DNA of 64,000 nt from an uncultured Clostridia bacterium (GTDB taxonomy: Bacteria; Bacillota; Clostridia; Oscillospirales; Acutalibacteraceae): contig CANQFC010000003.1 in the NCBI GenBank assembly GCA_947598155.1, positions 186,001-250,000 of the forward strand, read 5' to 3'. A program made the position numbers and the translations under genes. Below are positions 1 to 64,000 of this stretch, one piece after another. The number at the start of each line of letters is the position of its first letter. The stretch's first letter is position 1. The notes beneath the pieces were generated by a model. That model had not been told where the DNA came from, did no database searches, and worked only from the letters and a program-made list of their open reading frames with translations.

Positions 1-44
1 TATTTTTTTGCAAAGTATTCCATTTTATTTACCTATCACTGTTA

Positions 45-69
45 CAAAAAACGGCGGAAAATCCGCCGT
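45..69 (-). terminator. Rho-independent terminator of the rpmH-jag operon
   Basis: Read on the minus strand, an 8-bp GC-rich stem (ACGGCGGA/TCCGCCGT, positions 51-58 and 62-69) is followed by six T residues. It lies just past the jag stop codon and closes the operon. Positions 1-44 hold nothing I recognise. Confidence 0.85.
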
Positions 70-76
70 CGTTTTT

Positions 77-1066
77 TTATTCTTCTTCCGTGCTCCCATC
101 GGCGGCCGATTTAATGTCAATCGGGCCGTAAAGGAACCCGTCCATATCGCTTTTCGGCTCTCTGTTCGGAGAAAGCTCCGGTTTATAGACCTCGCGTCTT
201 TCGCGCCTGCCGCCTCTGTCGCGGTTATAGCCGTTTCTTCTTCCGCCGTTTCCTCTGCCTGCGTCAATCGGGGCAATAACCACTCTTCTGTCAAGATCCG
301 TGCCCACCGAATAAGAAGTAGCGTTCTCAATATCCTGAACTGCGGTGTGAATAACGCGTCTTTCATACGGGTTCATAGGCTCAAGAGAAATGCTCCTGCC
401 CTGCCTTACAGCCCTTAAAGCTGTTTTATGAGCGAGGGATTTAAGCGTTTCCTCTCTTTTTGCTCTGTAATTCCCCACGTTGATTGACACTCTCTTATAG
501 CTCTGCCTGCCTTTATTTGCGACCATTCTCGCAAGGTACTGCAAAGCGTCAAGAGTCTCGCCGCGCTTGCCGATGATAATTCCGTAATCATCGCCGCACT
601 CCAGCTCAAAATATATCTCTTCATCATTTGACATCTCGGTAACTTCACATTTTTCCATACCAAGAGCCAATACCATGGATTTAATATATTCCGCCGTTTC
701 GGTATAATTATTCGTCTTTTCAAGAGGAAGTTCCGCCTTTTCCTCCTTTGCAGGTTCGGGTTCTTTTACCTGTTCCTTCTTTACGGGCGCACTTTTTTTG
801 GTTTCAGCCCTTTTTTCCTGCTTTTTCTCAATTTTCTGAGGTTTCTTATTTACCTGCTCAACATTTTTTTCAGGCTTTTTATCGTTAACATTAGTTGAAA
901 CTTTAACTTTTGCCGGCGAACCGCCGAAAAGTCCCAAAATCTTTTTGGTGGGGTTCTGAAGTACCTCAACTGTAAAGTCATCGTATTCGCTGATTCCCAG
1001 CTTTACGAGCGCTGAGGTTTTAGCCTCTTCAACGGTAGCGCCTGTACCGATTTCTTCTTTAATCAT
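77..1066 (-). CDS. jag: Jag/KhpB-like RNA-binding protein (Jag_N, KH, R3H)
   Basis: This is the SpoIIIJ-associated protein, a cytoplasmic RNA-binding protein that in other Firmicutes works with KhpA and affects cell-wall growth and division. In order it has a Jag_N domain (about 1-55), a long Lys/Glu-rich linker (about 60-118), a type II KH domain with the loop GIIIGKRGE (162-170), and an R3H domain around NPYERRVIH (232-240). The C-terminus is longer than usual: after R3H there is an Arg/Gly-rich stretch (about 271-292) and an acidic tail. It is the last gene of the rpmH-rnpA-yidD-yidC-jag operon, 14 bases after yidC, which is the standard arrangement. Identity is sure; the function of the tail is unknown. 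Confidence 0.95.
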   Translation of the reverse strand: MIKEEIGTGATVEEAKTSALVKLGISEYDDFTVEVLQNPTKKILGLFGGSPAKVKVSTNVNDKKPEKNVEQVNKKPQKIEKKQEKRAETKKSAPVKKEQVKEPEPAKEEKAELPLEKTNNYTETAEYIKSMVLALGMEKCEVTEMSNDEEIYFELECGDDYGIIIGKRGETLDALQYLARMVANKGRQSYKRVSINVGNYRAKREETLKSLAHKTALRAVRQGRSISLEPMNPYERRVIHTAVQDIENATSYSVGTDLDRRVVIAPIDAGRGNGGRRNGYNRDRGGRRERREVYKPELSPNREPKSDMDGFLYGPIDIKSAADGSTEEE

Positions 1067-1080
1067 AAACGTATTTCCCC

Positions 1081-2034
1081 TTATTCTTCATTGCCGTTGT
1101 CTAAAGTTTGGGCAACGTTTTTAATAATTTTTTCTTTGGCGCGGCTGTTTATCGTCTCATCAACCATAAGCCTTGCAAGCACTTTTTTAGGCGAATGCGT
1201 GTTGTTCAGAACAATCATTTGAATGAAAGAAAGCACTGTTGACATAATGATGTAAACGCCTACCGACGCCGGGAACAAAAACGAGAACCAAATGCTCAAT
1301 GCAGGCGACATAAAAGTCATACAGCCCATTGACGGGTTGTTTGCCATTTCGGGGTTCATCTTCTTTTGGCGTATATATGAGTAAAGAGCCATCGCCAAAG
1401 ATACGACTCCCGTTAAAATCGGGATAAGCCAAAGTATATTGAATACTTTATACTGCGGCGTCTGCTCAAGATTCATTCCCAAAAACTTGAAATTGTCGGC
1501 AAAATCAGAAATCTTTGCCACATATTCGCTCGGAATACCCGTTAAATCAAGCTCGTTAAAATGGCTGATAACGGTGAGCTCCATTCTGAAATCCTGCTTT
1601 TCGTTGTTACTGAGCGTACCAAGCGTCTTGGCCGTTTCAGTAAGCTTTGCTATTATGTCAGCCGGAATGCGGAGAACATAGGACAATAGCTTGTAGTTAA
1701 CGGCATAAACGCCCATCATAACGGGAAACGTAATGAGCAGCGGCAGGCAGCCGCCCGTCATTGAAGAAAAGCCTTCCTGCGAATAAAGATCGTTCATAGC
1801 CTCCTGCTGTTTTCGCTGGTCATTCGCGTATTTTTCTTTTATGCGCCTGATTTTTGGCTGAAGTCTTTGGCTCTTAGCCATACTTTTTTGTTGCTTAATC
1901 GAGGACGGAAGTAAAACCAATTTGACGGCTATCGTCATAAACAACAAGGATAAAATGTAGTTGTCCGTAAGGTTATAGAAAAATCCTATCAAATAACCGA
2001 ACGGAATCGAAAATAATTCTCTGATAAATTCCAT
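1081..2034 (-). CDS. yidC: YidC/Oxa1-family membrane protein insertase
   Basis: This insertase integrates and folds membrane proteins with or without SecYEG. The protein has the short Gram-positive form: a first transmembrane segment near the N-terminus, the motif VKLVLLPSSIKQQKS leading into a basic cytoplasmic helical hairpin (QPKIRRIKEKY), then TM2 beginning at GGCLPLLITFPVMMG, and two or three further membrane segments. No lipobox is visible, unlike Bacillus SpoIIIJ. I chose the ATG at 2034 because GGAGG lies five bases upstream; the in-frame TTG at 2046 would place that site inside the gene. An extracytoplasmic insertion of about 70 residues separates TM2 and TM3. It sits between yidD and jag. 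Confidence 0.95.
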   Translation of the reverse strand: MEFIRELFSIPFGYLIGFFYNLTDNYILSLLFMTIAVKLVLLPSSIKQQKSMAKSQRLQPKIRRIKEKYANDQRKQQEAMNDLYSQEGFSSMTGGCLPLLITFPVMMGVYAVNYKLLSYVLRIPADIIAKLTETAKTLGTLSNNEKQDFRMELTVISHFNELDLTGIPSEYVAKISDFADNFKFLGMNLEQTPQYKVFNILWLIPILTGVVSLAMALYSYIRQKKMNPEMANNPSMGCMTFMSPALSIWFSFLFPASVGVYIIMSTVLSFIQMIVLNNTHSPKKVLARLMVDETINSRAKEKIIKNVAQTLDNGNEE

Positions 2035-2058
2035 TTTGTCCTCCAAACAAACAGAAAC

Positions 2059-2286
2059 TCACTTTTTCTCTCTTTTTTCCGGAACAGGGTCATACCCTCC
2101 GGGGAAAAAAATGTTGCACCGCAAAAGTCTTTTAACCGCTAAATACGTGCCGTAAAGGGCACCGAACCGTTCAATAGCCTCGGCCGCATATTGCGAACAG
2201 GACGGAAAATAGCGGCAGCGGGGCCCGAAAAGAGGTGAAATGCGGCGCTGGTAAAACCTGATTAAACGAATCAGAAAATTTTTCAT
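2059..2286 (-). CDS. yidD: YidD membrane protein insertion efficiency factor
   Basis: This small (75-residue) basic protein is associated with the inner face of the membrane and assists YidC-dependent insertion. The family's conserved cysteine motifs are present: [12 protein letters not shown] and [13 protein letters not shown], after an amphipathic N-terminal helix ([15 protein letters not shown]). The start at 2286 overlaps the rnpA stop codon as ATGA, which suggests translational coupling. An upstream in-frame codon at 2310 would add eight residues but lies deep inside rnpA. Length and context match the family. Confidence 0.93.
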
Positions 2287-2621
2287 ACCGAAATAACCCC
2301 TGCTTGGCAAAATAAATCAAACATTGTTTTTTCAAGGTCGGTTGATTTAACGTACTTTGTTTTGCTTCTTGCCACAAACACAAAATCGAAATTGCCGGTG
2401 ATTTTAGGTTCAAGCTCTCTGTAAGCGGCGCGTATAACTCTTCTGCAGCGGCTGCGCTCAACCGCGTTGCCTATTTTTTTTGACGTTGTAATTCCTACAC
2501 GACAAATTCCCACACGGTTTTTCATTACATATAAAACCAGTGCAGGCGTCTTAAACGATTTACCTTTGCCGTAAAGGCGGTGAAATTCATAATTATTTTT
2601 AAGAGTTACCGTCCGTTTCAA
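2283..2621 (-). CDS. rnpA: Ribonuclease P protein component
   Basis: This is the protein subunit of RNase P, which binds the catalytic RNA and helps mature tRNA 5' ends. The 112 residues include the family signature in [19 protein letters not shown], giving the Arg-rich RNA-binding helix, preceded by the basic N-terminal strand region. It follows rpmH by 25 bases and overlaps yidD by four, the classical arrangement beside dnaA. Confidence 0.95.
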
Positions 2622-2646
2622 AATACAAAACCTAAACCGACAAAAA

Positions 2647-2781
2647 TCAGTATGTCAGCTGCTTTCTGCCTTTTGCTCTTCTGCGGGCAAGTACCTTTCT
2701 GCCGTTTCTGTCCGACATTCTCTTACGGAAGCCGTGTTCCATTTTGCGATGACGCTTTTTGGGCTGATAAGTTCTTTTCAT
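2647..2781 (-). CDS. rpmH: 50S ribosomal protein L34
   Basis: This 44-residue, very basic ribosomal protein starts [13 protein letters not shown] and ends [11 protein letters not shown], matching L34 over its whole length. The open frame extends further upstream, but the ATG at 2781 gives the canonical N-terminus and follows a GGAGC ribosome-binding site. It is the first gene of the leftward operon and reads divergently from dnaA, as in most Firmicutes. Confidence 0.97.
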
Positions 2782-2847
2782 TACTGCTCCTCCGTTTCTG
2801 TAAAATAAACTCTGTTGGTAAAAAACAAAAATTACCTGCGGACAGAC

Positions 2848-2877
2848 ATTATACAATAATTTAAGATAAAAAGTCAA
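2848..2877 (-). promoter_or_regulatory. Sigma-A type promoter of the rpmH operon
   Basis: Minus strand: TTGACT (2877-2872), an 18-base spacer, then TATAAT (2853-2848), about 65 bases ahead of rpmH. Confidence 0.8.
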
Positions 2878-3206
2878 CTTATTTGAAAAATTTAATTTTA
2901 CACAATATATTCCGATAATAAATAAAAGGTCGTAAAGTTTTCAACAATATGTTGTATTTTATGTTTAAAACTTTTTTCAAAAAATTTTTTTGATTTTTAT
3001 TTTTTTACAAAACTTGGCTCTTTATATTATATATAAATGTATAATATTTTACGATTTACTTATTGAAATGAGCTTTAAATTGTGCTAAAATTAACTTTGT
3101 ATAAATAGCGGTGTATTGTGCCGTTTTGTATAAAAGCCTTAATTTGCCCTTTTAATATTTAAAATAACGGCATTTCGTTTTTTTAATAGAAAATAAAGGA
3201 TGTGAT
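2878..3206. other. rpmH-dnaA intergenic region, AT-rich, possible left part of oriC
   Basis: This gap of more than 300 bases has no gene. It is very AT-rich, with long T and A runs around 2970-3010 and an alternating TATATTATATATAAAT tract near 3024-3038. One TTTTCAACA box lies at 2938-2946, identical to boxes in the dnaA-dnaN gap. The dnaA promoter is at its right side. No consensus TTATCCACA box is visible. Confidence 0.55.
3063..3091 (+). promoter_or_regulatory. dnaA promoter
   Basis: TTGAAA (3063-3068), a 17-base spacer, then TAAAAT (3086-3091), about 115 bases upstream of the dnaA start. A ribosome-binding site AAGGA follows at 3196-3200. Confidence 0.75.
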
Positions 3207-4520
3207 ATGATGAACTCTTTTGAAGAAATGTGGGAAAAAATTTGCGGCGATTTAAAAACAGAGCTTGACAACGAAGTCGCTTTTGATATTTGGATTAAAC
3301 CTTTAAAATTAGTTTTTGTTGACGATGAAAACGTCACTTTTACCTGCCCGAAATGGAAAATTGAAATGATAAATAAAAAATACAGCCCCGTCATTTCAAA
3401 GCTGTGGTCTGAAAATTTGGGATTTGACGTAAATATACGTCTTTTGGAGGAAAAGCAAAAAGAAGAATCCGACGGCGCCGACTCCAACGGCGCGGCCGAC
3501 ATAACCTCTCAGGTTTACACTTTTGAAAATTTTATTGTAGGCAGTTCAAACAATATGGCGTTTTCCGCCTCAAAAAGGGTCGCGAATACGCCGGGTTTGG
3601 TGGCTTTTAATCCTCTTTTTATTTACGGAAATTCAGGTTTGGGCAAGACGCACCTTTTAAACGCCATCATTCAAAAAATGCGGGAAAACAATTCAAGCTC
3701 AAATATTATATACACTACGAGCGAAGATTTTACTAACGAGCTTATTATTTGTATAGATTCAAAAAATACGGACGCTTTCCATAATAAATACAGAAACTGC
3801 GACGCGCTTTTGGTCGACGATATTCAATTTATAGCCGGAAAAGAGAGAACCGAGGAAGAATTTTTCCACACTTTTAACACTCTTGTCAAAGATGGAAAAC
3901 AAATTATTTTAACGTCTGATAAAAAGCCAAACGAAATCCCGAAAATTGAGGAACGGCTCAGAACAAGATTTGAAAGCGGTCTTATCTGCGACATCCAGCC
4001 GCCGGATTTTGAAACAAGGGTGGCGATTGTAAAAAACAAAGCGGAATATTTTAACCTTGAAATGCCTTCCGACGTGAGCTTTTTTATCGCGGAAAACATC
4101 AAAAACAACATAAGACAGCTTGGCTCGGCGGTAAAAGGGATTTACGCTTACTGCGACATTAACGGAATTAAAACGCCCACAATAGAAATTGCGAAAGAGG
4201 CGCTTAAAGATATTCTTATTACGAGCCTTCCTGTCGCTGTAATCAATGAAAACATTATAGATAAAGTTTCCGAAACATTCGGCGTTACAAAGGAACAAAT
4301 CAGGAGTGAAAAAAGAGACGCCAAAATAAACGAGGCGCGCCAAGTAGCCATGTACGTCATTCATGAGATAACCGACCAGTCGCAACAGGCAATCGGCGAA
4401 ATTTTCGGCAGAAATCACTCGACGGTAAACAATTCCTTTAAAAACGTTCAGAAAAAAATAAACTCCGACATTAAATATAAAAACCTGATAGGCGATATAA
4501 TTAAAAACATCAACGGTTAA
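3207..4520 (+). CDS. dnaA: Chromosomal replication initiator protein DnaA
   Basis: This is the AAA+ initiator that binds DnaA boxes at oriC, unwinds the origin and loads the helicase. The 437 residues show domain I (about 1-80), a short linker (about 85-105), an AAA+ domain with Walker A GNSGLGKTH (141-149) and Walker B ALLVDDIQF, and a C-terminal DNA-binding domain with the signature GRNHSTVNNSF. The signature differs slightly from the usual GGRDHTTV form, which may go with the atypical TTTTCAACA boxes nearby. Two adjacent ATG codons occur (3207 and 3210); AAGGA six bases before 3207 favours the first. It is divergent from rpmH and upstream of dnaN. Confidence 0.98.
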   Translation: MMNSFEEMWEKICGDLKTELDNEVAFDIWIKPLKLVFVDDENVTFTCPKWKIEMINKKYSPVISKLWSENLGFDVNIRLLEEKQKEESDGADSNGAADITSQVYTFENFIVGSSNNMAFSASKRVANTPGLVAFNPLFIYGNSGLGKTHLLNAIIQKMRENNSSSNIIYTTSEDFTNELIICIDSKNTDAFHNKYRNCDALLVDDIQFIAGKERTEEEFFHTFNTLVKDGKQIILTSDKKPNEIPKIEERLRTRFESGLICDIQPPDFETRVAIVKNKAEYFNLEMPSDVSFFIAENIKNNIRQLGSAVKGIYAYCDINGIKTPTIEIAKEALKDILITSLPVAVINENIIDKVSETFGVTKEQIRSEKRDAKINEARQVAMYVIHEITDQSQQAIGEIFGRNHSTVNNSFKNVQKKINSDIKYKNLIGDIIKNING

Positions 4521-4754
4521 ATTTTTACTTAATTTTCAACAGTTTTTTACTTTTAAACAGCAGAGTTTTTAACGAGTAATTTTTTAACATACTTTTTAAC
4601 ATTTTTATTAAAAAGTTTTCAATACCGTTTAATTCTGCTTTCCGTTGAATTTAAAAGAAATTACGCGGTTTTCAACAGTTTGTCCGCCGCTAATACTACT
4701 ACTTAACTATATTTATTTTTTATTATTAAATTTACTGTGAAGGAGATAAAAAAA
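4521..4754 (+). other. oriC unwinding region between dnaA and dnaN (DnaA boxes plus DnaA-trio-like track)
   Basis: Sequence features in order: TTTTCAACA at 4533-4541, TTTTTAACG at 4566-4574, TTTTTAACA at 4581-4589 and 4593-4601, TTTTCAATA at 4616-4624, TTTTCAACA at 4669-4677, all on the plus strand. The last box is followed by a GC-rich stretch (4682-4690), then CTAATACTACTACTTAACTA (4690-4709), then a very AT-rich tract to about 4735. Box, GC-rich spacer, trinucleotide track and AT-rich segment have the order described for the Bacillus subtilis basal unwinding system, where DnaA-trios read 3'-GAT-5' on the opposite strand. That this is the working origin is inference from position and motif order. 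Confidence 0.75.
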
Positions 4755-5876
4755 ATGAAATTTACATGCTCGTCAAACGTCCTTTCTGAGAGCTGTGCGA
4801 ACGTTCAGCGCGCGGCGTCGTCAAAAAGCACCAACCTTCCGACTATTGAAGGTATTCTTATTAAAGCGGAAAACGACAGGATAATGCTCACAGGCTATGA
4901 CCTTGAGGTAGGTATTATTACGTCGGTAGAGGGCAGAGTTGAAAGCACCGGAAGTGTTATTCTTAACGCGAAAATACTTTGCGATATTTTAAGAAACGTT
5001 CCGGACGACACCGTTTCGATTGAATGCGACGACAGGCTCATATGCAAAATTAAGAGCGGAGACAGCGAATTTTCAATAATGGGCTTTTCCGAGGCCGATT
5101 ACCCTGAACTTCCTACTGTGTCCGGCGGTTTTCCGATAGTAGTTGAGGGCAATATTTTAAAGGATATGATTAAAAAGACTGTTTTTGCCGCGGCGGAAAA
5201 CGATTCAAGAGTTATACATACCGGCATACGTTTTGAAATTTCCAAGGGAAATATCCGTCTTGTAGCCGTTGACGGTTATAAGCTTGCGATAAGAAATGAA
5301 AAAATTGATTATTCGGGCGAGGAAAAGATATTCGTTGTTCCGAAAAAGACTCTCAACGAGGTAGTTAAGCTCATAAGCGACGGCGTTGAAACCGTTTCAA
5401 TGGTAGTGGCTCAGCGGCATATTCTGTTTGAGTGCGGTGATTACGTAATAATTTCAAGGCTTTTAGAGGGCGAATTCTTAAGTTATAAGAGCGCTGTTCC
5501 CACAACGGCAAAAACCGAGGTAAAAATAAATACGAGAAGTATTATAAGCGCTATTGAAAGGACTTCGCTTATCATTACCGAAAGGGTAAAAAGCTACATA
5601 CGCTGTATTTTTGACAACGATTCCGTAAGAATTTCGAGTACTACGGCTTTAGGCACCGCAAATGACAGAATGTTAGCGTCAATTCAGGGCGAAAGAGTTG
5701 AAATCGGTTTTAATAACAAATATTTGCTTGACGCATTAAGAGTATGCGATACCGACGAAGTTGTATTTCGCCTTAACGGTCCGACCTCTCCTCTTATTAT
5801 CGTTCCGGATAACGACAATACGCTGATATATGAAAAATCGTTTTTATTTATGGTTTTGCCCGTAAGGATGAACTGA
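4755..5876 (+). CDS. dnaN: DNA polymerase III sliding clamp (beta subunit)
   Basis: This is the ring-shaped processivity clamp of the replicative polymerase. The 373-residue product starts MKFTCSSNVLSESCANVQRA, typical of the family, and ends LPVRMN, the usual clamp C-terminus. I chose the ATG at 4755 because AGGAG lies nine bases upstream (4741-4745); a GTG at 4737 is in frame but precedes that site. The three-fold repeated clamp domain structure fits the length. It is followed by yaaA after one base, consistent with one operon through remB. Confidence 0.97.
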   Translation: MKFTCSSNVLSESCANVQRAASSKSTNLPTIEGILIKAENDRIMLTGYDLEVGIITSVEGRVESTGSVILNAKILCDILRNVPDDTVSIECDDRLICKIKSGDSEFSIMGFSEADYPELPTVSGGFPIVVEGNILKDMIKKTVFAAAENDSRVIHTGIRFEISKGNIRLVAVDGYKLAIRNEKIDYSGEEKIFVVPKKTLNEVVKLISDGVETVSMVVAQRHILFECGDYVIISRLLEGEFLSYKSAVPTTAKTEVKINTRSIISAIERTSLIITERVKSYIRCIFDNDSVRISSTTALGTANDRMLASIQGERVEIGFNNKYLLDALRVCDTDEVVFRLNGPTSPLIIVPDNDNTLIYEKSFLFMVLPVRMN

Positions 5877-5877
5877 A

Positions 5878-6120
5878 ATGAAAAAAATTTCAGCGCATAT
5901 AAAACAGGTAACCGAAAAACAAATTAAAATCGACACGGAATTTATAAAGCTTGACGCGTTTTTAAAGCTGTGCGGAGCGGTGACAACCGGCGGAGGGGCA
6001 AAGGCCGTAATACTTGACGGCAAAGTATCGGTAAACGGCGAAATCTGTCTTGCGAGGGGAAAAAAGCTCCGTAAAGGCGACAGGGTCGTATTTGACGGAA
6101 ATTGTTTTGAGGTTATCTGA
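5878..6120 (+). CDS. yaaA: S4-domain RNA-binding protein YaaA/YbcJ-like
   Basis: This 80-residue protein carries an S4 fold, seen in FIKLDAFLKLCGAVTTGGGAK followed by VSVNGEICLARGKKLRKGD. Family members lie between dnaN and recF in most Firmicutes and are thought to bind RNA, possibly the ribosome; the cellular role is not settled. The stop codon overlaps the recF start (TGATG), which indicates coupling. Confidence 0.9.
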   Translation: MKKISAHIKQVTEKQIKIDTEFIKLDAFLKLCGAVTTGGGAKAVILDGKVSVNGEICLARGKKLRKGDRVVFDGNCFEVI

Positions 6121-7214
6121 TGTTTGTAAATGAAATAAAGATTGAAAATTTCAGAAACATAAGCTTTATGGGGCTTTTTCCGGATAAAGGCATAAACGTT
6201 ATTTACGGTGAAAACGGTCAGGGAAAGACAAATATTCTTGAGGCAATTTGGCTTTTTACAGGCTGTAAAAGTTTTCGCACTTCAAAGGACTCGGAGCTTA
6301 TAAAATTTAACTCCGAAAACGCGAAAATATCCGTTGAATTTGAGTCAAAGCTACGCAAAAATACGGCGTCGGTTTTTATAGAAAAAAATCGTCAGGCGTT
6401 TTTAAACGGGGTACAGCTCACTTCGCCCAGAGAACTTATCGGCAAGTATTACAGCGTTATTTTTTCGCCGGTTCACCTTTCGCTTATAAAAGACGGGCCT
6501 TTAAACAGGCGAAAATTTATTGACGCCGCTATAAGCCAAATAGACGAAACATACGCTAAAAAGCTTATGTATTACAATCATCTGATAAATCAAAAAAACG
6601 CTTTGCTTAAAAATACGGCGGAGGACGCGTCTTTACTTAATACTTTTGATATTTGGGACGAAAAAATAGCCGAATCGGGCGCCGCCGTAATAAAATGCAG
6701 AATAGATTATTTAAAAATGCTTGAAGAGATTGCAAGCGATATTTACAGCGGGATTTCCGACAAAAAAGAGAATATGAAAATAATTTACGCCGGTTCTTTC
6801 GGTTTTGAAAGCGAAAGTACGGATTGTATAAGGGAAAATTTTCTGAAAAATCTTCGCAAAAACCGCTCTAACGACCTTTACCTTAAAAACACGACATGCG
6901 GTCCGCACCGAGACGATATTGAAATTTTGATAAAAGACATCTCCGCGAGAAAATTCGGTTCGCAGGGCCAGCAAAGGAGCGCATCATTGGCTCTTAAATT
7001 CGGAGAGGCCGAAATTATAAAAAGAATAAAGGGCGAAGAGCCGGTTATTTTGCTTGACGACGTTTTAAGCGAACTTGACCTGACGCGCCAAAATTTTATA
7101 CTTAACAAGATTAAAAACAAGCAGGTTTTTATTACCTGCTGTGAAAAAGAAACAGTATCAAGGCTTTGCACAGGCAAGGTTTATAAGATAGAAAACGGGA
7201 ACGAGGTGAAGTAA
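6120..7214 (+). CDS. recF: DNA replication and repair protein RecF
   Basis: RecF is an SMC/ABC-like ATPase that, with RecO and RecR, loads RecA at single-strand gaps. The 364 residues start with KIENFRNI and contain Walker A GENGQGKTN (about 31-39), the ABC signature region FGSQGQQRSASLALKFGEAE, and Walker B VILLDDVLSELD. It overlaps yaaA by one base and remB by one base, so the three genes are probably translated in a coupled manner. Confidence 0.97.
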   Translation: MFVNEIKIENFRNISFMGLFPDKGINVIYGENGQGKTNILEAIWLFTGCKSFRTSKDSELIKFNSENAKISVEFESKLRKNTASVFIEKNRQAFLNGVQLTSPRELIGKYYSVIFSPVHLSLIKDGPLNRRKFIDAAISQIDETYAKKLMYYNHLINQKNALLKNTAEDASLLNTFDIWDEKIAESGAAVIKCRIDYLKMLEEIASDIYSGISDKKENMKIIYAGSFGFESESTDCIRENFLKNLRKNRSNDLYLKNTTCGPHRDDIEILIKDISARKFGSQGQQRSASLALKFGEAEIIKRIKGEEPVILLDDVLSELDLTRQNFILNKIKNKQVFITCCEKETVSRLCTGKVYKIENGNEVK

Positions 7215-7474
7215 TGCTGTTAAATATAGGCCAAGAAAAAATGATTTTTGACAAAGATATTATAGGTATTTTTGACCTTGATAATACGACAGTTTCAAAG
7301 GCTACGAGAGATTATATAAATTTTTCCGTTAAAAAAGACGAATGCGTGACCGTTTCAATGGACGATTTGCCGAAGTCTTTTATTGTGTGCGAAAAAAACG
7401 GAAAGAGAACAGTTTATATTTCGCCTTTTAACACCGCTACGGTTTACAGGCGGATTGAAAGCAAAAGCTATTAA
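7214..7474 (+). CDS. remB: RemB/YaaB-like DUF370 protein
   Basis: This 86-residue protein belongs to the DUF370 family (extracellular matrix regulatory protein B of Bacillus). The first residues MLLNIGQEKMIFDKDIIGIF and the ending YISPFNTATVYRRIES are typical. RemA paralogues bind DNA; the role of RemB is less clear. It overlaps the recF stop codon and precedes gyrB by 43 bases, the conserved order in Bacilli and Clostridia. Confidence 0.88.
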   Translation: MLLNIGQEKMIFDKDIIGIFDLDNTTVSKATRDYINFSVKKDECVTVSMDDLPKSFIVCEKNGKRTVYISPFNTATVYRRIESKSY

Positions 7475-7496
7475 ATTAACAGGTATATATACTTAA

Positions 7497-9479
<1,983 letters not shown>

Positions 9480-9495
9480 TTAAAGAGGTAAAGAA

Positions 9496-12012
9496 ATGGC
9501 AGAGAAACACAATCACTCTTTGGGCGAATATATACCGCTTGAAGCACAAAACATAGTAAATGTTGAAATAAACAGGGAAATGCGAAATTCTTTCCTTGAT
9601 TATTCAATGTCTGTTATTACATCAAGAGCTCTTCCCGATGTTCGCGACGGCTTAAAGCCAGTTCACAGAAGAATACTTTACACGATGTATGAAAACAGTC
9701 TTTATCCCGACAAGCCTTACCGTAAATGCGCCGATACCGTCGGTTCGGTGCTGGGGCGGTACCATCCGCACGGCGACGCCTCGGTTTACGACGCAATGGT
9801 TCGTTTGGCGCAGACCTTTTCAATGAGATATATACTCGTTGACGGGCACGGAAACTTCGGCTCCATTGACGGAGATCCGCCTGCCGCTTACCGTTATACG
9901 GAATCGAGAATGAGCAAAATTGCCCTTGAGATGCTCACAAACATTGACAGGGACACGGTTGATTTTACGACAAACTATGACGACCGTCTTAAAGAGCCCA
10001 CCGTTCTGCCGTCAAGGTACCCAAATCTTCTTGTAAACGGTTCAACGGGTATCGCGGTAGGTATGGCGACAAATATCCCCCCTCACAATATGGGCGAGGT
10101 TATTGACGGCATCTGCTGTGTAATTGACAATCCCGACGCCACGCTTGAGGAAATTATGGAACACATTAAGGGTCCCGATTTCCCGACGCAGGGCATAATT
10201 ATGGGCAAGGCGGGAATTAGAGCCGCCTACGCCACCGGCAGGGGAAAAATCACCCTCAGGGGCAGGGCGGAAATAGTTGAAAATGAGAAAAACGGAAAGT
10301 TCCAGATAATTATCACGGAGCTCCCCTATCAGGTAAACAAGGCCCGTCTTATCGAGTCGATGGCGGAGCTTCACAAGGAAAAGAAAATCGAGGGTATGTC
10401 GGATATAAACGATTACTCCTCACAGCGCGGCGGCGGCATCAGAATAGTTATTGACTTAAAGCGGGACGCAAATCCGCAGGTTATTTTAAACCAGCTTTAT
10501 CAGATGACGCAGCTTCAGATTTCCTACGGCATAATTCAGCTTGCCCTTGTAAACGGCGAGCCGAAAATCCTTACTCTTAAAGAAATAATCGAGCAGTATA
10601 TCAAATTCCAGTGCGAGGTCATTACAAGGAGAACCCGTTACGACCTTAAAAAGGCTCAGGCGAGGGAGCATATCCTTGAAGGTCTTGCAAGGGCTATTGA
10701 TATTGTTGACGATATAATTGCCACTATCCGCGCCTGCAAAGGCGGAAAGCCCGAGGCAAAGGCGGCGATTATGGAAAAATTCGATTTTGACGACCCTCAG
10801 GCGACGGCAATCGTCAATTTCCAGTTGGGACAGCTTGCAGGTCTTGAAATTAACAAAATAATCAGCGAACGGGACGAGTTAAGGCAGAAGATAAGCGAAT
10901 ACCTTGAAATTCTCTCTTCCGAGGCCAGGGTTAAGGAAATTGTAAAGACGGAGCTTTCCGCCCTTGGGCAGAAATTTGCCGACGAGAGAAAAACGGAGAT
11001 TTCAAGCGTTGCCGGCGAGGTTGACATTGAGGACCTTATCCCGGAGGAGGACTGCGTTTACACTCTTACAAAAATGGGATATATCAAACGCCAGCCCGTT
11101 TCGGTTTACACCGTTCAGAACCGAGGGGGTAAGGGAATTAAAGGTATGAGCCGCCGTGAAGAGGACATCGCGGACACAATGTTTATCGCCTCTTCACACG
11201 ATTATATACTCTTCTTTACGGACAAGGGCAAAATGTACCGCCTAAAAGGCTATGAAATTCCCGAAGGCAGCAGGAACAGCAAGGGAATGAATATTGTAAA
11301 TATTTTGCCTATAACGACTGACGAAAAAGTAACGGCAATGCTTAAAGTTCCTGATTTCGGAGAAAATAAATATTACCTTTGTATGGCGACAAAGGGCGGA
11401 GTTATTAAGAGAACAAAGCTTGACGACTACAAAAATATAAGAAAATCGGGTATTATAGCGATAAATCTTGACGAGGGCGACGAGCTTCGCTGGGTACGCC
11501 TTACCGACGGCGGGCAAAAGCTGATGGTTGCCACCCGCAACGGTATGAGCATTTGCTTTAAAGAAAGCGACGCGCGCTGCATAGGCAGAACCGCCCGCGG
11601 AGTTAAAGCAATTACGCTTGACGAAAGCGACGAGGTTGTGGGAATGATAGTATTCTCCGACAGCGGCAAGGTGCTGACCGTCAGCGAAAAGGGCTACGGC
11701 AGAAGAAGCGACGTTTCAAATTACCGCGTTCAGAACCGCGGCGGCAAGGGGCTTACGAACTATCATACGCAGCAGTACGGCAAGGTATGCGCGGTTGATA
11801 TGATTGACGAGACGAAAGACGTTATTATGATTTCATCCGACGGCATAATCATAAGGCTTTTGGCCTCGCAGATTCGAGAATGCAACAGACCCGCGAAGGG
11901 CGTTATCCTTATGAAGGTCAAAGAAGGCGAAAAGGTAGTGACAATTTCTATTGCCGAACACGAAAACGGGGAAGAGTCTGCCGAAACTCCGCCTGAGAAC
12001 ACAGCGGAATAA
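9496..12012 (+). CDS. gyrA: DNA gyrase subunit A
   Basis: GyrA carries the DNA-cleaving tyrosine and the DNA-wrapping C-terminal propeller. The catalytic residue is Tyr134 in AYRYTESRM. The quinolone-interacting helix reads [11 protein letters not shown] (89-99): the position equal to E. coli Ser83 is Ala95, while the acidic residue equal to Asp87 is kept as Asp99. The C-terminal domain has the GyrA-box-like motif [10 protein letters not shown] and a second copy [10 protein letters not shown]. At 838 residues the length is normal for Firmicutes. The acidic tail ([16 protein letters not shown]) is also common. Co-transcribed with gyrB. Confidence 0.98.
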
Positions 12013-12137
12013 CGCTTAATATTTTCTTTAGTTAAAACTTTGTTTGAGATGTGGTAAAAATATTCACGCCCGGTTTGGCAGCAACAGGGAATTACGTGAG
12101 GATCAGACTATTGTTGCCGGAAAGGTTTAAAAACACT

Positions 12138-13457
12138 ATGGATTACGAAAAAAGAGAAGAAATGGAGCTCGGTTCCCAAAAAACAGCCGAAGCTGAAGAA
12201 TTTGAGGCGGAAACGGCGGAAGTCGAAACCGAAGCTGAAGAATTTGAGGCAGAGACGGCGGAAGTTGAAACCGAAGCTGAAAAATCTGAGACGGAAACAG
12301 CGGGGGGAACATCTGAAAACGATAAAAACGGTGTAAACGGTTCCGCCAAAAAAAAGAAAAAGAAGAAAAAACTCCTTTTCCTTATCCCCATTTGTATTAT
12401 ATTGCTGTTCGCGGTAGTCATTGCCGCTGTGTTAAATCACAAATTAGGGCTTATACACTACGGCGAAGGTCTAAGCTATACCCTTAATACGGACGAATCG
12501 TTTGTTGACGATGAAACGATAGATTTCGGCGAGATAGACGACGTAACGGGCAGCACATATAAAGAGATACTTAAAAATTGGGCGATGATGTCGGACGCTC
12601 CGAAACTCAAAAACAAGAATATAATAAATATTTTGCTTATAGGGAGCGACGCCTCAGCCGAGGAAAAAGGCCGCGCCGACGTTATGGAAAACGGCAATAC
12701 CGACGTTATGATGCTGGTTTCCGTAAATACTCAGGCAAAAACTATCAAGCTTGTTTCGTTTATGCGCGACAGCTACACATACTTAAAGGGATACGATTAT
12801 TTTGCAAAGCTCAACGCCGCCTGCTCAAAAGGCGGGCCGGCATATCTTGTCGATGTTATTGAGGATAACTATAAAATTGAAATTGACGGTTACGCAATGG
12901 TGGATTTTGACACGTTTGTTCAGTGCATTGACATTGTAGGCGGCGTAAATGTAGACGTTCCCCAAAGCGTGGGATTGAAACATCATATTCCGTACGGAGA
13001 CAACGTTTTGCTTAACGGCGACCAGGCTCTTCTTTTCTGCCGTGAAAGAAAACTGTATTCTGACGCGGACGTTTCAAGGACAAAAAATCAGCGTATGGTA
13101 ATAACAGCGCTTATAAACAAGTGTAAATCAGCCTCTGTTACAAAAATAAACAGCGTGCTTGATACAATTCTTGCGAATGTTCACACCTCTTTCCGCCGTA
13201 AGGAAGTAATAAACTATATGACAAAAGCGTTTGCCAACGGATGGGCGAATTATGCAATTTCGCAGAGAACCATGCCTACCGCCGACGCAAGGTACGGTTA
13301 TTCGGGTTCGGCTTGGATTTGGGTAGTTGATTATCCGCTTGCCGCGCAGAAATTGCAGACAGAGCTTTACGGAACAACTAACATTAAGTTAGAGGAAAAC
13401 CGCAGAACGGCCATTACGGTTATGGGCGGCTATGTTACTGAGGATAAGGGGAATTAA
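12138..13457 (+). CDS. LytR-CpsA-Psr (LCP) family cell-wall ligase
   Basis: LCP enzymes are membrane-anchored phosphotransferases that attach wall teichoic acids, capsule or other polymers to peptidoglycan. The cytoplasmic N-terminus is highly acidic and contains 14-residue repeats (EAEEFEAETAEVET), followed by a run of lysines and one transmembrane helix (LLFLIPICIILLFAVVIAAVL). The extracellular domain shows the LCP hallmarks: ILLIGSD, NTDVMMLVSVN, LVSFMRDSY, a KLNAACSKGG helix, and the Arg-rich RERKLYSDADVSRTKNQR. The start is uncertain: the ATG at 12138 follows GGAAAGG by about 12 bases; a GTG at 12051 would give a longer but less plausible N-terminus, and 12162 is also possible. The polymer attached cannot be told from sequence. 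Confidence 0.9.
   Translation: MDYEKREEMELGSQKTAEAEEFEAETAEVETEAEEFEAETAEVETEAEKSETETAGGTSENDKNGVNGSAKKKKKKKKLLFLIPICIILLFAVVIAAVLNHKLGLIHYGEGLSYTLNTDESFVDDETIDFGEIDDVTGSTYKEILKNWAMMSDAPKLKNKNIINILLIGSDASAEEKGRADVMENGNTDVMMLVSVNTQAKTIKLVSFMRDSYTYLKGYDYFAKLNAACSKGGPAYLVDVIEDNYKIEIDGYAMVDFDTFVQCIDIVGGVNVDVPQSVGLKHHIPYGDNVLLNGDQALLFCRERKLYSDADVSRTKNQRMVITALINKCKSASVTKINSVLDTILANVHTSFRRKEVINYMTKAFANGWANYAISQRTMPTADARYGYSGSAWIWVVDYPLAAQKLQTELYGTTNIKLEENRRTAITVMGGYVTEDKGN
12189..12305 (+). repeat. 42-bp coding tandem repeat inside the LCP gene
   Basis: Two nearly identical 42-base units (12189-12230, 12231-12272) and a third, diverged partial unit encode the acidic EAEEFEAETAEVET repeat. The copies differ at only a few bases, which points to recent expansion. 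Confidence 0.85.
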
Positions 13458-13469
13458 GGAGGTCTTTTA

Positions 13470-14570
13470 ATGGACTTTAACCCTAACGGACAATTTAATC
13501 AAAACGAAAATATGAATGGGCAGAATACGGATTTTAACGGTTTTAACAGGCCCGCGCACAATACTCCGCCGTATAATTTTGGAGTGCCTCGGTATATTTT
13601 AGATCCCCGTGAGGAGCAAAAGAAAAACGACAAAAAAATCCTTAAAACAATGGGGTTTTCGTTTGGCATAGCGATAATACTGTATTTTGTATTATCAACG
13701 GCGTTTGCGGCGTCTTTAATTGTTCTCTCAAACTTTTTCCCGTCTGTTGCCGAGTTTTTAAACAGCTCGACCGGCGAATACGCTTTACAGGGATTTATGT
13801 CGGTGTTTTTTATCGGAGCGCCGTTCCTGCTCTCTTACTCGATACTAAGGTCAAAAAAATATGTCGGAATTCTGCCTTTCGGCACAGCGTACAACAAAAA
13901 AGCCGCTGTAAGTCTTACAATGTTTTTTGCACCGATCGTGCTTATTTCCACGGTAATAATAAATCTTATTTCATCAATATTTCAGAGTATGGCAGGCGTA
14001 TCATTTGAAAGCGGTATAGATGATTTGACCGCCGAGGGGCCGATTGGCGCGGTTATGCTTACCTTTACTCTGGCCGTTATTCCCGCGGTTGTGGAGGAAT
14101 TTTGTATAAGAGGCGTTGTGCTTCAGCCGCTGCGCAGGTACGGCGACAAATTCGCGATAGTGATGTCTGCCGTAATATTTTCAATTCTTCACGGCAATAT
14201 GGTACAAATCCCGTACACCCTCGTCGCGGGGATATACTTCGGCTACCTTTGCATAGCGACGGGCAGTCTTTGGCCGTCAATAGTCCTTCACTTTGTTAAC
14301 AATATGTTTTCGGTTATTCAGTTGACGGTATTAAGCAATTTCGGCGAAACGGCGGGCGCCGTCTCGGTTGTTGTAATGTTCGCCGTGCTTATTGCCGTGG
14401 GAATCGCAGGCGGAATAATATTTTTCAATATGGGTTATAAAACAAAGCTCAAAAGCGGCGTTGACACCTTAAAAACAGATGAGAAGGTAATTTCTGTTCT
14501 TAAAAGCCCGGCTATGATAATCGCGATAATATTTATGCTTATTAGTACATTGATGAGCATCAATTTTTAA
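13470..14570 (+). CDS. CPBP-family intramembrane metalloprotease
   Basis: Members of the CPBP (CAAX protease and bacteriocin-processing) family are multi-pass membrane glutamyl proteases. The conserved motifs are present: VEEFCIRG with the paired glutamates, then SAVIFSILHGN with the second-motif histidine, then VLHFVNNMF. The 366-residue protein has an Asn-rich hydrophilic N-terminus (about 1-55) and around eight hydrophobic segments. It has a strong AAGGAGG site and follows the LCP gene by 12 bases, so the two are probably one transcript. The substrate is unknown; prenyl-protein processing, bacteriocin immunity and anti-sigma factor cleavage have all been described in the family. Confidence 0.88.
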   Translation: MDFNPNGQFNQNENMNGQNTDFNGFNRPAHNTPPYNFGVPRYILDPREEQKKNDKKILKTMGFSFGIAIILYFVLSTAFAASLIVLSNFFPSVAEFLNSSTGEYALQGFMSVFFIGAPFLLSYSILRSKKYVGILPFGTAYNKKAAVSLTMFFAPIVLISTVIINLISSIFQSMAGVSFESGIDDLTAEGPIGAVMLTFTLAVIPAVVEEFCIRGVVLQPLRRYGDKFAIVMSAVIFSILHGNMVQIPYTLVAGIYFGYLCIATGSLWPSIVLHFVNNMFSVIQLTVLSNFGETAGAVSVVVMFAVLIAVGIAGGIIFFNMGYKTKLKSGVDTLKTDEKVISVLKSPAMIIAIIFMLISTLMSINF

Positions 14571-14576
14571 AGCGCT

Positions 14577-15032
14577 ATGGAAAAAGAAGATTTTATGAGA
14601 TACGCGCTGGGGCTCGCCTCTTTAAGCTCGGCTGAGGGCGAAGTGCCCGTGGGCGCAGTGGTTGTATGCGACGGTAAAATCGTCGGCGAGGGTAGGAACC
14701 GCCGCGAAACGGTGAAAAACGCGCTTCACCATGCGGAAATTGAAGCGATAAATTCCGCGTGTGAGTCATTGGGCGGCTGGCGGCTGTGGAAATGCGATTT
14801 GTACGTTACTTTAGAGCCGTGCCCTATGTGCGCAGGCGCTATAATAAATTCAAGAATTAAAAACGTATATTTTGGCGCGCCCGACCCAAAAAACGGAGCC
14901 GTTATATCAAAAGCTCGGCTTTTTGACGTCGACTTTACACATAAACCGCAATTTGAGGGAGGAATCCTTGAAAGCGAATGTTCTGAAATTTTGACCTCTT
15001 TTTTTAAAAATTTAAGGGAAAGCAAACGGTAA
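14577..15032 (+). CDS. tadA: tRNA-specific adenosine deaminase TadA
   Basis: TadA converts adenosine 34 to inosine in tRNA-Arg(ACG). The zinc-binding deaminase motifs are visible: HHAEIEAI with the catalytic glutamate and EPCPMCAGAI with both cysteines. The 151-residue length is normal. It starts six bases after the CPBP gene with only a weak ribosome-binding site, which suggests coupling. mnmE, another tRNA-modifying gene, follows. Confidence 0.95.
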   Translation: MEKEDFMRYALGLASLSSAEGEVPVGAVVVCDGKIVGEGRNRRETVKNALHHAEIEAINSACESLGGWRLWKCDLYVTLEPCPMCAGAIINSRIKNVYFGAPDPKNGAVISKARLFDVDFTHKPQFEGGILESECSEILTSFFKNLRESKR

Positions 15033-15044
15033 GCAGGTGTTTTG

Positions 15045-16406
15045 ATGAGTACAATTGCGGCAATTTCAACGGGAATGGCTGCCGGCGGTATAGGCATTGT
15101 ACGTATTTCCGGGGAAAACGCAATAAAAATCGCAGACAGCATTTTCAGTTCGGTAAGCGGCAAAAAAATTGCCGATATACCGGGCTACTGCGCGTTGTAC
15201 GGAAAAGCCGTCGACGGCGGCGATGTGCTTGACACGGTGATAGCGCTTCTTTTCAGAGCGCCGAAAAGCTATACCGGCGAAGACGTTGTGGAAATTTCCT
15301 GTCACGGCGGACTGTATGTGACAAAACGGGTGTTAAGAGCCGCCCTTTCCGCAGGCGCCGTTCCCGCGCAGGCGGGAGAGTTTACGAAACGGGCCTTCCT
15401 CAACGGGAAAATGGATTTAACAGGCGCCGAATCCGTAATGAACATAATATCGGCGCAAGGCGAGGAGGCCGAAAAAATAGCCCTCGGAATATTAGAAGGC
15501 GGGCTTTTTAAGGAGATAAAAAAAATCAGCGATAAACTGCTTTACGATATGGCGCTTTTGTCTGCTTGGGTGGATTATCCTTATGAAGAAATTGAGGAAC
15601 TTTCAAGCGAAAATCTCGGCGGCGACATTCGCTTTGCCGTTAAAAGCCTTGAAAAGTTAATAAATAACTATGACGCGGGAAAAATAATTATAGAAGGCGT
15701 AGACGCGGCGATAGTCGGCAAGCCTAATGTGGGTAAATCCACGCTGATGAATCTTCTTTCGGGAACAGACCGCTCAATCGTTACTGAAATTGAGGGCACA
15801 ACGCGCGACATTGTTGAGGATACCGTGACGCTCGGCGGGGTAGTTCTGCGCCTTTCGGACACGGCCGGCGTTAGGCAGACAGATGACGCTGTTGAGAGCA
15901 TCGGCGTGGAAAGAGCCGTTAAACGCCTTGAAAACGCGCAACTTGTGCTGGCGGTTTTCGACGCAAGCAGACCTCTTTCCGATGATGACAGGCGGTTGAT
16001 TTCCCTTTGCAGAGGCAAAAGGGCGATAGGAATAATAAACAAAACCGATTTAGTTAAAAATTATCTAACAGATGAATTAAAAGATAATTTTGAAAAGTTA
16101 GTTTTTATCTCAGCAAAAACCGGCGAGGGAAAAGACGATTTAACAAATGCCGTTGAGTCGGTTCTCGGCACGGCGAATTTCGACCCGGGCGTCGCCGCTT
16201 TAATAAACGAGCGCCAGCTTGGCTGCTGTAAAGACGCTCTTAAGGCATTAAACGAGGCCGAGGACGCGCTTTTTTCGGGGCTTACTATGGACGCAGTAAC
16301 CGTCTGTCTTGACAGCGCGGTTGAAAATTTGCTCGCGTTGACAGGTGAAAAAGCGACCGAGTCGGTAGTAAATGAAATATTTGCACATTTCTGTGTAGGA
16401 AAATAA
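15045..16406 (+). CDS. mnmE: tRNA modification GTPase MnmE (TrmE)
   Basis: MnmE with MnmG (GidA) makes the 5-aminomethyl-type modification at wobble uridine 34 and uses 5,10-methylene-THF. The protein has the N-terminal folate-binding domain (starting STIAAIST), a helical domain, an inserted G domain with GKPNVGKST, DTAGVRQT and NKTD, and the C-terminal FCVGK equivalent of the conserved C(I/L)GK cysteine motif. The start is the ATG at 15045, eight bases after AGGTG; the TTG just before it is less likely. In many Firmicutes mnmE lies left of the origin with jag; here it is about 12 kb to the right. Confidence 0.96.
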   Translation: MSTIAAISTGMAAGGIGIVRISGENAIKIADSIFSSVSGKKIADIPGYCALYGKAVDGGDVLDTVIALLFRAPKSYTGEDVVEISCHGGLYVTKRVLRAALSAGAVPAQAGEFTKRAFLNGKMDLTGAESVMNIISAQGEEAEKIALGILEGGLFKEIKKISDKLLYDMALLSAWVDYPYEEIEELSSENLGGDIRFAVKSLEKLINNYDAGKIIIEGVDAAIVGKPNVGKSTLMNLLSGTDRSIVTEIEGTTRDIVEDTVTLGGVVLRLSDTAGVRQTDDAVESIGVERAVKRLENAQLVLAVFDASRPLSDDDRRLISLCRGKRAIGIINKTDLVKNYLTDELKDNFEKLVFISAKTGEGKDDLTNAVESVLGTANFDPGVAALINERQLGCCKDALKALNEAEDALFSGLTMDAVTVCLDSAVENLLALTGEKATESVVNEIFAHFCVGK

Positions 16407-16420
16407 AGGAGATTTTTGAT

Positions 16421-17236
16421 ATGGATTGTAACGGTAATTGCAGCGCTTGTTCGGAGAATTGCGGCAACAAAGAAAAGCAGGATTTACACATTCCGCTTAA
16501 TGAAATGAGCAGTGTAAAAAAGGTCATAGCGGTTGTCAGCGGTAAGGGCGGGGTAGGCAAAAGCCTTGTTACGTCTATGCTTGCCGTTACCGCGCAGACC
16601 ATGGGCAAGCAGGCGGCAGTGCTTGACGCCGACGTTACAGGTCCCTCGATTCCGCAGGGCTTTGGCATTCACGGCAACGCCGAGGGCGATGAAACGGGGC
16701 TTTACCCAAGAGAATCACGCCTCGGGGTGCGCATAATGAGCGTCAATTTACTTCTTGAAAAAGAGGATCAGCCGGTCGTTTGGCGCGGCCCCGTTATTTC
16801 GGGACTTATTCACCAATTTTGGCAGGAGGTAGTTTGGGGCGATGTAGACTATATGTTTGTCGATATGCCTCCCGGAACGGGCGACGTTCCGCTCACTGTT
16901 TTTCAGAGCTTGCCCGTTGACGGAATAATTATTGTCACAACTCCGCAGGACCTTGTCACAATGATTGTAAAAAAAGCCGTGAATATGGCAAAAATGATGA
17001 ACATTCCGATACTCGGCATAATCGAAAATATGAGTTATTACGAGTGCCCGGACTGCGGTAAAAAGCACAGCATTTTCGGTGAAAGCAAGCTTGACGACGT
17101 TGCGCGGGAAATGGATGTTCCCGTTCTCGCAAAACTTCCGATAAACCCCAAAAACGCAAATTTAGTTGACAAAGGCGCTATTGAGCTTTGCGAGGAAAAG
17201 CAATTTGAGAGTATTATTAAGCGCTTAGAGGATTAA
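16421..17236 (+). CDS. Mrp/NBP35-type P-loop ATPase (ApbC-like Fe-S carrier)
   Basis: Proteins of the Mrp family bind and deliver Fe-S clusters. The deviant Walker A is GKGGVGKS (about 41-48), followed by DADVTGPSIPQGFG and DMPPGTGD, all typical. The C-terminal CPDC pair (YYECPDCGKKH) binds the bridging cluster of the dimer. Unusually for short bacterial Mrp, the first residues are MDCNGNCSACSENCGN, with four cysteines at 3, 7, 10 and 14 that could hold a second cluster, as the N-terminal cluster of eukaryotic Nbp35 does. AAGGAG precedes the start. Last gene of this rightward run. Confidence 0.92.
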   Translation: MDCNGNCSACSENCGNKEKQDLHIPLNEMSSVKKVIAVVSGKGGVGKSLVTSMLAVTAQTMGKQAAVLDADVTGPSIPQGFGIHGNAEGDETGLYPRESRLGVRIMSVNLLLEKEDQPVVWRGPVISGLIHQFWQEVVWGDVDYMFVDMPPGTGDVPLTVFQSLPVDGIIIVTTPQDLVTMIVKKAVNMAKMMNIPILGIIENMSYYECPDCGKKHSIFGESKLDDVAREMDVPVLAKLPINPKNANLVDKGAIELCEEKQFESIIKRLED

Positions 17237-17284
17237 ACTCGCTCAATCGTCAACACTTCGGAAAATAAAGTTTTTATGAACGTA

Positions 17285-17316
17285 AAACCTCATTGCGTCA
17301 ATTCGCAATGAGGTTT
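17285..17316. repeat. Perfect 13-bp inverted repeat between convergent mrp and spoIIE
   Basis: AAACCTCATTGCG (17285-17297) and its complement (17304-17316) flank a 6-base loop. Each arm ends in TTT on its own strand, so it may act as a weak terminator in both directions. Confidence 0.55.
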
Positions 17317-17341
17317 AAAAAAACTTTCTGTTATAGGGCTT

Positions 17342-17377
17342 ACAGTCATAGATTGTTTTTGTCTACGACTGTTTTTT
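17342..17377 (+). terminator. Rho-independent terminator after mrp
   Basis: ACAGTC-A-TAGA (17342-17352) pairs with TCTA-C-GACTGT (17362-17372), one mismatch, followed by a T run (17372-17377). Confidence 0.75.
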
Positions 17378-17444
17378 GACGGTAGTTAATTTTTGTCTGC
17401 GGGCTGTATTCAATCGGCTTAGCTTTTGATTTTTGTTATCGGTT

Positions 17445-19727
17445 TCATATTATTTTTATACAAGCGACGGTAATATCGTCGCTTTTTTCCGTCATTTTCG
17501 ATTTTGCGACAGTGCAAAGTCTTTCGGAAAGGTTTTCGTCGCCGCTTGATTTTAACAGCTCGTTTTTAATATCGACAAGGGCAAAATCCGCCGCTCCGTC
17601 CGACATCAGCACAACGGTATCGCCCTTATAAAGCGTTCCCGAAAGCGAGCCGAACTGAGCCTCCCGCAGAATCCCGACAGGCATTGCAGAGCGTTTAATT
17701 TCGCTTACCCTGCCCTTGCGCTTAATCAGCGAAACGGTGGCTCCCGCCTTGTAAATTACGGCCTTTCCCGTATATAAGTCAAGCTTTAGAATGTCAAGCG
17801 TCGCGAGGGATTCCTCGTGACTTTTTATAAGTAAAGCGGAATTTACAAGTTTCATAGCGCACGGAAACGAAAAGCCTGCAAGAATAAGCCGCGACAAAAG
17901 GCTCAGAGAAAGCGTTGAATCCACCGCCGCTCTTGAACCTGTACCCATTCCGTCGCTGAGTATCGCCGCAAAACCGCCTTTTCCGTCGTAAAAGGCGTCA
18001 AAACAGTCGCCGCATATGTCGCCCGAATCGGCGGAAATTTGGTAATAATCACACTTAATATCAAGAGAGGGCTTTTCCCAAAGAAACAGCATTTTTTTGT
18101 CCTCGCCCCTGACTGTTACGGGCGAGGGGAAATTTTTTTCGAGAGCCGAACTAATACAGCTTGCTATGTTTTCGTCGGAAACGGCGGTATCCAAGGGCAG
18201 TTCAAGATTTACCAGAGCTTTTCCGATTTCATTTTCACAGTATGTGGCGATTCCGTTTATTCCAAGGCTTTCAACGGCGCTGGAAAGCTTTGTGGAAAGC
18301 GCGGGAACGGAGTGTAAATCATTTTCAAAGCCGCTTAGAACATCGTCTATCATAAGACAAAAGCTGTCGTATTGGTCAGATGTGATTTTCCGCATTTCAT
18401 TTATCCTCCCTTCCGCCGCGAAGCGGGCCGAATAAGACGAGTAACTTTTGTTAAAGCTGTCGCACAGCGACATAATCCTGATACATTTTGAAGATATAAA
18501 CGGCGGCGAAGCGGACGGTGTAATGCTCCCGTTTTTTCTAACCAACTCAAGCATCTCATCAAAGCCCTCAACCGTCCTTGAAAGCTCTTTTCCCCAGCAT
18601 CCGCCGTATCCTCCGCAGCCGGAGCAGACGGAATCACGCACCCTAAGGTAGACTCCGGCGGTGTCGGCGGGAGCCTTTTCGGAGAGCATCTCCGAAACCT
18701 TTGAAACGGTGGATTTTGTCTGTGAAAGAGCGTCTTGAACAAGCCTTAACCGCTGTTTTATTATGGCGCTGTCATCCGAATCCTCGGATTTTACGGAGAG
18801 CACCGTTTTAATTTTTTTCAGCGCTTTTTTGGGAATCAGTATGAAAATGACGGAGGCGGCGGCAGTTTCAATGAGCAGGCCGAGCCTGTCCGTTCCCCCG
18901 CCGAGATATACAAACGACGCGCCGTAGGCAAAGATATACGCCATCGCGCACAAAAATTTTCCCGAATAGGAAAACAGACCGGCAAAAAGTCCGGCGACGC
19001 AGAAAGAAAAGCTCAGAGGGTCGTTGCCGGCAAAAAAAGAGCCTACGCTCCCGCCTATCCCCGTAAGCGCGCCGCCGCTCTCATGAAAAAGATACGCAAA
19101 TGTGATTACGCACAGCGAACCGCATATTCCGCCGACGGATACGCCCAAAAACCTCAGTTTTGTAAGCGAAGAAAAAATTATTACGGCGGAAACGGAGAAC
19201 GCCGTTAAATCCTTAGGCAGAAGGCGCGTGTTTTCGCGGATTTTATTAAAAGCGCAGGTCGCAAGCGAGAAAAAATACGCTCCGCCGAAAGAGGTTATAC
19301 TCCCCGCTATCAACGAAAATAAAAACTTGGAATTAAAGGGAGAAATTATCATTACCGCCGCGCCGGTTGACGCAACTGAAAACGCCGAAATAAGAGCCGG
19401 CAGAATAATACTGCCGCGTTTTGAGGGGAAGGTGTGCAGATACGCCCTTAAAATATATACTATAAAAGTTGCCATAGCGAAACGGAACGAATTTACGTAT
19501 TCGCTTGATATTAGATAACCGAAAATACTTCCCAAAACGGAAAAAAGCAAATATTTCCTCTTACAGCCCGCGCAAAACGACAGCGCAAGCGGAGAGATTA
19601 TTTCGCTTTTCCCTGAGGCGAGCAGTGCGGCAACGCCGAAAAATACGCCCTGAGTCAACGCTTTTTTGAAAAATTCAGGGACTTTTACGCTCTCTTCGCC
19701 TACAAATTCTATTTTTCGGTCTTCCAT
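17445..19727 (-). CDS. spoIIE: Stage II sporulation protein E (SpoIIE), PP2C-type phosphatase
   Basis: SpoIIE dephosphorylates SpoIIAA and so activates sigma-F in the forespore; it also takes part in polar septation. The 760-residue protein has about ten hydrophobic segments in its first 300 residues, a central regulatory region with a cysteine-rich loop (CSGCGGYGGCWGKEL), and a C-terminal PPM phosphatase domain with GDICGDCFD, ILSDGMGTGSRA, LMSDGAAD and the final DDITVACIKI. The start has a very strong GGAGGTGAG site. Slightly shorter than the Bacillus protein. It is monocistronic and convergent with mrp. Its presence shows the organism has, or recently had, endospore formation. Confidence 0.96.
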   Translation of the reverse strand: MEDRKIEFVGEESVKVPEFFKKALTQGVFFGVAALLASGKSEIISPLALSFCAGCKRKYLLFSVLGSIFGYLISSEYVNSFRFAMATFIVYILRAYLHTFPSKRGSIILPALISAFSVASTGAAVMIISPFNSKFLFSLIAGSITSFGGAYFFSLATCAFNKIRENTRLLPKDLTAFSVSAVIIFSSLTKLRFLGVSVGGICGSLCVITFAYLFHESGGALTGIGGSVGSFFAGNDPLSFSFCVAGLFAGLFSYSGKFLCAMAYIFAYGASFVYLGGGTDRLGLLIETAAASVIFILIPKKALKKIKTVLSVKSEDSDDSAIIKQRLRLVQDALSQTKSTVSKVSEMLSEKAPADTAGVYLRVRDSVCSGCGGYGGCWGKELSRTVEGFDEMLELVRKNGSITPSASPPFISSKCIRIMSLCDSFNKSYSSYSARFAAEGRINEMRKITSDQYDSFCLMIDDVLSGFENDLHSVPALSTKLSSAVESLGINGIATYCENEIGKALVNLELPLDTAVSDENIASCISSALEKNFPSPVTVRGEDKKMLFLWEKPSLDIKCDYYQISADSGDICGDCFDAFYDGKGGFAAILSDGMGTGSRAAVDSTLSLSLLSRLILAGFSFPCAMKLVNSALLIKSHEESLATLDILKLDLYTGKAVIYKAGATVSLIKRKGRVSEIKRSAMPVGILREAQFGSLSGTLYKGDTVVLMSDGAADFALVDIKNELLKSSGDENLSERLCTVAKSKMTEKSDDITVACIKII

Positions 19728-19759
19728 ATTCTCACCTCCGCATAAATTTTCGGTATATG

Positions 19760-19803
19760 TGTATAGTTTATTATACTTGTATGAACGTCAATATTTTGGC
19801 GAA
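19760..19803 (-). promoter_or_regulatory. Candidate Spo0A-type spoIIE promoter
   Basis: Minus strand: TTGACG (19791-19786), a 20-base spacer and TATACA (19765-19760), about 35 bases before the start codon. A TGGCGAA sequence (plus strand, 19797-19803), one base from the 0A-box core TGTCGAA, lies just upstream of the -35. Bacillus spoIIE is also driven by a sigma-A promoter with abnormally long spacing and Spo0A boxes. Confidence 0.45.
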
Positions 19804-19881
19804 AACGGGGCGGTAAAAGAAAAATGATTTAATCGAAAGTTGTTTTTATTTGTAATTTTTATAAAAATACGCTTAAAACGC

Positions 19882-19972
19882 TTTAAAATCAAGGAGTTTT
19901 ATGGTACAATAGGCTCAAATGTTTATCCCTTTGGCTCTGCCCCGGCAAGCGGCCGAAGGCAAACTGTTTTTT
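19882..19972 (+). promoter_or_regulatory. Promoter and structured leader upstream of the MinD-like gene
   Basis: TTTAAA (19882-19887), 17 bases, TACAAT (19905-19910). The predicted transcript then forms an 8-bp stem, CCTTTGGC (19928-19935) with GCCGAAGG (19952-19959), enclosing a smaller GCC/GGC pairing, and reaches a six-T run at 19967-19972. It could be an attenuator or a small RNA. No riboswitch class I know fits. Confidence 0.4.
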
Positions 19973-20016
19973 AATATCGTTTGCGCTTTTGCGGCGAAAT
20001 GAGAGGAGGCGTTTTT

Positions 20017-20742
20017 TTGGCAGAGGTGATTACCGTTCTTTCCGGTAAAGGCGGCGTGGGAAAATCCACATTTTGCGCGAATATAGGCAAGGCTTTATCA
20101 AAAAATAAAAAAGTACTTTTAATTGACGGCGACATTTCATTTCGCTCTCTTGATATTCTCTTAGGGCTTGACAGAGAGGTCGTTTTTGACTGGTCAGATG
20201 TAATTTTCAACCGCTGTACCAAGGAAAAAGCGCTCCTTTCAGTCTCCGGGAACCTTTGCTTGCTCGCCTCCCCCTTATCCGAGCCAAATTCTTTCGGGAG
20301 CGCGGATTTTCTGAAACTTGTCTCGGAATATAAGGATATGTACGATTTTATTTTTATCGACGCGCCAGCGGGCTTTAATTCGGCAACGCGGATTTACGCT
20401 AAAGCGGCCGATGAAATAATCGTTATCGCAACGCCTGACAGCATAAGCCTGCGCGCCGCATATATGGTCGGAGAAAATCTTTTAAAGGAAGGCGCCGCTG
20501 AAAATCAAATTCGCCTTGTGCTTAACAAGGCCGATTTCAGGCATATGAAAAACGGCGTACAGAAAAATCTTGACGACGCCGTAGACAAAACTTATCTGCG
20601 TCTTTTGGGCGTTATTCCCGCAGATAAATTGCTCGCTGTTGCGGGCGACGCTGATTCAAACCTGATTTCAGGGCGAACTACCGAGGCTTTTTTGCGTATT
20701 TCGGAAAGAATTTTGGGAAAAGACGTAAAACTTTATATCTGA
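20017..20742 (+). CDS. MinD/ParA-family ATPase
   Basis: This deviant-Walker ATPase begins AEVITVLSGKGGVGKST and has a MinD-like second motif (LIDGDISFRSLDILLGLDRE) and a DAPAGFN Walker B. The closest resemblance is to MinD, which positions the division site with MinC. The start is probably the TTG at 20017: GAGGAGG lies seven bases upstream (20003-20009), whereas the upstream ATG at 19999 has no such site. The C-terminus (RISERILGKDVKLYI) is a short, only weakly amphipathic version of the MinD membrane-targeting helix. No minC or minE is adjacent, so a different ParA-like role is possible. Confidence 0.8.
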   Translation: MAEVITVLSGKGGVGKSTFCANIGKALSKNKKVLLIDGDISFRSLDILLGLDREVVFDWSDVIFNRCTKEKALLSVSGNLCLLASPLSEPNSFGSADFLKLVSEYKDMYDFIFIDAPAGFNSATRIYAKAADEIIVIATPDSISLRAAYMVGENLLKEGAAENQIRLVLNKADFRHMKNGVQKNLDDAVDKTYLRLLGVIPADKLLAVAGDADSNLISGRTTEAFLRISERILGKDVKLYI

Positions 20743-20747
20743 AACTA

Positions 20748-20776
20748 TTGAAATACGGCGTTTTTTTTGGTATTAT
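20748..20776 (+). promoter_or_regulatory. mgsA promoter
   Basis: TTGAAA (20748-20753), 17-base spacer, TATTAT (20771-20776), about 55 bases before mgsA. Confidence 0.7.
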
Positions 20777-20829
20777 ATTCTTCTGAATATATATGACTTA
20801 TTTTTTGTGTAACAGTATGAGGTCGATTT

Positions 20830-21234
20830 ATGAATATTGCACTTATGGCGCATGACTCAAAAAAAGAATTGATGACACAGTTTTGCATTGCTTATTGCGG
20901 AATACTTTCACGGCATAATCTTTGCGCAACGGGTACAACGGGCAAAATAGTTTCGGAGGCGACCGGGCTTAAAATAATGCAGTTTTTAAGCGGTCCTCAG
21001 GGGGGCGACCAGCAAATCAGCTCAAGAATTGCCTGCAATGAAATAGACTTGCTTTTAATGTTCCGAGACCCGATTTCTCCGAAACCGCACGAGCCTAAGG
21101 ACAACACGCTCCTGCGGCTGTGCGATGTCCACAATATCCCCGTCGCGACTAATATTGCCACGGCAGAGGCGCTTATTCACGCTCTTGACCGGGGCGATTT
21201 GGACTGGAGAGATATTATAAATCCGAAAAACTGA
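20830..21234 (+). CDS. mgsA: Methylglyoxal synthase
   Basis: MgsA converts dihydroxyacetone phosphate to methylglyoxal and phosphate, a bypass of lower glycolysis under phosphate limitation or sugar-phosphate stress. The 134 residues include the conserved phosphate and substrate loops: ALMAHDSKK, ATGTTGK, GPQGGDQQI with the catalytic aspartate, and FRDPISPKPHEPD-like FRDPISPKPHEPK. It has its own promoter and stands between the MinD-like gene and hisS. Confidence 0.95.
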   Translation: MNIALMAHDSKKELMTQFCIAYCGILSRHNLCATGTTGKIVSEATGLKIMQFLSGPQGGDQQISSRIACNEIDLLLMFRDPISPKPHEPKDNTLLRLCDVHNIPVATNIATAEALIHALDRGDLDWRDIINPKN

Positions 21235-21240
21235 AACAAC

Positions 21241-21258
21241 GCCTCCCGTTAGGGAGGC
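21241..21258 (+). repeat. Short hairpin between mgsA and hisS
   Basis: GCCTCCC (21241-21247) and GGGAGGC (21252-21258) form a 7-bp stem with a 4-base loop. No T run follows, so a terminator is doubtful. I see no T-box motif for hisS. Confidence 0.5.
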
Positions 21259-21290
21259 TCACCTATTATTACAGATAATGAGGGAACGAT

Positions 21291-22640
21291 ATGGCGCTTA
21301 TCACAAATGCGATTAAGGGCACGCAGGACGCGTTGCCGAATGAAATTTATAAAACACAGTATGTTGAAAACGCGATGAGGGAAACGGCTGAAAATTTCGG
21401 ATTCCGCGAAATGCGCACGCCCGTTTTCGAGCATACTGAGCTTTTCCAAAGAGGAGTAGGCGAAACTACCGACGTCGTTCAAAAGGAAATGTACACATTT
21501 CTTGACAAGGGCGGGCGTTCAATTACCCTTCGCCCGGAGGGTACCGCAGGAGCGGTAAGGGCGTTTCTTGAGCACGGGCTTTTTAATGAGGCTCTTCCGC
21601 AAAAAATTTATTATCTTACATCTTGCTACCGTTACGAAAAACCGCAGGCAGGGCGTTTGCGTGAATTTCACCAATTCGGAATAGAATGTTTCGGAGCGGG
21701 CGAACCGTCCGCGGACGCCGAAACGATTTCGCTTGCCAATGAAATTTTTAATTATCTCGGTATTGAGGGGTTAAGTCTTGAAATAAATTCAATCGGCTGT
21801 CCCGAATGCAGAAAAGAATATCACAAGGCGCTCAGAGAATACTTTGCAAAATATGAAAACGAACTTTGCGACACCTGCAAGGGCAGGCTTGAGAGGAATC
21901 CTATGCGCATTCTTGACTGCAAAAGCCCCGTTTGCTCCGAAATAGCCGAAAACGCTCCCGTGGTTTTGGACTATTTGTGCGGCGAATGCAAAGCTCACTT
22001 TGACGGCGTTAAAAAATACCTTGACGCTATGAATATCGGGTACACGGTAAATCCGCAGATAGTCAGGGGCCTTGACTATTACACAAGAACGGTTTTTGAA
22101 TTTGTGTCAAATGAAATCGGCGCGCAGGGAACCGTTTGCGGCGGCGGCAGATACGACGGGCTTATAGGCGAAATGGGTGGAAATCCACTTCCCGCATGTG
22201 GTTTCGGTATGGGAATTGAAAGGCTCCTTCTGCTTATGGACAAAAAAAATTCTCAATTCCCCGAGCCCCGTAAAACTGACCTTTATATAGTTTCTTTAGG
22301 CGAGAGTGCAAGCCTTGTGGCGTCGTCGCTTGCTAAGTCGCTACGCGAAGAGGGCTTTTGCGTTCAGTTTGACACTATGGGCAGGGGCTTTAAGGCGCAG
22401 ATGAAATACGCAAATAAAATCGGCGCGTCGTATGCGCTTGTTTTAGGGGATAATGAGCTTGAAACAGGGAACGTTAAGCTTAAAAATATGACGAACGGAA
22501 AAGAACTCGAAATGACGCTTGATTCCTTTTCGGACGATTTTCAGTCTGCGGTAATAAAGGACGTGACAGCGGATTTTGAATCTTTGGGAATTGAGCTTGA
22601 CGAAGAAACGCTTTCCGCGCTGACAGGGGGTAATGAATGA
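21291..22640 (+). CDS. hisS: Histidyl-tRNA synthetase
   Basis: This class II synthetase charges tRNA-His. Motif 2 region TSCYRYEKPQAGRLREFHQFGIE, the HisRS-specific RGLDYYTRTVFEF and GGGRYDGLI, and the motif 3 region ACGFGMGIERLLLL are all present, followed by the anticodon-binding domain. At 449 residues it is slightly longer than typical because of an insertion with cysteine pairs (CPECRKEYH, CDTCKGR, CGECKAHF) in the catalytic domain, common in Clostridia. The last bases overlap aspS, an arrangement (hisS-aspS) conserved in Firmicutes. Confidence 0.97.
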   Translation: MALITNAIKGTQDALPNEIYKTQYVENAMRETAENFGFREMRTPVFEHTELFQRGVGETTDVVQKEMYTFLDKGGRSITLRPEGTAGAVRAFLEHGLFNEALPQKIYYLTSCYRYEKPQAGRLREFHQFGIECFGAGEPSADAETISLANEIFNYLGIEGLSLEINSIGCPECRKEYHKALREYFAKYENELCDTCKGRLERNPMRILDCKSPVCSEIAENAPVVLDYLCGECKAHFDGVKKYLDAMNIGYTVNPQIVRGLDYYTRTVFEFVSNEIGAQGTVCGGGRYDGLIGEMGGNPLPACGFGMGIERLLLLMDKKNSQFPEPRKTDLYIVSLGESASLVASSLAKSLREEGFCVQFDTMGRGFKAQMKYANKIGASYALVLGDNELETGNVKLKNMTNGKELEMTLDSFSDDFQSAVIKDVTADFESLGIELDEETLSALTGGNE

Positions 22641-24418
22641 TGGACAAAATGACAGGTCTTAAAAGAACCGATTACTGCGGCAATTTTACTTTGGCGGACG
22701 CGGGCCGCGAGGTCACGGTGTGCGGCTTTGCGCAGAGACGGCGTGATTTAGGCTCCCTTATTTTTATTGACCTTAGAGACAGAACGGGCATTGTTCAGCT
22801 CGCTTTCGGGGAAACGACGGAAAAGGAAATTTTTGAAAAAGCATTTACGGTAAGAAGCGAATATGTGCTTATGGCTAAGGGTACGGTGCGCGAGCGTTCT
22901 TCAAAGAACAAGGAAATTCCGACAGGCGATATTGAAATTGACGTTTCGGATTTAAGAATACTCAGCGTCAGTGAAACTCCGCCTTTTGAAATTGCGAAAG
23001 CGGACGAGGTAGGCGATGAAACCACTCTTAAATACCGCTATCTCAATCTGCGCAATGAAAAGCTGACAAAAAATATTATTATGCGGCATAAGATTGCTCA
23101 AATCGCAAGGGAATATTTTTACGCAAACGATTTTATTGAGATTGAAACGCCGATGTTGATTAAGTCAACGCCCGAGGGCGCGAGGGATTACGTTGTTCCG
23201 AGCAGAATCCATAACGGCAATTTTTACGCTCTTCCGCAAAGTCCGCAGATTTACAAACAGCTTTTGATGGTCGCGGGGTTTGACCGCTACGTTCAGCTTG
23301 CGAGGTGTTTCAGAGATGAGGACTTGCGCGCGGACCGTCAGCCCGAGTTTACTCAAATCGACATTGAAATGAGCTTTGTAGATACCGAAGACATTATGGA
23401 AATGGCGGAAGGCTTTGTAATAAAGCTTATGAAAGAAACGCTGGACGTTGACATCGCCTCTCCGCTCCCGCGCCTTACATTTGCCGAGGCAATGGATAAA
23501 TACGGCTCGGACAAGCCCGACACTCGCTTTGAAATGCTTATTGAGGATATTTCGGACTGGGCTGTTAAAACTGATTTCGCGGTATTTAAGAGCGCAGTTG
23601 AAAACGGCGGAGCGGTTAAAGCTATTGTCGCCGAAAACGCGGCTCAGGTATATACAAGGAAAAAAATCGACAAGCTGACGGAACAGGCAAAGGGCATCGG
23701 CGCAAAGGGGCTTGCGTATATCCGCTGGGCAGAGGACGAGCCTACCTGCTCGTTCGGCAAATTTCTGAAAGACGGCGAGCTTAGTTCTCTTATTGAAAAT
23801 TTGGGGGTAAAAAAGGGCGACTGCGTGTTTATTGTCAGCGACAAAACAAGCCTTGCGCTGTCGGTTATGGGGGCTTTGCGTTTGACGGTCGCCAAGGAGC
23901 TTAACATTATCCCCGAGGGAAAGTGGAATTTCCTTTGGATAACGGAAATGCCGTTCTTTGAGTACGATGAAGAGAGCGGCGAATGGCTCGCGATGCACCA
24001 CCCGTTTACAATGCCTCTTGACGAGTGCGTTCAGTATCTTGATACCGATAAGTCAAAAGTGCGCGCAAAGGCGTTTGACTTAGTCCTTAACGGAACGGAG
24101 ATGTCATCGGGTTCAATGAGAATTACGGACTGCGAACTTCAGAACAAAATGTTCTCGCTTTTGGGTATGGAAAAGGAAGAGATTGACGCGAAATTCGGCT
24201 TTCTTGTTGAGGCGTACAAATACGCGTCTCCCCCTCACGGAGGTATGGGCATAGGGCTTGACAGGCTGGCAATGCTCATTTGCGGCGCGGACTCACTTCG
24301 CGATGTTACCGCGTTCCCGAAAGTTCAGAACGCAAGCGAGCTTATGAGCGGAGCGCCGTCGGTTATTGACTCAATTCAGCTTGACGAGCTGGGCATTGAT
24401 TTAAAAACAAAGGAATAA
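22637..24418 (+). CDS. aspS: Aspartyl-tRNA synthetase
   Basis: This is a class IIb synthetase of the bacterial type, 593 residues, with the N-terminal OB-fold anticodon domain, catalytic motif 2 ARCFRDEDLRADRQPEFTQ, an inserted GAD domain (about residues 290-420) and motif 3 HGGMGIGLDRLAML. It overlaps the hisS stop by four bases. A separate asnS is encoded just downstream on the other strand, so AspRS need not supply Asn-tRNA by transamidation, though discrimination cannot be judged from sequence alone. Two adjacent ATG codons (22637, 22640) are possible starts. Confidence 0.97.
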   Translation: MMDKMTGLKRTDYCGNFTLADAGREVTVCGFAQRRRDLGSLIFIDLRDRTGIVQLAFGETTEKEIFEKAFTVRSEYVLMAKGTVRERSSKNKEIPTGDIEIDVSDLRILSVSETPPFEIAKADEVGDETTLKYRYLNLRNEKLTKNIIMRHKIAQIAREYFYANDFIEIETPMLIKSTPEGARDYVVPSRIHNGNFYALPQSPQIYKQLLMVAGFDRYVQLARCFRDEDLRADRQPEFTQIDIEMSFVDTEDIMEMAEGFVIKLMKETLDVDIASPLPRLTFAEAMDKYGSDKPDTRFEMLIEDISDWAVKTDFAVFKSAVENGGAVKAIVAENAAQVYTRKKIDKLTEQAKGIGAKGLAYIRWAEDEPTCSFGKFLKDGELSSLIENLGVKKGDCVFIVSDKTSLALSVMGALRLTVAKELNIIPEGKWNFLWITEMPFFEYDEESGEWLAMHHPFTMPLDECVQYLDTDKSKVRAKAFDLVLNGTEMSSGSMRITDCELQNKMFSLLGMEKEEIDAKFGFLVEAYKYASPPHGGMGIGLDRLAMLICGADSLRDVTAFPKVQNASELMSGAPSVIDSIQLDELGIDLKTKE

Positions 24419-24421
24419 TTT

Positions 24422-24676
24422 ATGAAAAAGCTTTTTTTGACCGCAGTTTTAATTTGCTTTATGACAGTAAATTCGTTTGCGGCAAATGACAACAGAATAC
24501 CGCTTACCCCTACGGTTACGCCTTTGCGGATTTTCTTTGCGGCTCTGGCTGTTTTGGGATTTATTTTCGCGGAAATTTACATTGAAAAAAAGCGTGAGCA
24601 AAGAGTGGCGGAAAGACCTGCGCGTGCCGCGAAAAAAGCGGAAAAAGACAGAATAAAAAAGCAGAATAAAAAATAA
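24422..24676 (+). CDS. Small membrane protein of unknown function
   Basis: This 84-residue protein has an N-terminal signal-like segment (MKKLFLTAVLICFMTVNSFAA), a short exported stretch, one transmembrane helix (LRIFFAALAVLGFIFAEIYI) and a very basic cytoplasmic tail rich in Lys and Arg. I recognise no family. It starts four bases after aspS and is probably read through from it. Confidence 0.6.
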   Translation: MKKLFLTAVLICFMTVNSFAANDNRIPLTPTVTPLRIFFAALAVLGFIFAEIYIEKKREQRVAERPARAAKKAEKDRIKKQNKK

Positions 24677-24737
24677 TTATTTGATATTATGACGGGCAAG
24701 GTCATTATTGAATATCGACAGAAAATTGAAAATCACT

Positions 24738-24778
24738 TAAAAAACAGCAGTCTTACATTTTTTGTAAAACTGCTGTTT
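24738..24778 (-). terminator. asnS terminator, probably bidirectional
   Basis: AAACAGCAG (24742-24750) pairs with CTGCTGTTT (24770-24778), with an inner TTAC/GTAA pairing. On the minus strand six T residues follow; on the plus strand the tail is TTTCTTT. Confidence 0.8.
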
Positions 24779-24800
24779 CTTTATGTTTATGATTTTTAAA

Positions 24801-26156
24801 TTAAAATTCCAATGCGCCGTAGGTTCTGGGGTAAGGCAGAACATCGCGGATATTCTGAACGCCCGTTGCGTAAATTAAAAGTCTTTCAAAGCCCATACCG
24901 AAACCCGAATGGGTACATCCGCCGAATTTGCGGAGATTTACGTACCAATACATAGCGTCCTTTGAAATTCCCAATTCGTCCATACGGGCTGTCAGCTTGT
25001 CAAAATCCGTTTCTCTTTCACTGCCGCCCATAAGCTCGCCCGCTTCGGGAACAAGAAGGTCAACGGCCCCGACTGTTTCGCCGTCGTCGTTCTGATACAT
25101 ATAAAAAGCCTTAATGTCTTTCGGCCAATCGTAAATGAATACGGGAGCGTCAAAATATTCTTCGGTAAGGTATTTTTCGTGTTCTTTTGCAAGGTCCTCG
25201 CCGTATTCGGGCCGGAATTTGAAATCCTTGCCTGAATTTTTAAGAAGAGTAATGGCCTCTTTGTGGGTAATACGGTGAATTTTTGAGTCAATTACCTTTT
25301 GCATACGCTCACGCAGGGGAAGGCGCGTATATGTTTCAAGGAAAGCAAGCTCGTCGTCGCACCTTTTGAGGATTTTGCCCAGAACGCATTTAAGAAAATC
25401 CTCTTCAATGTCCATAAGCCCCGAAAGATTGCAGAACGCGATTTCGGGCTCAATCATCCAAAATTCGGCCGCGTGGGTAGGCGTAACCGAGTGTTCGGCG
25501 CGGAATGTGGGGCCGAATGTATAAATTTTGCTGAACGCAAGGGCAAAAGTTTCGCCCTCAAGCTGGCCTGTAACCGCTAACGATGTGGGCTTGCCGAAAA
25601 AATCGTTTGCAAAATCAAATTTGTCATCTTTCGGGTCAAGGCTCGTTACGGTAAAAGTGTTGCCGGCGCCTTCGGCGTCATTAGCTGTAAGAAGAGGGGT
25701 GTGAACGTAAACGTAGCCGTTATCCTGAAAATATTCGTGAATTGCCATAGCGGCGACACTTCTTACTCTGAAAACCGCCTGAAAAAGTCGGGTCCTTGGG
25801 CGAAGATACGCAATCTCACGCAAAAATTCAAGCGTATGGCGTTTAGGCTGAAGAGGATAATCCTCAGGGCAGTCGCCGACAACCTTGACAGACGAGGCGT
25901 TTATCTCAATTTTATCTCCGTTTTCAACTACCGTTCCCTCAACTTCAATGGCGGCGCCGATGTGCGTCGCGCTGATTTTCGCGAAATCGGGATTTGAATC
26001 GCCGTAAACGAGCTGAATGGAATTGAAACAAGTTCCGTCAAAAAAGTCGATAAAGCCGATATTTTTTTGCTTGCGGTGGTTCCTGACCCAGCCGTGAAGT
26101 GAAACTTCTTTGCCTGTAAATTCGGATTTCTTTTCGTAAAGCTCACGTAAATCCAT
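24801..26156 (-). CDS. asnS: Asparaginyl-tRNA synthetase
   Basis: This class IIb synthetase charges tRNA-Asn directly. The 451 residues have the N-terminal OB fold (VSLHGWVRNHRKQKNIGFID), motif 2 TFRAEHSVTPTHAAEFWMIE with the AsnRS-type HAAEFWM, and motif 3 GFGMGFERLLIYATG. It is separately promoted and terminates toward aspS. Confidence 0.97.
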   Translation of the reverse strand: MDLRELYEKKSEFTGKEVSLHGWVRNHRKQKNIGFIDFFDGTCFNSIQLVYGDSNPDFAKISATHIGAAIEVEGTVVENGDKIEINASSVKVVGDCPEDYPLQPKRHTLEFLREIAYLRPRTRLFQAVFRVRSVAAMAIHEYFQDNGYVYVHTPLLTANDAEGAGNTFTVTSLDPKDDKFDFANDFFGKPTSLAVTGQLEGETFALAFSKIYTFGPTFRAEHSVTPTHAAEFWMIEPEIAFCNLSGLMDIEEDFLKCVLGKILKRCDDELAFLETYTRLPLRERMQKVIDSKIHRITHKEAITLLKNSGKDFKFRPEYGEDLAKEHEKYLTEEYFDAPVFIYDWPKDIKAFYMYQNDDGETVGAVDLLVPEAGELMGGSERETDFDKLTARMDELGISKDAMYWYVNLRKFGGCTHSGFGMGFERLLIYATGVQNIRDVLPYPRTYGALEF

Positions 26157-26190
26157 ATAATAACACAGCCTTTCAATAATGCTGAATTTT

Positions 26191-26219
26191 ATTTTAGCAC
26201 TAATATTTTTTCAAGTCAA
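26191..26219 (-). promoter_or_regulatory. asnS promoter
   Basis: Minus strand: TTGACT (26219-26214), 17 bases, TAAAAT (26196-26191). It sits in the short gap just after the GH28 stop codon. Confidence 0.75.
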
Positions 26220-26222
26220 GAA

Positions 26223-27545
26223 TTATACGTCCGCGCCGAATCTGTAAATTTCGGGTTCGCTTTCGCTGTCAAAATCAAGAGCCGCGCCGTATTGCTCGCA
26301 TTTGTTGCCAAAGCGGACGGAAGAATCGTAAATTTTGACTTTTCTCGCGTTGCGGATGAAAAATCCGCTGTTTTTGTGCTTTTCAATATCCTTGTTAAGG
26401 CCGGGACGCATATCGTAAAGCCCCGACTCCCATTTTGTCGATTTTAAAAGCGTAATATCGACATTTTCAAAGGTGACGTTTTCAATAACGTTTTCACGCG
26501 TTCCGTGAATAAGCACACCGTTTTCGCCTTTGGCGGTGATGTTTCTGAATACAATGTTTTTAACGTGACCCGCTCTTGTGTTCTCGTCACGGTCAAAAGC
26601 GGTAATGACAATCGGCTCTGCCGTACCCCACCAGTCGGGGCAAAAACGGCGGGTTTCAATTATGATGTTGCTGTATCTTATATTTTCAACGTTTCCGCCG
26701 TCGCGGATTTGAATGGAGAGTCCCCTGTTACTTCTCGAAATTATGCAGTTTTGAACAAGCACGTTGCGAAAATCGCCCACGCCCTCCGTGCCGATTTTAA
26801 TCGCGGCGGAGGTTGAAATGAGCGTGCAGTCCGAAATAACAATATTTTCACACGGGCCGTATTCGGAGTTGCCCTTTGACGTTTTAAGGCAGATACAGTC
26901 GTCGGCACATTCTATGTGACAGCCGAGAATGCGCACGTTTGTGCAGTGGTCGGGGTCTATGCCGTCTGAATTAGCAACATCTAAATCGTTCAGAATACGG
27001 ATTTTTGAAATGAGAACATCGTCGCACCCCGCGGGGTGAAGAGTCCAGAAAGGCGCGTCGACAATCGTCACGTCCTCAACAGTTATGTGATTGCTTTTTT
27101 CCAAGTAAATTACGGTCGGGCGGGGGTAAAAATTGCCGGTTACATAATATTTGTCTTTGCGCTCAACAAACGAATGGCCGTTTGCGTCAATAGTGCCGAA
27201 ACCCGTTATTTTACAGCCGTGCGCCTCAAAGCCGTAAATAAAGCAGTAGGACGGCTTGCCCGTTACGGGGTTGCCTATTAAAGTGTTGGTTTTATCGTTT
27301 ATAAAATTGCACGGTCTGAAATAGCCGTTAATATCGGCCGTCGCTTTAAGACGGGAGCCGATTTGCAGATGAAGTTCAACATTCTCTTTAAGTACAACCG
27401 AATTTGAATAATAAGTTTTGCCGGAGGACAGCACAACCGTTCCGCCGCCGTTTTCGCAGGCTTTGTCCACCGCTTTCTGAATTGCCGCGGCGTCGTTTGT
27501 TTTGCCGTCCGCCTTAGCTCCGTAATCTTCGGGATAAAAATACAT
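26223..27545 (-). CDS. Glycoside hydrolase family 28 (polygalacturonase-like), no signal peptide
   Basis: GH28 enzymes hydrolyse polygalacturonan or rhamnogalacturonan with a right-handed beta-helix. The protein opens with the helix cap motif DYGAKADGKTNDAAAIQKAVD and carries the catalytic motifs NSDGIDPDHC and ADDCICLKTSKG, then IKIGTEGVG and RGLSIQIRDGG in place of the usual GHG and RIK. At 440 residues it is a single domain. There is no export signal, so it most likely acts in the cytoplasm on imported oligogalacturonides. It has its own promoter and is not in an obvious pectin cluster. Exact substrate uncertain. Confidence 0.88.
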   Translation of the reverse strand: MYFYPEDYGAKADGKTNDAAAIQKAVDKACENGGGTVVLSSGKTYYSNSVVLKENVELHLQIGSRLKATADINGYFRPCNFINDKTNTLIGNPVTGKPSYCFIYGFEAHGCKITGFGTIDANGHSFVERKDKYYVTGNFYPRPTVIYLEKSNHITVEDVTIVDAPFWTLHPAGCDDVLISKIRILNDLDVANSDGIDPDHCTNVRILGCHIECADDCICLKTSKGNSEYGPCENIVISDCTLISTSAAIKIGTEGVGDFRNVLVQNCIISRSNRGLSIQIRDGGNVENIRYSNIIIETRRFCPDWWGTAEPIVITAFDRDENTRAGHVKNIVFRNITAKGENGVLIHGTRENVIENVTFENVDITLLKSTKWESGLYDMRPGLNKDIEKHKNSGFFIRNARKVKIYDSSVRFGNKCEQYGAALDFDSESEPEIYRFGADV

Positions 27546-27585
27546 AAAAACACCTCGGTATGCTGACGCGCTTTAATTTTAATAA

Positions 27586-27614
27586 AGTATAGCGCATAAA
27601 TAATGGCTTAACAA
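27586..27614 (-). promoter_or_regulatory. GH28 gene promoter
   Basis: Minus strand: TTGTTA (27614-27609), 17 bases, TATACT (27591-27586), about 40 bases before the start codon. Confidence 0.65.
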
Positions 27615-27704
27615 CATTTGAGTTTGCTGTTTTGTCGCTAAATCTTTTAAAGTTTCTGCCTCGGTAATTTCTGCCGTATTAGCCGAGCCAGACCGATAAA
27701 CATA

Positions 27705-27747
27705 CAAAAAACGCCAATCTCAACACTAAATGCATTAAAATTGGCGT
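27705..27747 (-). terminator. Terminator after tRNA-Leu
   Basis: On the minus strand ACGCCAAT (27747-27740) pairs with ATTGGCGT (27718-27711) and a T run follows to 27706. It closes the tRNA-Leu transcript. Confidence 0.75.
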
Positions 27748-27752
27748 TTATT

Positions 27753-27836
27753 TGGTGCGAGAGACGGGACTTGAACCCGTACGGGATTACCACACGCCCC
27801 TCAAACGTGCGCGTCTGCCGATTCCGCCACTCTCGC
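27753..27836 (-). tRNA. tRNA-Leu (anticodon GAG)
   Basis: The minus strand gives an 84-base class II tRNA: acceptor GCGAGAG pairing with CTCTCGC, D arm with GGCGGAATCGGCAGAC, anticodon stem CACGT/GCGTG enclosing loop TTGAGGG with anticodon GAG (reads CUC and CUU), a long variable arm, T arm CGGGTTCAAGTCCCG, discriminator A and an encoded CCA end. A perfect consensus promoter and a terminator flank it. Confidence 0.95.
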
Positions 27837-27864
27837 AGAAGTACTGTTCATTAACAGCATATGA

Positions 27865-27893
27865 ATTATATCAAAACACTTTCGCACTGTCAA
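27865..27893 (-). promoter_or_regulatory. Consensus promoter of tRNA-Leu
   Basis: Minus strand: TTGACA (27893-27888), 17 bases, TATAAT (27870-27865); both hexamers match consensus exactly, as expected for a stable-RNA gene. It lies between cca and the tRNA. Confidence 0.9.
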
Positions 27894-27934
27894 GTGTTTT
27901 TTGCAAAATTTTGATTTTTTCTTTTGCCGTTGAG

Positions 27935-29278
27935 CTATTTAAGACCTTGCGCAAAATGCAGAAGGTCTGATTTTCTGTTAGGCAATGTTTCGTCAATCAC
28001 TTTTTCAAGAATTTGATTCAGCGTTTCGCCTATTTTTTTGCCCGTAAACCCCAAATTTAAAAGGTCGTAGCCGTTAATCGCAAGGTCTTTTAACGTGAGG
28101 CATTCGTTTTTGTCGGCAATTTCGCGGGCGATTTGCTCGCAATCGCCGTAAAAGCTGTCGCCGAGAAAATACTTGGGATTTTGCGCAAGGTTGTCGCACC
28201 GCCTGACTTCCAACAGCTTAAGGCTTAAATTTTTGCCGAATTTTGACAGAGCGAGTTTTATCCGTTTCGCGGACGCGGTTTTCATATCTTCGTTTAAAAA
28301 CTGAAAATCGTGGTACTTAATAAGCGTTAAAATTTCTTCCTTTTCGGCGTTTGAAAACCGAAGAGAGGAGAGAATTTTATCGGCAATTTCAACGCTTTTT
28401 CCGGCATGTCCTTTAAAATGCATTTCGCCGTTTTCGTCAAATTTTGCCGTTTTCGGTTTGCCGATGTCGTGAAGGAGCAGAGCCATACGGATATTCGGGT
28501 CAAATTTTGCGTTTGCCAGCGCCTTTACGGAATGTGTAAAAACGTCAAAAACGTGATGCCTGTTGTGCTGGGCAAAGTCAAATTCGCATTGTATTTCAGG
28601 GATACAGACCGCAATAATATCTCGGTATTCAAGCAAAGCTTTCTCCGCATATCTGCCGTTTATCAGTTTTAAAAGCTCATCTCTTTTACGTTCGGCGGAG
28701 ATATTTTTAAGCAAATCTTTTTTGCCGAATAACGCTTTTTTTGTGCTTTCCTCGATTTCAAACCCAAGAACCGAGGCGAATCGTGCGGCACGCAAAATCC
28801 TGAGAGCGTCCTCTGAAAATCTGTCTTCGGCGTTCCCGATGGCGCGGATAATCCCGTTTTCAATATCCTTTTGTCCGCCCACCTCGTCACGGATTTCGCC
28901 GCCGCTTGAAATTCCTATTCCGTTTACCGTAAAATCGCGGCGCAGAACGTCGTCCGAAAAACTGTTTGAAAACGAAACGCTGTCGGGACGGCGGTGGTCG
29001 CTGTACGCGCTCTCGGTTCGGTAAGTCGTTATTTCAATGCTCTCGCCGTCAATCAACACTGTTACCGTGCCGTGGCGAATCCCTGTGTCAATTACTTTAA
29101 AACCGACAAAGACCCCTCGGACTTCGTCGGGGGTCGCGTTTGTTGTAATGTCTTTGTCGCCCAAAGGCAGATTCATTAAAAAGTCGCGCACACTGCCGCC
29201 TATAAGGTAGGCCTCAAATCCGCTTTGCTCAAGCTTTTGGAGCGCAAAAAGCGCCGAAGAGCCAAATTCCTCAAGCAT
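27935..29278 (-). CDS. cca: CCA tRNA nucleotidyltransferase with HD domain
   Basis: This enzyme adds or repairs the 3' CCA of tRNAs. The class II nucleotidyltransferase head is seen in YLIGGSVRDFLM and the metal-binding DKDITTNATPDEV (DxD), followed by RRDFTVNGI and the nucleotide-selecting region SEDALRILRAARFASVLGF. An HD domain in the middle (LLLHDIGKP, with GHAGKS) may give phosphohydrolase activity. At 447 residues it matches the Firmicutes form. Its start overlaps the end of the TSCPD gene by eight bases. Confidence 0.93.
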   Translation of the reverse strand: MLEEFGSSALFALQKLEQSGFEAYLIGGSVRDFLMNLPLGDKDITTNATPDEVRGVFVGFKVIDTGIRHGTVTVLIDGESIEITTYRTESAYSDHRRPDSVSFSNSFSDDVLRRDFTVNGIGISSGGEIRDEVGGQKDIENGIIRAIGNAEDRFSEDALRILRAARFASVLGFEIEESTKKALFGKKDLLKNISAERKRDELLKLINGRYAEKALLEYRDIIAVCIPEIQCEFDFAQHNRHHVFDVFTHSVKALANAKFDPNIRMALLLHDIGKPKTAKFDENGEMHFKGHAGKSVEIADKILSSLRFSNAEKEEILTLIKYHDFQFLNEDMKTASAKRIKLALSKFGKNLSLKLLEVRRCDNLAQNPKYFLGDSFYGDCEQIAREIADKNECLTLKDLAINGYDLLNLGFTGKKIGETLNQILEKVIDETLPNRKSDLLHFAQGLK

Positions 29279-29522
29279 TTTTGAGAGCCTCTTTCAGAGC
29301 GGCGGCTAATTGGTCGGGGCAGGACGTGCCTTTAAACCCGCATTTTATTCCCTCAAGCGTTTCTATAAGCTGTTCGGCAGGCTTGCCCTCCGCAAGCTTT
29401 GAAATCCCCTGCAAATTGCCGTTGCATCCGCCGACAAATGAGACGTTTTTAACAATTCCGTCTTCAAGCTCAAAGTTGATTTCCCTTGAGCAGGTACCTT
29501 TTGTTTTGTAAGTGTATTTCAT
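29271..29522 (-). CDS. TSCPD-domain protein (TIGR03905-like)
   Basis: This 83-residue protein contains the TSCPD motif (FKGTSCPDQLAAAL) and the conserved GGCNGNLQGISKL segment. The domain is known from the C-terminus of ribonucleotide reductases and as short free-standing proteins in Firmicutes, where the function is not established; the conserved cysteines suggest metal or redox binding. It lies between rsmA and cca in an overlapping operon. Confidence 0.85.
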   Translation of the reverse strand: MKYTYKTKGTCSREINFELEDGIVKNVSFVGGCNGNLQGISKLAEGKPAEQLIETLEGIKCGFKGTSCPDQLAAALKEALKNA

Positions 29523-29526
29523 ATTT

Positions 29527-30405
29527 TCACCTCAGTTTAAATATTTCGTTTGACAGGCGGACAAGCTCTTCCATAGTAAGCGCCTCCGCACGAATATTAT
29601 TGGCAATTTTCGCGTTGCTTAATGCAATCGCAGTTTTTTCTTTTGTAAGATTCAATCCGTTTGACAAAGAATTTAAAATCGTTTTTCTGCGCTGGCCGAA
29701 AGCGGCTTTAACGGTGTCAAAAAAGCATTTTTTGTCCGCCGTATTGTAATTTGCGCGCTTTTTAAGGTCAAGGCGGATAACACAGCTGTCAACCTTGGGG
29801 CTGGGCATAAATGAAGTTCTCGGGACGTCAAAGAGCTTTTCTGCGTCCGCATAGAAATTCACTGCCGCCGTAACGGCGCCCGCCTCCCTTGCGCCGACTC
29901 TTGCCGTAAGCCGTTCGCCGGCCTCTTTTTGCACCATAACTATGATTTTGCTTATGGGCAACTCGTCTTCAAGCAGTTTCATAATAACGGGCGACGTAAT
30001 GTAATACGGCAGATTTGCGCAGACAACCGTATCCATACCGTCAAAATTTTCTTTTATGATTGAATGAAGGTCGATTTTAAGAATATCTCCGCGCACGAGC
30101 GTTAAGTTGTCGTATCCTGCCAGAGTTTCGTTAAGAATAGGGAAAAGGCGCTCGTCCAGCTCCACGCAGACAACTTTTTCCGCTCTCTCCAAAAGCTCTT
30201 TTGTGAGCACGCCGATTCCCGCGCCGATTTCAATAACGCCGACCTTGCGCTCGGCGCCCCTCACGGCCTCCTCTGCCATAGCCGGACATACGGCGGGGTC
30301 AGTCAAAAAGTTTTGGCCAAGCGATTTTTTAAACACCGCGCCGTGGCGGCTCATCAGGCTTTTTATCACCGTAATATCGGTTAAACTGAACTTGAATTTA
30401 TCCAA
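29527..30405 (-). CDS. rsmA: 16S rRNA adenine dimethyltransferase RsmA (KsgA)
   Basis: RsmA dimethylates two adjacent adenines near the 3' end of 16S rRNA, a late ribosome assembly step. The 292-residue protein has SLGQNFLTDP, the SAM-binding motif VIEIGAGIGVLTKEL, the catalytic NLPYYITSP and the C-terminal FGQRRKTILNSL. Its start overlaps the upstream aminotransferase gene by eight bases. Confidence 0.96.
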   Translation of the reverse strand: MDKFKFSLTDITVIKSLMSRHGAVFKKSLGQNFLTDPAVCPAMAEEAVRGAERKVGVIEIGAGIGVLTKELLERAEKVVCVELDERLFPILNETLAGYDNLTLVRGDILKIDLHSIIKENFDGMDTVVCANLPYYITSPVIMKLLEDELPISKIIVMVQKEAGERLTARVGAREAGAVTAAVNFYADAEKLFDVPRTSFMPSPKVDSCVIRLDLKKRANYNTADKKCFFDTVKAAFGQRRKTILNSLSNGLNLTKEKTAIALSNAKIANNIRAEALTMEELVRLSNEIFKLR

Positions 30406-31588
30406 TGAAGCTATCCTTAACCTTTTCCAAAATGTCCATACCTTTTACAATTTGCTCGTCTGACGGGGTGGAGAAATTCATTCTGAAGCAGTCCTCGGCG
30501 TCGCCGGGATTTACCGCGAACGCTGTGCCGGGAACGAGCGCCAGCTTATTTTCAACGCATTTGCCGACAAAATCCATCATTTTTATGTTTTCCGGGAGCT
30601 TGCACCAAACGAACAGACCGCCTTCGGGGCGGACAAATGTGACGAATCCGCCCAGCTTTTCCTCTGTAAGTCCGCACATTAAATTGAGCTTTCTTCTGTA
30701 AATACCGCGGATTTTCTCAAGATGCGCGGGAAGGTCGGTGCTTTCAAGCCACTCGTGAACAAGTATTTGCGAGAACATAGTTGAATGTGTATCCGCCGCC
30801 TGCTTGCCGACGGTCATTTTAGATATGACTTCTTTCGGGGCGCAGACGTACCCCACCCGTATGCCGGGGGCAAGAACCTTTGAGAACGAACCTGCGTAGC
30901 AGACAATGCCTTCGGTGTCCATACTTTTAATTGAGGGCAGAGCCTCGCCTGTGACGCGCGTGTCGCCGTAGGGGTCGTCCTCCAAAATCATAACGCCGTA
31001 TTTTGCGGCGAGCTTGTAAAGCTTTTTTCTCTTTTCAAGACTCATAGTCGCGCCCGACGGGTTTTGAAAATTGGGGATAGTATATATAAATTTAACCTTT
31101 TCCGTATTTTTAAGAGTTTCTTCGAGGGCGTCGGTATCCATTCCGTCTGCATCAACGGGAACGCCGCTTAGGTTACAGCCGTAAGAGCGGAAACAGTTAA
31201 GCGAACCGATAAACGAGGGCGACTCACAAACTACCGTGTCGCCGAAGTTGCAGAAAACCTTTGTCATAAGATCCATAATTTGAGTGGCGCCCGAGGTTAT
31301 GATGATTTCATCGTTTTCCGACCCGATATTCTTGTCCGTTTTAAGAATTTCCCTGACCTTTTCACGAAGAGGAGCGTAACCCTCCGTAATGCCGTATTGA
31401 AGCGCCGTGATGGGCTTTTCGGCGAATATTTTTTGCGATATTTCACGCACCTCGTCAATGGGAAAAGCCTCCGCGTCAGGGTTGCCGGCGGCAAACGGGA
31501 TAACCGACGGGTCAGAGGTCGCCTTTAAAATTTCCCTTATAGCGGAGGGCTTGAGAGACGAAATCCTTTCTGAAAAAACGTAGTTCAT
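30398..31588 (-). CDS. PLP-dependent class I/II aminotransferase (2-aminoadipate/MocR-like clade)
   Basis: This fold-type I aminotransferase has the PLP lysine in SFSKVLAPGIRVGY, the ligand motif EDDPYGD and the C-terminal MNFS arginine-region equivalent RMNFSTPS. It resembles free-standing relatives of the MocR domain such as 2-aminoadipate or multiple-substrate aminotransferases; the amino acid used cannot be read from sequence. I chose the ATG at 31588, ten bases after AAGGA; the GTG at 31597 directly abuts that site. First gene of the rsmA-TSCPD-cca operon. Confidence 0.88.
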   Translation of the reverse strand: MNYVFSERISSLKPSAIREILKATSDPSVIPFAAGNPDAEAFPIDEVREISQKIFAEKPITALQYGITEGYAPLREKVREILKTDKNIGSENDEIIITSGATQIMDLMTKVFCNFGDTVVCESPSFIGSLNCFRSYGCNLSGVPVDADGMDTDALEETLKNTEKVKFIYTIPNFQNPSGATMSLEKRKKLYKLAAKYGVMILEDDPYGDTRVTGEALPSIKSMDTEGIVCYAGSFSKVLAPGIRVGYVCAPKEVISKMTVGKQAADTHSTMFSQILVHEWLESTDLPAHLEKIRGIYRRKLNLMCGLTEEKLGGFVTFVRPEGGLFVWCKLPENIKMMDFVGKCVENKLALVPGTAFAVNPGDAEDCFRMNFSTPSDEQIVKGMDILEKVKDSFIG

Positions 31589-31632
31589 ATTAAGCACATC
31601 CTTAATTTAAGAGTATTAAATAAATATAGTTC

Positions 31633-31661
31633 ATTCTAACATAGAATTATTCTGTTTTCAA
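31633..31661 (-). promoter_or_regulatory. Promoter of the aminotransferase-rsmA-cca operon
   Basis: Minus strand: TTGAAA (31661-31656), 17 bases, TAGAAT (31638-31633), about 45 bases before the start codon. Confidence 0.75.
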
Positions 31662-31752
31662 GGTGTATTTACGCTCCGTTTCACCGCTTTGGCGCAGGCC
31701 GTGTTAAAAAACAGTAATTATTTTGGCGTGTAAAACGGCGCTTTTATTACTG

Positions 31753-31781
31753 TTGTAAAAAAAATAATAATATGGTAAAAT
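31753..31781 (+). promoter_or_regulatory. Promoter of the arginase-family gene
   Basis: TTGTAA (31753-31758), 17 bases, TAAAAT (31776-31781), about 110 bases upstream of the coding start. The leader between them shows no clear structure. Confidence 0.65.
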
Positions 31782-31890
31782 ATTTGAAGTACAGTCGTCA
31801 TATCTTGAAGATATATTAAATCAATCTGCTCTTTGTGAAATGTAACTGGGGGCAAGCTCTTTATTGACATTTTTTCTGTAAGGCGGTTTT

Positions 31891-32769
31891 ATGGATAACA
31901 AAAATGCGGTTAAATATTTAATATGCGAGGCTCCGGTTTGCGTTGGTTCGCCCACAAACGGCTCTCAATGGGCATACTCTCGCCTTATGCAAAACGGACT
32001 TAGGGAGCTTTTCGGCAAAACGGCTCTTTTTTGTGATTTTAAAGGCGAAAGAGAGACGGTTGAAACCGAGCCGAATGAAAGGCTCAAAGGGCTTTCCACC
32101 GTTATGCTTGTAAATAGGCAGAATTATCTCAATATGCTGAAAGGGCATCTTGACGGGCTGATTCCCGTGTGCCTTGGCGGCGACCATTCAGTCGCCATGA
32201 GCAGTATTGCCGCGTTGTCGGATACAACGGGGGCTAACGGAATTGCGGTCGTTTACGTTGACGGGCATACGGACATCAACACCGCAGAGTCTTCGCTGAC
32301 GGGGTATATTCACGGAATGCCGCTGTCACAGGCTCTCGGCCTTTGCCCGAAAGAGCTCGACATTGGCGAAAATAAAATCCACCTTTACGGAGAAAATCTC
32401 TACATTGTCGGCGCCCGCAGTATTGACCCGGAGGAATACGCGATTTGCGAAAATCAGGGTGTGCATCTTTATACGGCAAATGACGTTAAAGAACTCGGCG
32501 CTGAAAGGGTGACAGACGAAATCCTTAGCGGCATAGGCAGTAAAAAGATTCATTTGAGCTTTGACGTAGACTCGATTGACGGCGCAGAATTTCCGTCGAC
32601 GGGCTACGTTATGCCCGGCGGCCTGTCGTTTGAATGCGTTTACGGGATACTGAAAAAAATTATCCGGCGCGGAATTTCGTCACTTGACATTGTTGAATAC
32701 AACCCCTTGCTTGACGCGGACGGAAGCGACAGACAAAAGCTGTTTAAAATACTTGAATTGCTTAAATAA
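31891..32769 (+). CDS. Ureohydrolase, probably arginase
   Basis: Ureohydrolases use a two-manganese centre to release urea from arginine, agmatine or related compounds. The metal-binding motifs are GGDHSVAMSS, VDGHTDINT (in place of the more usual DAHxD) and SFDVDSIDG. The stretch DSIDGAEFPSTGYVMPGGLS and the ending SLDIVEYNPLLD are typical of arginases more than agmatinases. The length (292) fits. It is a single gene between two promoterless hairpin regions. Agmatinase or formimidoylglutamase cannot be excluded. Confidence 0.85.
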   Translation: MDNKNAVKYLICEAPVCVGSPTNGSQWAYSRLMQNGLRELFGKTALFCDFKGERETVETEPNERLKGLSTVMLVNRQNYLNMLKGHLDGLIPVCLGGDHSVAMSSIAALSDTTGANGIAVVYVDGHTDINTAESSLTGYIHGMPLSQALGLCPKELDIGENKIHLYGENLYIVGARSIDPEEYAICENQGVHLYTANDVKELGAERVTDEILSGIGSKKIHLSFDVDSIDGAEFPSTGYVMPGGLSFECVYGILKKIIRRGISSLDIVEYNPLLDADGSDRQKLFKILELLK

Positions 32770-32771
32770 AA

Positions 32772-32801
32772 TACACGGGATTTGCCAAAGCAATCCCGTG
32801 T
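32772..32801 (+). terminator. Terminator-like hairpin after arginase, copy 1 of a 30-bp duplicate
   Basis: ACACGGGATT pairs with AATCCCGTGT around the loop TGCCAAAGC. The tail is TTCAG, so termination would be weak. The same 30 bases recur exactly at 33061-33090. Confidence 0.7.
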
Positions 32802-33060
32802 TTCAGTCTGTCGATAAACTGTTTGCGATAGCAAAATAACTGAAAGTTTTCGCCCGCCTTTTTCAAAAGGCGGTAGGGTTGAGGGGCAACGCCCTCATCG
32901 TAGCCCGCAGGCTACGAAATCTTTGTTCCAAAAGAGCGCAGGAGGGGCGAAAAACAGTCCGGTGGACTATTTTTCGGTGGGGAACCCTCGCCGGGGGTTC
33001 CCCATAATATTTTCCCTTTTGTACATATGCTTAGTAACGCATACTTTTTCTGCAAGCCAA
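32802..33060. repeat. Hairpin-rich non-coding block between duplicated terminators
   Basis: This stretch of about 260 bases has no plausible gene. It is built from consecutive inverted repeats: GCCTTTTTCAAAAGGC near 32857, GAGGGGCAACGCCCTC near 32880, GTAGCCCGCAGGCTAC near 32900, GTCCGGTGGAC near 32957, and GGGGAACCC/GGGTTCCCC near 32980-33003. It resembles the other GC-rich intergenic repeats further right, and looks like a mobile or degenerate palindromic element. Confidence 0.6.
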
Positions 33061-33090
33061 TACACGGGATTTGCCAAAGCAATCCCGTGT
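33061..33090 (+). terminator. Terminator, copy 2 of the 30-bp duplicate
   Basis: Same hairpin as 32772-32801, here followed by ATTTTTG, giving a good rho-independent terminator. This is likely the original arginase terminator, or both copies arose by duplication around an inserted block. Confidence 0.75.
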
Positions 33091-33130
33091 ATTTTTGTAT
33101 ATAATGGCGCGTTTTTGAAACGTTTGCGGA

Positions 33131-33691
33131 TTAGACCGACATAATAAAGTCATAAAGCCTCGGAACAAAAAGCCCTAAAATATACGGAAGCGCAAACGCA
33201 AAGCCTACGGACGTAATAAGAGTAAGGCCAAAGCGTTCAAGCTGCGCGCCTATGTAGAGAACGGCGAAAAACGGAGCGACAATAATTTTTACGGCGATAT
33301 TCGTCTTGCCGTTATAAATATTCTCTTTCAGCATCATAACGTCTTCCATCTGGGGGAAAAGGTTTGTCAAAAGAGATATTCCCATATAAAACAGGAACCA
33401 AAGGAGCGCGTTTTTGAAACTGCCGAGATAGAGAATCGCGACCGACCCCGAACAGAGGACGGCAATTCCGAAAAACAGGTTGAAAATAAACGGAATGAAA
33501 CAAATATCAAAGCTTGCCCCTCTCCTTTTAACAAGCTCGTGTTCAATGTGGGAAAGCATTTCGTCTGCGCGCACCGTTCTTGCGTCCTCGACAAGAATTT
33601 TGCATATACGGCAACTCATATGCTCAAAAAACGCGTGAGTCATCGCACCGGGCAGGGTAAGCAATTTAACTATTACATATATAATTCTCAT
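33131..33691 (-). CDS. Multi-pass membrane protein of unknown function (metalloprotease-like motif degenerate)
   Basis: This 186-residue protein has four or five hydrophobic segments. Near the N-terminus is LPGAMTHAFFEHMSCRICK, which recalls the PGTxxHELxH zinc motif of small membrane metalloprotease-like proteins, and LFPQMEDVMMLK later recalls the PSxxD segment of such families. The zinc motif is not intact, so activity is doubtful. It starts 17 bases after the stop of the zinc-ribbon/TPR gene in the minus-strand run that begins with secA. No firm family assignment. Confidence 0.6.
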   Translation of the reverse strand: MRIIYVIVKLLTLPGAMTHAFFEHMSCRICKILVEDARTVRADEMLSHIEHELVKRRGASFDICFIPFIFNLFFGIAVLCSGSVAILYLGSFKNALLWFLFYMGISLLTNLFPQMEDVMMLKENIYNGKTNIAVKIIVAPFFAVLYIGAQLERFGLTLITSVGFAFALPYILGLFVPRLYDFIMSV

Positions 33692-33708
33692 AAGTCTGAA
33701 CCCTCCCG

Positions 33709-35319
33709 TTAAAGCACGTCAAAATAACCTGACTGAACAATTTCCTCAAGCGAGATTTTATTGTTCTTGTAGTCGTAAACATAGGACGAAAAGTCATATT
33801 CTTCGCCGTTTTCCTCAACGTTTGCGGCAACGGCGCTCGCAAGGTCGTCATATTTCTCTTTATTGTTCGTGGCGAGAGCGAGTATAGCGAACAAATCCCT
33901 TGCGTACGGGCTTGTGCTGCCGTAAAAATCATTTTGGTAGGAAACGGCCTCCTCAGCGGAAGCATAGGCGCCGCTGTAATCCTTTAGCATTATAAGGTTG
34001 AGCGCTTTTTCCATTGAAAGAACCGAACCCGCGTAGGCGATTAAATCATAGCTTTTGTATGATGCGGCGGCGGTTTCAAGACCCGTAAGGCAAATTTCCT
34101 TTGCCGCCGAATAGTTTTTGTTTTCAAGCCGATTTAACTTTGCCAGAAGATAGTGGTAAATAACGCTTTCGCTGTTTCTTTCGCCTATTCGTTCAATCAA
34201 GGTTTTAGCCTGCTCATAATTTTCGGCGTCAAAGCTGAACTGCGCGAAAAGTATATCGGAATAAACCTCATAATCCGTAGAGGCGTCGGCCGCTTTTTTG
34301 ATATAAAGAGCCATATCGTCCGTCTTGTTTTTACGCTCTGCCAAATCAAACTGAAAAAGTCTTACCCAGCCTTCGTCGTAATCGACGGCAATATCGCCGT
34401 CTGACGGTTTATAGCCGTCGCTGAGCTCGTCGTGAACGGTTGAAGAATCAAAATTTTTAACGTCGGAAATATAAATCTTTTTGCCGATAAGCGATTCGTA
34501 TTTTGCCATCAGCCTGTTGTAATCCTCTTCAGTTTCGGCGTCGCTTTCATATGTTCCGAGCATAAAAATATTCGCTCTTGCTTTTGTGATATTGTTGAAA
34601 ATTTCTGATATTTTTTTATCTCCGATTTTCTCAACATCATATGTGTTTTCAATTAAAGTCAGCGCGCAGAGGAAAGCGGGGTTTTGAAAGCTGTTGCTAA
34701 CCCATTGGTCGTCGCCGATTTCATAAAACAAAAGAATTTCATTTCGGCGCAGGTTTTTAAAATCAAGGGATATTTCATTTTCAATCGCGTAGCTTTCAGC
34801 CTCGGAGTAATATGAGAGAGCAGAATAAAGCTTTTTGTCGTTATACGCCGCCTTTCCCCTATATACGTTTGAGAAAATCGGGGCAAGCTGAACAAAAGTT
34901 ATGAGCGAAACAAACAATGTGCCAAGAACGGCTATAAGCATAAGTATTCCCTTGAAGTCATAGGGGTATTTCTCCATTATGGCGGCGCATTCTTTGCAGA
35001 AAGGACTGTTCGGGTCGCGTTCAGTGCCCCTTGGGCGCTCGCCGCAGCACTCGCACATTTCTTCGGGCTCGGCGTTCGTTTTTTCACCCATGGTAACCGC
35101 ATACCCCTCAACCTCATATCCGCCGTTCAGAGCGTCAATTCCGTTTGCAATATCCGATTTTGTTTCGTTTTCTGCTTTTTCGGCCTCTTCCTTTGATTTG
35201 CTGAGCTCTTCACGGAAAATTCTTGCAAGCTCTTCCATCTCATCGTGAACGGAAGACTCGTTTTCGGAAGATTTGTTTTCGGGAATTTCGTTTTCGGGAG
35301 ATTTGTTTTCTTCTGCCAT
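33709..35319 (-). CDS. Membrane protein with zinc-ribbon-like cysteines and exported TPR-like region
   Basis: I do not recognise the family. The 536 residues comprise an acidic, low-complexity cytoplasmic N-terminus with EN(E/K)S-type repeats (about 1-60), a cysteine cluster that could bind zinc (Cys89, 91, 92, 108, 111), one transmembrane helix (about 123-145), and a long outside region of helical pairs (for example KKLYSALSYYSEAESYAIENE, NYEQAKTLIERIGERN, NYSAAKEICLTGLETA) that read like degenerate TPRs. Such a layout would suit an envelope scaffold or sensor. It lies 12 bases after the PH-domain gene and is probably in one operon with it. Confidence 0.7.
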   Translation of the reverse strand: MAEENKSPENEIPENKSSENESSVHDEMEELARIFREELSKSKEEAEKAENETKSDIANGIDALNGGYEVEGYAVTMGEKTNAEPEEMCECCGERPRGTERDPNSPFCKECAAIMEKYPYDFKGILMLIAVLGTLFVSLITFVQLAPIFSNVYRGKAAYNDKKLYSALSYYSEAESYAIENEISLDFKNLRRNEILLFYEIGDDQWVSNSFQNPAFLCALTLIENTYDVEKIGDKKISEIFNNITKARANIFMLGTYESDAETEEDYNRLMAKYESLIGKKIYISDVKNFDSSTVHDELSDGYKPSDGDIAVDYDEGWVRLFQFDLAERKNKTDDMALYIKKAADASTDYEVYSDILFAQFSFDAENYEQAKTLIERIGERNSESVIYHYLLAKLNRLENKNYSAAKEICLTGLETAAASYKSYDLIAYAGSVLSMEKALNLIMLKDYSGAYASAEEAVSYQNDFYGSTSPYARDLFAILALATNNKEKYDDLASAVAANVEENGEEYDFSSYVYDYKNNKISLEEIVQSGYFDVL

Positions 35320-35331
35320 CTGTTTACCTCC

Positions 35332-35943
35332 TCAGCCTTTGTATTTGGTGTTGTATCCGTGGTTTTCGGGCGGCCGCATATCGTTTGGATACATGGTGTC
35401 GCTGAAAATATCGGTTTGAAGTTTCTTTACGAGGTTAAATACTTCGGAATAGTTTGAGATACTTGAAATCTCAACGCTTGCCGTACCCGTTTTTTCGGAA
35501 AACTGACTTGACAAAGCGATTATGTCGCCGACGCCGAAAAGCTGGTCAAATATGCCTCTGTGCAGGTCGATATGCGACATCTCGGCAAAAGGCTTTGTCT
35601 TCAGCGTTTTTGAAAAAGTTCCGCCTGAAACGTAAATCGCGCGGTCTGTAACTATATAATAAGTGTTTTTGTATCTCAAAAAAGAGAATATGACCCCCGC
35701 AAGGTAAATCCATACAGGCATTAAATGGAGCGCGAAAAAAGGTATCATAAAAAGCGTCAGTCCGCCTGCGTTTGAAGATGAAAACGCCGTTCCGAGAAAT
35801 CCGAAGTCCATTACAGCCCAAATAACGGCAAAGGGCAGAAGTTTGTTAAAAATGCTTTCGGCGATAAAACATTTTTTGTCGGGCTTGCCTTCATAAAACA
35901 CGGTTTCGTTTGAGCCTACTAAATTTTTTAAGTCGTTTACCAT
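35332..35943 (-). CDS. Membrane protein with bacterial PH domain (YdbT/bPH2-like)
   Basis: The 203 residues begin with a short soluble stretch (ETVFYEGKPDKKCF), then two transmembrane segments (about 32-90), then a bacterial PH domain beginning YYIVTDRAIYVSGGTFSK, with the typical PFAEMSHIDLHRGIFDQLFGVGDI segment. The fold is common in small membrane proteins near secretion or stress genes, without a known shared function. The C-terminal tail is polar. It follows secA by about 70 bases with a possible TATAAT in the gap, so it may have its own promoter. Confidence 0.8.
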   Translation of the reverse strand: MVNDLKNLVGSNETVFYEGKPDKKCFIAESIFNKLLPFAVIWAVMDFGFLGTAFSSSNAGGLTLFMIPFFALHLMPVWIYLAGVIFSFLRYKNTYYIVTDRAIYVSGGTFSKTLKTKPFAEMSHIDLHRGIFDQLFGVGDIIALSSQFSEKTGTASVEISSISNYSEVFNLVKKLQTDIFSDTMYPNDMRPPENHGYNTKYKG

Positions 35944-36013
35944 AGTTTTTACCTCAATTTCTGCAAACCTTGTTTGCGGCGTTTATTATACTATCATATT
36001 AAGGTTTTTAAGC

Positions 36014-38731
36014 CTACTTTCCACAGCAATTTTTGTACTTCTTGCCGCTCCCGCATGGGCAAGGCTCGTTTCTGCCGATTTTCTTACCTTTTTTTACCGG
36101 CTGTTTTTTCTCGCTCCCGTCGGAAGCTCCGCTTGCGCCCGTAATTTTCGCTGTCTGCTCGCGTTTAATATCCTCTTCGCTCTTGAGACGGAAGGTGAGA
36201 AGCATAGTCGCGGTGCCCTCTCTTATTAACGCGTTCATTTCGTCGAAATAGTCAAAACTCTCCATTCGGAAAGCGACAACGGGGTCTTGCTGACCGTAGG
36301 AACGCAGGTAAATACCCCTTTGAAGCTCATCCATAGCGTCCAGGTGGTCCATCCAGTGGACGTCAACATTGCGCAGCAGTACCTTACGCTCAATCTCATT
36401 CATAATTTTTTCGCCGTATTCCCTGTACTTTGCGTCATAGGTATCAAGCGCTTTTTTGCGGAAATAGTCGGTATATTCTTTCGACGAATTAAAATCGGGC
36501 GTTTCGTCCTCACAGAGGAATTTCAGCTTGGCTGTAAGCCCCGCCTTGTTCCAATCTTCGGGGTTGTTTGACTCGGGGCAGAAAAATTCTACCGTTTCCG
36601 AGATATATTTTTCAATCATCGAAATAATTGTGCCGTGAATATCCGCGCCGTCGAGCACCTTGTTGCGCTCGCCGTAAATAACCTCTCTCTGCTTGCTCAT
36701 AACGTCGTCAAATCGAAGAACGTTGCGCCTTGCCGCGAAGTTGTTGCCCTCAACGCGCTTTTGAGCGCTTTCAATGGTGTTGGTAAACATCTTGGTTTCA
36801 AGCGGAAGTTCGCCTGCCGCGCCGAAGGAGTCAAGAATATTGAAGAATCTGTCGCCTGCGAAGAGCCTTAAAAGCTCGTCCTCGGCGGAAAGATAAAACT
36901 TGCTCCTGCCCGGGTCGCCCTGGCGCCCCGAACGGCCGCGGAGCTGGTTGTCTATTCGTCTTGACTCGTGCCTCTCGGTACCGATGATGAAAAGACCGCC
37001 CGCCTCCTTTACTTTTTCGGCCTCGTCCCTAAGCTGTTCCTTATATTTGTTTTCAAGCTCGCGGTAAGTGTTTCTCGCGTTGATAATATCCTGATTGTCC
37101 GTATCGGCAAAGCCCGTTGCCTCCTCAATGAGCTCTTCGGGGAACTGCATCCGCCTCATTTCGGCTTTAGCCATAAAGTCGGGGTTGCCGCCGAGGATAA
37201 TATCCGTGCCTCGGCCCGCCATATTTGTGGCAATAGTTACGGCTCCCAAAGCGCCCGCCTGCGCAATGATTTCGGCCTCTTTTTCGTGATACTTCGCGTT
37301 GAGGACGGTGTGCTTGATGCCCCTTCGCTTGAGCGCGGCCGAGAGAGCCTCGCTCTTTTCAATGCTTATTGTGCCGACAAGCACGGGCTGGCCTTTTTTG
37401 TTGCACTCAAGAATTTGCTCAATAATAGCGTTGAATTTCGCGTTTTCTGTTTTGAAAAGCACATCCGGCTCGTCTACTCTAATCATCGGCTTATTCGTTG
37501 GGATTTCAATGACGTCAAGTGTGTAAATCTCCTGAAATTCGCCTTCCTCGGTCATTGCGGTACCCGTCATACCGGAAAGCTTTTTGTAAAGCCTAAAATA
37601 ATTTTGGAATGTTATAGTGGCGAGCGTCTTTGATTCACGTTCAACCTTGACGTTCTCTTTGGCCTCAATAGCCTGATGAAGACCGTCGGAATAGCGCCTG
37701 CCGTGCATAATTCTGCCGGTAAATTCATCGACAATAAGCACCTGCCCGTCGCTGACAACATAGTCGACATCACGTTTCATAACGCCGATAGCCTTTATAG
37801 CCAAGTCAATGTGGTGCTGAATCGTGAGGTTTTCCATATCGGCAAGGTTTTCAACGCCGAAAAACGCCTCTGCCTTTTTGATACCGTTTTTGGTCAGCGA
37901 CGCCGTTCCCGCCTTTTCATCTACAATGTAGTCGTCGTCTTCGCCGACAATATCTTCATAATTTGTTTTTGCCTCAATTTCCTTGACCTTGAACATTTTG
38001 AGCTTTTTGGCAAAATCGTTCGTAATCTTGTAAAGATCGGTTGATTTGTCGCCCATACCAGAGATTATGAGGGGCGTCCTCGCCTCGTCTATAAGGATTG
38101 AGTCAACCTCGTCTACAATCGCGAAATTGTGCCCTCTCTGAACTCTCTGCTCGGCGTAAATTACCATATTGTCACGCAGATAGTCAAAGCCCATCTCATT
38201 GTTGGTGCCGTACGTTATGTCGCAGGCATATGCCGCGCGGCGCTGGTCGCCGTCCAAATCGTGAACGATAAGCCCCACCGAAAGACCCATAAACCTGTAA
38301 AGCTTGCCCATCCATTCGGAGTCGCGGCGCGCAAGGTAGTCGTTAACGGTGACAATGTGAACGCCTTTTCCGGTAAGAGCGTTTAAATATGCGGGAAGAG
38401 TCGCAACGAGCGTTTTGCCCTCGCCCGTTTTCATTTCGGCTATTCTGCCCTGGTGAAGAACTATGCCGCCGATAATTTGTACGGGGAAGTGCCTCATATT
38501 AAGCACGCGGGCGGACGCCTCTCTCAGAGCGGCAAACGCCTCGGGCAAAATGTCGTCAAGCGTTTCGCCGTTTTGCAGCCTTTCTTTAAATTCGGGTGTT
38601 TTGGCCTGAAGCTCTTCGTCGGAAAGCTTTTTGTAATCTTCCTCAAGCTCAAGAACCTTTTTCTGAATAGGGATTATTCTTTTGATTTCACGAGCGGAGT
38701 AATCTCCGAAAATCTTTTTAAAAAGTGACAT
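36014..38731 (-). CDS. secA: Preprotein translocase ATPase SecA
   Basis: SecA is the motor that drives proteins through SecYEG. The 905 residues carry the DEAD-type nucleotide-binding domain 1 ([41 protein letters not shown]), the preprotein cross-linking domain, domain 2 with [14 protein letters not shown] and the [20 protein letters not shown] region, and the C-terminal zinc finger [16 protein letters not shown] that binds SecB-like partners or phospholipid. Length is normal. It is transcribed leftward, ahead of three envelope genes. The 340-base gap upstream holds a dispersed repeat. Confidence 0.98.
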
Positions 38732-38861
38732 TTATTATTCCTTTCATACCGTGTTTTATTTTTACGGCGTTTTTTGAATTTTTGCGCAATTTTCCGTTTA
38801 ATAAGATGCCTGCCCGCCAAGCGTCAACAGCCGCCTTGGGGAATTGAAGAGGAACCGAATA

Positions 38862-38926
38862 CCCTCCCGATTCCGAAACGGAACCCGCCGCCTATAAAGC
38901 GAGGGACAGCTTGCGTAAGTTATATA
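38862..38926 (+). repeat. Dispersed GC-rich intergenic repeat, copy A
   Basis: The core CTCCCGATTCCGAAACGG, then CGGAACCCGCCGCCTATAAA, then TTGCGTAAGTTATAT. The same blocks recur, in reverse orientation, at 50799-50861 and in diverged form at 52647-52705. The rest of the 342-base gap (38732-39073) holds secA and operon leader sequence and no gene. Confidence 0.75.
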
Positions 38927-39004
38927 TTTTTAAGTATAACATATATTTTCACAAAAATCATTAACAATTTTAAAATTTATTTAAGTAAATATGTATAATT
39001 TTTC

Positions 39005-39033
39005 TTGCAAAAGATCATAAAATTTGGTATTCT
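39005..39033 (+). promoter_or_regulatory. Promoter of the SCP2-aminotransferase-transketolase operon
   Basis: TTGCAA (39005-39010), 17 bases, TATTCT (39028-39033), about 40 bases before the first gene. Confidence 0.65.
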
Positions 39034-39073
39034 TTAAATGAACATATATATTTTAAAAAACGGAGGCACAACT

Positions 39074-39835
39074 ATGACTGATGCTAAGACAATGGCCTAC
39101 ATAAATATGTACGCCGTACTCGGAACATTGGAAAACCTTTGTGAGCTTGACTCAAAGGCAAAAGAGATAATTTCTTCTCTTAATAAGCCCGTTTCTTTGG
39201 CGTTTGAGGTAAAGGACGGCCCCGCCGCCACGCTGACTTTCAGTCAAAACGGGTGCCGTATGGAGGACGGCGTCAACAATCCCGATATAAAAATTCCCGT
39301 TTCCTCGTGTGAAAAGTTCAATTTGATTATTGACGGCAAGGCGACTCCCGTTCCCACAAAGGGAATTGCGAAAATAGGTTTTCTCCTTAAAACCTTCACC
39401 GCGCTTACCGACAGGCTGACGGAGCTTATGCGTCCGTCTCAGGAGGCGTTAACGGACAGGGATTTTTTCATTCTTTCAACCCGTTTGACTTTCTATACGA
39501 TTTCAGTTGCCATTTCGCAGATAGCAAATCAGGACGAAATAGGCAAGGCGAGCGCATCTTATATGGTAGACGGCGATATTCTAATCGGCATAAAGGGCGG
39601 CGACGCCGCGACGGTGCGTGTTAAAAACCACCGCCTTGTCACAATAAAAAAAGCTCCCGAAAAGCCGAGGGCGATTATGACTTTTGCTGATTACGGCCTG
39701 GCCTCGGCTCTTTTCAACGGCAAAGTAAACGCGCTTGAGGAGCTTTGCAGGGGAACGGTTGAAATCCACGGTATGGCTTCTATGATAGACAATATGAACA
39801 GACTTCTCGACAGAGTCGGTCTTTATTTGGCATAA
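39074..39835 (+). CDS. Double SCP2-like domain protein (copy 1)
   Basis: The 253-residue protein appears to contain two SCP2 (sterol carrier protein 2)-like folds, which bind lipids or other hydrophobic ligands. Half one: VSLAFEVKDGPAATLTF, PDIKIPVSSCEKFNLIIDGKA. Half two: ILIGIKGGDAATVRVKN, IMTFADYGLASALFNGKVNALEELCRGTVEIHG. The GK...G.(I/V).(I/M)(D/H)G pattern is the typical SCP2 end. There are no transmembrane segments or signal peptide, so it is cytoplasmic. I chose the ATG at 39074, seven bases after CGGAGG (39061-39066); the upstream ATG at 39038 precedes that site. It is paralogous to the protein at 43176-43985, at the other end of the same operon. The ligand is unknown. Confidence 0.7.
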   Translation: MTDAKTMAYINMYAVLGTLENLCELDSKAKEIISSLNKPVSLAFEVKDGPAATLTFSQNGCRMEDGVNNPDIKIPVSSCEKFNLIIDGKATPVPTKGIAKIGFLLKTFTALTDRLTELMRPSQEALTDRDFFILSTRLTFYTISVAISQIANQDEIGKASASYMVDGDILIGIKGGDAATVRVKNHRLVTIKKAPEKPRAIMTFADYGLASALFNGKVNALEELCRGTVEIHGMASMIDNMNRLLDRVGLYLA

Positions 39836-39849
39836 GGGAGGAAATTATA

Positions 39850-41115
39850 ATGAGTAAATATCCGGAATATAATCACGATAAAGGCCGCGAGTATTTTGAA
39901 AGAGCGCTCAAGGTTATTCCCGCGGGCATTTACGGCCACTTAGGTCCGTCCGAAGGGCTTTGGATACCGATACAAAAATGGCCGTTTTATTCCGTAAAGG
40001 CGCAGGGCTCATATTTTTGGGACGCCGACGGCAACAAATACATTGATTATATGTGCGCTTACGGCCCGAATGTGCTCGGCTATAACGACCCCGATGTTGA
40101 CGCCGCGGCAAAGGCTCAGCTTGAAAAGGGCAACTGCACCACGGCGCCGTCAACGGTTATGGTTGAATGCGCCGAAAACCTTGTAGACACGGTAGCCTCC
40201 GCTGATTGGGCGTTTTTCTGCAAAAACGGCTCGGATACTACAACTCTTGCGGTAATGTCGGCGAGAGCGCATACGCACAAGAGAAAAATTATTTTCTTAA
40301 AAGGATATTATCACGGCGATTTTCAGTGGGCGCAGAAAATCGACTATCCCGGTATTTTGCCCGAAGACGTGTGCCATAATCTTGTAGCACCGTGGTTCGA
40401 TATTGACGCGCTTCAAAAGCTCTATGACGAAAACGACGGCGACATAGCGGGTCTTATAGCCCAGCCGTATGACCACGGCAATTTTAAGGATAACGAAGTC
40501 GCCTCAAAGGAATACTGGCGTTCAGTCCGCAAATGGTGCGACGACCACGGCGTTGTGCTTATTTTTGACGATGTGCGCACGGGTTTCCGCCTTGATATTC
40601 AGGGGTCGGACCATTATTACGGCATTAAGGCGGACCTTATCTGTTTCTGCAAGGCGCTTGCCAACGGCTACAATATGTCGGCTCTTTGCGGCGGCGAGCA
40701 TATGAAAGCCACCGTTTCGGGTATGACATACACAGGCTCATACTGGATGAGCGCGGTTCCGTTTGCGGCATGCATTGCCTGCATTAACAAAATGAAGGCT
40801 CTTGACGTACCCTCGCTTTTCCGTAAAATGGGCACGAAGGTTACCGACGGATTTAAAGCGGCGGCGCAGAATAACGGCTTTAATCTTGTAGTTTCGGGCG
40901 AGCCCGCTCTGTTTTATTTAAGAATAGCCGACGATGACAGCCTTATGCTCCATCAGGAGTGGATTGCCGAGTGCGTTTCAAGAGGACTGTTCCTTGCGTC
41001 TCATCACAACCATTTTATCAACGCCTCCCTGACGGAAGACGACATCAAGCTTTCGGTTGACATTGCGGAGGACGCGTTTAACACAGTCCGCAAAAACCAC
41101 CCTGAGCTTAGATAA
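39850..41115 (+). CDS. Class III PLP-dependent aminotransferase (GSA aminomutase-like)
   Basis: The 421-residue enzyme belongs to the aminotransferase class III group, which includes glutamate-1-semialdehyde aminomutase and omega-aminotransferases. The PLP lysine is in CFCKALANGYNMS, the aspartate that binds the pyridine nitrogen is in IFDDVRTGFR, and FCKNGSDTTTLA corresponds to the phosphate-binding NGSEA motif. GYYHGDFQWA matches the conserved GxYHG segment. It starts 15 bases after the SCP2-like gene with a GGGAGG site. It is unlikely to serve tetrapyrrole synthesis here, since no hem genes are near; an amino or keto sugar, or a transketolase product, is a more natural partner. Substrate unknown. 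Confidence 0.85.
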   Translation: MSKYPEYNHDKGREYFERALKVIPAGIYGHLGPSEGLWIPIQKWPFYSVKAQGSYFWDADGNKYIDYMCAYGPNVLGYNDPDVDAAAKAQLEKGNCTTAPSTVMVECAENLVDTVASADWAFFCKNGSDTTTLAVMSARAHTHKRKIIFLKGYYHGDFQWAQKIDYPGILPEDVCHNLVAPWFDIDALQKLYDENDGDIAGLIAQPYDHGNFKDNEVASKEYWRSVRKWCDDHGVVLIFDDVRTGFRLDIQGSDHYYGIKADLICFCKALANGYNMSALCGGEHMKATVSGMTYTGSYWMSAVPFAACIACINKMKALDVPSLFRKMGTKVTDGFKAAAQNNGFNLVVSGEPALFYLRIADDDSLMLHQEWIAECVSRGLFLASHHNHFINASLTEDDIKLSVDIAEDAFNTVRKNHPELR

Positions 41116-41145
41116 TACTCGGTTAATAATATTATAATGAATCAC

Positions 41146-41160
41146 GGGGAAAGCCCCTTA
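41146..41160 (+). repeat. Small hairpin between aminotransferase and transketolase genes
   Basis: GGGGAAAGCCCC followed by TTA. The CCCCTTA end matches the end of the larger repeats at 50799-50940 and 63073-63170. It sits just ahead of the AAGGAGG site of the next gene and could affect its translation. Confidence 0.5.
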
Positions 41161-41193
41161 TCAAATACAAGGTAAAAAAGGAGGAATTTTTTC

Positions 41194-42075
41194 ATGGCTA
41201 ATTTATCAAAGCAGGAGTGGACGGCGCTTGAGAACAAGGCCTATGAACTGCGAAAGCTCTGTATGCAGACTACAATGTGGGCAGGCAGCGGTCATATCGG
41301 CGGAGGGCTCAGCGTTATGGATCTTTTGACGGTGCTTTACTACAAGTACCTCAATATTAAGGTTGACGAGCCCCTTTGGGAGGACAGAGACCGTTTTATT
41401 TTAAGCAAGGGCCATGCGGCAATTGCTTATGCCCCCGTTCTGTGCGATAAAGGCTTTAACGATAAAGATCTTCTTAAAACCTTTAACCTTTCGGGGTCAA
41501 AAATGGGTATGCACCTCGACTCAAACAAGATAGTGGGCGTTGACGCTTCAACAGGGTCGCTTGGCCACGGCGCTTCCATCGCGGCAGGCACCGCTCTTGC
41601 CGCAAGGCTTATGAATAAGGATTATTTAACTTATGTTGTAACGGGCGACGGCGAATTGGGCGAAGGCTCAAACTGGGAAGCCTTTATGACGATGAATCAT
41701 TATGAACTCTCAAATTGTATAGTTTTTATCGACCGCAATCACTGTATGATTGACGGGCCGACGGAAGAAGTTATGAAGCTTGAACCGCTTGATGACAAAA
41801 TGCGCGCATTCGGGTTTAACGTAATTTGCGTAGACGGCAACAACATAGGAGAGCTTTGCGAGGCCATTGATAAAGCCAGAGAAAGAAGCGGTGAAAAATG
41901 CGCTCCTACCTGCGTGCTTATGGACACGGCAAAGGGCGCCGGAATTAAGTCTATTGAGGGCGATTACCACTGCCACTATATGGCGCTTGACGATGAAACT
42001 TACGATAAATACAGTAAAGAGCTTGAAGAGGATTACAAGGCAAGACTTGCAAGAGCGGAAAAGGAGGGCAAATAA
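41194..42075 (+). CDS. Transketolase, N-terminal (TPP pyrophosphate-binding) subunit
   Basis: Split transketolases consist of an N-terminal and a C-terminal polypeptide. This 293-residue protein is the first: GSGHIGGGLSVMDLL at the start, LSKGHAAIAYAPVL, GSLGHGASIAAG, and the TPP-binding GDGELGEGSNWEA...IVFIDRN motif. It carries the magnesium and diphosphate sites; the C-terminal partner follows after two bases. The enzyme transfers a two-carbon ketol unit between sugar phosphates, but split forms often have special substrates. A strong AAGGAGG precedes the start. Confidence 0.92.
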   Translation: MANLSKQEWTALENKAYELRKLCMQTTMWAGSGHIGGGLSVMDLLTVLYYKYLNIKVDEPLWEDRDRFILSKGHAAIAYAPVLCDKGFNDKDLLKTFNLSGSKMGMHLDSNKIVGVDASTGSLGHGASIAAGTALAARLMNKDYLTYVVTGDGELGEGSNWEAFMTMNHYELSNCIVFIDRNHCMIDGPTEEVMKLEPLDDKMRAFGFNVICVDGNNIGELCEAIDKARERSGEKCAPTCVLMDTAKGAGIKSIEGDYHCHYMALDDETYDKYSKELEEDYKARLARAEKEGK

Positions 42076-42077
42076 TT

Positions 42078-43085
42078 ATGGCAGGCGGATTTGTTTATAA
42101 CGCGATTGACCAGACAGAGGTTGCCACCGCTGAAATTTACGGCAAGGCGATTACCGATATAATGTTAAAAGACCCAAAGGTTGTGGCTATTACCGCAGAC
42201 CTTGCGAAATCAACAAAACTCGGCGACGTTTTAAAGGTTTGCCCGGAGCGGGTTATTAACGTGGGCATTGCGGAACAGGATATGTTCGGCGTAGGCGCCG
42301 GTATGGCAAAAGCCGGTATGATACCGTTCATCTCGGGCTTTTCGGCATTCACCTCAATGCGCGCCTGCGACCAGCTGCACACAGATATTTGTTACCAGAA
42401 CGTGAACGCCAAAATTATCGCCACTCACGCGGGCACGTCTTTCGGTCAGGCGGGTTCAACGCACCACGCCATAGTAGATATAGCCATTACAAGGGCTATG
42501 CCCAATTTAACGGTTATTGTTCCCGCGGACGGAATTGAAACCGCGAACGCGGTTAACGCCGCTTATGCCAACAACGGCCCTTACTATATAAGAATTAACC
42601 GGGGCTTTGACCGTGTTCTTTACAATTCTCAGGATTACGACTTTGAGGTAGGCAAGGCGGTTGAGATTCACCCCGGCACCGATATAACGGTCATTGCCTG
42701 CGGCTCGTGTGTGTTCCAGGCAAAACAGGCGGCGGAATTTCTTGAGAATGCCGACGGGCTTAAGGTTCGCGTTCTCAATATGCACACCATAAAGCCCATT
42801 GACGAAGAGGCTATATTAAAGGCCGTTATGGATACAAGAAGAATTATTACCGTTGAGGACCATTCGGTAATCGGGGGCTTAGGCTCTGCCGTTGCCGAGG
42901 TTATGGCGCAGGCAGGCAAGGGCTGTGCGTTTAAAATGCTCGGACACCGAGGGTTTGCCCCGATAGGACTTCATGAAGATATTATGTCCGAAGTCGGTAT
43001 TGACGCCAACGGTATTATTGATGCCGTGCGTGAGGTTATGAAGGCCGACTTTGAGGAAGACGATAACTGGGACGACGACGTTTAA
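42078..43085 (+). CDS. Transketolase, C-terminal (pyrimidine-binding) subunit
   Basis: This 335-residue partner of the preceding gene contains the transketolase central and C-terminal domains. The catalytic glutamate that activates the TPP ring is in VINVGIAEQDMFG. ATHAGTSFGQAGSTHHAIVDIAITR and the C-terminal VEDHSVIGGLGSAVAE are typical of this family and of 1-deoxyxylulose-5-phosphate synthases. It ends in an acidic tail (EEDDNWDDDV). The two halves are separated by two bases, so equal expression is expected. Confidence 0.92.
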   Translation: MAGGFVYNAIDQTEVATAEIYGKAITDIMLKDPKVVAITADLAKSTKLGDVLKVCPERVINVGIAEQDMFGVGAGMAKAGMIPFISGFSAFTSMRACDQLHTDICYQNVNAKIIATHAGTSFGQAGSTHHAIVDIAITRAMPNLTVIVPADGIETANAVNAAYANNGPYYIRINRGFDRVLYNSQDYDFEVGKAVEIHPGTDITVIACGSCVFQAKQAAEFLENADGLKVRVLNMHTIKPIDEEAILKAVMDTRRIITVEDHSVIGGLGSAVAEVMAQAGKGCAFKMLGHRGFAPIGLHEDIMSEVGIDANGIIDAVREVMKADFEEDDNWDDDV

Positions 43086-43158
43086 TAAGAGCGCCTTAGG
43101 TTCAGTAAGGGCTTGCCCCGTCAATATAGACGCGGGGTATCTTGCCTAAGTTATATCG
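43084..43158 (+). repeat. Dispersed intergenic repeat, copy B
   Basis: AATAAGAGCG start, GGGCTTGCCCCGTC, an inner hairpin GCCCCGTC...GACGCGGGG, and the conserved end TTGCCTAAGTTATAT (43142-43156), directly before the AAAGGAG site of the next gene. Confidence 0.65.
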
Positions 43159-43175
43159 GAAAGGAGTCTGATTAA

Positions 43176-43985
43176 ATGCCCAAACAGGAAGAGCTTTATT
43201 CAAATAAAATATTCTTTAATGCCGCTTTGCCTTTAATTAAGGTGCTCGCGCAGGACGTTCCTTCGCTTAAAAAGCAGTATGAAAAGGTGCACGCCGTAAT
43301 TCAGGTAAGCGCGCTTGACCCGCAGGCCGAGGGCGGCAAAATCGGGATGCATTACGTTGTTAACGGCGCCGATGATTGGCTCGTTCACCTGAACGCCGTT
43401 GACCCTAACCCCCATGTGGAGCTTGAATTTAAGTCCGTGGAGGCGATGAACGCTTTTTTCAAAGGTAAAATGTCGCCCGCGACACTCCCGAAAATGAAGG
43501 GCATTGTAAAAAATTTCGGTGCGTTTAAGGCGTTCATTATGTCTTTGCTTAAAATGTCAAGCGTACTCTCCGCGACTGAGATTCCGGAAAAAGAAGAGGA
43601 CAAAACGCTTATGGTTAAGTGTATGTTCTATCTTTTGACGAGCGGTATAAGTCAGCTTAACAAAATGGGACATCCCGAAATTCACGAATGGGCGGCAAAA
43701 TCGCCCGACCGCGTCTATGCGCTCGCGGTAAACGGCCACCCTGAGGTTGCGGCGTTTATCCGCGTAAAGGCTGGTAAATCAAGGGCGGGCAGAGGCGAAT
43801 ATAAGCGCGCAATGCCGTTCTTTACGCTTAGATTTGACTCGTTTGACTCGGCACTCGGAACACTTCTCGGCAAGGACGATATGCTTACAGCCGTAAAGCA
43901 GGGGCATATAATTATGGACGGCGCTCCGGAATTCGGCGGTCAGTTCGGCGGCTTTATGCTTGAAATCGGCGCGCTGGCGAAATAG
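43176..43985 (+). CDS. Double SCP2-like domain protein (copy 2)
   Basis: The 269-residue protein resembles the one at 39074-39835 in plan. Half one: AVIQVSALDPQAEGGKIGMHYVVNG and ELEFKSVEAMNAFFKGK. Half two: FTLRFDSFDSALGTLLGK and TAVKQGHIIMDGAPEFG, the typical SCP2 ending. No membrane segment or signal. Its start has an AAAGGAG site. Together the two paralogues enclose the aminotransferase and the split transketolase, so they probably act on the same pathway, for example by binding a hydrophobic intermediate or by holding the enzymes together. That is inference. Confidence 0.7.
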   Translation: MPKQEELYSNKIFFNAALPLIKVLAQDVPSLKKQYEKVHAVIQVSALDPQAEGGKIGMHYVVNGADDWLVHLNAVDPNPHVELEFKSVEAMNAFFKGKMSPATLPKMKGIVKNFGAFKAFIMSLLKMSSVLSATEIPEKEEDKTLMVKCMFYLLTSGISQLNKMGHPEIHEWAAKSPDRVYALAVNGHPEVAAFIRVKAGKSRAGRGEYKRAMPFFTLRFDSFDSALGTLLGKDDMLTAVKQGHIIMDGAPEFGGQFGGFMLEIGALAK

Positions 43986-44018
43986 CTGAAAAATATATTT
44001 TGGATTTTGCACAAAATA

Positions 44019-44044
44019 CGGGGAACCCTTTTAAGGGTTCCCCG
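44019..44044. repeat. Near-perfect 26-bp palindrome
   Basis: CGGGGAACCCTT (44019-44030) and AAGGGTTCCCCG (44033-44044) with a 2-base loop. It may end transcription of the SCP2 operon although no T run follows. The GGGGAACCC motif recurs near 32980. Confidence 0.65.
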
Positions 44045-44090
44045 ATTTACTTTATCCGATTTTAACGGCTTTATTGAAATAAAACTGCCG

Positions 44091-44327
44091 TTACTTTTGA
44101 CCGAATTTTTTTCTTTTGCTTTCTTCGTTCGCCTGTTTGGAAAGTCCCTGAGCAATTTTCGGGTAATCGTGATGCGTGTCAGACGTCGGCTGAATGTTGT
44201 AAGTGCCGTATTTGTTTATCAAATCAAATGCGTCGAACGGCTCACCGTAGACAGGGTCGGCAGATATATCGATTTTTATGCTGTTTTGATTTTTGTTTTG
44301 CTCTTTATCTTTTTTCACTTTAATCAC
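44091..44327 (-). CDS. Small hydrophilic protein of unknown function
   Basis: The 78 residues are polar and charged, with no membrane segment. The central part (DPVYGEPFDAFDLINKYGTYNIQ) and the end (YPKIAQGLSKQANEESKRKKFGQK) look ordered rather than random, so a real gene is likely, but I recognise no domain. Possible GTG starts are at 44327 and 44318; the ribosome-binding site is weak. It lies 69 bases after the symporter stop on the same strand. Confidence 0.5.
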   Translation of the reverse strand: MIKVKKDKEQNKNQNSIKIDISADPVYGEPFDAFDLINKYGTYNIQPTSDTHHDYPKIAQGLSKQANEESKRKKFGQK

Positions 44328-44396
44328 CGATAATATTTTCGGCAGGAAAAGCGGTTTTATACATCAAATTAAGCGGCGGGTTCAATTTTACCGAAG

Positions 44397-45830
44397 TTAT
44401 ATATTTTCACGCTGTTTTAAAACGGCGGAGTGAACGTCCTCTTTTGTTTTGCCCGTCAACTTATAGAAGAAGAACGGAACTCCCGCGAGGAACATCATAA
44501 TTCCGTGGAAAATCGTGTAGAAGAAAAGAAGCAGAACTTTGGTATGGAACGACTGTTCAAGGTAAACAAGACCTGTTTCTGTTTCAAGCGGACGGATATA
44601 ACCGATAAGCGAATCCGCGTCGAAAAGTATCTGCGGAGCGATATACCCCGCAACGGCGCTGCTGATAGTCGTTCCTATGCCGATAACAAACGGCAGCGAG
44701 GCGTCAAGGCGCTTGCCGTTTGTCTGAAGCTCAAGCGATTCGAGCACGTCGGCCTGAAACATTGTCGGGAGAAGGTTTGACGCGCCGAACTGAATGCCTA
44801 TAAGGAAAAGCGAAATTATGAAGATAATCTGCAAAATGCCGCTCCCGTGTTTGAAATAAAGATACCCCGCGCCGAAAGCGAGAGTGTTGATAATAACAGA
44901 GTATATGCCGCTCGCTATATACAGCACCCTTGAATCAAATTTCTTTAAAAGGAAGTTGATTACAAGCATACCTACTGCCGTGCCTATACCCGTGGGCAGG
45001 CCGAAGAAAAGGAATTTTGACGGGCTCCCCAAAAGCGCGACCGCAAGGTAAATGCCCATATATGTAGCGATGTTTCTGAAAGTTTTAATGAAATCCGAAG
45101 CAATAATCGTCCAAGCGTACTTGTTGGAAAGAATGTCAAAAATGCCTATAAGCGGATTCTTTTTTTCCTGAACGCAGACAACTCTTTCACGCACAAGTTT
45201 CATAGCGAGAAGCATTGATATTACTCCGCAGGCGCTGCAAAGCGAAGCGCCGACAATGTATTGAAGAGCAAGGTCGTTTTTCCAAATAGCGTTAAGAACA
45301 AGTATAACGACCAGCGGAGCGGAATTGCCCACGGCCGAGGAAATGCTCCTGAAAGAAATAATGCTGTCACGCTCTTTAAGATTAGGCGTCATAAAGTTTG
45401 CAATCATATTAAGACAGCCGCAGAAGTTCGTTACTATCGTCCAGCCGAGCGCAACTATTAAAAGGTACGCCAAAAGCACATTCCCCGTAAGAAACGACGG
45501 GGCGAAGAACGTGAGTACAAGCAGTATGCCCGCCGGAACGGTCGCAATAAGAATCAGCGGGCGGAATTTACCTGATTTTGACGGCTTTCTGCCGTCAATA
45601 TACATTGAAACAAAGAAATTGATTATAAATCCCGCAATGGGAAGAATCAAGTTGAAAAACGAGATGTAATTCTTGCTGACCTGCAATACGTCGGAGAGAT
45701 AATTATTCCTGTAATTGCCTATCATACCTGTCATCATCGTGTAAAAGAAAAGCGATGCGACATACATAACAAATTCGGGTTTTTTAACATTCTTTTGAGC
45801 TGCGGAGGCCGTTAGGGTTTTTTCTGACAT
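44397..45830 (-). CDS. GPH-family sugar:cation symporter (MFS), first copy
   Basis: The glycoside-pentoside-hexuronide family imports sugars with sodium or protons. The 477-residue protein has about twelve transmembrane segments and the cytoplasmic motif DGRKPSKSGKFRP between TM2 and TM3, characteristic of the family. The start is the ATG at 45830, six bases after AAAGGTG; the GTG at 45839 is less likely. It is divergent from the GH36 gene, so it probably imports the alpha-galactoside or similar substrate of that enzyme. Confidence 0.88.
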   Translation of the reverse strand: MSEKTLTASAAQKNVKKPEFVMYVASLFFYTMMTGMIGNYRNNYLSDVLQVSKNYISFFNLILPIAGFIINFFVSMYIDGRKPSKSGKFRPLILIATVPAGILLVLTFFAPSFLTGNVLLAYLLIVALGWTIVTNFCGCLNMIANFMTPNLKERDSIISFRSISSAVGNSAPLVVILVLNAIWKNDLALQYIVGASLCSACGVISMLLAMKLVRERVVCVQEKKNPLIGIFDILSNKYAWTIIASDFIKTFRNIATYMGIYLAVALLGSPSKFLFFGLPTGIGTAVGMLVINFLLKKFDSRVLYIASGIYSVIINTLAFGAGYLYFKHGSGILQIIFIISLFLIGIQFGASNLLPTMFQADVLESLELQTNGKRLDASLPFVIGIGTTISSAVAGYIAPQILFDADSLIGYIRPLETETGLVYLEQSFHTKVLLLFFYTIFHGIMMFLAGVPFFFYKLTGKTKEDVHSAVLKQRENI

Positions 45831-46000
45831 AACCGTCACCTTTCAAAATAATATTATTTTTAAATAATGGGTTCACTTATGTTTATAATACCGCTTTTTT
45901 GATAAGTTTTCTATTGACGCGGGAGTAGAATATAAGCGCAAATAATAGTGCAAATGCAACAACTTTACGCGCGGCAACAGCCGATTGTGAGAAAGAAATC

Positions 46001-46015
46001 TTGCCGAAGTTATAT
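46001..46015 (+). repeat. Isolated copy of the repeat end TTGCCGAAGTTATAT
   Basis: It abuts the -35 box of the GH36 promoter by one base. A second stray copy with TTACCG lies at 44388-44402, over the stop codon of the symporter. Confidence 0.6.
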
Positions 46016-46016
46016 A

Positions 46017-46045
46017 TTGAAAACCTATATCATCTATGGTAGAAT
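46017..46045 (+). promoter_or_regulatory. Promoter of the GH36-GH4-PfkB genes
   Basis: TTGAAA (46017-46022), 17 bases, TAGAAT (46040-46045), about 60 bases before the GH36 start, which has a GGGGTGG site. Confidence 0.8.
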
Positions 46046-46104
46046 AAATACGGCTTAGGAAAATTAAAAAAACAAAACAATAAATTTTTAAAAGGGGTGG
46101 CGTT

Positions 46105-47781
46105 ATGTATAAATTTTACGCGGAAATCTTAAAAAACAACGAACTATGCGGTCACAGCGCGGAGGAAAACGAGGACTTTAAGTTTGAATTTACCGAAGAC
46201 GGCGGTCACATTAAGGGAACGGTTACCGCCTTTACGGATTTGACCTTCCGCTCGCTCTCTTTAAAACGCGGGCGCGAATTCGGCTTTGACGACCTTTTCT
46301 ACGCAAACGGCTACCAAGCGTGGACTACCTCGCGTGAGTTTTGCCGAACCGACGTGCTTAAAGGCGTAATGCCGCTCAGCAAAATTTCAAATTTTACCGA
46401 AGATTTAACGGGGATGTCGGGCGACTATAAATTTGCCTCATACGGCAGGGAAGGCGTTTTTCACTCGTACACATACTGCTATTTCAGAACCCGCGGGCAA
46501 AGGGCGATAAATCTTTACGGCTCAAAATCCGAAAGGCAGGGCTTTACCGTTTTTGAGGCCGATATGAACGAAAATACGTTTAAAATCTATAAGGACATTG
46601 ACGGGCTGGAGCTTAAAAAAGGCGACAAATACGAGGTTTTTGACATAATAGAGCTCAGCGGCGATTTTGACGAGGTAATGGACAGATATTTCTTCGACTT
46701 TGTCGGATGCAAAAAGCCCGAAAAAACGCGCCTTGCGGGATATACGTCGTGGTATAACTATTTTCAGAAAATAAACGAGCAGATAATTCTTCGGGATTTA
46801 AACGGACTGGAGAGAGCGGGCGAATACGCCAATATTTTTCAGGTGGACGACGGCTATGAATCGGCTGTCGGCGACTGGCTTAGGGTAGACCCTCAAAAAT
46901 TTCCCAACGGAATGAAATATATTGCCGACAAAATCCATGAAAAGGGCTATAAAGCGGGCATCTGGCTCGCTCCGTTTAATGCGCAGAAGAGCTCCGCTAT
47001 TCTTGCCGCCCACCCCGACTGGGTAATATGCGACAATGAAACGGGCAAACCCTTGTTAGGCTGCGCGGGCTGGGGCGGAGCTTATACGTTTGACATTTAC
47101 AATGAGGAATTCAGAGCATATCTTAAAAGCGTGTTTAATACCTATTTGAACGAATGGGGATACGATATGGTAAAGCTGGATTTCCTTTATTCGCAGTGTA
47201 TGCAGCCCCGAAACGGAAAAACAAGGGGTGAAATTATGTGCGACGCCGTCGATTTTTTAAGAGAATTGGTCGGCGACAAGATGATTCTCGGCTGCGGAGT
47301 GCCGCTGGGCGCTTGTATGGGCATATTTGATTTTTGCCGAATAGGCTGTGACGCCAACAAAATTTTCGCCGGCCCGTTTTACAACAAACTCGGCGTAAAT
47401 TGCGAAATTCCGTCGTGCCAAAACGCAATCAACAACGCGATTTTCCGCAACCATCTTGACGGCAGAGCCTTTATAAACGACCCCGACGTCTTTTTCCTTA
47501 GAAACACAAATATCAAATTTACATTACAGCAAAAATTGCTACTCGGCAAAATCAACGCGGTTTGCGGAAACGTACTTTTCGTATCCGACAACGCGGGCGA
47601 TTACGATGAAAAAACATTAAGCTATTTAAAAGACTTTTTCAAGGACAAGAATTATAAAATAAATATGGCGGAGTATGTCAGCCGTGACGTTATACTGCTT
47701 TCGTTTACGGAGGACGGCGAGGAAAAACAGCTTAAATTTAATATCAAAAACGGCAACAGCAATATAGGCAAGGTTGTGTGA
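46105..47781 (+). CDS. Glycoside hydrolase family 36 (alpha-galactosidase-like)
   Basis: GH36 retaining enzymes release alpha-linked galactose or related sugars. The (beta/alpha)8 domain is recognised by FQVDDGYESAVGDWL, AGIWLAPFNA, the nucleophile aspartate in YDMVKLDFLYS and the acid/base aspartate region CRIGCDANK, preceded by an N-terminal beta-sandwich (about 1-200). At 558 residues it is shorter than classical GH36 enzymes (about 730) and lacks part of the N-terminal domain, as in some clades of unknown specificity. No signal peptide; cytoplasmic. It reads with GH4 and PfkB downstream. Confidence 0.85.
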   Translation: MYKFYAEILKNNELCGHSAEENEDFKFEFTEDGGHIKGTVTAFTDLTFRSLSLKRGREFGFDDLFYANGYQAWTTSREFCRTDVLKGVMPLSKISNFTEDLTGMSGDYKFASYGREGVFHSYTYCYFRTRGQRAINLYGSKSERQGFTVFEADMNENTFKIYKDIDGLELKKGDKYEVFDIIELSGDFDEVMDRYFFDFVGCKKPEKTRLAGYTSWYNYFQKINEQIILRDLNGLERAGEYANIFQVDDGYESAVGDWLRVDPQKFPNGMKYIADKIHEKGYKAGIWLAPFNAQKSSAILAAHPDWVICDNETGKPLLGCAGWGGAYTFDIYNEEFRAYLKSVFNTYLNEWGYDMVKLDFLYSQCMQPRNGKTRGEIMCDAVDFLRELVGDKMILGCGVPLGACMGIFDFCRIGCDANKIFAGPFYNKLGVNCEIPSCQNAINNAIFRNHLDGRAFINDPDVFFLRNTNIKFTLQQKLLLGKINAVCGNVLFVSDNAGDYDEKTLSYLKDFFKDKNYKINMAEYVSRDVILLSFTEDGEEKQLKFNIKNGNSNIGKVV

Positions 47782-47826
47782 CGAAAATACAGCGCGGAAA
47801 GGAACGGCTTACGCCGTATTGAATAA

Positions 47827-49194
47827 ATGAAAATCACGGTAATTGGCGGCGGCGGAGTCCGTTCAATGTTTTTGGCAAAAAGCATATCGCATAGGGCCCG
47901 GGAGCTAAACATAACGGAGCTTGTCTTTATGGACATAGATTCCGAAAAACTGAATATTTACGGCAAAATGGCGTCGCAGGTCGTAAAAAAACTTGCGCCC
48001 GGCGTAAAATTTTGCTTAACCGAGGACCCGGTTGCGGCAATCAGCGGCGCGGATTACATAATAACAACTATCCGCGCGGGCGGCGACAAAATGCGCTGCC
48101 GTGACGAGCGGATTGCTTTGGATTTGGGTTTGTTGGGACAGGAAACGACGGGTGCGGCCGGCTTTTCGTTCGCAATGCGCAGCATTCCTGCGCTGGCACA
48201 GTACTGCGAATACGTTAAAAAATACGCAAAGAGCGGGTGCGTTTGCTTTAATTTTACGAATCCCGCAGGCGTTGTGTCGCAGACTCTCAGCGATATGGGC
48301 TATGATTTTTCAATCGGTATTTGCGACGCTCCTTCGGGAATGGTTCGCTCGTTTGAGGAGTTTTTAAACATTCCTGCGGGAACATCGCAGGCTTTCTGCT
48401 ACGGGCTTAATCACCTGTCGTTTTTCAATGAAATAATTTCAAACGGCGAAAATATAGTTCCTAAGCTCATAAACTGCGGCGAGGCTTACACAAAAACCGA
48501 TTTACGGTATTTTCGCAAAGAGGATTTGTCAAAAAAACAGTTTATTCCCAATGAATATCTCTATTATTTTTACGAGCCGGAAAAATCGGTTCAAAACATC
48601 TTAAACGCGCCCGAAACAAGGGGCGAGCAGATAGAACGCATCAACCGCGAAATGACAAAAGAGCTAAAAAATACAGATATTGAAAACGACTTTGAAAAGG
48701 CGCTCGCTGTTTTTGAGCATTACTACGGTATGCGTGAAAACACATATATGGCGAGCGAAACGGGCGAAAAACGGGATAAGAAATATAAGTTTGACCTATA
48801 CTCGCAAAACGATTCGGGCTATGCGGGCGTTGCCCTCGGAATAATAGAATCGCTTATCGGCATAACCGAGAGGCCGTTTATAGCCTGCGTGCCGAATAAG
48901 AACCGCGCTTTGAGCTTTCTTGACGAAACGGACACGGTAGAAATCACCTGCGAAATAAAAAACGGAAAAGCGTTGCCGATAGCCCCCCGCACCGTGTCAA
49001 GGGAAAACGCCGAGCTTATTTTAAAAGTCAAGGAATATGAGCGGCTGGCGTCAAGGGCAATAAGGTTTCACGACAGGTCGGCGGCGGAAGAGGCGCTGGC
49101 GGTTCACCCGCTTGTGAACAGCAGAAAGGCGGCTCAAACTCTTGTGAGCGCTTACGGAGAACTTAATAAAGACTATTTTGGAGAGTGGAAATGA
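47827..49194 (+). CDS. Glycoside hydrolase family 4 (NAD- and Mn-dependent)
   Basis: GH4 enzymes hydrolyse alpha- or beta-glycosides, often 6-phosphorylated, by an oxidation-elimination mechanism. The protein has the N-terminal NAD fold (ITVIGGGGVRSMFL), TTIRAGGDKMRCRDERIAL, FNFTNPAGV, the metal-ligating cysteine in GICDAPSG and the histidine in GLNHLSFF. The length (455) is usual. The family includes 6-phospho-glucosidases, alpha-galactosidases and alpha-glucuronidases, which cannot be told apart here. Its stop overlaps the start of pfkB-like gene (ATGA). Confidence 0.9.
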   Translation: MKITVIGGGGVRSMFLAKSISHRARELNITELVFMDIDSEKLNIYGKMASQVVKKLAPGVKFCLTEDPVAAISGADYIITTIRAGGDKMRCRDERIALDLGLLGQETTGAAGFSFAMRSIPALAQYCEYVKKYAKSGCVCFNFTNPAGVVSQTLSDMGYDFSIGICDAPSGMVRSFEEFLNIPAGTSQAFCYGLNHLSFFNEIISNGENIVPKLINCGEAYTKTDLRYFRKEDLSKKQFIPNEYLYYFYEPEKSVQNILNAPETRGEQIERINREMTKELKNTDIENDFEKALAVFEHYYGMRENTYMASETGEKRDKKYKFDLYSQNDSGYAGVALGIIESLIGITERPFIACVPNKNRALSFLDETDTVEITCEIKNGKALPIAPRTVSRENAELILKVKEYERLASRAIRFHDRSAAEEALAVHPLVNSRKAAQTLVSAYGELNKDYFGEWK

Positions 49195-50099
49195 AGGATT
49201 TTGTAGCGTCATTCGGAAAATTAAACTGTGATTTGCTTTTTGCCGGTATGCCCCGAATCCCCAACGAGGGCGAGGAACTGTACGCGAAGGATTTTAAGCT
49301 GTGCTTAGGGGGAGGACTGCCCGCCACTATGATAAACTGCTCAAGGCTGGGCGTTCCCGCGAAACTCGGCACGTTTTTGGGCGGCGATATGTTTTCGGAT
49401 TTCGCCCGCGGCGAGCTTGAAAAGTACGGCGTTGATTATACCGCTTTCGAGAGCAAGGAATATCCGCTCAATATCACCTGCGCCGTTATCACCGAAAACG
49501 ACCGAACCTTTGTCTCCTACGGCGGAACGGAAAAGTACAGTGATGATATGCTTGAAAAAATTTACGGCGTATTAAAGGGCGCGAAAATTGTCGCTATGCA
49601 GGAAAAAATTCTCCCCGTCTACGAACAGCTCAAAAAGGACGGAACGATTTTGGTGCTTGATACGGGCTATTCCGACGATATGTCGATAGATAACTTGAAA
49701 GATTACATAAAAATTGCCGATTACTACACTCCTAATATTGACGAAACGGAAAAAATAACGGGAACAAGGGATTACAAAAAAGCGCTTGATTTTCTCCGCG
49801 ATTATTTGCAAAAACCGATAGTAAAGCTCGGCAGGGACGGGTGCGCCGGTTTTGACGGCGGTTATTTTGTCATTCCAGAGATTGAGGAGTTTTCCTGCGT
49901 TGACGCCACGGGAGCGGGCGACGCGTTCCTTGCAGGCTTTATAACCGGGCTTTTTAGGGGCGAGGACTTCCGAAAATGTATTCTTATGGGCAATATAACG
50001 GGCGGAAAATGCGTTACGGGCGTGGGCTGTCTTACGGAATATTTAACAAATGACGGCTTAAATGATTATGTAAAAAGATACTTTACTAAAATATTATGA
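49191..50099 (+). CDS. PfkB-family carbohydrate kinase
   Basis: This ribokinase-like kinase has the N-terminal glycine pair motif (CLGGGLPATMINCSRLG) and the catalytic/anion hole motif DATGAGDAFLAGF. About 302 residues, cytoplasmic. The substrate may be a sugar released by GH36 or GH4. The ATG at 49191 overlaps the GH4 stop as ATGA and has GGAGAG before it; a GTG at 49185 is also in frame. Confidence 0.9.
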   Translation: MKDFVASFGKLNCDLLFAGMPRIPNEGEELYAKDFKLCLGGGLPATMINCSRLGVPAKLGTFLGGDMFSDFARGELEKYGVDYTAFESKEYPLNITCAVITENDRTFVSYGGTEKYSDDMLEKIYGVLKGAKIVAMQEKILPVYEQLKKDGTILVLDTGYSDDMSIDNLKDYIKIADYYTPNIDETEKITGTRDYKKALDFLRDYLQKPIVKLGRDGCAGFDGGYFVIPEIEEFSCVDATGAGDAFLAGFITGLFRGEDFRKCILMGNITGGKCVTGVGCLTEYLTNDGLNDYVKRYFTKIL

Positions 50100-50133
50100 T
50101 ATGATAAAATTATTAAAATAGAGTTTTTCAGAG

Positions 50134-50796
50134 GTGATTACGCTGGACCTCAAAACACATCATAAGCCGACGTTTGACAATATCCCTTCCGAAAAACGCG
50201 CAAGGGTCATTGACGCGGCGACAAAGGAATTTGCGAAAAAAGGCTATCACGACGCCTCCGTCAGCGCTATTGCGGCAAAAGCGAATATCAGCGTCGGAGC
50301 GATTTATAAATATTTTGAGAACAAACAGGACTTGTTTTTAACAATAATTGACGACAGCATCAGCCGTATTGAAAATCTTTTGCTCGGCCTTATAAAAACC
50401 GATGAAGACGTGATGATAAAGGTTGAGAAAATCCTTCGTGAAATCATATCCGTTTCACGTGAGGACGGGGTTTTAATCAACCTGTACAATTCAATGACGT
50501 CAATCAACGATAAACGGCTGGCAAGCCAGTTTGCCACGGAGATGGAGCGTGTAACGGCGGAAATTTATATACAGGCAATAACCGAGGGGCAGGAAAACGG
50601 TGAAATCCGAAAAGATATTGACCCTACCGTTGCGGCGTTTTTGATTGACGATTTGTTTATGTCGCTGCAATTTTCTTTTGCCAACGACTATTATATTCAG
50701 CGTTTCAGGCTCTACTGCGGCGAAGACGCAACAAACAGAGAGGAATTTATAATACGCGAAGTACTTAAATTTGTTAAATCGGCGCTTAAAGCATAA
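50134..50796 (+). CDS. TetR/AcrR-family transcriptional regulator
   Basis: The N-terminal helix-turn-helix (RARVIDAATKEFAKKG, then ISVGAIYKYFENKQDLF) is typical; the rest is a ligand-binding helical domain. It may control the neighbouring sugar genes. The start is unclear: the GTG at 50134 lies inside the best ribosome-binding site (GAGGTGA, 50131-50137), which would suit a CTG at 50143. A weak promoter TTTACT-17-TAAAAT (50082-50110) lies in the end of the pfkB-like gene. Confidence 0.88.
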   Translation: MITLDLKTHHKPTFDNIPSEKRARVIDAATKEFAKKGYHDASVSAIAAKANISVGAIYKYFENKQDLFLTIIDDSISRIENLLLGLIKTDEDVMIKVEKILREIISVSREDGVLINLYNSMTSINDKRLASQFATEMERVTAEIYIQAITEGQENGEIRKDIDPTVAAFLIDDLFMSLQFSFANDYYIQRFRLYCGEDATNREEFIIREVLKFVKSALKA

Positions 50797-50798
50797 TT

Positions 50799-50940
50799 GA
50801 TATAACTTAGGCAAGAGAGGTCCCTGCTTTTATAGGCGGCGGGTTCCGTTTTTGGAATCAGCGGGGTTTGGTCTTCGCTGATTTCTCAGTGCGGTTTACA
50901 CTGCGCCTTGCCGCGCCACTTGCGGGGTAAGCCCCTTATT
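50799..50940 (-). repeat. Dispersed intergenic repeat, copy C (inverted)
   Basis: On the minus strand this copy runs from TTCAATAAGGGGCTTACCCC to TTGCCTAAGTTATAT (50814-50800), including CGGAACCCGCCGCCTATAAA shared exactly with copy A. Its other end overlaps the TTGAAAGGAG site of the next gene, so it may influence that gene's expression. Confidence 0.75.
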
Positions 50941-50956
50941 GAAAGGAGAATGGCAA

Positions 50957-52570
50957 ATGTCAGAGCCAAAGTATGTAATCGCCTATGATATAGGCACTAC
51001 GGGTGTTAAAACCTGCGTTTTTTCAATTTCGGATAAAATTGAACTTCTTGCGGCGGCAAGCGAGGGATATAAGCTTTACGTTATGCCGAACGGCGGCGCG
51101 GAGCAGGACCCCGACGAATGGTGGAACGCGATGCGCAACAGCACAAACATCGTTATGAAAAAATCCAAAATCAACAAGGAAAAGATTACCGGAATTTCGT
51201 TCTGCTCTCAAATGCAGGGCGTCGTTTTAGTAGATAAAGACGCAAAGGCCGTTCGCCGGGCGTTCAGCTATATGGATCAGCGCGCGACAAACGAGCTTCG
51301 CGACGGAATGGGCGGCGGAATACAAATTGCGGGCGGAAACGCGGTTAAGGTTGTAAAATCGCTTATGTACACGGGCGCGGCGCCTCTCTCTGTTAAAGAC
51401 CCTATTTGGAAATATAAATGGACGCAAAAAAACGAACCCGAGAACTTTAAAAAGGTTTACAAATGGCTTGACGTAAAAGAATACCTCATCGCGAGGATGA
51501 CGGGCGAGTTTGTTATGACTCATGACTCCGCGTTTTCAACGATGATTTACGATATTAAAAAGAAAACGTGGAGCGAAGAGATGTGCAGAATGCTCGGCGT
51601 AAATATGGAACACCTCGCAAAAATCGTTAAATCGACCGACAAAGTCGGCGAGCTTTCCGAAAAGGCCGCTGAGGAATTAGGGCTTGCCGAGGGTACCGCC
51701 GTGTTCGGCGGCGGCGGAGACGCGTCGCTTATAGGCGTGGGCGCAGGTTCGGTTGAGCTTGGCGACACGCACATTTATCAGGGTACTTCGGGCTGGGTGT
51801 CAACGGTAGTTGACAAATCCATTGTAGACACAAACTCAATGATTGCGGCTATCGTCGGCGCTAAAGACGGCTATTACAATTACTTTGCGGAGCTTGAGAC
51901 GGCCGGCAAGTGCGTTGAATGGGTAAAGGATCACCTGGCGCTGGACGAAATCGACGTTTATTTGGATAAGAGCCACAACCTTAAACGCTCAAAAGGCGAT
52001 ATGGAAACCGTATATACCAATCTTTTTGAGTATATGGCCGCGGTAATAAACGAGGTTCCGGCAGGCTCAAACGGCGTTATTTTTACTCCGTGGCTTCACG
52101 GCAACCGCTGCCCGTTTGAGGACCCGAACGCGAGAGGAATGTTCTTTAATATCAGTCTTGATACGGGAAAATCGGAGATGATTCGCGCCGTTTACGAGGG
52201 CGTTTGTTTCCACCTGCGCTGGTTCCTTGAAACCGAGGACAAGAAAATCAAGACGTCTGACACAATAAGGTTTGTGGGCGGCGGCGCTCTTTCGGACGTA
52301 ACCTGTCAGATTTTGGCGGACTGCACAGGCAGAACCGTTGAAACCGTTGACAGTCCGCAGAACATCGGCGCGGTAGGCGCGGCTATTGTTATTGCGGTCG
52401 GCACCGGAATCATAGACGACATTACGGACGCTAAAAAGTTTATTCCGGCGTCGAAAACCTTTAAGCCGAATTTCGCGCACAAGGCGGTTTACGACCGAAA
52501 CTATAAAGTATATAAAAATCTTTATAAATCAAATAAAGATAACTTTGCCGATTTAAACGGGCAGTCTTAA
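50957..52570 (+). CDS. FGGY-family carbohydrate kinase (xylulokinase-like)
   Basis: FGGY kinases phosphorylate ketoses or polyols such as xylulose, ribulose, erythritol and glycerol. The protein has the phosphate-1 motif AYDIGTTGVKTCVFS, the conserved AEQDPDEWWNAM, the catalytic aspartate in FSYMDQRA and the C-terminal FVGGGALSDVTCQILAD. The length (537) is a little above xylulokinase. The start at 50957 follows AAAGGAG; the TTG at 50939 is inside that site. Next to a split transketolase and a GPH symporter, a ketose or pentulose substrate is plausible. Confidence 0.88.
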   Translation: MSEPKYVIAYDIGTTGVKTCVFSISDKIELLAAASEGYKLYVMPNGGAEQDPDEWWNAMRNSTNIVMKKSKINKEKITGISFCSQMQGVVLVDKDAKAVRRAFSYMDQRATNELRDGMGGGIQIAGGNAVKVVKSLMYTGAAPLSVKDPIWKYKWTQKNEPENFKKVYKWLDVKEYLIARMTGEFVMTHDSAFSTMIYDIKKKTWSEEMCRMLGVNMEHLAKIVKSTDKVGELSEKAAEELGLAEGTAVFGGGGDASLIGVGAGSVELGDTHIYQGTSGWVSTVVDKSIVDTNSMIAAIVGAKDGYYNYFAELETAGKCVEWVKDHLALDEIDVYLDKSHNLKRSKGDMETVYTNLFEYMAAVINEVPAGSNGVIFTPWLHGNRCPFEDPNARGMFFNISLDTGKSEMIRAVYEGVCFHLRWFLETEDKKIKTSDTIRFVGGGALSDVTCQILADCTGRTVETVDSPQNIGAVGAAIVIAVGTGIIDDITDAKKFIPASKTFKPNFAHKAVYDRNYKVYKNLYKSNKDNFADLNGQS

Positions 52571-52579
52571 TTTACATTC

Positions 52580-52705
52580 AATAAGGCGCTTGCCCCGTCA
52601 TTAAACGCATCAAGGGGCGGCCGCGCAAAGGACTCAGGAGGGATAAAACCTCTCCCGATTCCGAAAAGGCCCCGCCGCTTACAAAGGCGGGGGCAGTTTA
52701 CCGGA
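52580..52705 (+). repeat. Dispersed intergenic repeat, copy D
   Basis: Starts with AATAAGGCGCTTGCCCCGTC, contains CTCCCGATTCCGAAAAGG matching copy A, and ends with the diverged TTTACCGGAGTTTA. A GCGG(T)GAAAATCCGCC hairpin follows at about 52710-52731. The 219-base gap holds no gene. Confidence 0.65.
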
Positions 52706-52789
52706 GTTTAACGGCGGTGAAAATCCGCCGTTGTTCGTTTTAAAATAAAGGGAAAGGACAGTACGGAAAGCCGTACTGCGGGGCTACAT

Positions 52790-54457
52790 ATGAAAATTGG
52801 GGAAATTATGGCGAAAGCAAAGGGCGCTCCCGCTTATATTAAGCGTTATTGGAAAACTCCAAACGAAGGCGAGTACCTTTCGCTTTCGGAAATGACTGCA
52901 TACACTCTGACGCAGGCGGGAACATACATCTTTATGACGTTTTCCTCTATAATGACCTTTGCGGCAACTTACTTTACGGGGTCAATAATGGGGATTTCAA
53001 ATCTTGACTTTACCATAATCGGCATTATGGGTACGGTAATAGGATATATTTTTATATTTTTTAACCCGATAGGCGTTTTGCTGTATGAAAACCACGGGCG
53101 TCTCACGCCGAAAATGAAACTTTTCGCGCATATCGCGTATTCGGCGCAGATAATCATAGGTATATGCTGTTATTTTATTCCGTCGCAGGGATTTGAATTT
53201 ATTATCAAAGGTTTTCCGCAGTTAGTCGGAAACAATTTGCTGATTGCAGGTATCACAAACTATATAAACTGGGCTATAAGACGAGCTTTCAGCGCAAAAT
53301 ACGGCCGTATGAAACCGTTTATTATAATTTGCTCAATTCCGTCTGCAATAATGATGTCGGTTATTCCGTATATTCCGTTTACGGAAATGAGCTATACAAA
53401 AAGGCTGATAATTTTAAATTTTGCATTTTCGCTTTTGAATTATTTTGTTCAGCAATGGATAAACGTTACGGGTATAGTTGCTTTTATGACGCCAAATTCC
53501 CAGGAGCGCCAGAGGCTTTATTCAATAGTGCCGATTATTACGGGGTTTTTCCCGTCGATAATCAACCTGTTCCTGCCTATGCTCATTTCAATTACAGGCG
53601 GCTATCTCAACATTAAAACTTATAAGGTATTCGTTCCTATTTTCGCTTTTCTCGGCGCATTCGCCTCGCTTGCGGCTATAAAGTGCAAGGAAAGGGTCAT
53701 TGAAGAGCCGATTGAAAAAAGGGCAAAGGTCACGTTTTTTAAGGGCGCAAAAAACGTGTTGAAAAACAAGTATTTTTGGATAATCAATATTTCAAATGTG
53801 CTCGGGCAGTACCAGTGGCTTATAAGCAATTTGCTCGGGTGGTGGTTTATCTATTCACTGCGAATGGAATGGTTTATGGGCGTGGCGTCCAACATAGTTG
53901 TGGTGGGAATGACGCTCGGCAACCTTGTTTGCCCCATAATGACCAGAAAATTTGAAAAGAAAAATATTTTGATTGTTTCAAGGGCGCTTATTGTTTTAAT
54001 GACCTTGGGAATTGTGCTCGCGGTAAAAATCGGAAACATTTATGTATTCCTTATAGCTCTTGCGCTGAGAAATTCCATTACGCCTGTTGTTGACGGCGTA
54101 AATTCGGGATTCGGCGCGGACGTGCAGATTTACCATCAGTGGAAATACGGTGAGCGAGCGGACTCAATGTCCGGACTGTTCACTTGGTTCTTAAACCCCG
54201 TGACTATGGCTTTAAGCTATGTTGTTCCGTATCTTTTAAAAATTTCGGGCTTTACGTCCGACTGGGACGTTCTCTACGACTCGGCAATTTTAACAAAGGT
54301 ATTTTCAATATACGCATGGGCGACGATAGCCTCGTTGGTGCTTTGCACAATACCGTTTTTCTTTTACGACCTTACAAAAGAAAAATATGAGATGTGCGTT
54401 TCACAGCTTCAGGAAAGGCTTGAAGAATCCGAAAAAGCGGAGGAGACGGCGGTATGA
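52790..54457 (+). CDS. GPH/MFS-type sugar symporter-like protein, second copy
   Basis: This 555-residue membrane protein has about twelve hydrophobic segments and the general plan of GPH symporters, though the DGRxPSKxGKFRP loop is replaced by a diverged ARRAFSAKYGRMKPF. The C-terminal tail is polar and coiled-coil-like (SQLQERLEESEKAEE). The start may be 52790 or the ATG at 52808, which has GGGGA five bases upstream. It is followed with overlap by a lipoprotein gene and preceded by a sugar kinase, so import of the kinase substrate is likely. Confidence 0.8.
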   Translation: MKIGEIMAKAKGAPAYIKRYWKTPNEGEYLSLSEMTAYTLTQAGTYIFMTFSSIMTFAATYFTGSIMGISNLDFTIIGIMGTVIGYIFIFFNPIGVLLYENHGRLTPKMKLFAHIAYSAQIIIGICCYFIPSQGFEFIIKGFPQLVGNNLLIAGITNYINWAIRRAFSAKYGRMKPFIIICSIPSAIMMSVIPYIPFTEMSYTKRLIILNFAFSLLNYFVQQWINVTGIVAFMTPNSQERQRLYSIVPIITGFFPSIINLFLPMLISITGGYLNIKTYKVFVPIFAFLGAFASLAAIKCKERVIEEPIEKRAKVTFFKGAKNVLKNKYFWIINISNVLGQYQWLISNLLGWWFIYSLRMEWFMGVASNIVVVGMTLGNLVCPIMTRKFEKKNILIVSRALIVLMTLGIVLAVKIGNIYVFLIALALRNSITPVVDGVNSGFGADVQIYHQWKYGERADSMSGLFTWFLNPVTMALSYVVPYLLKISGFTSDWDVLYDSAILTKVFSIYAWATIASLVLCTIPFFFYDLTKEKYEMCVSQLQERLEESEKAEETAV

Positions 54458-55308
54458 AAAAGAAAACAGCGTTATTTTTAGCTATCCTTATTGCGGTTTC
54501 GGTTTTGTTCGGCGGTTGCGGCGAAGAGCTCGGGCTCGGTAACTCGGAGGTCAAAATCAAGGTTGAGGACGGAAAAGCCGTTGTAACGGAGCTTCCGAAC
54601 AAGTCGGGAATAACCGAAATCACCATTCCCGATGTGTATGAAGACGCGCCAATAACCGAAATAGCGGATTTCGCGGGCTGCAACCTTGAAAACGCGGAAA
54701 AAATCAACATAGGCAAAAATGTTGAAAAAATCGGCGTTTGGGCATTTGAAAACGACCAAAATCTGAAAGAATTTTCAGTAGACCCCGAAAATAAGTATTT
54801 TTGCTCGGTTGACGGGGTGCTTTTCACGAAAAATATGAAAGAGCTTTTGTTTTATCCGCTTGCGAAGGGCGTTCAGACGGTTGAAATTAAAAATGCCGAC
54901 GGTAAACCGGAAAAAGTAAAGAGAATTACATATTCCGTTCCGGACGGGGTGGAAAAAATCAGGACAAAGGCGTTTTACAAATGCGGCAGTCTTTATTCAA
55001 TTACGCTTCCCGAAACGCTTAAATCCATTGAGGAAAAAGCGTTTTTCAGATGCTCCTCTCTTGAGGAAATAAACCTCCCCGACGGAGTTACGAATATAGA
55101 TATGGACGCTTTCGGCTATTGCACCGCGCTGAAAAGCATCACAGTTCCAAAGTCCGTTTCGTCTATCGGAGATTACGCGTTCTATAACTGCACGTCGCTT
55201 CACAGCATAACAATGAAATGCAAAAAAGACAGCGTTTCCTTGGGTCAAAAATGGCAGCCGACGGATAACGGCATTGAAATCAAAGAAGTCAACATATTAT
55301 GGGAATAA
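54454..55308 (+). CDS. Lipoprotein with BspA-type leucine-rich repeats
   Basis: The signal peptide ends in the lipobox FGGC (Cys about 22), so the protein is anchored at the outside of the membrane. It contains four or five LRR_5 (BspA-like) repeats, for example YKCGSLYSITLPETLKSIEEKAF and YCTALKSITVPKSVSSIGDYAF. Such repeats mediate binding to proteins or glycans. It overlaps the symporter stop codon by four bases, suggesting co-expression and perhaps a role in substrate capture, which is unusual for this fold. Confidence 0.85.
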   Translation: MKKKTALFLAILIAVSVLFGGCGEELGLGNSEVKIKVEDGKAVVTELPNKSGITEITIPDVYEDAPITEIADFAGCNLENAEKINIGKNVEKIGVWAFENDQNLKEFSVDPENKYFCSVDGVLFTKNMKELLFYPLAKGVQTVEIKNADGKPEKVKRITYSVPDGVEKIRTKAFYKCGSLYSITLPETLKSIEEKAFFRCSSLEEINLPDGVTNIDMDAFGYCTALKSITVPKSVSSIGDYAFYNCTSLHSITMKCKKDSVSLGQKWQPTDNGIEIKEVNILWE

Positions 55309-55430
55309 AATTCGCATATGCCGAAAAAACGGCAGTAATTTTACGAACGCTTAAAAGGCTTTCCAAATGAGCCGAAATCGCAAAAAAAAACGCACAAAAA
55401 ATTACACAGACCTGTAAATAACGGACAATA

Positions 55431-55476
55431 AAACCCCTTTACGGCAGAACAAAAATCCGCCGCAGAGGGGTTTTTT
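55431..55476 (+). terminator. Rho-independent terminator after the lipoprotein gene
   Basis: AACCCCT...CGGC pairs with GCCG...AGGGGTT, followed by TTTTTT at 55471-55476. The remainder of the 366-base gap (55309-55674) has no gene. Confidence 0.8.
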
Positions 55477-55538
55477 CCGTCAAACTAACGAAGTTTTGCA
55501 TAAAACACGCCGTAGTTTTTGTTTTTAAATAATAAAAC

Positions 55539-55567
55539 TTGACATTATGCAGATTTTTTATTAAAAT
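55539..55567 (+). promoter_or_regulatory. rny promoter
   Basis: TTGACA (55539-55544), 17 bases, TAAAAT (55562-55567), about 107 bases ahead of rny. The rny start has a TAGGAGG site. Confidence 0.85.
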
Positions 55568-55674
55568 ATAAAAGATAGTGGAAGAGAAGCGTTCTATTTC
55601 CGTTATTGTTATAATTTCAATACATTTTTTCCGATATATTTGAAATTAAATACTACTTAGGAGGTACGGCAATA

Positions 55675-57228
55675 ATGAATCCCGTAATATTCATTATAGC
55701 TGTCGTAGCCTCTGCCATTGTGTTTGGAGCGTTAGGTTTTGTTTTAGGCGGCCTTTACCGAAAAAAAGTCGCCGAGGCTAAAATCGGCTCCGCCAACGAA
55801 GAAGCGTTAAGAATTGTTAATCAGGCTGTTCAGACTGCCGAGAGCAAGAAAAAAGAATCTATTCTTGAAGCTAAAGACGAGATACACAAGTTAAGAAGCG
55901 AAGCCGACAGGGAAATTCGCGAAAGACGTGCAGAGGTTCAAAGACAGGAAAAACGAATCGATCAAAAAGAAGAATCACTTGACAAAAGGGCCGAAAATAT
56001 TGAGAAAAAAGAAGAGGCTCTTGCCGAAAAGCACAAGGACGCCGACCGAAAGGCGGAAGAGCTTGAAAAGCTTAAAAAAGGCCAGCTTGAAATCCTTGAA
56101 AGAATAAGCGGCTACACAAAGGACCAGGCAAAGGAATATCTTCTCAAAGAAATGGAAGACTCGCTCATCCATGAAAAAGCCGTTAAGGTTATGGAGTATG
56201 AGCAGAAAACCCGTGATGAGAGCGAGGCAATCGCCCGTGAAATCATTACAACCGCAATTCAGCGCTGCGCCGCAGACCATGCGGCGGAAGCTACCGTTTC
56301 GGTTGTCGCTCTTCCCAATGATGAGATGAAGGGCAGAATAATCGGCCGAGAGGGCAGAAATATCCGCACGCTTGAGCAGATTACAGGCGTTGACCTTATT
56401 ATTGACGACACGCCGGAGACGATAACGGTTTCAAGCTTTGACCCTGTCCGCCGTGAAATTGCAAGGCTTACGATTGAAAAACTTATTCAGGACGGCAGAA
56501 TCCACCCGACCAGAATTGAAGAAATGTACGCAAAGGCGACCCGTGAGGTTGAAATGACAATTAAGCAGACGGGCGACCGCGCCGCTATTGAAGCAGGCGT
56601 AAACAATATTGACCCTGAGCTTAAAAAGCTTCTCGGCAAGCTTCGTTACCGCACAAGCTACGGGCAGAACGTACTCAATCATTCGCTGGAGGTTTCTTAT
56701 CTTGCGGGGCTTATGGCGGCGGAGCTGGGCGCCGACGTTAAAACAGCTAAACGCGCGGGTCTTCTGCACGATATAGGCAAGGCACTTGACCACGAATTTG
56801 AGGGAACGCATATTGAACTTGGCGTTGAATACGCTAAAAAGCATAAAGAGAGCGACGCGGTCGTTCACGCTATTGCCGCTCATCACGGCGACATAGAGGC
56901 GCAGACGGTAGTTGCGGTTCTTGTTCAGGCGGCCGACGCAATTTCGGCGGCAAGGCCGGGCGCACGCCGTGAAAACATTGAGAATTACATAAAGCGACTT
57001 GAAAAGCTGGAGGAAATTGCCTCCTCGTTTGACGGCGTTGAAAAATCATTTGCGATTCAGGCAGGCAGAGAGATAAGAATTATGGTTGACCCTGTTGAGA
57101 TAAATGATGAAAAAATGGTTCTTGTTGCCCGTGATATAGCTAAGAAGATTGAAGAAGAGCTTGAATATCCGGGTCAGATTAAGGTTAATATTGTCCGTGA
57201 AAGCAGAGCGGTAGATTTTGCAAAATGA
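55675..57228 (+). CDS. rny: Ribonuclease Y
   Basis: RNase Y is the membrane-bound endonuclease that starts mRNA decay in many Firmicutes. The 517 residues show an N-terminal transmembrane helix (about 3-27), a long coiled coil (about 40-160), a KH domain with [15 protein letters not shown], and an HD domain with the metal-binding [14 protein letters not shown] and [10 protein letters not shown]. Length and domain order match the family. Confidence 0.97.
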
Positions 57229-57235
57229 TACAAAG

Positions 57236-57259
57236 GCCCCGATTGGTTTAAATCGGGGC
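57236..57259 (+). repeat. Hairpin between rny and ymdB
   Basis: GCCCCGAT (57236-57243) and ATCGGGGC (57252-57259). With no T run it is more likely an mRNA processing or stabilising element than a full terminator. Confidence 0.6.
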
Positions 57260-57288
57260 TGAAATTTAGATATAGAAACGGTGCTTAA

Positions 57289-58074
57289 ATGGTTGATACT
57301 GTTAAAATTCTTTGCATAGGAGACGTTGTCAGAAATCCCGGGTGCGATTTTTTAATGCGGACCCTTCCGAAGTACAAAAAAGAGAATAATATAGACGTTT
57401 GCATAGTTAACGGCGAAAATTCCGCTAACGGCGACGGAATGCTTAAAATGTCCTGCGAAAATATTTTTGCCGCAGGCGCAGATTTTATCACAGGCGGTGA
57501 CCACTCCCTTCGCCGCCGTGAATTTTACGAGTATCTTGACTCCTCACAATCGGTTATCCGTCCCGCAAATTACGGCGAGGGCGCGCCCGGCAGGGGATTC
57601 GGAATAATTGATAAGGGCGCCTATAAGGTGGGCGTTGTAAATTTGCTCGGCACAGTGTGGACCGGCGGCTTTCAAAGCCCGTTTAATATAATTGACGGTA
57701 TTTGCGGCGAGCTGAAAAAGGAGACAGACATAATAATTGTTGATTTCCACGCGGAGGCCACAAGCGAGAAAAAAGCGTTCGGGTACTTTGCGGACGGTAA
57801 AGTTTCAGCCGTATTCGGCACGCATACGCATATTCAGACCGCGGACGCCGCCGTTCTTAAGGGCGGTACGGGCTACATTACCGACGTAGGTATGACAGGC
57901 CCCGAGGAATCGGTTATCGGAATAAAGAAAGAAATAATTATAAGGAAGTTTTGCACAGGGTTTACGGAGAAGTTTGAACCTGCCGACTCGCCTTGCTTTT
58001 TTCAAGGGTGCGTTTTTACGGTTGACCGCAATAGCGGCAGATGTTTGGACGCGCAGGCAGTAACCGTGAGGTAA
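57289..58074 (+). CDS. ymdB: YmdB-like metallophosphoesterase (TIGR00282)
   Basis: YmdB is a metal-dependent phosphodiesterase (active on 2',3'-cyclic nucleotides in Bacillus) that influences biofilm and motility decisions and sits next to rny in many Firmicutes. The motifs ILCIGDVVRNPG, VNGENSANGDG, TGGDHSLRR, VDFHAEATSEK and FGTHTHIQTAD give the two-metal site. The 261-residue length is normal. Confidence 0.93.
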   Translation: MVDTVKILCIGDVVRNPGCDFLMRTLPKYKKENNIDVCIVNGENSANGDGMLKMSCENIFAAGADFITGGDHSLRRREFYEYLDSSQSVIRPANYGEGAPGRGFGIIDKGAYKVGVVNLLGTVWTGGFQSPFNIIDGICGELKKETDIIIVDFHAEATSEKKAFGYFADGKVSAVFGTHTHIQTADAAVLKGGTGYITDVGMTGPEESVIGIKKEIIIRKFCTGFTEKFEPADSPCFFQGCVFTVDRNSGRCLDAQAVTVR

Positions 58075-58078
58075 AAGT

Positions 58079-59578
58079 ATGAAAAAAACGCTTAAAATTT
58101 TATCTCTTTTTCTTGCTGTCACACTGCTTTTCAGCTCGTGCCAAAAAGGCTCCGGGCAAAAAGAGGACAGCACAGAGCGGGAAATTCCGCAAAGCGAAAA
58201 TACCGAGCGGCAGGAGCAAAACGGCGAACTGCGCCTGCCGTACAATAACGCCGACGGAATAAATCCCTTTTTTGCAAAAAGCTATGAAAATCTTTATCTT
58301 GCAAGGCTCCTGTATTTTTCTCTATTCTCCGTTACATCTTCTTATGAGGCGGAGCCTTTAATTGCGGATTCGATAAGCGTCAGCGGCAAAAATTCGACCG
58401 TCAAAATAAAAAGCGGTCTGGTATGCCGCGGCTCAACGGCTATAACGCCTGCCGATGTGGTTTACTCATTCAACAAGGCGAAAACATCTTACGCTTACGG
58501 CGAATCCCTTAAAAGTATTGAATCCGCCGCCGTTTCGGGGAACAGCGTGGTATTTACGTCCGCCTTTGCCGACAGCAGGACGGCTCTAAAGCTGACGTTT
58601 CCGATAGTTAAAGAGAACACGGCGGAGCTACAAACGGATATTCCGATAGGTTTCGGTAAATATTATTTTTATGAAAACACGCTTGTCAGCACAAAGGGGG
58701 ACGCTCCAACCGTTTTGCTGACTTCGGTAAATAAGGAGGATACGTCGCTTAACGCTTACAAAATCGGAAACACGGATATTTTTTTCAGCGATTTGGCCGA
58801 CTGTTCATATACTCAGCTCCACGGAAATTTTGTATCCGCCGACCTTAACAATATGGTGTATTTGGGCTTTAACGAGGCAATGGGCGGGCTCAGCAAAAAT
58901 ATCCGTTCCGCTGTGGCGGTGATTTTAAATTCACAGGATATTGCGCAGGAATGCTATCAGGGGCACGCAATACCGTGCAAAATGCCCTGCAACCCAAATT
59001 CGGCGCTGTATAAGGCAAACAACGCAAATCAGCCTGCGCTTGACGGCGACGTTCAAAAGGGAGCCGATATAATTGACAGGTGCGCCTTTACAAGATATGC
59101 AGGCAAAGCGCTCACAAACGGCGCGTTTACGCTGTCGTTTTCACTTATAGTAAATGCGGATAACAAATACCGCGTCGCCGCCGCTTACGCTGTGGCCGAC
59201 GCGCTGAACAATTCGGGATTTTACATTGAGGTAACGCCTCTCTCATTTGAGGATTACAGCGAGAGAATATCGTCAGGCAATTACAATATGTATATAGGTG
59301 AAACAAAGCTCGATTTTTCTATGGATTTGTCGCAGTTTTTTACCGAGGACGGTTCGCTTTCAAAGGGTCTTGCTCAGGAGAAAACGGCGCAAAGCTATTT
59401 TGATATGCGTTCGGGTAAAATATCTTATGAGGATTTTTACAGAGTGTTTGTAGAGTATCACCCGTTTGTGCCGTTGGTTTTCAGGACGGGGGCAGTTTTC
59501 AGCACAGACAATTTCAACGGGGATTTTTCGCATTTTCCGTATGACTTGTTAGAGGTCAATTATGAACTTTTCAGCTGA
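58079..59578 (+). CDS. Family 5 extracellular solute-binding lipoprotein
   Basis: This 499-residue protein has a lipoprotein signal (SLFLAVTLLFSSC, Cys about 21) and the family 5 (DppA/OppA) fold, recognised by PADVVYSFNKAK near residue 120 and FSLIVNADNKYRVAAAYAVADALNNSG in the second lobe. Such proteins bind peptides, nickel or other solutes for an ABC transporter. No permease or ATPase genes are adjacent, and it overlaps recG, so its partner is elsewhere or it acts as a free receptor. Confidence 0.85.
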   Translation: MKKTLKILSLFLAVTLLFSSCQKGSGQKEDSTEREIPQSENTERQEQNGELRLPYNNADGINPFFAKSYENLYLARLLYFSLFSVTSSYEAEPLIADSISVSGKNSTVKIKSGLVCRGSTAITPADVVYSFNKAKTSYAYGESLKSIESAAVSGNSVVFTSAFADSRTALKLTFPIVKENTAELQTDIPIGFGKYYFYENTLVSTKGDAPTVLLTSVNKEDTSLNAYKIGNTDIFFSDLADCSYTQLHGNFVSADLNNMVYLGFNEAMGGLSKNIRSAVAVILNSQDIAQECYQGHAIPCKMPCNPNSALYKANNANQPALDGDVQKGADIIDRCAFTRYAGKALTNGAFTLSFSLIVNADNKYRVAAAYAVADALNNSGFYIEVTPLSFEDYSERISSGNYNMYIGETKLDFSMDLSQFFTEDGSLSKGLAQEKTAQSYFDMRSGKISYEDFYRVFVEYHPFVPLVFRTGAVFSTDNFNGDFSHFPYDLLEVNYELFS

Positions 59579-61616
59579 CATAGGAACAGTTAAGGGCGTA
59601 GGCAAGGTGCGCGCCGACGGATTTCGTTCGCTGGGCGTGCGCACGGTCGGCGAATTACTGCGGTTCTACCCGCGCGCATATGAGGATTGGAGCTGTGTTT
59701 TGCCCATTGACCGATGCCCCATAGGCGAAAACGTCTGCATTAAAGGCACGCTCCTCTACCCTTTGAAAAACGAAAGGGTACACGGAGGTATGCTGATAGC
59801 CAAAGGCTCCGTTACCGACGGCGAAAGCATAATTACGCTGACTTTTTTTAATAATAAATATATAACGTCTATGCTTAAATCGGGCGAGGAATATCTTTTT
59901 TACGGTAAAATCACGCTTGGCAGATACGCGGCGCGGGAAATGCTTTCGCCGATGTTTGTTCCCGCTAAGCAGTCAAAGGCGATTCTGCCCATTTACCGTC
60001 AAAATCCGAAAATAACGACGCGGCAAATTCGCTCCGCTATTGAAACGGTGCTTTCCGATAAGACAGAAATTCCGGAAATTTTACCGCCGTATATTTTAGA
60101 GAGATTTTCGCTTGTTACGCTTGATACGGCCATTCGGCAGATTCATTTTCCCGAGAGCGCGTCGGCAATTCAGTCGGCCCGCGACAGGTTGATTTTTGAT
60201 GAGCTTTTCATATTACAGCTCAGCTTAATGCGGCTTAAAAGCGCAAATTCGGCGGTCAAAACCGATAACATAGTTAAATTTGACTGTACGGACGAGTTTT
60301 TCGGCTTGCTCCCGTTTGAACCGACAAACGCGCAGAAAAAAGCGGTAAAAGCGGCGGTTTCGGATATGAAAAGCGGAAAACAGATGAACAGGCTTTTGCA
60401 GGGCGATGTAGGCAGCGGAAAAACTGCGGCCGCGGCGGCGTTAGTCTATGTCTGCGCTAAAAACGGAATGCAGTCGGCGTTAATGGCGCCTACCGAGGTC
60501 TTGGCTGTTCAGCATTTTGAAACATTTACAAAGCTCTTTGCCTCAGCGGGTATAAATTGCGCTCTTTTGACAGGCTCGGTTAAGCCGTCCGAAAAAAAGC
60601 GGATAAAAGAACGAATTAAAAACGGCGAAACGGATTTAGTAATCGGGACTCACGCCCTTATTCAAAACGATGTTGAATTTTCGCGGTTAGGGTTGGTTAT
60701 AACCGATGAACAGCACCGTTTCGGCGTTAAGCAGAGAACAGGACTTTGCTCAAAGGGGAAAAATCCGCACGTTTACGTTATGTCGGCAACGCCTATTCCC
60801 AGAACGCTCGCTTTGATAGTGTTCGGCGACCTTGACGTTTCCGTTTTGGACGAACTGCCGCCCGGCAGGCAGAAAACGGTGACATACGCAATTTCATCCA
60901 AAAAACGAAAGGGTATGTTTGACTATATAAAAACGTATCTTGACAAAGGCTTTCAGGGGTATATTGTTTGCCCGCTTGTTGAGGAAAGCGATGCTGCCGC
61001 GGGCGTTCAGAATGTTGAGGAATATTACGAAAAAGTAAAAAATACTGTTTTTAAGGGGTACAGCGTAGGACTTTTGCACGGCAAAATGACGCCGAAGAAA
61101 AAAGACGAAATTATGGCTGATTTCAAAAGCGGAAAAATCCAGCTCTTAATAACGACGGTTGTTATTGAAGTCGGTGTTGACGTTCCGAACGCGGTAATAA
61201 TGGCGGTTGAAAACGCAGAGCGATTCGGGCTTTCACAGCTTCATCAGCTCCGAGGCAGAGTCGGCAGGGGAACGCAGACGTCAACGTGTATTCTTGTTAC
61301 AGATTCAACGGGCGAGGACACATTAAAGCGAATGAATATTATGTGTTCAACAACGGACGGGTTTAAGATAGCCGATGAGGATTTACGGCTGCGCGGCCCC
61401 GGAGATTTTTTCGGTACGCGTCAGCACGGGCTTCCCCAGCTTCGCATTGCGGATTTGATGACAGATTCAAAAATCCTTGCCGAAACCCGTGAAATAGCTG
61501 AGGAAATCACCGAAAAAGACCCGGATTTTATAAGAGACGAACATATAAAAATCGGCAGACAGGTTAAGAAGAAAATAAATTCACTTCAGACTCCTGCCGC
61601 TGCCAATACAATATAA
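59562..61616 (+). CDS. recG: ATP-dependent DNA helicase RecG
   Basis: RecG is a superfamily 2 helicase that regresses stalled forks. The 684 residues comprise the wedge domain with an OB fold (about 50-150) and the helicase core: GDVGSGKTAA (281-290), DEQHRFGVKQR, MSATPIPRTLAL, then VVIEVGVDVPNA and LHQLRGRVGRG. It overlaps the upstream lipoprotein gene by 17 bases. Confidence 0.97.
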   Translation: MNFSADIGTVKGVGKVRADGFRSLGVRTVGELLRFYPRAYEDWSCVLPIDRCPIGENVCIKGTLLYPLKNERVHGGMLIAKGSVTDGESIITLTFFNNKYITSMLKSGEEYLFYGKITLGRYAAREMLSPMFVPAKQSKAILPIYRQNPKITTRQIRSAIETVLSDKTEIPEILPPYILERFSLVTLDTAIRQIHFPESASAIQSARDRLIFDELFILQLSLMRLKSANSAVKTDNIVKFDCTDEFFGLLPFEPTNAQKKAVKAAVSDMKSGKQMNRLLQGDVGSGKTAAAAALVYVCAKNGMQSALMAPTEVLAVQHFETFTKLFASAGINCALLTGSVKPSEKKRIKERIKNGETDLVIGTHALIQNDVEFSRLGLVITDEQHRFGVKQRTGLCSKGKNPHVYVMSATPIPRTLALIVFGDLDVSVLDELPPGRQKTVTYAISSKKRKGMFDYIKTYLDKGFQGYIVCPLVEESDAAAGVQNVEEYYEKVKNTVFKGYSVGLLHGKMTPKKKDEIMADFKSGKIQLLITTVVIEVGVDVPNAVIMAVENAERFGLSQLHQLRGRVGRGTQTSTCILVTDSTGEDTLKRMNIMCSTTDGFKIADEDLRLRGPGDFFGTRQHGLPQLRIADLMTDSKILAETREIAEEITEKDPDFIRDEHIKIGRQVKKKINSLQTPAAANTI

Positions 61617-61629
61617 TGGGGGAATTTAT

Positions 61630-62037
61630 ATGCGCAGAAAAACCGATAGATCCTTTAGATTGCTCAGTATCAGCAACAGACTTATTGACGGAAGTGAGCT
61701 GAATCTTGAAAAGCTGGCGGAAGAATTCGGCGTTACAATGAGAACTGTGATGAGGGATTTTAACACGCTTCGGGAATATCTTTCGGAGTCCGATAACGCT
61801 ACGGGGAACGCCATTGCGTACAACGAGGCGAAAAACACATATTTTCTTATAAAACCCGAGCGCGAATGGGTCACGGCAAGCGAGGCCGCGGAGGTTACGG
61901 AAATCTTGCTTGACAGCAAAAGGCTTACCAAGGAAGAGGCCGCAACCGTGCTTCATAAAATCATAACGCAAGTAGACCCGAAAGAGCGTGACGCCGCGCG
62001 CAAGGTGATAACGGAAGCTTATGAAAGGTATGAATAA
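61630..62037 (+). CDS. Short HTH DNA-binding protein (DeoR/WYL-regulator-like N-terminus)
   Basis: The 135-residue protein has a winged helix-turn-helix like that of DeoR and WYL regulators (LNLEKLAEEFGVTMRTVMRDFNTLREYL), followed by about 70 helical residues but without a WYL or sugar-binding domain. It could be a stand-alone regulator or the remnant of a longer one. It follows recG by 13 bases with GGGGGA as ribosome-binding site and precedes the hydrolase gene. Confidence 0.78.
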   Translation: MRRKTDRSFRLLSISNRLIDGSELNLEKLAEEFGVTMRTVMRDFNTLREYLSESDNATGNAIAYNEAKNTYFLIKPEREWVTASEAAEVTEILLDSKRLTKEEAATVLHKIITQVDPKERDAARKVITEAYERYE

Positions 62038-62055
62038 GCGAGAGGTGTTTGCGGT

Positions 62056-63069
62056 ATGAGAGATTGGATAAACGAGCACAGAAATATATTTATAGGGATA
62101 ATCATCGGCTTATCCGCCGTTGCGCTTTTAGCCGCCGGTATGATTTTTGGCCAAAGAAAAACTCGGGTTCAGGCAAAACCGGCCGGCAACGAAAGCGTCT
62201 TTGCAACATCTGAGGAGGAGACAGACGGGCAAAGCGAAATTTTACCGTCCGTATCCGGGGAAACAGAATCTCAAATTGAGTCGTCAAACGTTACAAATAT
62301 AACTCCGTCCGTTTCCGAAAGCGAAACACAATCAAAATCAAGTCCCGAAACACAGTCCCAGAAGGCGCCGATTCCCGACGGCGTTAAATCGCTGACCGAC
62401 GGCAACAAAAAGGTTTACTACCCTGCGGCAATGGAATCTTTACAAAAGCGGTATCCCGTTGTCGTTTGGGCAAACGGCACAGGCTGTGCGACCGAAACTT
62501 ATGACGGACTTTTAAAAAGAATTGCCGAGGGCGGTTACATTGTCGTCGCGGATTCAAGCGTAATGACGGCTGACGGCAAGGCGCAGATAGATTCGATTGA
62601 CTATATAACGAGCCAAAACAAAGACGCAGACAGCGTATTTTACGGCAAGGTTGATTCCGCAAAAATCGGGGCCGCCGGCCATTCGCAGGGCGGCAGAAGT
62701 TCTGTTAACGCCGCTCAGGCGGATTCAAGAATTAAGTGCATAGCGTCGATTGCGGGCGCGTCGTCACGGCAGGAGGCGGAAGGTCTTAAAACGCCGGCGC
62801 TTTACCTTACGGGTACGGCGGATATGGTTGTGGCGTCCTCGCAATGGTGCAAGCCGTCTTACGACGTCACTGCGGGCAGAGCCGTTTACGCCTCTTTAAA
62901 GGGCGGAGTGCACACGACATGTATGACAAATCCCGACAAGATTTCGGGGTATGTCGTTTCTTGGTTTGACGCGTACCTCAAAAACGACGCGGCGGCAAAA
63001 GAAAAATTCAAAGCCGGAGGGGCTCTTTCAAAGGATACCGCCTGGCAGGATTTTGCAAGCAAAAATTAG
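62056..63069 (+). CDS. Membrane-anchored alpha/beta hydrolase
   Basis: The 337-residue protein has an N-terminal transmembrane anchor (about 8-30), a Ser/Glu/Thr-rich linker (about 40-105), and an extracellular alpha/beta hydrolase domain with the nucleophile motif GHSQGGRS (PET hydrolase/dienelactone hydrolase-like), the acid in LYLTGTADMVV and the histidine in GGVHTTCM. It probably acts on esters or amides outside the membrane; substrate unknown. Reads with the HTH gene. Confidence 0.83.
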   Translation: MRDWINEHRNIFIGIIIGLSAVALLAAGMIFGQRKTRVQAKPAGNESVFATSEEETDGQSEILPSVSGETESQIESSNVTNITPSVSESETQSKSSPETQSQKAPIPDGVKSLTDGNKKVYYPAAMESLQKRYPVVVWANGTGCATETYDGLLKRIAEGGYIVVADSSVMTADGKAQIDSIDYITSQNKDADSVFYGKVDSAKIGAAGHSQGGRSSVNAAQADSRIKCIASIAGASSRQEAEGLKTPALYLTGTADMVVASSQWCKPSYDVTAGRAVYASLKGGVHTTCMTNPDKISGYVVSWFDAYLKNDAAAKEKFKAGGALSKDTAWQDFASKN

Positions 63070-63072
63070 TTA

Positions 63073-63170
63073 GGCAAAACGCAGGGCAAGATGTTTTTCG
63101 CCCCTCCTGCGCTTTTTAAAGCGCAAGAATTTTGCGCCCTGCCGCGCCGTTAACGCGGCAAACCCCTTAT
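63073..63170 (-). repeat. Dispersed intergenic repeat, copy E
   Basis: Minus strand: TTATAAGGGGTTTGCCGCG, further hairpins (GCGCTTTAAAAAGCGC) and the end TTGCCTAACTAA. The two ends correspond to those of copy C but the middle is diverged. Confidence 0.6.
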
Positions 63171-63171
63171 A

Positions 63172-63202
63172 AAAAAAGCGGAGCAACGGCTCCGCTTTTT
63201 TA
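63172..63202. terminator. Bidirectional terminator
   Basis: AAAAAAAGCGGAGC, loop AACG, GCTCCGCTTTTTT. It ends the hydrolase transcript and possibly the opposing gene. Confidence 0.85.
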
Positions 63203-63311
63203 TGGTCATTTCGCTCTGAATTTTTACGCATAAAAGCCAATTACGGCAACGGCTAAACCCGTATTATCCGTTGTTTCGGCTCTAAAAATCAAAGAAATAT
63301 TTTTAAATTTT

Positions 63312-64000
63312 TTATGCCGCGACGGTTTTTGCCTCCGCTTTCATCAGCGTTAAATTACCGCTTACGGACTCCACTTTAATAGACGTGTAACCGTCGCCGA
63401 AATATGAGGAATTGCCAAAATCTCTTGCGCTGAACGAGCCCGATGCCGTTTCTCTTGAAACATTAAAGCCCGAAACGTCGCTCGGAAGGACGACGTCCGC
63501 GTCGCCGCTTACGGATTCAACGTCAATTTTTGCGGGCGGGACTGCAAATTCAAACCGTCCGTTGCCGCTGACCGTTTCAAAATCAAGCTTGGTTACGTTA
63601 AGTCCGGTTGCGGATACGTTGGCGGACACAACGGCGATTTCAATATCCTCCGCCTTAAATGTCAGCGGGATTTTTACAGTTAAATCCTTGACTTCCGAAC
63701 TTTTAATTCGGGAAAAAATCTTTTTATGATACTCGTTAATTTTAAGTGTTCCTCCGTCAATTTTATAGCACAACGGAAAAGAATTTTCGCCGCCGTTTTC
63801 CTCAATATAAACGGTTTTGCCGTCATAGTACTCAATATTGACGTCTCCGCTCACCCAGTCAATGTCAATACTGTTTAGGCGTTCGGCGTCAAACTCCGCA
63901 AAGGTGTTTATTTCGGTATAATCGCCGTTGTCGCTAAAGAACGAGCTTATCACGGCAAACTCGCCGATTCCGCCTTTAAGGAAGGAAAAGAACGCGATAA
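63312..64000 (-). CDS. DUF4097-like putative adhesin/beta-helix protein, 5' end outside the window
   Basis: The visible C-terminal part consists of repeated beta-strand units such as VSGDVNIEYYDGKTVYIEE, VSGNGRFEFAVP and VESVSGDADVVLPSD, the pattern of DUF4097 proteins. Upstream of the GTG at 63953 the frame stays open to the window edge and encodes a hydrophobic stretch (IAFFSFLKGGIGEFAVISSFF), probably the end of an N-terminal transmembrane segment. The gene is therefore partial. In other Firmicutes such proteins often follow a PadR regulator and a small membrane protein. Function unknown. Confidence 0.8.
   Translation of the reverse strand, partial: IAFFSFLKGGIGEFAVISSFFSDNGDYTEINTFAEFDAERLNSIDIDWVSGDVNIEYYDGKTVYIEENGGENSFPLCYKIDGGTLKINEYHKKIFSRIKSSEVKDLTVKIPLTFKAEDIEIAVVSANVSATGLNVTKLDFETVSGNGRFEFAVPPAKIDVESVSGDADVVLPSDVSGFNVSRETASGSFSARDFGNSSYFGDGYTSIKVESVSGNLTLMKAEAKTVAA

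Follow-up and report, generated by a model that had tools for sequence, protein, structure and literature searches.

FumI of Sphingopyxis sp. MTA144 (PDB 6hbs/6hbv) deaminates hydrolysed fumonisin B1 at C2, with pyruvate as the amino acceptor; as described, the amino group that it removes lies beside the C3 hydroxyl of a long chain (PMC2933618). Hydrolysed fumonisin is a sphingoid-base analogue, and the FumI substrate is described as a 1-deoxy base (PMC2933618). On the transketolase side, the exchange D469A turns the preference of the E. coli enzyme toward a plain aliphatic aldehyde: the reported propionaldehyde/glycolaldehyde activity ratio rises from 0.04 to 0.20 (0.38 for D469T), and the product is a 1,3-dihydroxy-2-ketone (PMC3657141). 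A salt bridge to R91 is reported to be abolished by D469T (PMC5073344). The split transketolase of Carboxydothermus hydrogenoformans (6yaj/6yak) is described as active on several aldehydes, glycolaldehyde and phenylacetaldehyde among them (PMC7661550). In this study, we analyzed a stretch of 64,000 nucleotides (the window, to which all coordinates refer), in which an aminotransferase and a split transketolase related to these enzymes lie between two SCP2-like proteins:

39074..39835, + strand: SCP2A, SCP2-like protein of 253 aa, the C-terminal half being SCP2-like and the N-terminal half putatively so
39850..41115, + strand: AT1, FumI-type (aminopentol aminotransferase) member of the class III aminotransferases, from its nearest solved relative (6hbs) and the tree
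41194..42075, + strand: TKN, N-terminal half of a split transketolase, ThDP-binding, with Asn98 in place of the Arg91 equivalent (Pfam PF00456, 1.6e-39; residue tables)
42078..43085, + strand: TKC, C-terminal half of the split transketolase, with Ala125 in place of the Asp469 equivalent and Ala18 in place of the Arg358 equivalent (Pfam PF02779/PF02780; nearest solved split transketolase 6yaj, 2.2e-90; residue tables, control)
43176..43985, + strand: SCP2B, second SCP2-like protein, 269 aa
44019..44044, no strand assigned: terminator-like hairpin 3' of the operon, 11 pairs, found on both strands

The T tail of this hairpin is poor on the + strand, and terminator-like sites number 13 against 11.0 expected from shuffles.

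The five genes form a genuine operon, as the initial annotation had supposed, and the unit is conserved. Among the 80 best relatives, 70 loci carry all five in the same order on a single strand, eight are truncated by contig ends and two hold only SCP2A and the aminotransferase, while the flanking genes vary. Outside the host's family, the five genes stand in order in L095, L096 and L099 (the complete set in L099 being seen by tblastn), and L098 keeps the same order until its contig ends within TKC. The set is split over two places, SCP2A-AT1 and TKN-TKC-SCP2B, in genomes G022 and G219, both parts being present (at locus L219 of G219, TKN-TKC-SCP2B by tblastn). TKC and SCP2B are likewise present by tblastn in G048 (L181), and L097 has SCP2A-AT1 only. 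SCP2B and AT1 occur in the same 17 of the 60 genomes of the family, and one species-level collection holds 365 related stretches.

Our search for the kin of AT1 led to FumI, a mycotoxin-detoxifying enzyme, as its nearest solved relative (6hbs; 3e-94, 319.5 bits), the next being a glutamate-1-semialdehyde (GSA) aminomutase at 176.7 bits. Identity is 39% to FumI versus 31% to the best GSA aminomutase. AT1 and FumI have in common the YGH motif, where the GSA aminomutase 6w80 has NSPVR, and the stretches IDYMCAYGPN and FCKNGSD. In the tree, moreover, AT1, five plasmid relatives and FumI cluster together to the exclusion of the GSA aminomutases and of AT2, a second class III aminotransferase (support 96/99); this fork comprises 24 rows, namely the SCP2-linked aminotransferases, FumI and five of the six plasmid relatives fetched (28 records with a match), in a tree with some long deeper branches. 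Being nearer to FumI than to the GSA aminomutases, AT1 is classed as a FumI-type aminotransferase. An assignment as GSA aminomutase was rejected, the HemL cut-offs being far missed (TIGR00713, 185.8 vs 527.3 bits; NF000818, 204.8 vs 398). AT1 and FumI nevertheless sit on separate branches. This distance, together with the FumI substrate, which as described lacks the C1 hydroxyl of the sphingoid base that we propose below for AT1, counts against that proposal.

The transketolase departs from its ordinary relatives at the acceptor site. In E. coli numbering, the Asp469 equivalent is Ala in all 74 scorable TKC copies of the operon (75 rows, one gapped), the Arg91 equivalent is Asn in all 78 scorable TKN copies (79 rows, one X) and the Arg358 equivalent is Ala or Ser in 75 of 75, in rows that are related to one another and do not count as independent events. 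Six distant copies of the operon type have Ala (five) or Ser (one) at 469 and Asn at 91 in every case; Arg358 is still Arg in G022 and G219. The scorable rows keep the equivalents of His26, His66, His100, His261, Glu411, His461 and His473, as well as the ThDP-binding GDGE..N motif. As a control we took one transketolase-like C chain per genome from 30 genomes, covering 30 of the 52 places listed, of which some are DXS-like: position 469 is D in 27, N in two and A in one, the last from G219, itself a carrier of operon genes. The sugar pocket of the operon enzyme thus looks remodelled for hydrophobic aldehydes, as judged from these residues. Since the Arg520 and His461 equivalents are kept and position 385 is Ser (Ala in 22 of the 30 control rows, the family's ordinary split transketolases), part of the phosphate site is intact. 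This would suit a sugar phosphate that receives the C2 unit, but it would also suit an ordinary phosphorylated acceptor and in that respect counts against the proposal below. PF00456 matches three places in the genome: the operon enzyme, a separate split transketolase that keeps Asp469 and Arg91, and a 622-aa frame reading as DXS by eye. The operon enzyme is therefore not the organism's only transketolase, and we rejected a housekeeping role for it. DXS-like chemistry with a pyruvate donor was also discarded, given the retained transketolase histidines and the DXS-like frame elsewhere in the genome.

Regarding the outer proteins, their reading as SCP2 folds holds, firmly so for the C-terminal halves of both SCP2A and SCP2B, whereas a second such fold in the N-terminal halves is putative. 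The best of these are the SCP2-like domains of the SdsA1/Pisa1 alkylsulfatases and of human SCP-2L. Those proteins have a single such domain, whereas in the operon two proteins, each putatively of two domains, flank the enzymes. Profile comparison of the SCP2 halves reached a best probability of 38%, and no sequence relatives of SCP2A or SCP2B were found in the PDB below E 0.6. SCP2 folds accommodate many ligands, which counts against the proposal below.

Further right in the window lie two genes that probably belong to a second module, together with AT2 and a class II aldolase:

50134..50796, + strand: regulator of the TetR family, adjacent to the kinase and probably part of the second module (Pfam TetR_N, 6e-17)
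50939..52570, + strand: FGGY carbohydrate kinase, probably part of the second module (Pfam FGGY_N, 2.4e-52; co-occurrence, adjacency to AT2/aldolase)

The initial annotation had suggested that this kinase and a GPH symporter may feed the pathway. Its first half stands in part, as the kinase is probably linked to the operon through the AT2/aldolase module; the symporter was dropped, with a single 28% match in the flanks of the 80 loci, as were the GH36, GH4, PfkB and second MFS genes of the window, which had no match there at E 1e-30. The kinase is nearest to gluconate/xylulose kinases and the aldolase is of the fuculose-phosphate type; in the window's genome, AT2 and the aldolase are on another contig (G000:C7, L114). 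The AT2-aldolase pair abuts the operon in L028, L031, L045 (the arrangement of G040) and, judged from coordinates alone, in G057; in L007, L010, L011 and L013 roughly 3-5 kb separate the two. Several of these loci are close relatives. A TetR gene adjoins the FGGY kinase in nine genomes (G002, G009, G021, G022, G034, G047, G003, G189, G219) and the five-gene operon itself in L095/L096 (31% identity). When non-overlapping ORFs picked from the 80 loci were compared at E 1e-30, the flanks yielded FGGY once, TetR once and AT2 with aldolase seven times.

Within the family, AT2 is found in 18, the aldolase in 19 and FGGY in 18 of the 60 genomes, against 17 for SCP2B/AT1. All 17 operon-positive genomes fall in one supported clade of 20 in the SecA tree of 58 genomes (all but G019 and G058, which had no SecA at the cut-off), so that this co-occurrence is mostly shared ancestry, and the linkage is better supported by the physical proximity described above and by the phylum sample below. 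The operon-free members of the clade differ: G014 (89% complete) has none of AT2, FGGY and aldolase, G006 has the aldolase only and G047 has all three. Across a phylum sample of 398, AT1 was found in seven and AT2 in six, with both in four (Fisher 5e-7, kinship uncorrected); the two occur together in f1, f21 (twice) and f94, whereas AT2 is lacking beside AT1 in f20 (twice) and f33, and AT1 beside AT2 in f31 (twice).

Altogether, we tentatively propose, with a likelihood approaching an even chance, that a long-chain 2-amino-1,3-diol is the substrate of the operon, to be processed by AT1, the transketolase and SCP2 carriers in a catabolic or detoxifying sense. It would most likely be a sphingoid base such as sphinganine, a reading suggested by the FumI kinship of AT1 and the transketolase residues. 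SCP2A and SCP2B would draw the lipid out of the membrane and keep its chain bound. AT1 would then pass the amino group at C2 to a keto acid, as FumI does with pyruvate, so that a 1,3-dihydroxy-2-ketone remains. The split transketolase, with its ThDP and hydroxyketone-end residues kept and its acceptor-site Asp469/Arg91 pair gone, would then cleave between C2 and C3, releasing a fatty aldehyde and passing the C2 unit to an aldose phosphate and the pentose phosphate pool. If the ketone is 4-hydroxylated (phytosphingosine-type), the kinase and aldolase of the second module could handle it like a ketose, by phosphorylation and cleavage to DHAP and an aldehyde. The substrate first suggested, an amino sugar or keto sugar borne by a hydrophobic group, gains no backing: the FumI-type AT1 and the lost acceptor residues point to the lipid itself as the 2-amino-1,3-diol or 1,3-dihydroxy-2-ketone. 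Transporters, ceramidases and known sphingolipid genes are missing from the operon, an absence that counts against our proposal. We found no description of such a pathway in the open-licence literature at abstract level, and to that extent the earlier claim of an undescribed pathway holds.

The same chemistry could also run forwards, as sphingoid-base synthesis without serine palmitoyltransferase: the transketolase would extend a fatty aldehyde by a C2 unit taken from a ketose phosphate, AT1 would aminate the resulting 1,3-dihydroxy-2-ketone and the SCP2 proteins would carry aldehyde and product. The AT1 and transketolase evidence is identical for both directions, AT1 is strongly conserved (mean column identity 86%, 19 rows), the operon is free of transporters and most of the 80 loci have no recurring regulator adjoining. 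Biocatalysis, too, uses transketolase-transaminase cascades to reach aminodiols. We nevertheless consider synthesis unlikely and favour breakdown because the plasmid neighbourhoods of the FumI relatives look catabolic, with genes for ABC transporters, TetR, aldehyde dehydrogenase, P450, kinases or aldolases, because breakdown is better suited by the linked module, which lies beside a TetR gene and combines a kinase with an aldolase of the fuculose-phosphate type, and because Fe-type alcohol dehydrogenases adjoin AT1 in G022 and AT2 in the window's genome. In the annotated contexts of five plasmid relatives, kinase and aldolase adjoin the FumI-type gene only once, which speaks against our proposal, and no SCP2 or transketolase gene is among the annotated neighbours. 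Nor did we find a report of sphingolipids from these Clostridia in the open-licence literature at abstract level.

A polar amino-ketose or aminopolyol pathway, with the SCP2-fold proteins as scaffolds or subunits carrying no lipid, would agree with the retained Ser385, His461 and Arg520 equivalents and with an FGGY kinase and fuculose-phosphate-type aldolase, the usual ketose kit; class III aminotransferases can aminate ketoses. It is improbable, however, in view of Asp469 and Arg91 being lost in every scorable operon copy, the grouping of AT1 with a lipid-amine enzyme and the presence of two SCP2-fold proteins per operon, which it hardly accounts for. Still less probable is a different hydrophobic substrate, whether amine or ketone (1-deoxy base, alkyl amine, isoprenoid or sterol derivative), with the transketolase in an unrelated C2 step. 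SCP2A-AT1 does stand without an adjoining transketolase in L072, L078, L097, L100 and L180, FumI acts on what is described as a 1-deoxy base, and the operon is carried by Eubacterium coprostanoligenes ATCC 51222 (L073), a cholesterol reducer. Yet the transketolase keeps its histidines for the hydroxyketone end, which points to a C1 hydroxyl, an aminotransferase and a transketolase offer no obvious sterol chemistry, and known cholesterol reducers are far fewer than the related stretches. That an ordinary pentose-phosphate transketolase lies beside an aminotransferase by chance is scarcely credible, for although the genome's other, ordinary-looking transketolase is also split, it keeps Asp469 and Arg91, and the gene order is too widely conserved.

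Returning to the sphingoid-base proposal, it would imply that gut and rumen Clostridia, Eubacterium coprostanoligenes among them, make or consume these lipids through a transketolase, dispensing with serine palmitoyltransferase and sphingosine-1-phosphate lyase, which we regard as possible rather than probable. Sphingoid bases act in signalling and can be lethal to Gram-positive bacteria. If the proposal is true, gut Clostridia, not known as sphingolipid bacteria, would handle sphingoid bases of the host, the diet or Bacteroides, and their removal would be relevant to host-microbe lipid exchange.

Comparable systems exist for parts of this arrangement. In prodigiosin synthesis, PigD and PigE likewise pair a ThDP enzyme with a class III aminotransferase, in successive steps on a lipid aldehyde, the ThDP enzyme being of another family than the operon transketolase; to our knowledge, SCP2 proteins have no part in that system. 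Dedicated split transketolases also serve the catabolic operons for apulose-4-phosphate and sulfoquinovose, and we know of no SCP2 protein or FumI-type aminotransferase in either. The C. hydrogenoformans enzyme has the two-chain layout of the operon transketolase but, unlike it, retains the Asp469 and Arg358 equivalents. Closest at the active site are the laboratory variants of E. coli transketolase, D469A, D469T and S385Y/D469T/R520Q: the operon enzyme likewise has Ala at 469, has also lost R91, the salt-bridge partner of D469, and, unlike the triple variant, retains Ser385 and Arg520. If our reading is right, a textbook sugar enzyme has been recruited to lipid work, carrying by nature the acceptor-site change that engineers made as D469A.

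The five genes of the operon hold together more firmly than do their surroundings. Their arrangement in the window, by window position, is as follows:

36014-38731, strand opposite to the operon, upstream: secA, identified from its sequence
39074-43985, + strand: operon of SCP2A (SCP2-like), AT1 (class III aminotransferase), TKN and TKC (halves of a split transketolase, TK) and SCP2B (SCP2-like)
44019-44044, 3' of the operon: hairpin
44397-50099: gene cluster, starting with a GPH-type symporter, - strand
46105, + strand: melibiase-like gene
47827, + strand: GH4 gene (Pfam)
49185, + strand: PfkB kinase gene
50134-52570: TetR and FGGY kinase genes

A single promoter for the operon is plausible. 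A species-level genome collection was scanned once with AT1, and the best 80 of 365 related stretches (72-96% identity to AT1) were analysed. Their titles are of Clostridia type, L056 (labelled Bacteroides) being the sole exception, and Eubacterium coprostanoligenes ATCC 51222 (L073) is among them. The gene order described in the initial annotation recurs widely: with all 80 loci scanned, the complete set was found in the same order and strand in 70, and the locus end interrupts the operon in eight (L013, L031, L033, L044, L053, L059, L067, L077). In L072 and L078, SCP2A-AT1 is followed by other genes. Flanks vary by lineage, the commonest outside families occurring in 21 to 24 of the 80 loci and secA in 22.

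In the phylum sample, AT1 (E <= 1e-90) occurs in 7/398 genomes, including the source genome; the other six loci (L095-L100) were read individually. In L095 and L096 the full set is accompanied by a TetR gene. L099 is likewise complete, and L098 has SCP2A-AT1-TKN-TKC as far as the contig end. In both of these f21 genomes a MurT-type ligase gene lies immediately 5' of SCP2A (L099 4624-6054, Pfam MurT_C; L098 5434-6873, assigned by eye). The set occupies two places in G219 (SCP2A-AT1 in L100, TKN-TKC-SCP2B in L219) and in the family member G022 (SCP2A-AT1-Fe-alcohol dehydrogenase in L180, TKN-TKC-SCP2B in L118). That both halves are retained argues for one shared function. L097 reads amino-acid permease-SCP2A-AT1, and the best TKC-like match of its genome (G278) is at 33%, within a 698-aa frame; hence, SCP2A-AT1 seems to work there without an operon-type TK. 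The permease gene (L097 11473-12825) is in line with SCP2A-AT1 in this 6.4 Mb genome, with no adjoining TK.

AT1 reached the cut-off of none of the 25 best NCBIfam models shown. A profile from 19 AT1 sequences gave 319.5 bits for FumI, the aminopentol aminotransferase (PDB 6hbs), versus 176.7 for the best glutamate-1-semialdehyde aminomutase (GSAM), and a single-sequence search gave 306.2 versus 146.6. In a tree of 29 aminotransferases, with AT1 represented by 11 of the 80 loci, a supported group (96/99) unites AT1 with FumI, with the distant AT1 relatives that are also linked to SCP2 and with five of the six plasmid relatives; GSAM, a second class III aminotransferase (AT2) and a haloarchaeal sequence fall outside. 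The group has three branches of unsettled order (AT1 with L095-L097 and G022; L098-L100; FumI with plasmid relatives), and some deeper branches are long. Hydrolysed fumonisin is an analogue of sphingoid bases. FumI is reported to use pyruvate as the acceptor for the 2-amino group that it removes from hydrolysed fumonisin B1 (PMC2933618).

The nearest relative of TKC is the split TK of C. hydrogenoformans. TK residues were scored by alignment to human TK and are given in E. coli numbering. Two published studies name R91, H26, H261, S385, F434, D469 and R520 (PMC5073344) and H461 (PMC3657141). The operon copies retain the equivalents of Ser385, Glu411, Phe434, Phe437, His461, His473 and Arg520 in TKC, and of His26, His66, His100 and His261 in TKN. 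Both partners of the D469-R91 salt bridge are missing: Asp469 is replaced by Ala in 74/74 scorable copies (75 rows, one gapped) and Arg91 by Asn in 78/78 (79 rows, one X). Arg358 is replaced by Ala (63) or Ser (12) in the 75 rows. Six distant operon-type copies (L095, L096, L098, L099, G022, G219) have Asn91 throughout, Ala469 in five and Ser in one, and, in that order, Gly, Gly, Ala, Ala, Arg and Arg at position 358. The family's ordinary split TKs retain all three residues (three read; one N chain partial). As a control, one TKC-like match was taken from each of 30 genomes (28 AT1-less family members, G278 and G219); these 30, some of them DXS-like, come from a list of 52 places. At position 469, 27 of them have D, two have N and one, an operon-type TK (L183 of G219), has A. 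Position 385 is Ala in 22/30 controls, so at this site alone the operon TK, with its Ser, is more, not less, phosphate-friendly than the ordinary TKs of the family. TKN residues 121-126 of the window protein read GSLGHG, as in 78/78 scorable operon copies and the six distant ones, versus GSLGQG in the ordinary transketolases compared here.

In published mutagenesis of E. coli TK, D469T abolishes the salt bridge to R91 (PMC5073344), D469A and D469T raise activity on propionaldehyde (propionaldehyde/glycolaldehyde ratio 0.04 in wild type, 0.20 in D469A and 0.38 in D469T), and linear aliphatic aldehydes are substrates for several of the D469 mutants (PMC3657141). With the bridge gone and the hydroxyketone-binding histidines retained, the natural product or substrate of the operon TK should, judging from these residues, be a 1,3-dihydroxy-2-ketone with a non-polar group on its other side. 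Amination of its C2 ketone would yield a 2-amino-1,3-diol, the head group of sphingoid bases. A FumI-type enzyme such as AT1 would be expected to catalyse this step, and the SCP2 proteins would be the expected carriers. From three separate lines of evidence (TK, AT1 and SCP2) we infer a sphingoid-type role.

The symporter had been proposed as a feeder of the operon. We discard this idea. The symporter sits in what looks like an ordinary glycoside cluster (with the melibiase-like, GH4 and PfkB genes) that is not conserved beside the operon in the 80 loci. The proposed link to the FGGY kinase is probable: the kinase probably belongs, with TetR, to a second module with AT2 (~495 aa, nearest to GSAM) and a class II aldolase (~408 aa, nearest to fuculose-phosphate aldolase). 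The divergent AT2/aldolase pair adjoins the operon in L045, L028 and L031, and by coordinates in G057, and lies ~3-5 kb away in L007, L010, L011 and L013. AT2 and/or aldolase stand next to TetR-FGGY kinase in G002, G009, G021, G022, G034, G047, G189, G219 and L045 (the aldolase in G002, G034 and G047, and AT2 in G047, placed by genome searches for these genes only). A low-molecular-weight phosphatase gene (Pfam LMWPc) adjoins the kinase in three genomes (L045 1337-1834, L111 6108-6575, L113 8257-8727). In the source genome, an Fe-type alcohol dehydrogenase, AT2 and a two-stretch class II aldolase form one row on a different contig, C7 (L114 9100-13455), unlinked to the operon. Family-level co-occurrence of operon and module comes mostly from one clade; in the phylum sample, AT1 (7 of 398) and AT2 (6) coincide in four genomes (Fisher 5e-7, uncorrected for kinship).

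The kinase, aldolase, TetR, alcohol dehydrogenase and plasmid contexts lead us to favour breakdown or detoxification, and the lack of a transporter in the operon fits a substrate that enters membranes unaided. Synthesis may instead run the same TK/AT1 chemistry in the opposite direction. Searches of open-licence literature listed no recognisable account of the five-gene set or of a TK in sphingoid-base metabolism.

Several relatives of FumI and AT1 reside on plasmids. The Nonomuraea relative (L105) has a class II aldolase-like stretch 1.6 kb away. On a Shinella plasmid (NZ_CP015744, L104), a ThDP enzyme, an alpha-ketoacid dehydrogenase alpha/beta fusion, is encoded two genes before the FumI-type aminotransferase, and an FGGY-family kinase lies ~3.7 kb beyond the latter. 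On a plasmid of the archaeon Haloprofundus (NZ_CP083664, L106), two ABC-transporter genes separate a class III aminotransferase from a protein whose annotation includes a ceramidase N-terminal domain. The Novosphingobium capsulatum plasmid NZ_CP140001 (L101) parallels the second module, its FumI-type aminotransferase (60% to FumI) having a class II aldolase on one side and a PfkB kinase on the other. None of the other plasmid contexts read has this pair. Genes for TetR, aldehyde dehydrogenase and P450 lie nearby on the Novosphingobium plasmid, and this gene set is a candidate aerobic counterpart of the proposed pathway.
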